Shown: positions 1 to 37,825 of the stretch, piece by piece
Position numbering within the stretch: position 1 is the first letter of the stretch
Layout of the letters: every line of letters starts with the position of its first letter
NCBI GenBank assembly: GCA_013821195.1
Contig: JACDHG010000003.1
Coordinates: 1 to 37,825 of the forward strand
From: Propionibacteriales bacterium
Lineage (GTDB): Bacteria > Actinomycetota > Actinomycetes > Propionibacteriales > Nocardioidaceae
DNA length: 37,825 nt
Direction of reading: 5' to 3'
Notes under the pieces: generated by a model
The model's input: the letters and a program-made list of their open reading frames with translations, nothing else
Database searches by the model: none
Told to the model about the DNA's origin: nothing
Program-made: the position numbers and the translations under genes

Positions 1-1
1 G

Positions 2-1357
2 ACCCAGGTCGACCTCGCCCGGCAGGTGGCGTTCGACGCCTTGTGTCGGGTCGCCGACGAGGACGCCTACCTCAACCTCGCGCTCGCCCGGTTGCGAGAC
101 GAGCGAGGGATCTCGGGGCGCGACGCCGCCTTCGCGACGGAGCTCGCGGCCGGCACAGCCCGGATGCAGGGCGCCTACGACGCGGTGCTCGACGCGTGCG
201 TGCGGGATGGCATCGCAGCGCTCCAGCCGGAGGTGGCGGTCGCACTGCGGATGGGCGTGCATCAGCTGCTGTCGATGCGCGTGCCGCCGCACGCGGCAGT
301 CGGTACGACGGTGGAGCTGGTGCGCGCGGCCGTCGGCGAGCGACCGGTGCGACTCACCAACGCAGTCCTGCGCGCGGTCGGTGGACGCAGTCTCGACGAT
401 TGGCTCGACATCTGCGCGCCGCCCCGTGGCAGTGACCTGCTGGGCCACCTGTCTGTGCGGTTCTCCCATCCCCGCTGGATCGTCGAGGAGTTCTCGCGGC
501 TGGTCGGTGCCGACACTGAGCTCGAAGCGCTCCTGACCGCCGACAACGACGCGCCGGCGGTCACGCTCGCCCTTCGGCCCGGTCTGATCGACCTGGCTGA
601 CTTGCTCGAGCTTGGCGCGGACACTGTGAGCGCCGGGCGCTGGTCGCCGTACGCCGCGGTGGTCAGCGGGGGAGACCCCGGCGCGATCGCAGCGGTCCGG
701 GACGGCCGCGCCGGTGTGCAGGACGAGGGGTCGCAGCTCGCCGCGCTGATGCTGGCGAGGGCTGGAATCCGGGGACGAGACACCCGGTGGCTCGACCTGT
801 GCGCCGGTCCCGGCGGGAAATCGGCACTGCTGACCGGGATCGCCCGCCAGCGCGGCGCGACGTTGGTGGCCGCTGAGCGCCTGGAGCACCGGGCGCGGCT
901 CGTGCGCTCGTCGCTGCGAGGCTTCGGGGCAGCCGGGACCGTGGTCTGCGTCGACGGGACCAGGCCGGCCTGGGCTACGGCGGCCTTCGACCGCGTCCTC
1001 GTGGACGCACCCTGCAGCGGGCTTGGCGCTCTGCGTCGCCGTCCGGAGGCGCGGTGGCGACGGACCCGTGCCGACGTCGAGACGCTGGTTCCGCTCCAGC
1101 GCTCGCTGTTGGGTGCCGCGCTCGACGCGGTGCGGCGCGGTGGAGTGGTGGCGTACGTGACGTGCTCACCGGCGGTGGATGAGACGCGCGGGGTGGTGGA
1201 CGCGGTGTGTGAGGCGCGGACCGACGTACGCAAGGTGGACGCGCGGCCGCTCCTGCCGGACGTGCCACGCCTCGGCGACGGACCGCACGTCCAGCTTTGG
1301 CCACACGTGCACGGCACCGACGCCATGTTCGTGTCCCTGCTGCGCCGCCTCGACTGA
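2..1357 (+). CDS. rsmB: 16S rRNA (cytosine-C5) methyltransferase RsmB, 5' end cut by window
   Basis: Methylates a cytosine (C967 in E. coli numbering) of 16S rRNA using SAM. The reading frame is open to the window edge and residues before the first GTG (position 26) already look like family sequence, so the true start is probably upstream. The N-terminal ~140 residues resemble the NusB-like RNA-binding domain. The C-terminal Rossmann methyltransferase shows the SAM loop LCAGPGGKS, the VDAPCSGLG motif with one conserved Cys, and the VTCSP motif with the second (catalytic) Cys, as in RsmB/NOP2 enzymes. It is followed after a strong hairpin by rpe, the usual actinobacterial neighbour. Confidence 0.93.
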   Translation, partial: TQVDLARQVAFDALCRVADEDAYLNLALARLRDERGISGRDAAFATELAAGTARMQGAYDAVLDACVRDGIAALQPEVAVALRMGVHQLLSMRVPPHAAVGTTVELVRAAVGERPVRLTNAVLRAVGGRSLDDWLDICAPPRGSDLLGHLSVRFSHPRWIVEEFSRLVGADTELEALLTADNDAPAVTLALRPGLIDLADLLELGADTVSAGRWSPYAAVVSGGDPGAIAAVRDGRAGVQDEGSQLAALMLARAGIRGRDTRWLDLCAGPGGKSALLTGIARQRGATLVAAERLEHRARLVRSSLRGFGAAGTVVCVDGTRPAWATAAFDRVLVDAPCSGLGALRRRPEARWRRTRADVETLVPLQRSLLGAALDAVRRGGVVAYVTCSPAVDETRGVVDAVCEARTDVRKVDARPLLPDVPRLGDGPHVQLWPHVHGTDAMFVSLLRRLD

Positions 1358-1404
1358 AGGATCCGACTTTGGCGTGCCCGGGGGTGACGCCACGGTCGGA
1401 TCCT
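1358..1404 (+). terminator. Strong hairpin between rsmB and rpe (terminator-like, no T tract)
   Basis: Starts at the base after the rsmB stop codon. Outer arms AGGATCCGAC (1358-1367) and GTCGGATCCT (1395-1404) are perfectly complementary. After a 2x2 internal loop, inner arms TGGCGT (1370-1375) and ACGCCA (1387-1392) pair around an 11-nt loop. No run of T follows, so it may be a factor-assisted or 3'-end-stabilising hairpin rather than a classical intrinsic terminator. Confidence 0.6.
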
Positions 1405-1415
1405 GGCGCGATGGC

Positions 1416-1421
1416 TAGACT
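1416..1421 (+). promoter_or_regulatory. Predicted -10 box for leaderless rpe mRNA
   Basis: TAGACT lies 9 nt before the rpe ATG at 1431 and matches the actinobacterial TANNNT -10 form. A start site about 7 nt downstream of the hexamer would leave only about 3 nt of leader. No Shine-Dalgarno sequence is present before the ATG, which agrees with leaderless translation. Inferred from sequence only. Confidence 0.5.
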
Positions 1422-1430
1422 CCTGGACCC

Positions 1431-2084
1431 ATGGGCATCCAGATCTCACCGAGCATCCTGTCGGCCGACTTCGCCAACCTACGCGCGGCTGCCGAGTCCG
1501 TCGCTGCCGCCGACTGGCTTCACGTGGACGTCATGGACAACCACTTCGTCCCCAACCTCACTGTGGGCGTCCCTGTCGTCGAGTCGCTCGCGAAGGTGGC
1601 GACGCAGCCACTCGACTGTCATTTGATGATCGAGGACCCCGACAGGTGGGCGTCCGCGTTCGTCGAGGCTGGAGCGAGCAGTGTCACGTTCCATGTGGAG
1701 GCCTGCGGTGCCCCCGTGCGGCTGGCTCGTGAGCTGCGGGCCATGGAGGCGAGGGCGGGGATGGCGCTCAAGCCGGCAACCCCCATCGAGCCCTACGAGG
1801 ACCTCCTCGGCGAGCTCGACATGGTGCTGATCATGACGGTCGAGCCCGGCTTCGGAGGGCAGAAGTTCCTGGACGTGTGTCTGCCGAAGATCGCCAGGGC
1901 CCGGGCAATGCTGGACCGACTCGACGCCGACATCTGGCTGCAGGTCGACGGAGGGGTGTCTGCTGAGACGATCGAACGTTGCGCCGAGGCAGGGGCCGAC
2001 AACTTCGTCGCGGGTTCCGCCGTGTTCGGTGCTGCTGACCCCGACGCGATAGTGCGGCAGTTGCGCGCCCTCGCCACCCGCTGA
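1431..2084 (+). CDS. rpe: Ribulose-phosphate 3-epimerase
   Basis: Interconverts ribulose 5-phosphate and xylulose 5-phosphate in the cytosolic pentose phosphate pathway; ribulose 5-phosphate is also the substrate of the DHBP synthase half of RibBA in the next operon. The 217-residue protein has normal length and the TIM-barrel signatures [10 protein letters not shown] at the N terminus, [33 protein letters not shown] and LQVDGGV, which carry the metal and phosphate ligands. There is no ribosome-binding site before the ATG, but a TAGACT box sits 9 nt upstream, so a leaderless transcript is likely. Confidence 0.96.
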
Positions 2085-2103
2085 GGCAGCGGTGACCATT
2101 CGC

Positions 2104-2169
2104 CGCGGCATCCGGGACCTCTCGGCGCGGCATAGGTGACTCCTCGGCGCGGCATTCGGGACCTCTCGG
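2104..2169 (+). repeat. Three tandem 22-bp repeats upstream of the riboflavin operon
   Basis: Units at 2104-2125, 2126-2147 and 2148-2169, each beginning CGCGGCAT and ending CTCGG. Units 1 and 3 differ at one base; unit 2 diverges in the middle eight or so bases. They occupy most of the gap between rpe and the FMN riboswitch. On the minus strand each unit contains ATGCCGCG preceded by a purine-rich stretch, but no convincing gene follows. No function is recognised. Confidence 0.85.
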
Positions 2170-2192
2170 CATGAGGGGGTGGCGGCTGGTGC

Positions 2193-2198
2193 CATACT
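2193..2198 (+). promoter_or_regulatory. Possible extended -10 box for the riboflavin operon
   Basis: TGCCATACT (2190-2198) resembles an extended -10 (TGN followed by a one-mismatch TATACT). It would start transcription near 2205, about 20 nt before the first riboswitch stem. No good -35 hexamer is visible, so this is a tentative call. Confidence 0.35.
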
Positions 2199-2223
2199 TG
2201 GCGGTGACGAGTGTTCAACGCTC

Positions 2224-2351
2224 GCGTGCTCCGGGGTCGGTGAAATTCCGAGCCGGCGGTGACAGTCCGCGACCCGGCCACCTGATGGTGGTCGGTTGAG
2301 CCGGTGGAATTCCGGGACCGACGGTGAGAGTCCGGATGGGAGGATGCACGC
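2224..2351 (+). ncRNA. FMN riboswitch (RFN element)
   Basis: The conserved RFN blocks are all present in order: GGGTCGGTGAAATTCCGA, GCCGGCGGTGACAGTCCGCG, a variable stem (2272-2298), GCCGGTGGAATTCCGGGACC, GACGGTGAGAGTCCGGATGG and GAGGATGCAC. The closing P1 helix is perfect: GCGTGC (2224-2229) with GCACGC (2346-2351). It binds FMN and is expected to lower expression of the ribD-ribE-ribM-ribBA-ribH operon when flavin is plentiful. The 140 nt between it and ribD contain no T-tract terminator, so control of translation initiation or a factor-dependent terminator is more likely than intrinsic termination. Confidence 0.97.
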
Positions 2352-2491
2352 CGACGCATGGACGACGACGCCACGGGCGGCGCGGGTCTCGCAAGGTGTG
2401 TGAGCGCCTCGCGCGGTTCGACCCCCAGACGTCGCGGCCTTGCTCGGAGCCCCCGGAGTCGCGCGACACGGCGCGAACGGACGGGCCCGCA

Positions 2492-3517
2492 ATGGCAGAC
2501 GACGCGGAGGTACTGGCAATGCGCCAGACCTTCGCGCTTGCCTGCACACCCGGTGTCCCGCTTGGCCCCAACCCGCGCGTCGGCGCTGTCGTCATCGGTG
2601 TGGATGGCCACGTGCTGGGCGCTGGCTTCCATCGCGGGTCGGGGACCGCCCACGCAGAGATCGACGCACTGTCGATGGTGGGACCTGAGGCCAAGGGCAG
2701 CACTGTCGTGGTCAGCCTCGAGCCCTGCAACCATGCCGGTCGCACACCACCGTGTGCTCGGGCGCTGATCGATGCCGGCGTACGACGGGTCGTGTACGCC
2801 CAGACCGACCCCAACCCGGTGGCCTCAGGCGGCGCCACGACCCTGCGGGCCGCAGGCGTGGATATCGAGGGTGGGGTCCTCGCGGCCGAGGCCGCTCTCG
2901 TCAACGAGGCGTGGAGCTTCTCGATGCAGGCACGACGCCCCTTCGTCACGTGGAAGCTCGCCACGACGCTCGACGGACGAGCGGCGGCCGCCGACGGCAC
3001 CAGCAGGTGGATCACCGGGCCCGCCGCCCGCACCGACGTCCACCGGCTCCGCGCACGGTGCGACGCGCTCCTCGTGGGTGCGGGCACCGTCGAGATCGAC
3101 GACCCGCGGCTCACTGTGCGCGGAGAGGATGACGAGCCGCTGCCCAGGGAGCTGCAGCCGCTCCGGGTCGTCATGGGCACTCGGCGGCTCGACCCCGCTG
3201 CCGCGGTGTTCGACGGGACCGCCGACACACGGGTCCTGAAGACGCGCGACCCCGCCAATGCCCTGTCCGTCCTGTTCGCCGACGACCGGCAGCATGTCTG
3301 GCTCGAAGGTGGCCCGACCCTGGCTGCGTCCTTCGCCCGCGCGGGTCTCGTCGACGAGCTGATCGCGTACGTCGCTCCAGCCCTGCTCGGGGCCGGCCGG
3401 TCGACCGTGGGAGATCTCGGGGTCGCCACCATTGCCGACACTCACCGCTTCGACCTCCTCGAGGCAGTCCGGGTCGGTGACGACGTCCGGATGACCATGC
3501 GTCGGAAGGAGAGCTGA
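2492..3517 (+). CDS. ribD: Bifunctional riboflavin-specific deaminase/reductase RibD
   Basis: Carries out the second and third steps of riboflavin synthesis: deamination, then NADPH-dependent side-chain reduction, of the pyrimidine made from GTP. The N-terminal deaminase has the zinc motifs HAEIDAL and PCNHAGRTPPC and the PNPRVGAVV signature. The C-terminal reductase domain starts near RRPFVTWKLATTLDGR and contains GAGTVEIDDPRLTVR and EGGPTLAASF. The frame is open back into the riboswitch, but translation there is implausible. ATG 2492 gives 341 residues and an N terminus like homologues. ATG 2519 is the alternative and has the better ribosome-binding site (GGAGG, 2506-2510, 8 nt away). The stop overlaps the ribE start (TGATG). 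Confidence 0.95.
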   Translation: MADDAEVLAMRQTFALACTPGVPLGPNPRVGAVVIGVDGHVLGAGFHRGSGTAHAEIDALSMVGPEAKGSTVVVSLEPCNHAGRTPPCARALIDAGVRRVVYAQTDPNPVASGGATTLRAAGVDIEGGVLAAEAALVNEAWSFSMQARRPFVTWKLATTLDGRAAAADGTSRWITGPAARTDVHRLRARCDALLVGAGTVEIDDPRLTVRGEDDEPLPRELQPLRVVMGTRRLDPAAAVFDGTADTRVLKTRDPANALSVLFADDRQHVWLEGGPTLAASFARAGLVDELIAYVAPALLGAGRSTVGDLGVATIADTHRFDLLEAVRVGDDVRMTMRRKES

Positions 3518-4215
3518 TGTTCACCGGCATCGTGGAGGAGCTCGGGGAGGTCGTCACGCTGGACCTTCTCGGTGACTCCGCGCGGCTGACGGTGCGAGGT
3601 CCGAAGGTCGTGTCGGACGCGGCACCGGGTGACTCGATCGCGGTGAACGGGTGCTGCCTCACGGTGGTGGAGCGGAGCGACGAGACGTTCGGTGTGGACG
3701 TGATGGCGGAGAGCCTCGACAAGACGTCGCTCGGGGACCTGCACCCAGGCAGTCTGGTCAACCTCGAACGCGCCCTCACGGCGCACGGTCGTCTCGGTGG
3801 CCACATCGTGCAAGGACACGTGGACGGGACCGGAACGGTCACGAGCCGGAGGTCCAGCGAGCACTGGGACGTCGTCTGGATCAGCCTGCCTGTCGACCTG
3901 GCCCGCTACGTCGCCATGAAGGGCTCGATCACGGTCGACGGGGTCTCGCTGACCGTCAGCGGTCTGAGCGACGGCGACCGACCGGCCTTCAGCGTCAGCC
4001 TCATCCCGACAACCCTCGAGCTGACAACGCTCGGCCACAAGAGGGCCGGCGACCCCGTCAACCTCGAGGTCGATGTCCTCGCGAAGTACGTCGAGCGGCA
4101 GCTCGGCGGACCATCGGGTGCAGTCGTCGAGCGGCAGCTCGGCGGACCATTGGGCGCAGTCGTCGAGCGGCTGCTCGACCTGTCGCCCGTCCTGCGGAAG
4201 GAGAACCCCGCATGA
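3517..4215 (+). CDS. ribE: Riboflavin synthase, alpha subunit
   Basis: Dismutates two 6,7-dimethyl-8-ribityllumazine molecules into riboflavin and the pyrimidine precursor. The two homologous beta-barrel halves are visible: MFTGIVEELG with VNGCCLTV in the first, and GHIVQGHVDGTG with VDGVSLTVSG in the second. The family is usually about 200-215 residues; this one is 232 because of an unusual C-terminal tail made of a 12-residue tandem repeat (VERQLGGPSGAV, VERQLGGPLGAV, then a degenerate VERLLD). The ATG overlaps the ribD stop and the stop overlaps the ribM start (ATGA), so translation is probably coupled along the operon. Confidence 0.96.
   Translation: MFTGIVEELGEVVTLDLLGDSARLTVRGPKVVSDAAPGDSIAVNGCCLTVVERSDETFGVDVMAESLDKTSLGDLHPGSLVNLERALTAHGRLGGHIVQGHVDGTGTVTSRRSSEHWDVVWISLPVDLARYVAMKGSITVDGVSLTVSGLSDGDRPAFSVSLIPTTLELTTLGHKRAGDPVNLEVDVLAKYVERQLGGPSGAVVERQLGGPLGAVVERLLDLSPVLRKENPA
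4091..4176 (+). repeat. 36-bp in-frame tandem repeat at the 3' end of ribE
   Basis: Copies at 4091-4126 and 4127-4162, followed by a 14-nt partial third at 4163-4176. The two full copies differ at only two positions. The period is a multiple of three, so it adds the 12-residue units described under ribE without breaking the frame. Near identity suggests a recent duplication. Confidence 0.9.
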
Positions 4216-4916
4216 ACCCTCTGAGCTATTTGCTCGAGCACTCCTGGGTGATCGCCGGAACGCCGATCCTGGTCCGCGAGGTCGTCGGCAACGGCTTCGG
4301 CCTGGCGAGCGCCTTCTTCGGGATGCGCCGCCTGACGTGGGCCTGGCCGGTCGGCATGATCGGCAACGCGTTGCTGTTCACCGTCTTCGTCGGCGGCATC
4401 TTCGACAAGCCGCAGGAGAACGACCTGTGGGGTCAGGCCGCCCGGCAGGTGTTCTTCTTCGCGGTGAGCGCCTACGGGTGGTGGCGGTGGCGCAGGAGCC
4501 AGCGGGCCGGCGGGTCGACCGACGGACGGGCGATCGCGCCGCGCTGGGCGTCGGCGAACGAGCTACGGGCGATGATCGTGGCGGCCGGAGTCCTCATGGC
4601 GGTCTTCATCCCGATCTTGGCGCGTCTCGACTCGTACGGCCCGGTCCCCGACGCATGGATCCTCACCGGCAGCATCCTGGCGACGTACGGGATGGCGCGC
4701 GGCTACGTCGAGTTCTGGTGGATCTGGATCGGGGTCGACGCGGTGGGCGTGCCGCTGCTGATCCGGGCGGAGTACTACCCGAGCGCGGTGCTGTACCTGG
4801 TGTACGGCGTCTTCTGCCTGGTCGGCTTCGTCGCGTGGTCGTCGGCCGAGAAGCGAGTGATCGAGAAGGCCGGTGACGTGGAGCAGCTCGAGCCGGTGGA
4901 GGGACAGCATGTGTGA
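4212..4916 (+). CDS. ribM: PnuC/RibM-family riboflavin transporter
   Basis: Membrane protein of 234 residues with about seven hydrophobic segments and the aromatic-rich PnuC-like pattern (for example [28 protein letters not shown] and [16 protein letters not shown]). PnuC-type carriers move vitamin precursors by facilitated diffusion. Members inside actinobacterial rib operons (RibM, also called PnuX) import riboflavin, so position and riboswitch control favour riboflavin over nicotinamide riboside. ATG 4212 overlaps the ribE stop; the much longer open frame upstream is only a shadow of ribE. Its 3' end overlaps ribBA by 8 nt. Confidence 0.88.
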
Positions 4917-6192
4917 CAGAGCCACCCTGCGACTCGACACCATCGAGCGCGCGATCTCCGACATCGCTGCCGGCAAGGCCGTCGTGGTGGTCGACGACGA
5001 GGATCGCGAGAACGAGGGCGACATCGTCTTCGCCGCGAGCGATGCGACGGCAACCCTGTTGGCGTTCACGATCCGCCACACCAGCGGCGTGATCTGCGTG
5101 CCGATGGAGGGTTCGGCGCTCGACCGGCTCGGCATCCCGCTGATGACTGCGCAGAACCGGGACCGGATGCGGACGGCGTACACCATCTCCGTCGACGCCA
5201 CCGACGCCATCACGACGGGGATCTCCGCAGCCGACCGGGCGCGCACGATCCAGGTGCTGGCGAGCTCCTCCAGCACCGCAGCTGACCTGACGCGGCCCGG
5301 ACACGTGTTCCCGCTGCGCTACCGCGAGGGTGGGGTGCTGGTCCGGCGCGGTCACACCGAGGCGGCGGTCGACCTGGCCCGGTTGGCAGGCCACACCCCT
5401 GCCGCTGTCATCGCGGAGATCGTCAACGACGACGGAACGATGAGGCGAGACTCTGACCTGCGTGAGTTCGCCGACGAGCATGGGCTCGCACTCATCTCGA
5501 TCGCCGACCTCGCCCGGTACCGCAACCGGCACGAGCAGCAGATCGTCAGGGTGGTCGAGACGCCGCTGCCCACCGAGCACGGCACGTTCCAGGCGCACGG
5601 CTACCGGCACCTGATCGACGACTCCGAGCAGATCGCCCTGGTCTACGGGGATATCAGCGACGGGAAAGACGTCCTGGTGCGGGTGCACTCGGAGTGCCTC
5701 ACCGGTGATGTCTTCGGGTCCCGACGGTGCGACTGCGGGTCCCAGCTGCGGGCGGCGCTCGCAGCCGTCACGGCCGAGGGGCGTGGCGTTGTCGTCTACC
5801 TGCGCGGACACGAGGGCCGTGGCATCGGCCTGGTACGCAAGCTGCAGGCCTATGCGTTGCAGGACAGCGGCAGCGACACCGTTGACGCGAACCTCGCCCT
5901 TGGGATGCCGGCCGATGCCCGCGACTACGCCACCGGCGCGCAGATCCTGCGTGAGCTCGGCGTCAGGTCGGTGTGGCTGCTCACGAACAACCCCGCCAAA
6001 CGGCTCGCGCTCGAGACGTACGGCGTCGAGGTGACCAGGCGGATCGCGGTACCTGCCAGCCCACACGGCGACAACGAGCACTATCTCGCCACCAAACGTG
6101 ACCGGATGGGTCACGAGCTCGACCACCTGACATTCGGGTCGGCGCCCGCCACCACCATCCCCGCCCGCATCGACAAGGGACGCCTGCCATGA
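4909..6192 (+). CDS. ribBA: Bifunctional DHBP synthase / GTP cyclohydrolase II
   Basis: Supplies both riboflavin precursors: 3,4-dihydroxy-2-butanone 4-phosphate from ribulose 5-phosphate, and the pyrimidine intermediate from GTP. The N-terminal RibB half has the acidic metal-binding loop [10 protein letters not shown] (residues 29-38) and [20 protein letters not shown]. The C-terminal RibA half has the zinc motif with three cysteines ([19 protein letters not shown]) and [10 protein letters not shown]. Start ATG 4909 is preceded by GGAGGG (4898-4903) and gives 427 residues; an in-frame GTG at 4873 would lie deeper inside ribM. The stop overlaps ribH (ATGA). Confidence 0.95.
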
Positions 6193-6716
6193 GCCGATCT
6201 GGTCAACCCGCACTCGCACCACTCGACGGCAGCGGGCTGCGCGTCGGGGTGGTGGCGGCGCAGTGGCACACCGAGGTGATGGACGGGCTGCTCGCCGGTG
6301 CTGCCCGAGCCCTTGCCGATGCCGGCGTCGACAAGGTCGCCGTCGTGCGAGTCCCAGGCGGCTTCGAGCTGCCGGTCGTCGCGCAAGCGCTCGCACAGCA
6401 GGGGCATGACGCGGTGGTTGCGTTGGGAGTGGTGGTGCGCGGCGGCACCCCTCACTTCGACTATGTGTGCAGGGCGGTGACGGAGGGGCTTAGCCGGGCC
6501 GCGCTCGGCTGCGGTGTCCCGGTCGGTTTCGGCGTACTGACGTGTGACGACGTCGACCAGGCGCGGGACAGGGCGGGCCTCGAGGGCTCCTCCGAGGACA
6601 AGGGCTACGAGGCGACGCACGCCGCCCTGTCGACAGCGTTGACGCTGCGTGGTCTCGTCAGCGGCGATGCCGGGGGAGCCGCATCCCCTAGTCTTGGCGG
6701 TGATGAAGACCTTTGA
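6189..6716 (+). CDS. ribH: 6,7-dimethyl-8-ribityllumazine synthase
   Basis: Condenses the RibD-derived pyrimidine with DHBP to give lumazine, the substrate of RibE. Family motifs are complete: [52 protein letters not shown] and the [10 protein letters not shown] loop. Length is 175 residues with a short glycine/alanine/serine-rich tail. It is the last gene of the riboswitch-controlled operon. The predicted hisE promoter lies inside its last 30 nt. Confidence 0.96.
6689..6694 (+). promoter_or_regulatory. Predicted -10 box for leaderless hisE mRNA
   Basis: TAGTCT lies inside the 3' end of ribH, 8 nt before the hisE ATG at 6703 (5 nt before an in-frame GTG at 6700). Transcription starting about 7 nt after the hexamer would begin essentially at the start codon. 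No ribosome-binding site precedes hisE. Confidence 0.45.
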
Positions 6717-6966
6717 CGAGCTCTTTGCCGAGCTCAGCCACAAGGTGGTGTCGCGTGCGCCCGGGTCCGGCACTGTGGCTGCCGTCGCCGGCGGTGTCCA
6801 CGAGATCGGCAAGAAGCTCGTCGAGGAAGCAGCTGAGTCGTGGATGGCCGCAGAGTACGAGAGCCCGGACCGGACGGCGGAGGAGCTGAGCCAGCTGCTG
6901 TACCACGCCCAGGTGTTGATGATCGCCCGCGGGCTCACCCTCGACGACGTCTACGCCCACCTGTGA
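6703..6966 (+). CDS. hisE: Phosphoribosyl-ATP pyrophosphohydrolase
   Basis: Second step of histidine synthesis, hydrolysing PR-ATP to PR-AMP. The 87-residue all-helical protein begins [11 protein letters not shown] and has the MazG-like metal-binding pattern with [20 protein letters not shown] and the [13 protein letters not shown] helix. GTG 6700 is an equally possible start. The frame stays open further upstream but that part overlaps ribH. The stop overlaps a possible hisG GTG start at 6963. Confidence 0.94.
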
Positions 6967-6980
6967 CGACCCCACATCCG

Positions 6981-7826
6981 ATGCTCAAGATCGCCGTTCC
7001 CAACAAGGGTGCGCTGGCCGCCGCCGCCAGCGACCTGCTGCGCGAAGCCGGCTACCGGCAGCGCCGCGACGCCCGCGACCTCGTCGTCGTCGACGCTGCC
7101 AACGACGTCGAGTTCTTCTATCTGCGTCCCCGCGACATCGCGGTGTACGTCGGCGGCGGCACCCTCGACATCGGGCTCACCGGGCGCGACCTCGTCCTCG
7201 ACTCGCGAGCAGCTGTCGAGGAGCGGCAGTCCCTCGGCTTCGGGGCGTCGCGGCTGCACTTCGCCGCCCCTATCGGCTCCGGCCGCACCCTCGAGTCGCT
7301 GCAAGGAGCGCGGATCGCCACGTCGTACGCCGGGGTGCTCGAGGACTACCTGAAGGAGCGGGCTGTGTCCGCCCACGTGATCCGGCTCGACGGGGCGGTC
7401 GAGACCGCGGTGCGCCTCGACGTCGCCGATGTGATCGCCGACGTGGTCGAGACGGGGTCCACCATGCTGCAGGCGGGTCTCGAGACGTTCGGTGAGCCGA
7501 TCCTGCTGTCCGAGGCGGTGCTCGTCACCCGAGCAGGCGCGGGCGACCCCGGCGGCTACGAGATCTTCTCCCGCCGGGTCCGCGGCGTCCTCGTGGCGCG
7601 CAGCTACGTGATGATGGACTACGACATCGAGTCGACGTCGGTGGAGTCGGCCTGTGCGATCACCCCCGGCATCGAGTCGCCGACCGTGTCCCCTCTTCAG
7701 CGCGCCGGTTGGTTCGCCGTCCGCGCGATGGTGCCGCGCGACGATGCTCACCGGGTCATGGACCAGCTGTACGACCTCGGCGCCCGCGGGATCCTGGTGA
7801 CCGACATCCATGCCTGCCGACTCTGA
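6981..7826 (+). CDS. hisG: ATP phosphoribosyltransferase, long form
   Basis: Catalyses the committed step of histidine synthesis (ATP + PRPP to PR-ATP). It starts MLKIAVPNKGALA and has DIGLTGRDLV and the PRPP loop region ADVIADVVETGSTMLQAGL. The C-terminal ~70 residues form the ACT-like regulatory domain of long HisG (ending GARGILVTDIHACRL), so direct feedback inhibition by histidine is expected. ATG 6981 gives 281 residues; GTG 6963, overlapping the hisE stop, would add six residues and allow translational coupling. Confidence 0.94.
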   Translation: MLKIAVPNKGALAAAASDLLREAGYRQRRDARDLVVVDAANDVEFFYLRPRDIAVYVGGGTLDIGLTGRDLVLDSRAAVEERQSLGFGASRLHFAAPIGSGRTLESLQGARIATSYAGVLEDYLKERAVSAHVIRLDGAVETAVRLDVADVIADVVETGSTMLQAGLETFGEPILLSEAVLVTRAGAGDPGGYEIFSRRVRGVLVARSYVMMDYDIESTSVESACAITPGIESPTVSPLQRAGWFAVRAMVPRDDAHRVMDQLYDLGARGILVTDIHACRL

Positions 7827-8277
7827 CGGTCGCGCCCCAGTGAGCCTGCCGCGCACCTACCGGCCGCGTGGAACTCGGGTCGTCGCCGTCGTGGCCGCTA
7901 CGACCCTCGTCGGCGCCGTGACGTTCCTGTGGTCGATGCTGCCGGGCTCGGTGCGAGACGAGTTCACGGTGTTCCAGCGGATGACGGTGCTGGCGCTCTT
8001 CGCGGGCATCGTGGTGGTTCTCTACGGGTTGTTCCGCACGTCGGCGCGTGCCGACGAGTCCGGTCTGCGGGTGGTCAACATCTACAAGGCACGGCAGCTC
8101 GAGTGGCCACAGGTCATCTCGCTGTCGCTCAACCCCAACCGGCCATGGGCGATGCTCGACCTCGCCGACGGTACGACGCTCGCGGTGATGGCGATCCAGA
8201 ACGCCGACGGGGCGAGGGCGTCACGGTCGGCGCGCGAGCTCGCCGGGCTCATAGCCGGCCGCTCGGGTACCGACTGA
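7810..8277 (+). CDS. PH-domain small membrane protein (bPH6-like)
   Basis: A 155-residue protein with two transmembrane segments (roughly residues 24-45 and 58-78) followed by a soluble domain with the bacterial PH pattern (ARADESGLRVVN, RQLEWPQVISLSL, LADGTTLAVMAIQ). Such proteins follow hisG in many related actinobacteria; their function is unknown. Its ATG overlaps the end of hisG by 17 nt, so it is probably in the same transcript. It ends in a convergent region with the DUF1116 gene, within a hairpin-forming element. Confidence 0.8.
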   Translation: MPADSDGRAPVSLPRTYRPRGTRVVAVVAATTLVGAVTFLWSMLPGSVRDEFTVFQRMTVLALFAGIVVVLYGLFRTSARADESGLRVVNIYKARQLEWPQVISLSLNPNRPWAMLDLADGTTLAVMAIQNADGARASRSARELAGLIAGRSGTD

Positions 8278-8279
8278 GA

Positions 8280-8335
8280 CCGACTTGTCAGGACGCCGGC
8301 ACCCTCGAGGTGTCCACTACGGGCTGACACGTCGG
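8280..8335. repeat. Inverted-repeat element at a convergent gene end (copy A)
   Basis: Arms CCGACTTGTCAG (8280-8291) and CTGACACGTCGG (8324-8335) pair at 11 of 12 positions around a 32-nt centre. The centre itself can fold (GGCACC with GGTGTCC around CTCGA). It lies between the end of the PH-domain gene and the last codons of the minus-strand DUF1116 gene. The arm sequence recurs exactly at 20837-20848 at the hyuA/hyuB junction. It may act as a bidirectional terminator or belong to a palindromic repeat family. Confidence 0.6.
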
Positions 8336-9711
8336 GCGAGCGCCTCCGCTGCGCGCTCGAAGCACCGCATCGGCGGCGACACCAGTCCGGCGCCCACCTG
8401 ACCGACTCCGGCGACGCGCCCAGCCATGCCGGTGTTGATCTGGGGCAGCTGACCGGTACGCAGCACCGAGGTCACGTCGATGCCCGTCGGCGTACCCCGG
8501 AAGTCCATGATCGGCAGCGCCCAGCGCGGGTTCTCGCCCACACAGAGGTCGTACATCCGGCGAGTGGTGGCAAGCGCGTCAGACACCGAGCCACCCACGA
8601 ACCGCACGATGGCCGGAGCCGTTGCCATCGCGAAGCCCCCGATCCCTGCCGTCTCCGTGATCGCGGAGTCGCCGATGTCGGGGTTGGCGTCGGCCGGTCC
8701 GTAGTTTCCGAGGTAGAGGCCGTCGGCCACCTGCGCCGGACCGGTGAACCACTCGTCCGCGAGACCGGACACCTGGATGCCGAAGTCGGTGCCGTTGCGG
8801 GCCATGGTGGTGACGACGGTGGACCCCGGGATGCCGCTCGCGGCCACCGTCATCAGCTTGCAGGCAGGCATCACGAGATTGAGAAAGAAGTGGTCGTTTC
8901 CCGACACGAACGCCACGACATCGGCTATGTCGCCGGTCGGAAGGCCGGACTGGATCAGCGCCGGCAGCCACTCCTTGAGCAGCATCAACGTGCCGGCGCG
9001 GTTGCGGTTGTGGCCCTCGTCGCCCATCTGGATCATCTGGGCGATGATCGCCACGATGTCGATCGGACCCGTCACGCGGGTCGCCGTCTGCAGGGCCGGG
9101 CCGAGGACGTCGCCCATCCACCTCAGACGTGTGATCACCTCGGGGGAGTAGGCGCCGTACCTCAGCACCTTGCCGAGCCCCTCGTTGAGTGAGCAACAGG
9201 CGGTGTGGTCGGTCGTCTCGTCGTGCAGCTCGAACATCCACATCGAGGACGACACGACCCCGGCCATCGGGCCCACCGCCCCACGGTGGTGAGCCGGCTC
9301 GAACGTGAACTTCCCAGCGTCGAGCCGCGCCTCCGCCTGCTCGGCCGTGTCGGCGAGCCCCTCGTAGACCACGGCGCCGATGAGCGCGCCGCGCAGCGGG
9401 CCGGGCATCCGGTCCCACGTGAGAGGTGGTCCGGCGTGCAGGAAGTGGCCCGGCTCCAGGTCAAGGGCCGCATGGGCAGGACGTACGTCGACGAGCGCCG
9501 CGCCGGCCGACGTCATGGCGGTGAGGGCCTTGGCGTTGGCGCCGACCCTGCGGCGGTCGAGCATGACAGCTGTGAGGGCGTCCTCGGTGCCGGCGACCGG
9601 CGGTGTCCAGGCGACGTCGACGGTTGCGACGCCCTGGCTGTTGAGGGCGTCGGCGAACATCTGTGCGCCGGCCGTCACGACGGTCAGGTCTGCTGCTGGT
9701 CCCGGGGTCAC
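8317..9711 (-). CDS. DUF1116 (YlbE/AllG-like) subunit of putative carbamoyltransferase
   Basis: A 464-residue protein of the DUF1116 family, the E. coli YlbE group. Recognisable stretches are ANAKALTAMTSAGA, GHFLHAGPPLTWDRM, NRNRAGTLMLLKEWLPAL and GNDHFFLNLVMPACK. YlbE is encoded beside FdrA and YlbF in the E. coli allantoin cluster. From memory, the three have been reported to form the oxamate carbamoyltransferase (AllFGH). Third gene of the minus-strand operon; its GTG overlaps the fdrA-like stop (GTGA). The family call is secure; the substrate here is open and is discussed in the findings. Confidence 0.85.
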   Translation of the reverse strand: MTPGPAADLTVVTAGAQMFADALNSQGVATVDVAWTPPVAGTEDALTAVMLDRRRVGANAKALTAMTSAGAALVDVRPAHAALDLEPGHFLHAGPPLTWDRMPGPLRGALIGAVVYEGLADTAEQAEARLDAGKFTFEPAHHRGAVGPMAGVVSSSMWMFELHDETTDHTACCSLNEGLGKVLRYGAYSPEVITRLRWMGDVLGPALQTATRVTGPIDIVAIIAQMIQMGDEGHNRNRAGTLMLLKEWLPALIQSGLPTGDIADVVAFVSGNDHFFLNLVMPACKLMTVAASGIPGSTVVTTMARNGTDFGIQVSGLADEWFTGPAQVADGLYLGNYGPADANPDIGDSAITETAGIGGFAMATAPAIVRFVGGSVSDALATTRRMYDLCVGENPRWALPIMDFRGTPTGIDVTSVLRTGQLPQINTGMAGRVAGVGQVGAGLVSPPMRCFERAAEALARRVSP

Positions 9712-11171
9712 GCGCGGCTCCTCCTCACCAAGGCGATCGCTTCGCGGGTCGCGGCGGCGTTCGACGCGTGCACGAGAGCCCCTGCCTCGGCAAGCGCGGT
9801 GGCTTGCGCTTCCAGCCCCTGCGGATCGTCTCGGGTGCCGATCAGCGCCACCACCACCGGGGTGTCGTACTGCCTCACCAAGGCGGCGATGTCACTCGCC
9901 GGGTCGCGATGGGCGGCCACCCCCAGCACGATGTCGAGCAGCACGACAGCACACGTGGGGTCGGCAAGCTCCTGCTCGAGCCGCTCCAGCCTCAGGGACG
10001 GGTCGATCATCGGGTGCGGCCGTCCGACCGTCATCGCGTCGTCACCGAAGTCGAGGAACGTGTGGCCGGTGGCGGTGAGCGAGGCGTCGAGCCGTCTCCC
10101 ACCGTCGAGGGGGATGTTGGAGGCGACGACCCCGAGCTCTGACGTCGCGATCAGCATGGCCTCGTCGCACAGGGTCCCGCCGACGAAGAGTCCCCGCAGA
10201 AATCCCTGGCGCGACGTCGGCACGGGACCACCCCACCGGCGCGGAGCCACCCAGGACAGTCCGACAGCAGCCGCCACTCGTTCGGCTGTCGCGGTGAGAT
10301 CTGGCTGACCGGCACCGAGATAACCGAGGACCGTGCGAGTGGTGAGCCGCTCAGCGTGCGCGGTGACCAGCTCGGCCACCTCCGCGGCGGGAGGTTTGGA
10401 GACGACAACGATGGTGGAGACGGTGTCGTCTGCGTCCAGCCTGTCCAGCGCGGTGAGCGTCGACCGCGCGCGTACGGCGGAGGACATGTCGCGTCCGCCG
10501 ACGCCGAGGCAGTGTGTGACGCCGATACCGACGCCGTCGAGCAGCGCCATCAGGTGCTGGGCGCCGGTGCCGGATGCTGCGACGATGCCGACAGGGCCGG
10601 GCCGTACAACATTGGCGAAGCCGAGCCCGACGCCCGCCACGACCGCGGTGCCGCAGTCGGGACCCATCAGCAGCAGGCCGGTGTCAGCAGCGATCTCCTT
10701 GAGGGCGACCTCGTGCTCGACGCTGACGTTGTCGCTGAAGATCATCGTGTCCAGGCCCGCAGCCAGGGCGTCGGCGGCATCGATCGCGGCCACCCGGCCC
10801 GGCGTGCTGATCAGGGCGAGCTGCGCTGGGGCCCGCCTGGCCGCTGCCAGGATCGTCGGTGGCGGCACCTCGCGCGAGCCGTCGCTGAGCCCAGCTCCGG
10901 AAGGACCCGCCGCGAGGGCGCTGTCGAGTGCCGTGTGGGCGCGGGCGATCGCATCTTCGTCGGCTGCCTCTATGCCGACGATCAGGTCGGACGGAGTGAC
11001 CCCGTCCGGCTGCTCGAACCCCATCGAGACCAGCAGGTCGACGTTGAGCTCGGTCGCCATCGCCACCAGTGCCGAGCTGACCCCGTCGAGCGCGCGCAGG
11101 TCGCGACTCACCTGCATCAACCCGACCGAGTCGCGGTACATGCCGCTACGGACCTCGACCTGACGTGTCAT
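9708..11171 (-). CDS. fdrA: FdrA-like (AllF-like) subunit of putative carbamoyltransferase
   Basis: A 487-residue protein of the FdrA family, which is related to succinyl-CoA ligase. The N-terminal part reads YRDSVGLMQVSRDLRAL. The Rossmann-like centre has MIFSDNVSVEHEVALKEIA, LLMGPDCGTAVV and the glycine-rich GPVGIVAASGTGAQHLMALLD, with SLC-like DNA/phosphohistidine-loop architecture. FdrA was first named as a suppressor gene affecting protein export; more recent work, from memory, places it in oxamate carbamoyltransferase. It overlaps the DUF2877 stop (ATGA) and the DUF1116 start (GTGA), which fits a stoichiometric complex. Confidence 0.85.
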   Translation of the reverse strand: MTRQVEVRSGMYRDSVGLMQVSRDLRALDGVSSALVAMATELNVDLLVSMGFEQPDGVTPSDLIVGIEAADEDAIARAHTALDSALAAGPSGAGLSDGSREVPPPTILAAARRAPAQLALISTPGRVAAIDAADALAAGLDTMIFSDNVSVEHEVALKEIAADTGLLLMGPDCGTAVVAGVGLGFANVVRPGPVGIVAASGTGAQHLMALLDGVGIGVTHCLGVGGRDMSSAVRARSTLTALDRLDADDTVSTIVVVSKPPAAEVAELVTAHAERLTTRTVLGYLGAGQPDLTATAERVAAAVGLSWVAPRRWGGPVPTSRQGFLRGLFVGGTLCDEAMLIATSELGVVASNIPLDGGRRLDASLTATGHTFLDFGDDAMTVGRPHPMIDPSLRLERLEQELADPTCAVVLLDIVLGVAAHRDPASDIAALVRQYDTPVVVALIGTRDDPQGLEAQATALAEAGALVHASNAAATREAIALVRRSRA

Positions 11172-11869
11172 GTCGTCGCCTTCCTCGTCGCGGCGCCCAG
11201 AACTCGGTCGATGCCCTCCGACAGGCCCCGACCGGAGCTGTGTCCGATCCGGTGCAGGGCCGCCGCTGCCTGGGGCAGCCCGACACCTGTGACCCGCGCG
11301 GCCAATACAGCGGCGACCTCGTCAAGACACCACCCTGCCGCGGTTTGTCGCAGCAGACCAGCGGACGCGGCTGTGGTGAGATCCTCGAGTGGGGCCGCCT
11401 CGATCTCGCGCGACACGGTGTCGGCGACGGGATGACGAGCTGCGTGCAGGGTCGCCAGGGTGCCGCAGAGGACGTCGTCGGCGTACGGCGTCAGACCCTC
11501 ACCGTGCCCGAGTGACTGTCGCCACCGCCGGGCGAACCCGGCAGCCACGTCGTCACGCACGCTGCCGCCCAGGGATGGGTGGCGGGGACGCGCAGGCCGC
11601 CACCAGCGCATGACCGGGAGCCGTCGACCTTCCAAGCTCAGGGTCCCACCCCCGACGACGAGCGACGCCGTGCGAGGCGGCTGCGTGACGGAGATGGCAT
11701 GAGGGAGCCGCAGTCCTGCCTGGAACGTGACGCAGGCGACCACGTGACCCCGAGGGTCGACCAACTGCCAGACGGAGCGTGTCGCGTGGGCGACCCCGAG
11801 CTCCTGTCGCGGACCGTCGACCAGCGGCGCCAACGCCACACTGACGATGGCGCCCGTGCGCTGATCCAC
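11168..11869 (-). CDS. DUF2877 (YlbF/AllH-like) subunit of putative carbamoyltransferase
   Basis: First gene of the minus-strand operon. The protein resembles DUF2877/YlbF members: LGHGEGLTPYADDVLCGTL is the diagnostic GxGxGLTPxxDD-type motif, with RHPSLGG and a C-terminal GHSSGRGLSEGIDRVLGA. The frame stays open to 12043, but GTG 11869 is the best start: it has GGAGG about 7 nt upstream and gives 233 residues. The longer version would cover the divergent regulatory region with its inverted repeat. Confidence 0.82.
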   Translation of the reverse strand: MDQRTGAIVSVALAPLVDGPRQELGVAHATRSVWQLVDPRGHVVACVTFQAGLRLPHAISVTQPPRTASLVVGGGTLSLEGRRLPVMRWWRPARPRHPSLGGSVRDDVAAGFARRWRQSLGHGEGLTPYADDVLCGTLATLHAARHPVADTVSREIEAAPLEDLTTAASAGLLRQTAAGWCLDEVAAVLAARVTGVGLPQAAAALHRIGHSSGRGLSEGIDRVLGAATRKATT

Positions 11870-12107
11870 GTTCACTCCTCCGCCCCCGACCAGCCCCGTC
11901 GCGTGTGGCGTCGACGCTAGCCGCCGAGACACCGTCGACGTGCCGCAGGGCCCTGATCTCCGATTCGTCCGCCGGGCCGCGCCGAGTTCCTGCACCGTCC
12001 AGCCGGACGAATCGGAAGGCGCGTCGTGCCGTCGACACGGCATACCGTTCCGGCATCCTGTTCACACGTGACAGAGCGGTCACGCCGCATCGACAGTGGG
12101 AGTCGCC
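11870..12107. promoter_or_regulatory. Divergent regulatory region between DUF2877 operon and uracil-type permease
   Basis: 238 nt without a supported gene between two oppositely directed catabolic transcription units. It holds a 13-bp perfect inverted repeat, TCCGATTCGTCCG (11959-11971) and CGGACGAATCGGA (12004-12016), with a 32-nt spacer, and several GTCGAC-centred small dyads, including TGCCG-N6-CGGCA near 12028-12043. No confident -35/-10 pair was identified. Both units could be controlled together from here. Confidence 0.55.
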
Positions 12108-13586
12108 ATGGCTATCGGTTGGAAGGTCGTTCACGACGGCAAGACCCCACCTCCAGGGGAAGCCGTCGCTCCTGACGAGCGGCTGTCCTGGGGCCGAACA
12201 GTCGGCCTCGGGGCACAGCACGTGGTCGCGATGTTCGGTGCGACGTTCGTCTTCCCCATCATCATGGGTCTGAGCCCACAGCTGGCGATCATGATGAGCG
12301 GCATCGCAACGATCGCGTTCCTGCTCATCGTGCAGGGCAAGGTGCCGAGCTATCTGGGCACGAGCGCTGCCTTCGTCGGCGGAGCCAGCGCGATCTACGC
12401 CCAACAGGGCGGCCCCGCCGACGTCACCGGCGCGATCCTTGTCGCCGGCGTCGTGCTCGGCCTCGTCGGAGTTCTGATCCACTTCCTCGGGACCCGCGTG
12501 CTCCACGCCGTGCTGCCGCCGGTCGTCACCGGTGCTGTCGTCATGTTGATCGGGTTCAACCTTGCGCCCGTAGTCGCGAACATCTACTGGCCCCAGGACC
12601 AGTGGGTCGCCCTCATCACGATGACGTTCGTGATCGTGGTCGCCGTGGGCGTGCGGGGCTTCTTCGGTCGCGTCGCGATCTTCCTCGGCCTCGTCTTCGG
12701 CTACCTGCTCTCGTGGTCCTTCGACCTCATCTTCGGTCAGATCACCTCCCTGGACGCCGCGACCAACGAGATCACCACCCATGACCGGGTCAACTGGGAC
12801 CAGGTCAAGTCAGCTGACTGGATCGGCTTCCCGACGCACACTGCCGATGGCCTGGTGGGCAACCAGACACTCGTCGGCAACCTCGACGCCGTCGGTTGGC
12901 ACGCTCCCAGCTTCTCGATCACGTTCGTGCTCCTGGTCCTGCCCGCGGTGATCGCCCTGGTCGCCGAGAACACCGGCCACGTCAAGGCAGTCGCCGCGAT
13001 GACAAGGCGAGACCTCGACCCGGTGATGGGACGTGCGATCGCCGCAGACGGTGTCGGCACGGTGCTTGCGAGCTCCGTCGGTGGCTCACCGACGACCACG
13101 TACGCAGAGAACATCGGCGTGATGGCAGCCACCCGGGTCTACTCGACGGCGGCCTACTATGTCGCGGCGGTCGTCGCCGTGCTCTTCGGCCTCTCACCGA
13201 AGTTCGGTGCACTGGTGTCCGCGACTCCCGGTGGCGTGCTGGGCGGGATCACGGTGATCCTCTACGGCATGATCGGGCTGCTGGGTGCGAAGATCTGGAT
13301 AGAGAACCGCGTGAACTTCGCCAGCCCTGTCAACCTGGTGCCTGTCGCGGCAGGCATCATTCTCGCGATCGGCAACACGTCGTTGGCGATCACCGATGAC
13401 TTCGTGCTTTCGGGGATCGCGTTGGGAACCATTGTCACGCTGGTCGGCTACCACCTGGCGAAGGCTGTTGCTCCCGCTAGTCTCAAGGACGACGGGACGT
13501 TGATCGCGGTCGGCCACGAGGGTGCACACCGCGACGACCCCGACGAGACGGGCAGCCACCGCAGGGAACGCCCTGACCTCCAGTGA
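12108..13586 (+). CDS. RutG/UraA-like nucleobase (uracil-type) permease, NCS2 family
   Basis: A 492-residue inner-membrane proton symporter with 12-14 hydrophobic segments. Sequence is close in style to the E. coli pyrimidine permease RutG: GAQHVVAMFGATFVFPIIMG, VPSYLGTSAAFVGG, VLPPVVTGAVVMLIGFNLAP, VAENTGHVKAVAAMT and TTTYAENIGVMAATRVYS. The Glu-Asn-Ile-Gly signature is that of the uracil branch rather than the Gln/Asn-rich purine NAT branch. ATG 12108 has GGGAG 5 nt upstream; a GTG at 12096 adds four residues. As the first plus-strand gene of the cluster it suggests the pathway substrate is a pyrimidine. Confidence 0.88.
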   Translation: MAIGWKVVHDGKTPPPGEAVAPDERLSWGRTVGLGAQHVVAMFGATFVFPIIMGLSPQLAIMMSGIATIAFLLIVQGKVPSYLGTSAAFVGGASAIYAQQGGPADVTGAILVAGVVLGLVGVLIHFLGTRVLHAVLPPVVTGAVVMLIGFNLAPVVANIYWPQDQWVALITMTFVIVVAVGVRGFFGRVAIFLGLVFGYLLSWSFDLIFGQITSLDAATNEITTHDRVNWDQVKSADWIGFPTHTADGLVGNQTLVGNLDAVGWHAPSFSITFVLLVLPAVIALVAENTGHVKAVAAMTRRDLDPVMGRAIAADGVGTVLASSVGGSPTTTYAENIGVMAATRVYSTAAYYVAAVVAVLFGLSPKFGALVSATPGGVLGGITVILYGMIGLLGAKIWIENRVNFASPVNLVPVAAGIILAIGNTSLAITDDFVLSGIALGTIVTLVGYHLAKAVAPASLKDDGTLIAVGHEGAHRDDPDETGSHRRERPDLQ

Positions 13587-13607
13587 CAGAAAGGTGACAG
13601 CCAGCCT

Positions 13608-14483
13608 GTGAAACCGGCACCGTTCGCCTATCACCGGCCGAGCACCGTCGCCGAGGCTGCGCAGCTGCTGGCTGCGACGCAGGGCAAGATCCTCGCAGGT
13701 GGCCAGAGCCTCATCCCGATCATGTCGATGCGGCTGGCGTCGCCGGCTGCTCTGGTCGACCTCAACCACGTGCCGGGGCTCGCCGCCATCGACGTCACCA
13801 GCACCGCGGTCCACATCGGCGCACTGACCCGGCATGCCGCCCTGGAGGCGAACGACGCGGCATACCTTGCCAACCCACTGCTGCGTCGAGCTCTCCGACA
13901 CGTCGCGCATGCCACCATCCGCAACCGAGGCACCACCGTGGGGAGCATCGTGCACGCCGACCCGGCGGCCGAGATGCCGGCGGTGTTGCGGCTGCTGGGT
14001 GGCATCGTCGAAGCCGTCAGCTCGGAGCGAGGGCACCGCAGCATCGACAGCGCGGACTTCTTCGTCGGACCGTTGGAGTCGGCGCTCCAGCCGGACGAGG
14101 TCGCCGTCGCTGCAACGTTTCCGCACCCGCCCGGCGGGTCGGGGTCGTCGTGGGCCGAGATTTCGCGTCGGCACGGCGATTACGGTCTGGTCGGGGTGGG
14201 GTCGCTCGTCGTACTCGACGAGGGACGTCGCATCACGAGCGCGTCGGTGTGCCTCATCAGCGTCGGAGGGACCCCGGTGCTCGTCGACGTCACCGATGCC
14301 AGCAGCGGTACGACGTATGACGCAGTCGACTGGACGGCAGCGCTCGAGCTCGTCGACGCAGCCATCGACCCCGAGTCCGACATCCACGCCACCGCCGCCT
14401 ATCGACGGCAGCTGGCTCGGGTGCTCACGGGGCGAGCACTGGCGCAGGCGACAGCCGACGCGATCGCCAGGGTCGCCGCGTGA
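13608..14483 (+). CDS. Molybdenum hydroxylase FAD-binding subunit (CoxM/XdhB-like)
   Basis: A 291-residue medium subunit of a xanthine dehydrogenase-superfamily enzyme. It starts KPAPFAYHRPSTVAEA and carries the two FAD pyrophosphate-binding segments AGGQSLIP (residues 31-38) and TIRNRGTTVGSIVHADPAAEMPAVL. It passes electrons from the 2Fe-2S subunit to the final acceptor. GTG start 21 nt after the permease stop; the stop overlaps the next gene's GTG (GTGA). The order FAD, FeS, Mo is the CODH-like (CoxMSL) order, but the Mo subunit is not a CO dehydrogenase. Confidence 0.92.
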   Translation: MKPAPFAYHRPSTVAEAAQLLAATQGKILAGGQSLIPIMSMRLASPAALVDLNHVPGLAAIDVTSTAVHIGALTRHAALEANDAAYLANPLLRRALRHVAHATIRNRGTTVGSIVHADPAAEMPAVLRLLGGIVEAVSSERGHRSIDSADFFVGPLESALQPDEVAVAATFPHPPGGSGSSWAEISRRHGDYGLVGVGSLVVLDEGRRITSASVCLISVGGTPVLVDVTDASSGTTYDAVDWTAALELVDAAIDPESDIHATAAYRRQLARVLTGRALAQATADAIARVAA

Positions 14484-14998
14484 CGACGGCTTCCGATCCA
14501 GCAAGCGCGGAGGCCCTCCACGACGTCACGCTGACCGTCAACGGGGTTTTCCAGCAGCTGCGTGTTCCTGCGCGCAGGCTGCTCTCCGACGCACTTCGCC
14601 ACGACCTGCGGTTGACCGGCACGCATGTCGGTTGCGAGCACGGGGTGTGCGGTGCCTGCACCGTGCTCATCGAGGGCCGCCCGACCCGCTCCTGCCTCGT
14701 CTTCGCCGTGTCTGCCGACGGCGCCTCGATCACGACCGTCGAGGGCTGCCTGGAGCCCGACGGCACCCTCGGGGACGTCCAGCAGGCGTTCCAGGACTGT
14801 CACGCGCTGCAGTGCGGCTTCTGCACACCGGGCTTCATCACCACCATCACGGCGTACCTCGAGGATCATCCGAACCCGACCGAGGACGAGGCACGGGAGG
14901 CCATCGGGGGCAACCTGTGCCGGTGCACCGGCTACCAGAACATCGTGGCCGCCGTGGTGCGCGCCGCCGAGATCCGGCGTGAGCGCACCGCGACATGA
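14480..14998 (+). CDS. Molybdenum hydroxylase 2Fe-2S subunit (CoxS/XdhA-like)
   Basis: A 172-residue small subunit with two 2Fe-2S clusters. The plant-ferredoxin-type cluster ligands are C53, C58, C61 and C73 (GCEHGVCGACTVLIEG then SC). The second, helical cluster uses CGFCTPG and the C-terminal CRCTGY motif. It bridges the molybdenum centre and FAD. GTG start overlaps the FAD subunit stop, and its stop overlaps the Mo subunit start (ATGA), so the three subunits are probably made in equal amounts. Confidence 0.95.
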   Translation: MTTASDPASAEALHDVTLTVNGVFQQLRVPARRLLSDALRHDLRLTGTHVGCEHGVCGACTVLIEGRPTRSCLVFAVSADGASITTVEGCLEPDGTLGDVQQAFQDCHALQCGFCTPGFITTITAYLEDHPNPTEDEAREAIGGNLCRCTGYQNIVAAVVRAAEIRRERTAT

Positions 14999-17373
14999 CG
15001 ACGAAGATGTTCGGCCAGCGGGTGCCGAGAGTCGAGGACCCCCGGCTGCTGAGCGGGCAGGGGCGCTACCTCGACGACCTCGGCCACGACGCGCTCGAGG
15101 TCGCATTCGTCCGTAGCCCGCACGCGCATGCCCGCATCGTCGACGTCGACGTGTCGGCTGCCCTCGACGTCGAGGGGCTGGTGGCGATCTACACGTACGA
15201 CGACCTGGACGGCCGCACCACGGAGCCGCTGCCGCTGCTGATCCCGCATCCGGCGCTGACCCATGGCCGGACGCCGTACGCACTGGCGAAGGACGAGGTC
15301 AATCATGTGGGCGAGGCGATCGCCATGGTGGTCGCCAGCGACCGTTACGTCGCCGAGGACGTCGTCGGGCTGATCCAGGTGGAGTACGAGCTCCTGCCGG
15401 CGGTCGTGGGCATCGAGAGATCACGCGACGGCGGTGACCTGGTGCACGCCGACGTGCCCGGCAACGTCGCCGCCACCATGGTCCAGGAGGTGGGTGATGC
15501 CGCGACCATGATCGCGGCCGCCGGGCACCGCGCCACGTTGTCGCTGTCGATCGAGCGCAGCGCGTCCATGCCGATGGAGGGCAAGGGGGTGCTGGCCCGG
15601 TGGGACCCTGACGACGAGTCGCTGTTGATGCACACGTCCACGCAGACGTCGACGTCGGTGCGCCAGGCGGTCGCCGCCAAGCTGTCGCTTCCCGTGGACC
15701 GGGTCGAGGTCGTCACCCCCGACGTCGGAGGCGGCTTCGGTGTCAAGATCGTGCACCCGTGGCCGGAGGAGATCCTGGTGCCGTGGGCCGCGCTGCGGCT
15801 CGGGCAGCCGGTGAAGTGGGTCGAGGACCGGCGCGAGCACTTCGTCTCCTCGGCACACGAACGCGGTCAGCTGCACGAGGTCGAGTTCGGCTACGACGAC
15901 GACGGCCACCTCCGCGGCTTGTCAGTCCGTTTCTGGCACGACAACGGCGCCTACACGCCGTACGGCCTCATCGTCCCGATCATCACCTCCACCCAGCTGC
16001 TCGGCCCCTACAAGCCTGGGGCCTATCGCGTCGAGTTCCAGAGCCTCTACACCAACACGGTCATCGTGACGCCGTACCGCGGCGCCGGTCGCCCCCAGGG
16101 CTGCTTCGTGATGGAGCGGGTCATGGACGCCATCGCCGCCGACCTCGGGCTCGACCGCACGGTCGTCCGCGAGCGCAACTTCATCCAGCCGGAGGAGATG
16201 CCTTTCGACCACGGCCTGATCTTCCAGGACGGTCGCCCCCTCATCTACGACTCAGGGGACTTCCCGGCGTCGTTGGCCAAGCTCAAGGCGCTCGTCGGCT
16301 GGGACGACTTCGAGAGCTATCGCTCCGCGGCCCGTGCTGAGGGACGCCAGGTCGGCATCGGCGTTGCGTGCTACGTCGAGGGCACCGGGGTCGGCCCCTA
16401 CGAGGGGGGACACCTGCGCATCGAGACCGACGGCTCGGTCGTCGTGTCGACAGGGCTGACCACGCAGGGACAGGGCCACCAGACGATGCTCGCCCAGATC
16501 GTCGCGGACGAGCTCGGCGTCAGCATGGATCGGATCCGGGTCACCACGGGTGACACCCGCCGGTTCAAGTACGCCGTCGGGACCTTCGCGTCGCGCACCG
16601 CCGTGATGTCTGGAAGCGCGGTGGCGCTGACCGCTCGGAAGGTCCGCGCCAAGGCGTTGCGGATCGCCGCCAACGCCCTCGAGGCCTCGGTCGACGACCT
16701 CGAGATCGTCGACGGCCACGTGCAGGTGAAGGGCTCACCGGGGTCGCAGATCGACCTGGGAGCGGTCGCCGTGCTGTCGAACCCGCTGCGCTACGCCTTC
16801 GATGCAGGCGCCACTCGCGCGACCCAGTTCGCGGCGCCGGCAGACCCCAGCGTGCCCCCTGTGCCCGAGAACGACCAGCCGGGACTCGAGGGCACCGACT
16901 ACTACTCGCCGCTGCGCTCGACCTTCGCCAACGGCATGCACGCCGTCGTGGTGGAGACCGACCCCGAGACAGCCGAGATCAAGATCCTGCGCTACTGCGT
17001 CGTACACGACTGCGGAACGGTGATCAACCCGATGATCGTCGAGGGGCAGGTGCATGGGGGGGTTGCCCAAGGCGTAGGCGGCGCGCTCTACGAGCGGATG
17101 GAGTACGACGCGGCGGGTCAGCTGCTCAACGCGTCGTACATGGACTTCCTGATGCCCTACGCGAGCGAGGTCCCACACATCGAGATCGACCATCTGGAGA
17201 CGCCGTCACCGCTGAACCCGCTCGGAGTGAAAGGGGCCGGCGAGGCAGGTGTCATCCCCGGCTCCGCCGCGATCGCCGCAGCCATCGAGGATGCCGAGGG
17301 GTTCGCGATCGCGGCAATGCCCATCTCCCCGAGCGAGCTCTTCGAGCTGCGCCGCCGTCACGCCGGACGGTGA
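14995..17373 (+). CDS. Molybdenum hydroxylase catalytic (molybdopterin) subunit
   Basis: A 792-residue large subunit that would hydroxylate a heterocycle or aldehyde at the Mo centre. Visible are VPRVEDPRLLSGQGRYLDD at the N terminus, the cofactor motif GGGFGVK (245-251), YRGAGRPQG (361-369) and the catalytic glutamate in KGAGEAG (E750). The AYRCSFR Cu-binding loop of CO dehydrogenase is replaced by PYRGAGRPQ, so CO oxidation is excluded. Xanthine, nicotinate, aldehyde and uracil/thymine dehydrogenases are candidates. The RutG-like permease and distant barbiturase-family gene favour a pyrimidine. No XdhC- or CoxDEF-like maturation gene is present in the window. Confidence 0.93.
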   Translation: MTTKMFGQRVPRVEDPRLLSGQGRYLDDLGHDALEVAFVRSPHAHARIVDVDVSAALDVEGLVAIYTYDDLDGRTTEPLPLLIPHPALTHGRTPYALAKDEVNHVGEAIAMVVASDRYVAEDVVGLIQVEYELLPAVVGIERSRDGGDLVHADVPGNVAATMVQEVGDAATMIAAAGHRATLSLSIERSASMPMEGKGVLARWDPDDESLLMHTSTQTSTSVRQAVAAKLSLPVDRVEVVTPDVGGGFGVKIVHPWPEEILVPWAALRLGQPVKWVEDRREHFVSSAHERGQLHEVEFGYDDDGHLRGLSVRFWHDNGAYTPYGLIVPIITSTQLLGPYKPGAYRVEFQSLYTNTVIVTPYRGAGRPQGCFVMERVMDAIAADLGLDRTVVRERNFIQPEEMPFDHGLIFQDGRPLIYDSGDFPASLAKLKALVGWDDFESYRSAARAEGRQVGIGVACYVEGTGVGPYEGGHLRIETDGSVVVSTGLTTQGQGHQTMLAQIVADELGVSMDRIRVTTGDTRRFKYAVGTFASRTAVMSGSAVALTARKVRAKALRIAANALEASVDDLEIVDGHVQVKGSPGSQIDLGAVAVLSNPLRYAFDAGATRATQFAAPADPSVPPVPENDQPGLEGTDYYSPLRSTFANGMHAVVVETDPETAEIKILRYCVVHDCGTVINPMIVEGQVHGGVAQGVGGALYERMEYDAAGQLLNASYMDFLMPYASEVPHIEIDHLETPSPLNPLGVKGAGEAGVIPGSAAIAAAIEDAEGFAIAAMPISPSELFELRRRHAGR

Positions 17374-17404
17374 CGCTCGGCGCATCCTCCCACCACCCCG
17401 GTGG

Positions 17405-18004
17405 TCAGCGGTTGCGGTCAGGGGCCGGCGGAGGGGTCTCGTCAGCGCGGAGATCGTCCTCGTCCTGCTGTTCCTCGATCTTGCGTTTGACGCGGCCGAG
17501 ACCGGGGATGGCCCCGAGCATCTCGTTGAGCTCCTTCGACACGTCGAGGAGGTCGCGCAGGTCGGGCGCCACCGTTCCGAACGTGTCGAGGATCGGCACG
17601 ATGTCGTCGCGGAGCTTGTCGACCAGATCGGGCAACATGTCGAGCATCGCGATGATCGCGACCACCTCGTCGGGGTCCGTCGTCTCTGCCAGGCGTTCGA
17701 GGATCGGCTGCAGTCGCAGCAGGGCGGGCTCGAACTGCTCGAGCTGCTCGATCAGGGGACCGGCCCTGGCTGTCAGGTCGGCTGCCCTGGCGACCACGGT
17801 GTCCGTCTGGTCGATCGCGGCAGCCGCGCGCTGCTGGGTCTGCTCGATGCCGGAGACCACGGCCTGCACCCGTACGACGATCTGCTCGACCTCGGCCACG
17901 ACCACACCGAGGCGAGGCACCAGTGACATCGCGTGCTCGACGGCGTCGAGCCCCTTGCCGGCGGCACCGAACAGGGCGGAGGGTCCAGGAAAGGGCAACG
18001 GCAT
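17405..18004 (-). CDS. Hypothetical coiled-coil protein
   Basis: A 199-residue, mostly helical protein: MPLPFPGPSALFGAAGKGLDAVE at the start, then long heptad-like leucine/valine-rich helices (about residues 25-165) and a charged tail (KRKIEEQQDEDDLRADE) ending in prolines. No enzyme motif is visible. Similar short actinobacterial proteins are often annotated as hypothetical. It runs against the Mo hydroxylase operon and separates it from the CoxG-like gene. The -10-like TAGGCT (18016-18011, minus strand) is 6 nt before the ATG, placing transcription start at the A of ATG, so the mRNA is probably leaderless. Confidence 0.7.
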   Translation of the reverse strand: MPLPFPGPSALFGAAGKGLDAVEHAMSLVPRLGVVVAEVEQIVVRVQAVVSGIEQTQQRAAAAIDQTDTVVARAADLTARAGPLIEQLEQFEPALLRLQPILERLAETTDPDEVVAIIAMLDMLPDLVDKLRDDIVPILDTFGTVAPDLRDLLDVSKELNEMLGAIPGLGRVKRKIEEQQDEDDLRADETPPPAPDRNR

Positions 18005-18010
18005 ACAGTC

Positions 18011-18016
18011 AGCCTA
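18011..18016 (-). promoter_or_regulatory. Predicted -10 box for leaderless coiled-coil gene
   Basis: TAGGCT on the minus strand, followed by six bases and then the ATG at 18004. Counting seven bases from the hexamer puts the start site exactly at the start codon. No ribosome-binding site is seen. No convincing -35 hexamer. Confidence 0.45.
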
Positions 18017-18086
18017 GTGATGCGTCACCATGGGCTCATCGGGTCGCCTGTGGCGGCCACCTCGGCACTCACGCCACGGAGGGCAG

Positions 18087-18752
18087 ATGAAGGTCACCGG
18101 CTCGGCCACGTTGCATGCCTCACGCGACAAGGTCTGGGCGGCGCTCAACGACCCCGCGGTGCTGGTGCGGACCATCCCTGGGTGCCAACGGCTGGAGGCC
18201 ATCGGCGAGGACGCCTACCGGATGACGCTCACCGCCGGAGTCGCCTCGATCAAGGGTGTCTACACGGGTGAGGTGCGGCTGACCGAGCAGCACCCTCTCG
18301 ACACGTTCGTGCTGAAGGCTGCCGGCGCCGGAGGCCCGGGGACGGTGGGGGCCGATGTGCTCGTCACGCTCGCCGAGTCCGGCGACACGACGACGCTGAC
18401 GTATGACGCGGACGCCATCGTCGGAGGCATGATCGGTGGCGTCGGCCAGCGGATGCTGACCGGCGTTGCCAAGAAGACGGCGGTTGAGTTCTTCAATGCG
18501 GTCGACGACCTCCTCACCGGGAAGTCGCCAGCGGCGACGCCTGCCGCCCCCGGCGCCGCGGTCGCCGACCCGACGGCCGTGCCTGCCGCCACGCCGGGGG
18601 CGACCGCCGGAGTCTACGAGGCGCCCGGCGCCCCGGGGGCGCTGTCCGGTCGGAGCTGCGGCTTCGTTCAGGGTGCGCTGGTCGGTGCCGCCGCCGCACT
18701 CTTCGGCGCGGTGGTCGGCGGTTGGCTGAGCGGCCGCCGGCGCCAGTCGTGA
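18087..18752 (+). CDS. CoxG-like SRPBCC protein with C-terminal membrane anchor
   Basis: A 221-residue protein. The N-terminal ~145 residues are a CoxG/SRPBCC hydrophobic-pocket domain: MKVTGSATLHASRDKVWAAL, DPAVLVRTIPGCQRLE, SIKGVYTGEVRL and VDDLLTG. Then comes a proline/alanine-rich linker (about 148-185) and one transmembrane helix with glycine spacing (GALVGAAAALFGAVVGGWLSG) ending in basic residues. CoxG proteins tie Mo hydroxylases to the membrane and are implicated in electron delivery to quinone. Start ATG 18087 follows GGAGGG (18078-18083); the open frame upstream is not supported. The stop overlaps hyuA (GTGA). Confidence 0.85.
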   Translation: MKVTGSATLHASRDKVWAALNDPAVLVRTIPGCQRLEAIGEDAYRMTLTAGVASIKGVYTGEVRLTEQHPLDTFVLKAAGAGGPGTVGADVLVTLAESGDTTTLTYDADAIVGGMIGGVGQRMLTGVAKKTAVEFFNAVDDLLTGKSPAATPAAPGAAVADPTAVPAATPGATAGVYEAPGAPGALSGRSCGFVQGALVGAAAALFGAVVGGWLSGRRRQS

Positions 18753-20866
18753 GCGGTCCGTCGCCGGCGCCTCGACGCGTCAGGATCGGTGTCGACACGG
18801 GCGGGACCTTCACCGACGTCGTGGCCGTCGACGAGGACAGCGGTGAGATTGCCACCACGAAGACCCCGTCGACACCCGCCGACCCGGCCGTCGGCTTCAT
18901 GGCGGGGATCGACAAGGTCCTCGGGCAGCTCGGCCTCGGCGGCGACAGCGTCACAGCCGTCTCGCACGGCACGACGGTGGCGACGAACAGGCTGCTCGAG
19001 GGGAAGGTGGACGGCCTCGGCTTCATCACCACCGAGGGCTACGAGCACATCCTCGAGATCGCCAGGCAGTCTGTCCCGGACGGCTACGGCAACTCCTACT
19101 TCTGGGTCAAGCCGCCGCGGATCGTGCCGGCCGACCGCGTCAGGACCGTCCGCGGCAGGCTGGCCGTGGACGGCTCGCAGATCCGACCGTTCGACGAGGA
19201 GTCCGCGCGCGCGGCCGCCCAGTTCTTCAAGGACGCCGGCATCGGCACGATCGGCGTCTGTTTCCTCCACTCGTACGCCAACCCCGAGCATGAGCTCGCC
19301 ATGCGCGACGTCCTCGTGAAGATCCATCCCGATGCCGTCGTCTCGATCTCCTCTGAGGTGTTGCGCGAGTACCGCGAGTACGAGCGATCGGTGACGACGC
19401 TCGTCGACGCAGCCGTCAAGCCGAGCATCCGGAGCTACGTCGCAGGCGTCACCGACCGGCTCGCGGAGTACTCGGCGGACGAGTCGGGTCAGCCGCGTCG
19501 GGTGCCGTTCTACGTGATGAAGTCCAACGGCGGCGTCCTCAGCGGGCGGGAGGTCGTCAACCAGCCGATCACCACCGTGCTCTCCGGTCCTGCGGCGGGT
19601 GCGCTTGGTGCGGCCGTCGTGGCACAGCGGGCAGGGTTCGACCAGGTGGTGACGTGCGACGGCGGAGGTACGTCCACCGACGTGTGTGTCGTCGTCGACG
19701 GGACCCCCACGCTCACGACCGAGGGGCACGTGGGCGAGTACCCGAGCAAGATCGCGATGCTCGACGTGGTCACGGTCGGCGCGGGTGGAGGGTCGATTGC
19801 CTGGGTCAGCCCCGAGGGCAGCCTGAAGGTTGGGCCCCGGTCGGCGGGAGCGGACCCCGGCCCGATGTGTTACGGCAAGGGCGGCGCGGCCCCGACCGTC
19901 ACCGATGCGCATGTCCTCCTCGGTCGCCTGCCCCCGCACCTGCTCGGCGGTGAGGTGCCACTCGACGTGGATCTGGCCCGCGGTGGGGTCGACGCGCTGG
20001 CGGGCCGGTTGGGGCTCGGTCCGGAGCATTGTGCTCGCGGCATCGTGGAGATATCGGCGTGGAACCAGGCGAACGCGCTGCGCCAGGTCACCGTGAAGAG
20101 GGGGCTCGATGTCCGCGACTTCCACCTCGTCACGTTCGGTGGGTCAGGCTCGCTGCTGGCCTGCCGGCTTGTCGACATCGTGGGCCTGCGCGGCGTGGTG
20201 GTGCCCCTCAGCCCTGGCAACGTCTCGGCATACGGGCTGCTGACCGTCGACGTCCGCATCGACTATGTCCAGACGGCGGTGTCGAAGGACGCCGAGCTCA
20301 CCCTCGTAGACCTCATCGCCGTCCTGGGCGACCTGCTCTCGAAGGCTCAGGACGACCTGGCGGCAGAGGGGTTCCTTCGGAGCCAGCGGCGGTTCACGCG
20401 GATGGCCGACCTGCGCTACTTCGGTCAGGCCTTCGAGGTGCGCGTCGCCATCCCCGGCGGGAAGGTCACCCGAGACCTGCTCGACCGGGTCGTCGAGGCG
20501 TTCCACACCGAGCACGAGCGACTCTACGGCTACCACTTCCGCGACGACCCGAGGCAGCAGGTGGAGTGGGTCAACCTTCGGGTGACCGGCATCGGCCCCA
20601 TTCGCAAGCCAGATCCCCCGGAGCTTGCGCCCGGACGAGGCGCTGCGGCGGCCGTCACCGGCGAGCGCGCCGTCTACTTCGACGACTGGGTGGACACGGT
20701 GATCTACGACCGCGCGGGGCTGGGGGCGGGCGACACCGTCACCGGGCCCGCCGTGGTCGAGGAGTTCTCCTCGACGGTGCCGATCCACCCAGGCTTCGAG
20801 GCGAGCGTCGACCGCTTCGGCAACCTCGTCATCGCCCCGACTTGTCAGCAGCTCAGGTCGCTATGA
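18749..20866 (+). CDS. hyuA: HyuA-type subunit of hydantoinase/oxoprolinase family
   Basis: A 705-residue ATP-binding subunit of the family that includes 5-oxoprolinase, N-methylhydantoin amidohydrolase and acetone carboxylase. Actin-like phosphate motifs are clear: GVDTGGTFTDVVAVD near the N terminus, SHGTTVATNRLLEG, and VTCDGGGTSTDVCVVVDG with GAGGGSIAWV. The enzyme would phosphorylate a carbonyl or amide oxygen with ATP to drive ring opening, amide hydrolysis or carboxylation; the exact reaction cannot be read from sequence. GTG 18749 overlaps the coxG-like stop. Its last codons form one arm of the large hairpin at the hyuB junction. Confidence 0.9.
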   Translation: MSGPSPAPRRVRIGVDTGGTFTDVVAVDEDSGEIATTKTPSTPADPAVGFMAGIDKVLGQLGLGGDSVTAVSHGTTVATNRLLEGKVDGLGFITTEGYEHILEIARQSVPDGYGNSYFWVKPPRIVPADRVRTVRGRLAVDGSQIRPFDEESARAAAQFFKDAGIGTIGVCFLHSYANPEHELAMRDVLVKIHPDAVVSISSEVLREYREYERSVTTLVDAAVKPSIRSYVAGVTDRLAEYSADESGQPRRVPFYVMKSNGGVLSGREVVNQPITTVLSGPAAGALGAAVVAQRAGFDQVVTCDGGGTSTDVCVVVDGTPTLTTEGHVGEYPSKIAMLDVVTVGAGGGSIAWVSPEGSLKVGPRSAGADPGPMCYGKGGAAPTVTDAHVLLGRLPPHLLGGEVPLDVDLARGGVDALAGRLGLGPEHCARGIVEISAWNQANALRQVTVKRGLDVRDFHLVTFGGSGSLLACRLVDIVGLRGVVVPLSPGNVSAYGLLTVDVRIDYVQTAVSKDAELTLVDLIAVLGDLLSKAQDDLAAEGFLRSQRRFTRMADLRYFGQAFEVRVAIPGGKVTRDLLDRVVEAFHTEHERLYGYHFRDDPRQQVEWVNLRVTGIGPIRKPDPPELAPGRGAAAAVTGERAVYFDDWVDTVIYDRAGLGAGDTVTGPAVVEEFSSTVPIHPGFEASVDRFGNLVIAPTCQQLRSL

Positions 20867-20892
20867 CGACCTCAGGTTCTGACAAGTCGGGG
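20835..20892 (+). promoter_or_regulatory. 58-nt hairpin holding the hyuA stop and hyuB start in its loop (copy B)
   Basis: Perfect 14-bp arms CCCCGACTTGTCAG (20835-20848) and CTGACAAGTCGGGG (20879-20892). After a 3x3 internal loop, CTCAGGTCG (20852-20860) pairs with CGACCTCAG (20867-20875) with one mismatch. The six-base loop CTATGA (20861-20866) contains the overlapping stop and start. In mRNA this would bury the hyuB start until a ribosome finishing hyuA opens it, a plausible device for strict translational coupling. The outer arm recurs at 8280-8291, so it may also be an inserted palindromic element. Confidence 0.8.
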
Positions 20893-22758
20893 ACAGCGGT
20901 GGACCCGGTGCTCGTCGAGATCGTCGAGGGCTACCTTGCCTCTGTCGAGGAGGAGGTGGAGACGGCTATCGGGCGCACCGCGCGGTCGCCGATGATCCGC
21001 GACGCCCACGACTACCGCGCCGGGATCCACGACCGCCACCTGCGCAAGCTGACCGGACGGTCGTATTCCGCGCTTGTGCACCCGGTCGTGCGGGACTACC
21101 CGATCCAGACGATGCGGCCGGGCGACGTCTTCTTCCACAACGACGTCTACCTGTCAGAAGGCGGCATCGGCCACTTGCCCGACCTGTGCGTCACCGCGCC
21201 GGTCTTCTGTGGGCGGGAGGTCGTCGCGTTCGTGCAGGCGTTCGGGCACCATGACGATATCGGGGGATCGGTGCCCGGGTCGATGCCGTCGAACGCCACC
21301 TCCGTGTTCGAGGAAGGCTTGATGGTGCCGCCGATCAAGCTGTGGGACGAGGGGGTCCCCTGCGAGCAGGCGCTGAAGATCATGACCCGGAACTCGCGGA
21401 TGCCGGAGTCGCTGGCGGCGGATCTCGACGCCGAGTGCTCCGCCTGCCTGATGGGCGCGCGCCGGATGGCGGAGCTGTTCGCCCGCTACGGCCAGGACCG
21501 GGTCGAGGCCTGTTTCGACGCGATCCTCGCCAAGACGACTGAGACGTTCCGGCGCGAGATCCTCGCCAAGATCCCCGAGGGCACCTTCGTCTGGGAGGAC
21601 TATGCCGAGCACGACGGCGTCGAGGAGCCCCGGCTGCACACCCAGCGCATCACCTTGACGAAGGTGGCCGACGACGGTGGCCGGATCATCATCGACTTCG
21701 ACGGGACGGCGCCGCAGGCGCGAGGCCCGATCAACCACTGCGGTGACTACGCCGACGGCAACTTCTTGAAGAAGTGGCTCGCGCCCATCCTGCGCAACCT
21801 CGCCGACTCCCCGGAGCGGATGGCCGAGATCGACGTCAACGAGGGGGTTGTGCCGCTGATCGAGATGCGGTTTCCCCCGCCGGGGACCCTGCTCACCCCG
21901 GTCTTCCCGGCTCCCACGAACGCGCGAACCTTCGTCATCCTGCGGCTGCTCGGGGTGCTGGCGGGCGTGCTCGCGAAGGCCGTCGACGGTCGGATGCCTG
22001 CCGACCAGGAGACGATCCGCTACACCGGGGTGTACGGCGACGACCTCGAGGGCCAGCCGTACCTGATGCGCGAGGTGCTCGGCGGCGGGTCCGGCGGGCG
22101 CTGCTACGCCGACGGCGAGGACACCATCCACGTCGTACCCGACTCACGGAACCTGCCGACGGAGTTCAGCGAAGGTCGGTTCCCGTTCGTGGTCGAGCGT
22201 CTCGGGCTCGCCATCGACTCTGGAGGCGCGGGGCTGCATCGTGGTGGGTGCGGCTACGAGAAGCACATCCGGATGCTGACGGACGCCCACTTCATGTCGA
22301 TCGCCGACCGTTCGATCCTCGCCTGCTGGGGTGTCAAGGGCGGTAAGGCAGGCAAGTCGTTCGACGTCACCGTCGACCTCGGCGGACCCGACGAGCGCGT
22401 GGTCGGCGCGCTGGCCGACGCGGAGCCGGTGGCCGCGGGACAGGTCATCCGGATCCGCACCACCGGCGGGGGAGGCTGGGGTGACCCGCTCGAGCGTGCG
22501 TATGACGATGTGGCCCGTGACGTCTCATGGGGCAAGGTGTCGGTCGCCGGGGCGCGGGACGACTACGGCGTGATACTCGAGCGCCACGGTCCCGACGTCA
22601 TCGTCGACGCGAAAGCCTCGTCCCGCCTTCGCGACGAGCAACGGGCGGCTCGAACCGAGCGGGTGGCCGTGCAGGGTGACCCGTTCTTCGACCGCGGGCC
22701 CGGCTACCGTCGGCTCTCGGGGGGCACCACTCACGCGGACGTCGACCTGCTGACCTGA
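20863..22758 (+). CDS. hyuB: HyuB-type subunit of hydantoinase/oxoprolinase family
   Basis: A 631-residue partner of HyuA. Family stretches include VDPVLVEIVEGYLASVEEE, AIGRTARSPMIRDAHDYRAGI, MRPGDVFFHNDVYLSEGGIGHLPD, AFGHHDDIGGSVPGSMP, IDFDGTAPQARGPINHCGDY and the C-terminal RIRTTGGGGWGDPLERA. In characterised relatives this subunit carries metal ligands and much of the active site. ATG 20863 overlaps the hyuA stop by four bases (ATGA) inside a hairpin loop; the N-terminal residues MTTSGSDKSGT are encoded by its 3' arm. Last gene of the plus-strand catabolic run. Confidence 0.9.
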   Translation: MTTSGSDKSGTAVDPVLVEIVEGYLASVEEEVETAIGRTARSPMIRDAHDYRAGIHDRHLRKLTGRSYSALVHPVVRDYPIQTMRPGDVFFHNDVYLSEGGIGHLPDLCVTAPVFCGREVVAFVQAFGHHDDIGGSVPGSMPSNATSVFEEGLMVPPIKLWDEGVPCEQALKIMTRNSRMPESLAADLDAECSACLMGARRMAELFARYGQDRVEACFDAILAKTTETFRREILAKIPEGTFVWEDYAEHDGVEEPRLHTQRITLTKVADDGGRIIIDFDGTAPQARGPINHCGDYADGNFLKKWLAPILRNLADSPERMAEIDVNEGVVPLIEMRFPPPGTLLTPVFPAPTNARTFVILRLLGVLAGVLAKAVDGRMPADQETIRYTGVYGDDLEGQPYLMREVLGGGSGGRCYADGEDTIHVVPDSRNLPTEFSEGRFPFVVERLGLAIDSGGAGLHRGGCGYEKHIRMLTDAHFMSIADRSILACWGVKGGKAGKSFDVTVDLGGPDERVVGALADAEPVAAGQVIRIRTTGGGGWGDPLERAYDDVARDVSWGKVSVAGARDDYGVILERHGPDVIVDAKASSRLRDEQRAARTERVAVQGDPFFDRGPGYRRLSGGTTHADVDLLT

Positions 22759-22760
22759 CC

Positions 22761-22816
22761 GCGAACTGCGGGAATCCGCATGCGTTCATCGGCGCGTTGC
22801 GCTTCCCCGCAATCGC
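22761..22816. terminator. Imperfect hairpin between convergent hyuB and LuxR-regulator genes
   Basis: GCGAACTGCGGGAA (22761-22774) pairs with TTCCCCGCAATCGC (22803-22816) apart from a small internal loop and one bulged C. It fills the 64-nt gap between the two converging stop codons. No T tract follows on either strand, so bidirectional termination is a reasonable but unproved reading. Confidence 0.45.
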
Positions 22817-22822
22817 GCGGGG

Positions 22823-25800
22823 TCATCCGAGGAGGCCGTCTCGCCTGGCGAGCGCGGCGGCTTCGGTGCGTCCGGCGGCTCCGAGCTTCGCCAAGATGTT
22901 GGAGACGTGGACGCTCACGGTCTTGGTGCTGATGAACAGCTGGCTGGCGATGTCCCCGTTGCTACGTCCCGAGGCGACCAGGGCGAGGATCTCGTGCTCG
23001 CGAGCGGTCAGCCGGTCGCCGCGTCGGGACCTGCTGTCACCCCGCGGCGCGGCCGCGCCGAGCCCGCGCAGCTCCGCCAGCAGCGGCCCGGCTCCGAGTC
23101 GCTGGGCCGAAGCCCGAGCGGTGGCGATCACTTGGCGGGCCTGCGCCGTGCGGCCAGCCGCCCGCAGGACGGCCGCCAGCCGCGCCTGGGACCGCGCGGT
23201 CTCGAAGACGTGGCCGAAGGTCTCGAACGCCTCGACCGTCTCCTCCCAGGCTGACACGAGGGCGTCCTGGTCGGAGTCTCCGACGCCGCCTGTCCAGCGC
23301 AGCCGCCGGATCTCGGCACGGCCGCGCGACGCCCAGGCGAGTCCCTCGGGCCCGACCAACTTGAAGCGACGCAGACCCCGGGCAAGGGTCTCCTCGGCGT
23401 CTGCCCCCAGCTCCGCACCGCGCGCGGTCAGCTCGGCCCGCTCCGCCTCGCCGGACGTGACCGCCCGGGTCGCGAGCTGCCCGAGGACGAGTGCCCCGAG
23501 GCGGATGCGGGCAAGGAAGTAGCGGCTCTGCCAGAGGTCGAGGATGACCTCGAGCACGTGGTCGTGCGCGGTCAACGCGGCGCAGAGATCGCCGCGGTCG
23601 CCGTGCAGGTCGATGAGGGCGCCGCCGCTCAGAACCGACAGCATGCCGTCGCGGTCCCACCATGGCTGCTGCCCTGGCACCCGGTCGAGAGCGGTCACGT
23701 CGCCGCGCCCGGCCGCGATCTGGATCGCGACCGAGGCAAGGGCCGCCTCCGCCGGGGCGGGTGGCGCCTCGCCGGTGACGTCGAGCGTGCGGGCGGCGTC
23801 GTCCCAGTCTCCCGCCACGTAGCTGGTCAAGCCGGCCAGCAACCTGGCGTCGAGGCCGTACGGCGCCCACGGCCGGCCGAGCTCGACGGTGCGCGAGTAT
23901 GCCTCGACGTACGACGCATGCGCCTCGGCGACCTGGCCGGACTCGTAGTAGACGCCGCCGAGGTTGTGCAGCCCGCGCAGCTCGCTGGCCACGTCGTGAT
24001 CGGCGCGTGCCTTCGAGACGATGTCGGCGAGCGCCTTGCGTGATGCCTGGGGGTCGCCGTTGCGCTCGTCGAGCCGGGTCATCGTGGTCGTCGCGTCGGC
24101 GATCACCTCGGGCAACCGGAGCTGCCGGCCCAGGGCGAGCGCCTCATTGGCAGTGTTGACCGACTCCTCGTCACGCCCGCGGGCGGCATACGCGCGGGCC
24201 GCGATGGCAAGCAGCCGGGCTCGCAACGCCGACGGCGGGTCCGACGCCACGAGCGAGAGGGCCTCGGCTGTTGTGACCAGCACGTCGAGGTCGTTGTCCG
24301 TCAGCACCGCTGCCGAGGCCAGGGCGAGCAGGAGACGGGCGCGGTCCTCGTCGAGGAGTCCGGCACTTGGCTGCGCGACCTGATCGCGCAGCAGCTGCAC
24401 CGCGCGCAGCGGTTGTCCGGCCGCCGCCACGGCGTCGGCGGCCTTGATAGACAGTGTGACGACCTCGGCAGGCCCGAGGTCTAGCCCGCCGCGCTGAGGG
24501 TCGGCGACCATCTCCATGGCCACTTGGTAGTGGTGCGCAGCCTCGTCGGGTCCGGCCACCGACATCGCCTCGTCACCCGCCTCGATGCTCGCGCGGACCG
24601 CGGTCTCCAGGTCGTGGGACGCGCGGGCATGCCGGGCGACCTCGGCCGCCGTGCTCGTGACCGCGGGATCGCTGAGCGCGACTGTGTAGGCGCGGTGCAG
24701 CCTGGTTCGCTCACCAGGCAGCAGGTCGTCATAGACCGCCTCAGCCAGCAGGGCGTGCCGGAAGGCATATCCGTCGACGCCGACCGCGAGCAGCACGTTG
24801 CTGTCGACGGCGGTGCGGATGGCACGGTCAAGATCACCCGCCGACAGTCCGGCGACGCGGGACAGCAGTTGGTGGGACACGCGGCGACCGGCCACCGACG
24901 CTGCGCGAAGTGCCTGCCGGCTGTGCTCGTCGAGCGAGTCGAGCCGCAGCAGCAGGAGATCGGCAAGGTCGTCGGGGAGTGAGCGCCCGCCTCGGCTGCT
25001 CCGGTCGGTCGCCACGACGAGCTCCTCGGTGAAGAAGGCATTGCCCTCGGCGCGGGCGACGATGGTGTGGATGGCGGACTCGGGCAGCGGCGCGGGGTGC
25101 AGAGCTGCCACGAGAGAGCGGACGTGACCTTCGCTCAGTGGATCGAGCTGCAGCCGAGCAACGCCGGGCAGCCTGCTCCACTCGGCGACGGACGCCCGGA
25201 GCGGGTGACGGCGGTGCAGGTCGTCGCTCCGGTAGGTGGCGACGAGCCGCACGGGACCGTCGAAGCGCCGGGAGAACAAGAAGCTCAGCAGGTCGCGGGT
25301 GGACTGGTCGGCCCAGTGCAGGTCCTCGATCAGCACGAGCACCGGTGCGTCGACGGCAAGGGCGGCGAGCGTCGCGTGGACCGACTCGAACAGGTCGGCG
25401 CGGTCCATCGGCTCCGAGGTCGTCGGCTGGGTGTCGTTGGAGGTGCGCCGGCCGGGCATCAAACGGCGTACGGCGGGGTGGGCGCGGGCCACGGAGTCAG
25501 CCAGCTCGCCGAACTCGGTGGCGAGCCGGCCGAAGATCTCGGTGAACGGGAGGTAGGGCAGCGCGCTGTCGCCGAAGTCGAGGCAGTGGCCGAGCAAGAC
25601 CCGCCAGTCGGCGTCATGCGCCCGATGATGAAGCTCGGCGAGCAGCCGGCTCTTGCCGACGCCGGCGTCGCCGGAGATGACGACGGCACCGGAGGCGGAG
25701 TCATCGTCGCTCGTGAGCCCCACAAGCCCGACGAGGGTCAGCAGCTCGTCGGACCGGCCGATCATCGGTCGCAGCAAGGACTCAGGTGACACATCTTCCA

Positions 25801-25891
25801 TCTTCCCTGCCACGACCGACGACCGGGTGCTCTCCGGGGGGGACTCGGCCGGTTGTGCGTCGAGAAGGCTGACAGCGCCGCTTTCCGACAC
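22823..25891 (-). CDS. Large LuxR-family ATP-binding transcriptional regulator (LAL/MalT-like)
   Basis: A 1022-residue regulator. Residues ~41-400 hold a STAND/AAA-type ATPase with Walker A SGDAGVGKS (~73-81) and Walker B VLVLIEDLHWAD; the middle is helical with TPR-like repeats; the C-terminal ~65 residues are a LuxR helix-turn-helix (LTAREHEILALVASGRSNGDIASQLFISTKTVSVHVSNI). Such proteins sense a ligand through the helical region. The GTG start is 2 nt after the stop of the small upstream gene; ATG 25801 is an alternative. Its convergent position next to hyuB makes it a candidate regulator of the catabolic genes. Confidence 0.88.
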   Translation of the reverse strand: MSESGAVSLLDAQPAESPPESTRSSVVAGKMEDVSPESLLRPMIGRSDELLTLVGLVGLTSDDDSASGAVVISGDAGVGKSRLLAELHHRAHDADWRVLLGHCLDFGDSALPYLPFTEIFGRLATEFGELADSVARAHPAVRRLMPGRRTSNDTQPTTSEPMDRADLFESVHATLAALAVDAPVLVLIEDLHWADQSTRDLLSFLFSRRFDGPVRLVATYRSDDLHRRHPLRASVAEWSRLPGVARLQLDPLSEGHVRSLVAALHPAPLPESAIHTIVARAEGNAFFTEELVVATDRSSRGGRSLPDDLADLLLLRLDSLDEHSRQALRAASVAGRRVSHQLLSRVAGLSAGDLDRAIRTAVDSNVLLAVGVDGYAFRHALLAEAVYDDLLPGERTRLHRAYTVALSDPAVTSTAAEVARHARASHDLETAVRASIEAGDEAMSVAGPDEAAHHYQVAMEMVADPQRGGLDLGPAEVVTLSIKAADAVAAAGQPLRAVQLLRDQVAQPSAGLLDEDRARLLLALASAAVLTDNDLDVLVTTAEALSLVASDPPSALRARLLAIAARAYAARGRDEESVNTANEALALGRQLRLPEVIADATTTMTRLDERNGDPQASRKALADIVSKARADHDVASELRGLHNLGGVYYESGQVAEAHASYVEAYSRTVELGRPWAPYGLDARLLAGLTSYVAGDWDDAARTLDVTGEAPPAPAEAALASVAIQIAAGRGDVTALDRVPGQQPWWDRDGMLSVLSGGALIDLHGDRGDLCAALTAHDHVLEVILDLWQSRYFLARIRLGALVLGQLATRAVTSGEAERAELTARGAELGADAEETLARGLRRFKLVGPEGLAWASRGRAEIRRLRWTGGVGDSDQDALVSAWEETVEAFETFGHVFETARSQARLAAVLRAAGRTAQARQVIATARASAQRLGAGPLLAELRGLGAAAPRGDSRSRRGDRLTAREHEILALVASGRSNGDIASQLFISTKTVSVHVSNILAKLGAAGRTEAAALARRDGLLG

Positions 25892-25893
25892 GG

Positions 25894-26079
25894 TCAGCGG
25901 GCGCCGGCGGCGCGCGGCACGCGGCTGCGGCGAGACCGCTCCTCGGCGGAGCGCCGACGTGACTCGCGGCGTTCCAGCCGGTACCGGCGCCGCATCGCGA
26001 TGTCGGCGAAGTCCTTGGTGATGCGCTCGCGGTGGAAGTCGAGCTCGGCGGCGATGAACGGGCCTGGGATCGGCAGCAT
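25894..26079 (-). CDS. Small basic protein upstream of and coupled to the LuxR regulator
   Basis: A 61-residue protein, MLPIPGPFIAAELDFHRERI at the start, then an arginine-rich C-terminal half (RRRYRLERRESRRRSAEERSRRS). No known domain recognised. The start has a strong ribosome-binding site on the minus strand (GAGGAGA about 6 nt before ATG 26079) and the gene ends two bases before the regulator's GTG. This supports real translation, possibly as a leader that couples translation of the regulator, or as a nucleic-acid-binding accessory protein. Confidence 0.6.
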   Translation of the reverse strand: MLPIPGPFIAAELDFHRERITKDFADIAMRRRYRLERRESRRRSAEERSRRSRVPRAAGAR

Positions 26080-26255
26080 GACTGTCTCCTCATCTCGGTT
26101 GGTTGATGAGTCGACTCTCGCGCTCTAAGGCACGCCTGCACATCGGGACAACGCCGTATCTGTGAGCGCCTAATAGCCTGCCTACCTTAGGCGGCGGTCG
26201 GACCGGCCTGTCAGGATGTGAGGATGAGGCGACTCGTGACCTGTCGCGGCGGGAC
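26080..26255. promoter_or_regulatory. Divergent gap with CGCCTAA-N13-TTAGGCG dyad
   Basis: 176 nt between the small protein gene (minus) and the HEAT-like gene (plus). It carries a perfect 7-bp inverted repeat, CGCCTAA (26167-26173) and TTAGGCG (26187-26193), in a rare AT-richer patch, about 90 nt before the small gene. It is a candidate operator for the regulator operon. No confident -35/-10 pair was assigned. Confidence 0.4.
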
Positions 26256-26303
26256 GTGGCACAGGCCCGAGCACGAGAACAACCCGGTCGGCGTGACGCT
26301 CGG

Positions 26304-26900
26304 ATGAGCCCGCCGGGTGCCTCTCGGATGCGTCCGACAGGGAGGCTGCCTGCGCCGACGGACCCTGACGGCAGCCCCCGACAGCTCATCACGGAGCTGG
26401 GGCGGCGGGTGGGGGAGCGTGAGGCAGCCGGGTGGTGCTCCGACCTGATCGCCGGCGCCGACCCGCACGACTTCGTGGAGATGTTGGACTACCTCGGCCG
26501 GAACTGCCGCGCCGCTGCCTTCGACCCCAGCTGGTACGACTACTGGCCGCGGACGTGGGGTGCTCGCGGACTGCTGTACGTATGGGCGCCGTCGGCTGCG
26601 CCGGTGGTCGTCGAGCACCTCGGTGACGAGCACTGGCGTCCCGCCGAGATGTGTCTCAAGGTCGCCTCGCTGCGGGAGCTCGGCGAGGCAGGTCCCGGCG
26701 CGGAGCGCCTGAGCCACCACGAGCTGCCCCGGGTCCGGGCGACGGCCATCCGCTGTCTTGGCAAGGTCGGCGACACCGAACACGTCGCCGCGGTCGAGGG
26801 AGCGCTCGACGACGCGCAGGAAGCTGTCCGAGGGGCTGCCGTTCGCGCGCTTGCGCTTCTCGACCGACGACTCGACCTGGGCCTCGACATACCTGACTGA
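26304..26900 (+). CDS. HEAT-repeat-like hypothetical protein
   Basis: About 198 residues from ATG 26304; GTG 26256 and ATG 26328 are also possible and no good ribosome-binding site decides. The C-terminal half looks like two HEAT/PBS-lyase repeats: LSHHELPRVRATAIRCLGKVGDTEHVAAVEGAL and DDAQEAVRGAAVRALALLDRRL. The central part is aromatic (FDPSWYDYWPRTWGARGLLYVW). Such proteins usually act as protein-binding scaffolds. No link with either neighbouring pathway is apparent. Confidence 0.65.
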   Translation: MSPPGASRMRPTGRLPAPTDPDGSPRQLITELGRRVGEREAAGWCSDLIAGADPHDFVEMLDYLGRNCRAAAFDPSWYDYWPRTWGARGLLYVWAPSAAPVVVEHLGDEHWRPAEMCLKVASLRELGEAGPGAERLSHHELPRVRATAIRCLGKVGDTEHVAAVEGALDDAQEAVRGAAVRALALLDRRLDLGLDIPD

Positions 26901-27038
26901 TCTCGACCGCGCCTGTCGCGACTCTGCCAGCATGCGGTGAGTTCGGGTGTAGTAGCGTGTGCGCACCGTCGGCCCCGTCGCGAGACGATTCCCAGTGGGC
27001 AAGGTGTCTGCAGTCTCGAGTGGTGAGTTGGTGTTTCG

Positions 27039-27404
27039 ATGAAGTCGGTCCGAAGTGTGCGGGACAAGCTCCGCACCGGCCTTGCGGGACTCCGCCCGGT
27101 CCCGCCCGCACCCGAGTCCGCACCCGAGCCCGCACCCGCACCTGCGCCCGCACCCGCTCGCCAACCGGTCCGGTCTACACCTGGGCGCGCTCCGGAGACC
27201 GTCACCGCCCAGGAGACCATCAGGCAGGTCACCCAGCTTCGGCGCCGGGTCGAGGAGCTCGAGTCAGAGGTGCAGGAGAACCGCAGGCTCAACCGCAGGC
27301 TGGCCGAGTTGACCGACGTCGTCCAGGAGCTGTTGATCCCCATCTCGCAGCGCGACGAGGACAAGCTCCGGGAGCGGCTGGAGAAGTACTCGGAGTCGTT
27401 GTGA
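27039..27404 (+). CDS. DUF6752-like coiled-coil protein
   Basis: A 121-residue protein with three parts: a basic N terminus (MKSVRSVRDKLRTGLAGL), a proline/alanine/glutamate low-complexity stretch (residues ~20-45, encoded by a 12-nt-period repeat) and a coiled coil (TQLRRRVEELESEVQENRRLNRRLAELTDVVQELL) with a conserved-looking end (ISQRDEDKLRERLEKYSESL). Proteins of this type are common beside sulfotransferase and glycosyltransferase genes in Nocardioides-like genomes, from recall. Function unknown. The 138-nt gap before it has a possible TAGCGT -10 box at 26953-26958 but no clear -35. Confidence 0.65.
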   Translation: MKSVRSVRDKLRTGLAGLRPVPPAPESAPEPAPAPAPAPARQPVRSTPGRAPETVTAQETIRQVTQLRRRVEELESEVQENRRLNRRLAELTDVVQELLIPISQRDEDKLRERLEKYSESL

Positions 27405-27464
27405 GCCTGCCGGGTCCGGCCACTGCGTCGACCCGCCGACCTCGGTCGACACGGCGGGAGCGAC

Positions 27465-28664
27465 ATGGCTGAGCGCGTGTTCGTCCACGTCGGCGCCCCG
27501 AAGAGCGGCACGACGTTCCTCCAGACCGTGATGTGGCGCAACCGACAGAAGTTGCGGGGCGTCGGCCTGCTCTATCCCGGTCGTCAGCGGATGGATCACT
27601 TCCACGCCACCGAGGCGGTCCGCGACCTCACTGCCGCGGCTGCGCCGACCCCGACCGCCTGGGACCGGCTCTGCGACGAGATCGACGCCTGGTCTGGCAC
27701 GGCGCTGATCACCCACGAGTTCTTCGGGGCGGCCAGCGCCGAGCAGGCCCGGCGGGCACTCGAACGCCTGGCCGCCGCCGAGGTCCATGTCGTGCTCACG
27801 GCGCGCGACTACGCCCGCCAGTTCCCGGCTATGTGGCAGGAGGCACTCAAGATGCGTGTCTCGATGCCGCTCGACGACTTCGTCGACCGCGTGCTGGCTC
27901 ATGAGATCAGCGGTCCGTGGGGTTGGTCGACACAGGACGTGCCGGCGATCCTCGACCGGTGGGGCGCGAGTGTCGACCCTCGCTTCGTCCACGTGGTCAC
28001 GGTCCCGAGGCCGGGAGCACCGAGGGACCTGCTCTGGCGCAGATGGTGCCGGGTTCTCCAGATTCCACCGGAGTCATGCGACCTGGATGTGGCTGCGGGC
28101 AACGAGTCGCTGGGCGCAGCACAGGCAGCCTTCCTGCTCAGGGTGAAACCGTACCTCCCTGCGGAGCTGCATCCGAACCCGGAGCTGCACAGGTGGGTGC
28201 GAGGCCACCTGGGCCACGAGGTGCTCGTCCCCCAAGACGGTGCCCGATTCGGGCTTCGGCGCCGCCACCTGGACGAGTTGAGGGATCTCGCGGTGGAGGA
28301 GGTCAGGATCCTGGGAGACCGGGGGTACGACGTCGCGGGTGACCTCGAGGAGCTGGTTCCGCCTCGTTCCGAGACCGAGCATCCCAACCCTGGCGACGTG
28401 ACGGACCCAGAGATCGTCGACGTGGCAGCTCGGACGGTCGCAACACTGACCGCGCAGGTGCGATCGTTGTCGCGGGAACGTGACGAGTGGCGTCGGAAGG
28501 CTCGAGCAGGGCGGAAGTCCGCGCGTCGCCGCCCAACCACCGCCCCCACTGGTGATGCAGGCACGTCGATGAGGACAGGGGCAAGCGCTGCGACCCCGAA
28601 GTCCGACGTCTCGAAGAAGCTGGTCTCCTTGCGCAAGAGGCTGACGCGAAGGCTCGCGCGGTGA
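27465..28664 (+). CDS. Sulfotransferase-family protein
   Basis: A 399-residue protein with the PAPS-binding P-loop VHVGAPKSGTTFLQ (residues 7-20), the classical 5'-phosphosulfate site, and a plausible 3'-phosphate-binding stretch (VVLTARDYARQFPAMWQEA). The C-terminal ~90 residues add a coiled coil (VRSLSRERDEWRRKAR) and a basic serine/threonine-rich tail. It probably sulfates a glycan or small molecule; the target is unknown. ATG 27465 is preceded by GGGAG. The stop overlaps the next gene (GTGA), pairing it with the LicD-methyltransferase. Confidence 0.8.
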   Translation: MAERVFVHVGAPKSGTTFLQTVMWRNRQKLRGVGLLYPGRQRMDHFHATEAVRDLTAAAAPTPTAWDRLCDEIDAWSGTALITHEFFGAASAEQARRALERLAAAEVHVVLTARDYARQFPAMWQEALKMRVSMPLDDFVDRVLAHEISGPWGWSTQDVPAILDRWGASVDPRFVHVVTVPRPGAPRDLLWRRWCRVLQIPPESCDLDVAAGNESLGAAQAAFLLRVKPYLPAELHPNPELHRWVRGHLGHEVLVPQDGARFGLRRRHLDELRDLAVEEVRILGDRGYDVAGDLEELVPPRSETEHPNPGDVTDPEIVDVAARTVATLTAQVRSLSRERDEWRRKARAGRKSARRRPTTAPTGDAGTSMRTGASAATPKSDVSKKLVSLRKRLTRRLAR

Positions 28665-30241
28665 CCGGCCCGAGCAGGAGCGGCGACATCTCGGTCATCG
28701 TCACCGACCAGAGAATCGCACTGGTAGGACCCTTCGACGATGACCTGACATACGACGTGCTCATCAACGGCCAGCACATCTGGTCCGTCCTGCCCACGCG
28801 GGACCTGACGTCCCGTCAGGGCGGTGCTGGGACCAGGTGGCCGAGGGCCCTGCGCGCCCACCTGGTGGGTCACGGCCGCGTGGTGGTCCGCGAGCACGTC
28901 AGCGGACGCGAGGTGGCGGCGGCCGAGCACTGGTTCGGTGGCGTGCAGGACGGCGAGGTCTCGGTTGTCGGTCCGGGCGGGGATCCGCTCTTGCTCGACA
29001 AGTGGCGACGGCTGATCCGGCCGCTCGCCTCGGAGGACGACGAGAGCCTGGGTCGCCTCATGGACCGGGTCGTGGCGCTGCTCGACACGATGAACAACAC
29101 GTGTGGGGTGCCGTCGTTCATCTGTTTCGGGACGCTGCTCGGGGCAGTGCGTGACGGGGCACCGATCGGCCATGACAACGACATCGACGTGGGGTACCTC
29201 AGCGCGTTCGAACATCCGGTCGACGTCGCCCGCGAGGCGTTCCAGGTCGCACGGGTCCTCCATGAGAACGGCTGGCCGGCGCGCCGGGGTTCGGCCGTCC
29301 GCATCAACACCCGGCTCGACCTCGGCGGCGGTCAGGCGCGACGGGCCGACGTCTTCACCTGTGCATGGGTCGAGGGTGTCCTCTACATGCCGTCCGACGT
29401 CGGCGTGAAGGTGCCCCGGGAGACGATGCTGCCGTTGGGGACCGTGACGATGCTCGGCCGCGAGGTGCCTGTGCCCGCCGACCCGGAGTCGCTGCTCACG
29501 TTGACGTACGGACCCGGATGGCGGGTCCCCGACCCCTCCTTCGAGTATGCGAGGTCCCTTGGACTGCGGCGCAGGCTCGAGGGTTGGTACGGCGGACTCA
29601 GCCGCGGCCGCAAGTACTGGGACACCTTCGAGAAGAAGTCCCCCGACCTCGTCCCCCGAAAACCGAGTGCTTTCGCCCGGTGGGTGGCGAGGGAGCAGCC
29701 GTCACATCGACTGCTCGTCGACATCGGCACCGGCACTGGACGGGACGCGCTCTGGATGGCGCGCCGTGGACGGCCCGTGCTGGGTCTGGACTACGCGGTG
29801 ACCGCCATCGCCGGTGCTCGGCGACGCAACCGTAGCAAGGGCCTCGACGCCAGGTTCGAGGTGTTCAACATCGTCGACACGCGTGCGGCGCTCATCCTCG
29901 GCGCGCGCCTGAGTCGCCAGGCCGAGCCGCCGGATCTCTATGCGCGCTTCTTCCTTCACTCGATCACCGAGGTCGGCCGCGCCAACCTCTGGCGAGTGGC
30001 GCAGATGTCGCTACGCCGCGGTGGCCTGTTCTTCGCCGAGTTCCGCACGGATCGCGATGCCGCCCTGTCCCACGTCCTCCCCGGCAGGGGACGATCGTTC
30101 CTTGACCCTGACCTGATCGTCTCGGAGATCGAGGCGTCAGGTGGCCGCATCGTCAGTCGCGTCGAGGGGCAAGGGCTCGCGGTGTTCGGTAGCGAGGATC
30201 CGCACGTCTGCCGGTTGGTGGCGGCGTGGAGCCGGCCATGA
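28661..30241 (+). CDS. LicD-like nucleotidyltransferase fused to a class I methyltransferase
   Basis: A 526-residue two-domain protein. Residues ~155-180 hold the LicD/nucleotidyltransferase signature FGTLLGAVRDGAPIGHDNDIDVGYL (the GTLLGAVR and DNDID halves are separated by a short loop), typical of enzymes that attach phospho-groups to cell-surface glycans. From ~350 there is a SAM-binding Rossmann fold (LLVDIGTGTGRDALWMARRG, then VLGLDYA). The N-terminal ~110 residues are uncharacterised. GTG 28661 overlaps the sulfotransferase stop; its stop overlaps carbamate kinase ATG 30238, an odd coupling of unrelated functions. Confidence 0.78.
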   Translation: MTGPSRSGDISVIVTDQRIALVGPFDDDLTYDVLINGQHIWSVLPTRDLTSRQGGAGTRWPRALRAHLVGHGRVVVREHVSGREVAAAEHWFGGVQDGEVSVVGPGGDPLLLDKWRRLIRPLASEDDESLGRLMDRVVALLDTMNNTCGVPSFICFGTLLGAVRDGAPIGHDNDIDVGYLSAFEHPVDVAREAFQVARVLHENGWPARRGSAVRINTRLDLGGGQARRADVFTCAWVEGVLYMPSDVGVKVPRETMLPLGTVTMLGREVPVPADPESLLTLTYGPGWRVPDPSFEYARSLGLRRRLEGWYGGLSRGRKYWDTFEKKSPDLVPRKPSAFARWVAREQPSHRLLVDIGTGTGRDALWMARRGRPVLGLDYAVTAIAGARRRNRSKGLDARFEVFNIVDTRAALILGARLSRQAEPPDLYARFFLHSITEVGRANLWRVAQMSLRRGGLFFAEFRTDRDAALSHVLPGRGRSFLDPDLIVSEIEASGGRIVSRVEGQGLAVFGSEDPHVCRLVAAWSRP

Positions 30242-31173
30242 CGGTGCTGGTCGCGCTGGGGGGCAACGCGATGACAGCCGCCGACGGCGGCGCGAGCCCC
30301 GAGGACCAGATCGCCGCCGCTGAGATCGCGATGGACGCGGTTGCGGACCTGGTGGCGGCTGGGGTCGACGTCGTGATCACGCACGGCAACGGGCCCCAGG
30401 TGGGCAACCTGCTGGTCAAGAACGAGCTCTCCGCGGGCGTCGTGCCCCCGGTGCCGCTCGACTGGTGCGGTGCTCAAACACAAGCCACCCTCGGTTTCGT
30501 CCTGATGGATGCGCTGGAGCCGGCCCTGGCCCGTCGCGGCGTACGACGTCCGACCGCCGCCGTCGTGACGCGGACCCGAGTCGACCAGGACGACCCGGGT
30601 TTCAGCAAGCCGTCAAAGCCGATCGGACGGTACCTGTCGCGCGACGAGGCGGCTGCGCTCATCGAGCACGGCCAACAGTTCGAGGACCGCGGCAGCAAGG
30701 GCTGGCGACGGGTCGTCGCCTCGCCAGAGCCACGCGAGATCCTCGATGCCGGAGTAGTCAGCACGCTCGTCGACGCGGGGTACGTCGTGGTGGCCAACGG
30801 CGGCGGAGGCATCCCCGTCGTCAGAGACCCTGACGGTCGCCTGCGCGGAGTCGAAGCCGTGATCGACAAGGACCTCGGCGCGGCCCTCCTTGCCGAGGTG
30901 ATCGGCGCCGAGCGGCTGGTCATCGCCACCGACGTGGACCATGCGATTCTCGGCTACGGCACCGCCGCTGAGGCGCCGATCGCAGAGGTTCGCGTCACCG
31001 ACCTGCGGGGCTTTGCCGCGCAGGGTCACTTCGCGAGCGGCTCGATGGGGCCGAAGGTCGATGCGGTCTGCCGGTTCGTCGAGCAGTCGGGCAGCATCGG
31101 CGTCATCACCAGTCTGAGCAACATCGTGGCCGGGGTCAGGGGCGAGTCCGGCACCGTCGTCGTACCAGGTTGA
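30238..31173 (+). CDS. arcC: Carbamate kinase
   Basis: Transfers phosphate from carbamoyl phosphate to ADP, giving ATP and carbamate (which breaks down to ammonia and CO2). The 311-residue length is normal for the family. Motifs: [46 protein letters not shown] and [21 protein letters not shown] 30238 has GGAG at 30228-30231; an in-frame ATG at 30226 is less likely. No arginine deiminase or ornithine carbamoyltransferase gene is nearby, so its carbamoyl phosphate probably comes from a catabolic carbamoyltransferase such as the FdrA/DUF1116/DUF2877 set. The stop is 26 nt before the ring-opening amidohydrolase. Confidence 0.94.
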
Positions 31174-31199
31174 GCCACAGTCAGCCACGAGAGGATCCC

Positions 31200-32342
31200 A
31201 TGCCGGAACCCATCGAAGTACGCAAGGTGCCGATCAAGCACGTGTCGGACGCCAGCGGTCTCGCAGAGCTGATCGACGGGGGCGTCATCGAGGCCGACCG
31301 CGTCCTCGCCGTCATCGGCAAGACCGAGGGCAACGGCGGCGTGAACGACTACACCCGCATCATCGCCGACCGTGCGTTCCGGGAGGTCCTGGTCGAGAGG
31401 GGCAGCCGCTCGGCGCAGCAGGTGAAGCAGGTCCCGATCGTGTGGTCGGGAGGCACCGATGGTGTCATCAGCCCGCACGCCACGATCTTCGCGACGCTTC
31501 CCCCCGGGGCTGCGGAGCAGACGGACGAGCCGCGGTTGACCGTCGGGTTCGCCATGAGTGAGCAGCTCCACCCCGAGGACATCGGCAGGGTTGCGATGGT
31601 GACGAAGGTCGCCGCCGCAGTCAAGGAGGCCATGGGGCGCGCCGGGATCACCGACCCCGCCGACGTCCACTACGTGCAGACGAAGACGCCGCTGCTCACG
31701 ATCCACACCATCCGAGACGCCAAGGTGCGCGGCAAGACGGTCTGGACCGAGGAGACTCACCAGTCGATGGATCTCTCCAACGGCTGCACGGCGCTCGGCG
31801 TCGCCGTCGGGCTCGGCGAGATCGACATGCCCGGCGACGAGGACGTGATGAACGACCGGAGCTTGTTCTCGGCGGTGGCATCGTGCTCTTCGGGGGTCGA
31901 GCTCGACCAGGCGCAGGTGGTTGTCGTCGGCAACGCCACCGGCGTCGGCGGACGGTACCGGGTCGGCCACTCGGTGATGCGAGATGCGCTGGACCAGGAC
32001 GGCGTGTGGGCTGCGATCAGGGATGCCGGTCTCCACCTCCCGGATCGTCCGCACTGGACCGACCTCGACGGCCGTCTCGTCAACGTCTTCCTCAAGTGCG
32101 AGGCGTCGCAGGACGGCACTGTCCATGGCCGCCGTAACGCGATGCTCGACGACTCCGACGTGCACTGGCACCGCCAGATCAAGTCCTGTGTCGGTGGCGT
32201 CACCGCTGCGGTGACGGGCGACCCGGCCGTCTTCGTCTCGGTGTCGGCCGCACACCAAGGTCCCGAGGGCGGGGGACCGGTCGCGGCAATCGTCGACCTC
32301 GGCACCGGGGATCCCACCGGATACCGGCCGCCGACCAGCTAG
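31200..32342 (+). CDS. Cyanuric acid hydrolase/barbiturase-family ring-opening amidohydrolase
   Basis: A 380-residue protein of the small AtzD/TrzD/barbiturase family, built of three similar domains that each supply a Lys/Ser dyad. Candidate lysines: K41 in GKTEGNG, K162 in QTKTPLLT, K299 in [10 protein letters not shown]. Candidate serines lie in SCSSGVELD (~228-231) and [14 protein letters not shown] (~349). The family opens cyanurate or barbiturate rings. Beside a carbamate kinase, and with a RutG-like permease and Mo hydroxylase in the window, barbiturate to ureidomalonate is the better guess. Cyanurate remains possible; no atzE/atzF-like genes are seen. ATG 31200 with GAGAGG upstream is preferred over TTG 31170. 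Confidence 0.88.
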
Positions 32343-32345
32343 TCT
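32340..32345 (+). promoter_or_regulatory. Possible -10 box for the VOC gene
   Basis: TAGTCT overlaps the stop codon of the ring-opening amidohydrolase. Transcription would start near 32352, giving a leader of about 48 nt that includes GGAGG at 32375-32379. No clear -35 hexamer. Confidence 0.3.
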
Positions 32346-32399
32346 CGTGCGTCAGGCCGCCCGTCGAGTGAACCGGAGGTGGATGGGTACATAGTGGCG

Positions 32400-32837
32400 A
32401 TGCCTCTTATCGACAGCCAGGGATTCGCCCATGTCCGCCTCACCGTCACCGACATCGCCCGCTCCAAGGCGTTCTACGACCAGGTCTTCGGATGGCCGGT
32501 CGCGGTCGACCGCTCGGCCGATATCGACGATCCGGAGGTGAACGGGTCGCCTGCAGACATCTACGGCGGCACGATCTACCAGACGCCGTCGGGTGCCCTC
32601 CTCGGGCTGCGCCCGGTCGCGCCGCCCGGCCAGCGCGCCGACTCCGAAGGTACCGGGCTCGACCACGTCAGCTTCCAGGTCGGGTCGCGCGACGAGCTCG
32701 TCGCCGCGCATCAGGCGCTCGACGACGCCGGGATCGAGCATGGCGAGGTCACCGACCTCACCGACGTGGGGATGGCCATCTTGTCGTTCGAGGACCCAGA
32801 CGGCGTCCACCTGGAGCTCACCGCGGCGCTCGACTGA
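32400..32837 (+). CDS. VOC (glyoxalase/bleomycin-resistance fold) family protein
   Basis: A 145-residue metal-dependent-fold protein starting MPLIDSQGFAHVRLTVTDIARSKAFYDQVFGWPVAVD. It has the GLDHVSFQVGSRDEL second half and ends with the typical FEDPDGVHLELTAALD. Histidines H12 (in FAHVRL) and that of GLDHVSF plus the final ELTA glutamate could bind a metal. GTG 32394 and GTG 32379 are possible alternative starts; GGAGG (32375-32379) lies rather far from ATG 32400. Substrate unknown; a role in the upstream catabolic pathway is possible but unsupported. Confidence 0.82.
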   Translation: MPLIDSQGFAHVRLTVTDIARSKAFYDQVFGWPVAVDRSADIDDPEVNGSPADIYGGTIYQTPSGALLGLRPVAPPGQRADSEGTGLDHVSFQVGSRDELVAAHQALDDAGIEHGEVTDLTDVGMAILSFEDPDGVHLELTAALD

Positions 32838-33281
32838 GCAGGCGACGTCTCACGGGGGAGGCCGGACGTCGGCTCGCTCCGCGGGTCGAGGACGGACGCG
32901 ATATCCCGCCGCAAACGCCCACCGGATGCCCTGACGACCACAAGCCAGATGAGTCAACGCGGGCGATGTGACGGGCGAGGGACGCACTGGTAAGGTGCAG
33001 GACTGACCTACCTGTCATCCCCGTCGTACGGCGGAATGGCGCCCTCACCGGTGCTGTTGTGACAGTGGCGCAAGCGGAGACCACCTCCCACCCGCACCGA
33101 CCTCTCGGTCGTCGGGTCCGGTCGCGAGAAGCCCTCGGGCGTCTCGCCGTACCCCTGTTCCTGAGGGGGTGCGCTGGTGGCTTCCGCGTGGCGCGGAAGC
33201 CGTTTTCTTTGTCCGGTCACCACCGGGCAGCGGGGCGGCCGACGGGCGAGGAACCTATCTTCCCACCAACCAGGAGGACCT
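32838..33281 (+). promoter_or_regulatory. infC upstream region and long mRNA leader
   Basis: 444 nt without a supported gene. A good promoter is visible: GTGACG (32968-32973), 17-nt spacer, TAAGGT (32991-32996), start near 33003. The resulting leader is about 280 nt, contains a strong intrinsic terminator (33179-33211) and ends with AGGAGG before infC. An eight-codon ORF (ATG 33036 to TGA 33062) lies in the leader with only a weak ribosome-binding site. The layout is that of a transcription-attenuation leader for the infC-rpmI-rplT operon. Confidence 0.65.
33179..33211 (+). terminator. Intrinsic terminator inside the infC leader (attenuator)
   Basis: GGCTTCCGC (33179-33187) and GCGGAAGCC (33193-33201) form a perfect 9-bp stem with a 5-nt loop, followed by GTTTTCTTTG. 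This is the only classical stem plus T-tract terminator noticed in the window. It lies about 70 nt upstream of infC and well downstream of its predicted promoter, so it would control readthrough into infC-rpmI-rplT. Confidence 0.85.
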
Positions 33282-33968
33282 ATCAGCACGGAGCTGCGCG
33301 TCAACGACCGTATCCGCGTCCCTGAGGTACGCCTCGTCGGACCCAACGGGGAACAGGTCGGTATCGTCCGCATCGACGACGCCCTGCGGCTCGCCCAGGA
33401 GTCCGACCTCGACCTTGTCGAGGTCGCACCCACGGCGCGCCCGCCGGTCTGCAAGCTCATGGACTACGGCAAGTTCAAGTACGAGACCGCACAGAAGGCC
33501 CGCGAGACGCGGCGCAACCAGACCAACACGGTCATCAAGGAGATGAAGCTGCGCCCGAAGATCGACGCCCACGACTACGAGACCAAGAAGGGTCACGTGG
33601 TGCGTTTCCTCAAAGAGGGCGACAAGGTGAAGATCACGATCATGTTCCGGGGCCGTGAGCAGCATCGACCCGAGCTCGGGTTCCGGCTGCTCCAACGGCT
33701 GGCCGGTGACGTCGAGGAGCTCGGGTTCGTCGAGTCCTCGCCGAAGCAGGACGGCCGCAACATGATCATGGTGCTCGGTCCGCACAAGAAGAAGTCCGAG
33801 GCCAAGCTCGAGGCAAAGGCCGAGCGCAGTGAGCGGGCGGCCGCCAAGGCGGCAGATCGTGACGCCGAGCGTGCCGAGCACAAGGAGCGGTCCGCGGCAG
33901 CCAAGGATGAGCCGAAGAAGGCAGCTCGTCGGTCGGAGAGCCTCGACCCCGAGATCTCTGACGTGTGA
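33282..33968 (+). CDS. infC: Translation initiation factor IF-3 (predicted AUC start)
   Basis: Binds the 30S subunit and enforces correct start-codon choice. The protein starts [20 protein letters not shown] and carries [43 protein letters not shown] and [12 protein letters not shown]. The C terminus has a long Lys/Glu/Ala-rich extension (~residues 168-228) often seen in actinobacteria. No ATG, GTG or TTG fits the conserved N terminus; ATC 33282 does and is preceded by AGGAGG (33272-33277). Non-standard starts are known for infC (AUU in E. coli) and let IF-3 repress its own translation. An ATG at 33177 would translate through the attenuator and is rejected. Confidence 0.92.
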
Positions 33969-34055
33969 CCAACGGATGACGGAGCACCCGACCGAGAGCA
34001 GCGAACCGCAGTCCGCGCCAGCGCGCGCGGGCGACGAGAGACGGAGAGCGGCACC

Positions 34056-34250
34056 ATGCCGAAGATGAAGAGCCACTCAGGGATGAAGAAGCGCGTGAAG
34101 ATCACGGGCTCGGGCAAGATCGTGCGCCAGAAGACCGGCAAGCGCCACAACCTCGAGAAGAAGCCCTCGACCATGACCCGCCGGATGAGCGGGACCGTCG
34201 AGGTGTCTCCCGCGGACAAGCCGAGGATCAAGAAGCTTCTCGGCCGGTAA
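34056..34250 (+). CDS. rpmI: 50S ribosomal protein L35
   Basis: A 64-residue basic protein with the complete L35 pattern: [37 protein letters not shown] and the C-terminal [10 protein letters not shown]. Preceded by GGAGAG and located 87 nt after infC, in the universal infC-rpmI-rplT order. Part of the large ribosomal subunit. Confidence 0.97.
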
Positions 34251-34306
34251 CCGTCCCGCATCCACACAGCTGCGGGCAGCCGCACAGATTGCTAGGAGTG
34301 ACCAAC

Positions 34307-34702
34307 GTGGCACGCGTCAAGAGGGCAGTGAACGCCCACAAGAAACGCCGGGAGACCCTGGAGCGGGCAGCCGGGTATCGGGGACAACGCTCGCGCCTGT
34401 ACCGCAAGGCGAAGGAGCAGGTCTCCCACTCCCTGATGTACAGCTACCGGGACCGTCGGGCTCGCAAAGGCGACTTCCGCCGGCTCTGGATCCAGCGGAT
34501 CAACGCGGCTGCGCGAGCACACGGGATGACCTACAACCGGTTCATCCAGGGACTGCGCCTGGCTGGTGTCGAGGTCGACCGCAAGATCCTCGCCGACCTG
34601 GCTGTCAACGACAACGCCGCCTTCGTGACGCTCGTCGAGGTCGCCAAGGCCAACGTGCCCACCCCGAGCGCCCCGGCCAACGCCGAGAAGGCGTCCGCCT
34701 GA
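34307..34702 (+). CDS. rplT: 50S ribosomal protein L20
   Basis: Large-subunit assembly protein that binds 23S rRNA; in several bacteria it also represses its own operon. Starting at GTG 34307 the protein reads [21 protein letters not shown] and continues with [33 protein letters not shown]-type sequence and [28 protein letters not shown] (34294-34298) lies 8 nt upstream, which decides this start over the TTG at 34289. 131 residues with a short alanine/proline-rich C-terminal tail. Confidence 0.97.
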
Positions 34703-34762
34703 TCGGTCCTGCCTGGTCAGCCCGCCTGATCGCAGTCTGATCTGCACAGCAGGAGCACGCCA

Positions 34763-35602
34763 GTGTCGAGCCCTGAGCTGATGACCTCTCGGTCACCGCG
34801 AGTGAGGTCGGCCCGCAAGCTCGCCCGGCGCGCTTCTCGCAGGTCCGAACGGCTCTTCCTCGTCGAGGGTCCGCACGCGGTGCGCGAGGCGCTGGCGTTC
34901 AAGAGCTCTGCTGGTGAGGGATGCGTCGTCGAGGTCTTCGCCACCCACGACGCCGAAAGCCGGCACGCGGACCTGTGCGAAGCCGTCAGAGGTGCGCGCA
35001 CCGCCTGGCACGCGGTGGCACCGGAGGCCCTCGCTGGACTCGCCCAAACGGTGCGCCCGCAGGGCGTCGTGGCCGTCTGCCGCTTCGTCGACGTACCCCT
35101 CGACGACGTCATCGCACAGCGCCCCAGCCTCGTCGTGGTCTGCGCCGACGTCCGTGACCCCGGCAACGCCGGTGCCGTGATCCGCTGCGCCGATGCGGTG
35201 GGTGCTGATGCTGTGGTGCTCGCAGGTGCGTCGGTCGATCCCTACAACGGCAAGACGGTTCGGGCGACGGTGGGGTCGCTGTTCCACCTGCCGGTCGTCT
35301 CCGGCCAACCAGTCGACGAGGCGGTGACGTGCCTGCGCGACGGCGGGCTGACGGTGCTCGCCGCCGACGGTGACGGCACTCTCACGCTCGACGCTCTCGA
35401 CGACGCCGCGCTGGCCCGACCGACCGCCTGGTTGTTCGGCAACGAGGCGCGGGGCCTGCCGGCCGAGCACGCGGCGCTCGCCGACTCCGTCGTCAGAGTC
35501 CCCATCTACGGCAGGGCCGAGAGCCTCAACCTCGCCACCGCCGCCGCGGTGTGCCTGTACGCGACAGCCCGCGTGCAACGCCAGCGCCGCTCAGACAGGT
35601 GA
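34763..35602 (+). CDS. TrmH/SpoU-family RNA 2'-O-methyltransferase
   Basis: A 279-residue SPOUT methyltransferase acting on rRNA or tRNA ribose. The N-terminal substrate-binding domain begins RSARKLARRASRRSERLFLVEGPHAV. The catalytic domain has the three family motifs: CADVRDPGNAGAVIRCADAVGA, LFGNEARGLP and VRVPIYGRAESLNLATAAAV, which form the knotted SAM site. GTG 34763 has AGGAG 7 nt upstream. It follows rplT by 60 nt, as in related actinobacteria, and may be in the same transcript. Its stop faces the APC permease 12 nt away. Confidence 0.92.
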   Translation: MSSPELMTSRSPRVRSARKLARRASRRSERLFLVEGPHAVREALAFKSSAGEGCVVEVFATHDAESRHADLCEAVRGARTAWHAVAPEALAGLAQTVRPQGVVAVCRFVDVPLDDVIAQRPSLVVVCADVRDPGNAGAVIRCADAVGADAVVLAGASVDPYNGKTVRATVGSLFHLPVVSGQPVDEAVTCLRDGGLTVLAADGDGTLTLDALDDAALARPTAWLFGNEARGLPAEHAALADSVVRVPIYGRAESLNLATAAAVCLYATARVQRQRRSDR

Positions 35603-35614
35603 CGCGGCAGGAGG

Positions 35615-36886
35615 TCACCGGCTCCGCCGGCGCCGGACGAGCGCACGACCCGCGAGGCCGGTGGCGAGCACGACGGCCCCGCTCACGACCGCTTCGGTGG
35701 GAAGCGTGCCGACCAACGTCAGGCAGGCGACCAGTCCGGCGATGCTGACCGCTCGCGGCCGCCTCCTGTGCTCCTTCGACTGGGTCACCGCGGCGGCGTT
35801 GGCGACGGCGTAGTACACGAGGACACCGAACGACGAGAAGCCGATCGCGCCGCGCAGATCGGTGGTCAGCACCAGCGCCACCACGACGAGTGCGACAGCG
35901 ATCTCGGCGTGGTGCGGCACGTGGTGACGCTCGTCGACGCCCGCCAGCCACCGTGGGAGGTCACCGTGACGTGCCATCGCCAAACTGGTCCGTCCAACCC
36001 CCGCGACGAGCGCGAGCAGGGCACCGAGGCTGGCGACGACGGCACCTGCGCGGACAACGGGACCGAGCCACGCGGCGTCGACCGCCCTCGCTGCCTCGAC
36101 AAGTGGTGTCGGCGTCGCAGCGATGCCGTCGGCCCCGAGTGTGATGAGCAGGCAGATCGCGACGGCGGCATAGACCGCGGCCGTGATCGCCAGGGCGAGC
36201 AGGATGGCGCGGGGGATGGTCCTGCCCGGGTCACGGACCTCCTCGCCCAGCGTGGCGATCCGTGCGTAACCGGCGAAGGCGAAGAAGAGCAGTCCCGCCG
36301 ACTGCAGGACGCCGAGCGGGCTGGAGGAGCTGAGCTCTCGCCAGGGACTCGGCTGCGACCCAGCGGAGTCCTGCTTCCAGACGATCACCACGACGAGCAG
36401 CAGCAGCGCCAGCAGCGTCAGGGCGACCAGCACACGTGCGAGTGCTGCTGTCCGGGTGATACCCAGCAGGTTGACCGTCGTGAGCACGAGCACCGCGGCC
36501 ACCGCGACAAGTCGCTGCACCCACCCAGCCCCATCGACGGCGTACGCCGCGAACGTCAGCGCCATCGCCGCACACGATGCGGTCTTACCGACGACGAACC
36601 CCCAGCCGGCCACGAACCCCCAGGACGGTCCGAGCCGCTCGCGCCCGTAGATGTAGGTCCCTCCGGAGGTCGGGTACTGCGCGGCAAGCTGTGCAGACGA
36701 CACCGCGTTGCAGTAGGCGACCGCCGCGGCGATCGCCAACCCGAACAGCAGACCCGAGCCGGCCGCTGCCGCCGCAGGAGTGAAGGCCGCGAACACGCCG
36801 GCGCCGATCATCGCCCCGAGCCCGACCATGAGCGCGTCGCCCGTGCCGAGCCGCCGGGCCAATGGGGCCGGGGCGGGATGTGTCAC
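35615..36886 (-). CDS. APC-family amino acid permease
   Basis: A 423-residue inner-membrane transporter with about 12 hydrophobic segments. The N-terminal family signature GLGAMIGAGVFAAFTPAA is present, followed by YPTSGGTYIYGRERLG and FAFAGYARIATLGEEVRDPGRTIPRAI, the usual APC substrate-site helix regions. The C-terminal segments are VVLTTDLRGAIGFSSFGVLVYY and a final helix pair ending in RRRRSR. The substrate is probably an amino acid or amine, not determinable here. GTG start at 36886; no strong ribosome-binding site. Oriented opposite to the ribosomal block, so likely an independent unit. Confidence 0.88.
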   Translation of the reverse strand: MTHPAPAPLARRLGTGDALMVGLGAMIGAGVFAAFTPAAAAAGSGLLFGLAIAAAVAYCNAVSSAQLAAQYPTSGGTYIYGRERLGPSWGFVAGWGFVVGKTASCAAMALTFAAYAVDGAGWVQRLVAVAAVLVLTTVNLLGITRTAALARVLVALTLLALLLLVVVIVWKQDSAGSQPSPWRELSSSSPLGVLQSAGLLFFAFAGYARIATLGEEVRDPGRTIPRAILLALAITAAVYAAVAICLLITLGADGIAATPTPLVEAARAVDAAWLGPVVRAGAVVASLGALLALVAGVGRTSLAMARHGDLPRWLAGVDERHHVPHHAEIAVALVVVALVLTTDLRGAIGFSSFGVLVYYAVANAAAVTQSKEHRRRPRAVSIAGLVACLTLVGTLPTEAVVSGAVVLATGLAGRALVRRRRSR

Positions 36887-37000
36887 AACGGCGCTCGCTC
36901 ACTTTGTCGGTCGGGAAGGGCCTTGTGAACCATGGTGGCAACCGGGGCGCGGCTGCACGTGATCGTTCTTGCTGATCGGCGCGCTCGACGATCTGGACGT

Positions 37001-37021
37001 TAGTCTGTCGACGTCGACAGA
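37001..37021 (+). promoter_or_regulatory. -10 box with overlapping 18-bp perfect palindrome upstream of histidine kinase
   Basis: TAGTCT (37001-37006) matches the other TAGNCT -10 boxes. TCTGTCGACGTCGACAGA (37004-37021) is a perfect 18-bp palindrome overlapping the -10 and the expected start site (about 37013). A dimeric repressor here could block transcription; alternatively it could form a small hairpin at the mRNA 5' end. No clear -35 element. The whole gap 36887-37040 has no other supported feature. Confidence 0.5.
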
Positions 37022-37040
37022 GGGAAGGTCCGGTTCGCAG

Positions 37041-37825
37041 GTGGATGATGCGTGGTTGCTCGAGCTGCTGCCCGACGGAGTGGTCGTCGCCGACGCGGCG
37101 GGCTCCGTCACGCATGTCAATGCCGCTGCCGTCACGCTGCTCGGGATCGCGCGCGCACAGTGTGTCGGCTCACACCTGTCTGCAGTCGTGGCCCTACAGG
37201 ATCTCGACGGGAACGACTGGTACGGCTGTGTGAGTCCGTACGACGGCATCGGGATCCGCAGCAGGATGCTCGAGACGTCCTGGCAGGCGCAGTCGGGGCG
37301 GGAGGTCCTCGTCACCGCCCGGCTGCACCGTGAGTCCCCCGGCGGTGACGTCGCGGTCGTCAGCCTGGGCCTGCGCGATGCGCGGTCGCGGGAGCGGGTT
37401 GACCGCGAGCACTCGGACCTGGTCGCCACGGTCGCCCATGAGCTCAGGTCACCGCTGACCGGGGTCAAGGGCTTCACGGCGACCCTGTTGTCCAAGTGGG
37501 ACAGGTTCACCGACTCGCAGCGCCAGCTCATGCTGCGGACCGTCGACGCGGACGCCGACCGCCTCACCAGGCTCATCGGAGAGCTGCTCGACGTCGCCCG
37601 CATCGACACGGGGCGCCTCTCGGTTCGCAAGGAGCCCGTCGATCTCGTCGACGCGATCACGCAGCAGCTCGAACCCCTGAGTGCGCCAGGTGAACGCGCC
37701 ATCACGTTCGAGCCGGAGGGGAAGCCGAGCGTCTGGGTCGACCGTGACAAGCTCGCGCAGATCGTGGCGAACCTCGTCGAGAACGCGATCAAGCACGGGG
37801 ACGGACACGTGACCGTGCGGTTGAC
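37041..37825 (+). CDS. PAS-domain sensor histidine kinase, 3' end cut by window
   Basis: The frame runs open to the last base. From GTG 37041 it reads VDDAWLLELLPDGVVVADAA, a PAS domain (residues ~1-115) with no transmembrane segment, so probably cytosolic. Then comes the HisKA dimerisation domain with the phospho-acceptor H-box VAHELRSPLTGVKGF, and the start of the ATPase domain with the N-box NLVENAIKHG. The G-boxes lie beyond the window. A start at GTG 37041 is uncertain because the purine-rich GGGAAGG stretch (37022-37028) is 12 nt away. Position downstream of rplT and the SpoU methyltransferase resembles related genomes where pheST follows. Confidence 0.9.
   Translation, partial: MDDAWLLELLPDGVVVADAAGSVTHVNAAAVTLLGIARAQCVGSHLSAVVALQDLDGNDWYGCVSPYDGIGIRSRMLETSWQAQSGREVLVTARLHRESPGGDVAVVSLGLRDARSRERVDREHSDLVATVAHELRSPLTGVKGFTATLLSKWDRFTDSQRQLMLRTVDADADRLTRLIGELLDVARIDTGRLSVRKEPVDLVDAITQQLEPLSAPGERAITFEPEGKPSVWVDRDKLAQIVANLVENAIKHGDGHVTVRL

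Follow-up and report, generated by a model that had tools for sequence, protein, structure and literature searches.

A barbiturase-linked AllFGH trio as a likely ureidomalonate carbamoyltransferase in the oxidative uracil pathway of Actinomycetota

Genes of the locus and identity of its barbiturase

The stretch of Propionibacteriales DNA analysed here (37,825 nucleotides, hereafter the window) carries an AllFGH-type trio, a divergent run of permease, molybdenum hydroxylase and hydantoinase-type genes and, further along, a carbamate kinase and a barbiturase (Table 1). The allG/allF and allF/allH junctions each overlap by 4 bp, making the trio a translationally coupled operon. Assignment to the AllFGH family calls for three subunits in one operon and for a linked carbamate kinase. 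The former is met by Pfam matches above cut-off for AllG and AllH and by the FdrA model and 3dmy for AllF; the latter is met by a kinase that adjoins bar in the window and allH in other classes. Among solved structures, AllG is related to 3clq and AllF to 3dmy, 'Protein fdrA' (E. coli FdrA). The open frame of AllH extends to 12043, and alignment of its N-terminus with those of other AllH proteins favours a start near 11869.

Table 1. Features of the window discussed in the text
Feature	Position	Strand	Support
AllG (DUF1116), proposed ureidomalonate carbamoyltransferase subunit (function inferred)	8317..9711	-	PF06545, 311 bits
AllF (FdrA)	9708..11171	-	FdrA subfamily model NF004760 (NCBIfam), 383 bits, below its 433 cut-off; 3dmy, 230 bits
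AllH (DUF2877)	11168..~11869	-	PF11392, 61 bits against a cut-off of 25
NCS2 nucleobase permease, likely uracil uptake	12096..13586	+, divergent from the trio	PF00860; best NCBIfam match RutG, 344 bits, below its 759 cut-off
CoxM-type FAD subunit of molybdenum hydroxylase, candidate uracil dehydrogenase	13608..14483	+	Orthologue beside barbiturase clusters, including Rhodococcus
CoxS-type 2Fe-2S subunit	14480..14998	+	
CoxL-type molybdopterin subunit	14995..17373	+	NF040766, 1501 bits (NCBIfam name 'CO dehydrogenase group 5'); recurs in barbiturase clusters
CoxG-like accessory protein	18030..18752	+	PF06240
HyuA (hydantoinase/oxoprolinase A)	18722..20866	+	PF01968, PF05378, PF19278
HyuB (hydantoinase/oxoprolinase B)	20863..22758	+	PF02538, 455 bits
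Carbamate kinase, directly upstream of bar	30226..31173	+	NF009007, 302 bits, over its cut-off
Barbiturase (bar; barbiturate to ureidomalonate)	31170..32342, start probably 31200	+	5hwe match, Bar signature

The barbiturase scores 694 bits to the solved barbiturase 5hwe, whereas no cyanuric acid hydrolase exceeds 325. Barbiturase specificity residues are Asn, His, Lys, Val and Ser/Ala at AtzD positions 195, 321, 325, 345 and 346 (PMC3758960), and all five are present in the window protein (N204, H334, K338, V358 and S359). Signature and structural relatives together reject a cyanuric acid hydrolase (AtzD/TrzD), whose Arg/Thr/Arg/Gly/Gly are not found at those positions; the NCBIfam equivalog model CyanAcHdlAtzD nonetheless gives 472, above its cut-off of 360. 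The Bar-type signature N-H-K-V-(S/A/G), drawn from PMC3758960, occurs in 100/100 barbiturase loci that we read.

These gene identities are computed results, and they bear on an original prediction made from the sequence alone. Its FdrA/DUF1116/DUF2877 trio at 8317-11869 is confirmed by the profile matches, its AllH start near 11869 is the one favoured by alignment, and its carbamate kinase held, while its "barbiturase-family gene" can be sharpened to a true barbiturase.

Barbiturase and AllG across Actinomycetota

We surveyed 294 genomes of the order Propionibacteriales, counting barbiturase at ≥77% identity, and 396 genomes of the phylum. AllG was present in 74/74 barbiturase genomes of the order sample, 65 of which carry both genes on one contig 10.6-40.6 kb apart, and in 23/23 barbiturase genomes of the phylum sample, where the spacing is mostly 3-10 kb. 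Within one family (f1) the barbiturase and AllG lists are the same 72 genomes, and at least 20 further f1 genomes lack both genes. That AllFGH is merely common in these bacteria can be rejected, as 207 of the 294 order genomes lack both AllG and barbiturase. AllG occurs in the absence of this barbiturase in only 13, and those of their AllGs that were included in the tree belong to other types. Barbiturase predicts this AllG type in every sampled genome outside Rhodococcus. All of this evidence comes from Actinomycetota, and because the genomes share ancestry the counts cannot be treated as independent; co-occurrence alone names no substrate.

Gene order, likewise computed, ties the two more closely. 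One genome (G651) reads bar-allH-allF-allG-CoxM on a single strand, where neighbours from bar to allG are separated or overlap by only a few bases, and in four other loci (L189, L190, L192 and L198) one strand carries bar, carbamate kinase and allF, mostly with a permease and allH as well. Of 80 loci, 73 have a carbamate kinase near bar, usually immediately upstream of it, and many loci have HyuA or HyuB no more than 10 kb from bar. Two deep clusters (L187 and L188) have barbiturase and AllFGH, and no HyuAB match was found there in the 16-19 kb read. A further genome (G288, locus L147) carries two barbiturases, each with an AllG of its own 19-27 kb away.

In the AllG tree, barbiturase-linked proteins, including that of the window, form one clade (SH-aLRT 97). 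An AllG adjacent to AllD in another genome (G641) groups instead with E. coli AllG, outside this clade. Four genomes, three of family f14 plus G355, carry an AllG of the sister clade but no barbiturase. The three f14 genomes carry AllFG after CoxL-HyuA-HyuB, and their AllGs have nearly all the residues that separate the barbiturase type from the allantoin type. From this layout, it is possible that AllFGH also accepts a HyuAB product.

Allantoin genes and the Rhodococcus comparison

Calling the trio an oxamic transcarbamylase would require an AllG that groups with the E. coli protein and neighbouring AllD or other oxalurate-forming genes. The separate clade fails the former. As to the latter, AllD, the oxalurate-making dehydrogenase, was over cut-off in 0/50 barbiturase genomes (the E. 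coli control was positive), and it was not found in the window's genome, which is 78% complete. Nor does AllG follow allantoinase, a relationship we reject because 21 of the 45 genomes carrying this AllG have no allantoinase over cut-off. The original prediction had noted that the window has no allantoin genes, which holds for the window only: another contig of the genome (C170) carries allantoinase, allantoicase, uricase, xanthine dehydrogenase and malate synthase A. It had also named, as what would refute it, complete allantoin/oxalurate genes elsewhere in the genome. The set found is of the allantoicase-glyoxylate type only and not adjacent to the trio; oxalurate is not an intermediate of this aerobic allantoicase-malate synthase route.

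Descriptions of the oxidative uracil pathway come from a few bacteria, and the final step known so far yields malonate and urea. In Rhodococcus it comprises uracil dehydrogenase, barbiturase and a hydrolytic ureidomalonase; to our knowledge, no gene has been assigned to uracil dehydrogenase or ureidomalonase. Rhodococcus offers a natural control. Barbiturase is present in 12 of 28 Rhodococcus genomes and this AllG type in 0/28, and no carbamate kinase was found near barbiturase in the five Rhodococcus loci read. Instead, an amidase (≥78% identity) lies 97-219 bp behind bar in 11 of the 12 barbiturase genomes and in 0/16 others. This replacement pattern is a computed result; that the amidase directly behind bar is the ureidomalonase is likely, its function being inferred. 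The Rhodococcus pathway resembles that of the window in its barbiturase (82-84% identical to the window's) and in having an NCS2 permease and CoxMSL in the cluster, but it has no such AllG and, in the five loci read, no carbamate kinase near bar, and it ends in malonate and urea with no ATP.

Many Nocardioides clusters also have an amidase of the AS family behind bar, about 40% identical to that of Rhodococcus, and at that position Intrasporangiaceae clusters carry a CN-hydrolase unrelated to it. The window's genome, at its 78% completeness, has no close copy of the AS amidase (best match 35%). A special kinship of the Nocardioides and Rhodococcus amidases with malonamidase E2 was rejected, since other AS amidases match them at least as closely.

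Proposed reaction and alternative explanations

On this genomic support, and without an enzyme assay of the reaction, we consider it likely that the trio is a ureidomalonate carbamoyltransferase of the oxidative uracil pathway. In the proposed scheme, the NCS2 permease would take up uracil, CoxMSL would convert it to barbiturate and barbiturase would open this to ureidomalonate, the substrate of an AllFGH-type transcarbamylase. AllFGH would then catalyse ureidomalonate + Pi → malonamate + carbamoyl phosphate, and carbamate kinase would catalyse carbamoyl phosphate + ADP → ATP + NH3 + CO2, the two together standing where Rhodococcus has its hydrolytic ureidomalonase. In many relatives an amidase may next release NH3 from malonamate, and a family III CoA transferase with a carboxyltransferase-like decarboxylase may finally turn malonate into acetyl-CoA. 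The substrate, the direction of the reaction and the functions of CoxMSL, the amidases, the CoA transferase and the carboxyltransferase are inferred only, and HyuAB has no role in the scheme. The original prediction that the trio releases carbamoyl phosphate and malonamate from ureidomalonate rested on one window; the wider tests (a true barbiturase, AllG tracking it, compact runs of these genes in other classes of the phylum, no AllD over cut-off, and Rhodococcus) were favourable, and genome comparison supports the guess, with no biochemistry on the reaction itself.

A bolder reading, which we also judge likely though no enzyme assay backs it, is that ureidomalonate phosphorolysis is a new reaction and marks out a variant of oxidative uracil catabolism that saves energy and is widespread in Actinomycetota. 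If so, most barbiturase-bearing Actinomycetota would obtain one ATP plus free ammonia, rather than urea, from each uracil, and a transcarbamylase would acquire a previously undescribed substrate. Misleading annotations (cyanuric acid hydrolase, CO dehydrogenase, oxamate carbamoyltransferase) would be corrected, and the same clusters would supply inferred candidates for two activities, CoxMSL for uracil dehydrogenase and the amidase behind bar for the Rhodococcus ureidomalonase.

The trio could instead be a standard oxamic transcarbamylase that uses oxalurate like its E. coli counterpart, with barbiturase nearby through a general nitrogen-salvage region. In its favour are the shared three-subunit family, whose E. 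coli member uses oxalurate/oxamate (PMC11326118), the allantoinase and allantoicase of the window's genome, and the reading of allFGHK in nitrifiers as oxalurate degradation (PMC12625717). We nevertheless regard it as very unlikely: AllD and allantoinase are absent over cut-off to the extent given above, the genome's allantoicase-malate synthase route bypasses oxalurate, and the separate AllG clade tracks barbiturase, not allantoinase.

It is less remote, yet still unlikely, that AllFGH acts on another ureido acid made in the same cluster, such as a HyuAB product or the thymine-derived 5-methyl compound, and uses ureidomalonate little or not at all. The proximity of HyuA or HyuB to bar and the f14 genomes speak for this; against it stand the two deep clusters with barbiturase and AllFGH and no HyuAB match in 16-19 kb, and the fact that barbiturase is the never-failing partner inside the clade. 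Alternatively, the cluster amidases could be ureidomalonases yielding malonate and urea as in Rhodococcus, leaving AllFGH and carbamate kinase to an unrelated ureide. The Nocardioides amidases behind bar lend this some weight, but it leaves unexplained the constant carbamate kinase and the exact matching of bar with AllG, and Intrasporangiaceae have the unrelated CN-hydrolase there. Malonamate has the same acyl-amide bond, and either amidase therefore fits the carbamoyltransferase scheme. We regard this alternative as very unlikely.

The preferred reading, ureidomalonate carbamoyl transfer, has its closest precedent in E. coli AllFGH (FdrA, YlbE, YlbF) with AllK, which shares the three subunits, the coupled operon and the carbamate kinase partner. 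Its chemistry was shown on oxalurate, one carbon shorter (PMC11326118); by analogy, the window trio would catalyse the same N-acylurea + Pi → amide + carbamoyl phosphate on a substrate one CH2 longer. The proteins are about 45% (AllG) and 39% (AllF) identical, the AllGs fall in different clades, and the window trio is tied to barbiturase where that of E. coli is tied to AllD. In comammox bacteria and ammonia-oxidising archaea, AllFGH and carbamate kinase likewise stand outside a complete allantoin pathway, but their partners are the biuret and triuret hydrolases biuH and trtA and oxalurate is the substrate assigned by the authors; genes for cyanuric acid hydrolase are absent there and barbiturase is not mentioned (PMC12625717). 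Residues of AllG that are class-specific relative to E. coli include R238, N235, H274 and D341, among others.

Identity of the ring-opening enzyme

The ring-opening enzyme encoded beside carbamate kinase in the window is a barbiturase. Its top solved relative is the barbiturase 5hwe (694 bits, with cyanuric acid hydrolases reaching at most 325), and all five residues separating barbiturase from AtzD (PMC3758960) are of the barbiturase kind. Across 100 related loci the signature is N-H-K-V plus S, A or G at the fifth position, with G in some more distant copies.

We rejected assignment as a cyanuric acid hydrolase: the corresponding NCBIfam model scores above its cut-off, yet the residues and solved relatives indicate barbiturase. 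Automatic annotation of such barbiturases can therefore mislead.

The host genome comprises 2.46 Mb, with the window as contig C244. AllG (311 bits) and AllH (61 bits) exceed their cut-offs and are labelled by Pfam as oxamate carbamoyltransferase subunits, while AllF scores 383 bits with the FdrA model, under the 433 cut-off, and also matches the solved E. coli FdrA. The gene pair upstream of carbamate kinase is probably unrelated to the pathway.

Features of the window and of loci (L-numbers) from other genomes
Feature	Location	Strand	Remark
AllG, AllF, AllH	8317-11869	minus	neighbouring genes overlap by 4 bp each
Nucleobase permease, CoxMSL molybdenum hydroxylase, CoxG, HyuAB	12096-22758		divergent from the trio
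CoxMSL	13608-17373		annotation would read aerobic CO dehydrogenase (NCBIfam group 5)
199-aa protein	17405-18004	minus	between CoxL and CoxG, opposite strand; no Pfam match; no counterpart in other clusters compared
Gene pair	27465-30241		one without family match, one with LicD-like and methyltransferase-like parts; not present in other clusters compared
Carbamate kinase, ring-opening amidohydrolase	30226-32342
Rhodococcus amidase (example)	L012:11263-12756
Cluster with allantoin-like-clade AllG	L145:6762-14741
~560-aa protein adjoining AllG	L146:7880-9586, L140:4922-6643, L144:4232-5902

Linkage of barbiturase, AllG and carbamate kinase

The 80 closest barbiturase loci come without exception from actinobacteria, and in 73 carbamate kinase lies by the barbiturase gene (bar). 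Among the 49 searchable genomes of this set, every one of the 44 outside Rhodococcus has an AllG (306-331 bits). In 294 evenly drawn genomes of the order, barbiturase (at least 77% identity) occurs in 74, all with AllG; the two share a contig in 65, at a median spacing of 23.9 kb. Across 396 evenly drawn genomes of the phylum, all 23 with barbiturase (at least 64% identity) have AllG, and the spacing is tighter, mostly 3-10 kb. Within the window's own family, an identical set of 72 genomes carries barbiturase and AllG, and no fewer than 20 others lack both. Because the sampled genomes are related, these counts are not independent trials.

In one genome (G651) bar, allH, allF and allG are codirectional, with few bases between them or shared, and a molybdenum hydroxylase follows. 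Runs at L189, L190, L192 and L198 join bar, carbamate kinase and allF, mostly also with nucleobase permease and allH, and G288 has two barbiturases and two AllGs, 19-27 kb apart within each pair.

AllGs of barbiturase genomes form a single clade (SH-aLRT 97), in which L147 comes from G288. A separate, allantoin-like clade holds E. coli AllG and the G641 AllG, which adjoins an AllD 55% identical to that of E. coli. In window numbering, 60/60 barbiturase-type AllGs have N, R, N, H and D at positions 235, 238, 272, 274 and 341, where the eight sequences of the allantoin-like clade mostly have Q, I, T, Q and Q. By sequence alone, these positions mark one type against the other. Outside the barbiturase type, R238 was found only in the sister group f14/G355, while the other four positions are partly common to further clades.

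Other AllG contexts were also seen. At L145, an allantoin-like-clade AllG shares its cluster with a pair of carbamate kinase-like genes and with a distant member of the AtzD/barbiturase family (33% identity) whose signature, S-S-K-G-S, is neither AtzD nor Bar. A further AllG clade of the order has a ~560-aa protein beside AllG; the L146 copy, the one scanned, had no Pfam or NCBIfam match. Distant genomes (L127, L137, L138) share a different AllFG/carbamate kinase context, which at L127 includes a radical SAM protein and a large BTAD-type regulator.

Ureidomalonate or oxalurate as the AllFGH substrate

The original prediction, that the trio converts ureidomalonate and phosphate to malonamate and carbamoyl phosphate, remains likely; it is inferred from the linkage and from E. 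coli AllFGH chemistry, without an assay. A rival substrate is oxalurate, on which E. coli AllFGH demonstrably acts (PMC11326118) and to which allFGHK without upstream purine genes has been assigned in nitrifiers (PMC12625717). Complete allantoin/oxalurate genes elsewhere in the genome, co-regulated with this operon, had been named as a refutation. Allantoin genes are indeed present on contig C170, but alongside uricase, xanthine dehydrogenase subunits, malate synthase A and allantoicase, the gene set of the glyoxylate-ending route. In 50 genomes AllD never reached its cut-off; E. coli served as the positive control. Allantoinase passed in 25/50, the window's genome included, and was absent above cut-off from 21 of 45 genomes with barbiturase-type AllG. 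Oxalurate is thus an unlikely substrate, although an unknown oxalurate-forming enzyme is not excluded.

In the literature searched, no barbiturase paper concerned a carbamoyltransferase, judging by titles and abstracts, and barbiturase and oxamic transcarbamylase papers did not overlap. Papers outside that search may exist.

Rhodococcus and the remaining steps

In the oxidative pathway where Rhodococcus barbiturase was studied, ureidomalonase yields malonate and urea (Soong and co-workers, cited in PMC3758960). Barbiturase occurs in 12 of 28 Rhodococcus genomes and barbiturase-type AllG in none of the 28; in four a divergent AllG is present, at about 247 bits. Carbamate kinase was not seen within the flanks of the five Rhodococcus bar loci read, and uracil phosphoribosyltransferase is near bar in four of these. 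In 11 of the 12, bar is followed after 97-219 bp by an amidase-signature protein (at least 78% identity); the twelfth bar is a fragment at a contig end. The 16 genomes without barbiturase yielded no such protein at this identity. This amidase is the best candidate gene for ureidomalonase. Bar with amidase and bar with carbamate kinase and AllFGH therefore look like alternative solutions to one job.

Malonamate would next require an amidase. In Nocardioides clusters the stretch from CoxG to HyuA includes an AS-family amidase with ~40% identity to the Rhodococcus enzyme, and Intrasporangiaceae clusters have an unrelated CN-hydrolase at the same place; either would fit, with activity on malonamate shown for neither. 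CoA transferase III (47/80 loci) and an AccA/AccD-like protein (22/80) near bar would naturally be read as taking malonate through malonyl-CoA to acetyl-CoA. In the window's genome, which is only 78% complete, a close copy of the AS amidase is missing, and no CoA transferase lies beside bar in the window.

CoxMSL recurs alongside barbiturase and nucleobase permease, and xanthine dehydrogenase genes lie separately, elsewhere in the window's genome. Its gene context makes CoxMSL a candidate for the dehydrogenase that would act on uracil/thymine in the oxidative pathway.

HyuAB has no place in the proposed scheme. In three genomes of another family, f14 (loci L182, L183 and L184 of G492, G472 and G374), CoxL-HyuA-HyuB is followed by AllF-AllG, and no barbiturase was found in these genomes. 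Their AllGs carry nearly all residues distinguishing the barbiturase from the allantoin type. HyuAB may be an ATP-using ring opener there, feeding the same carbamoyltransferase; it may stand in for barbiturase or produce a different ureide.
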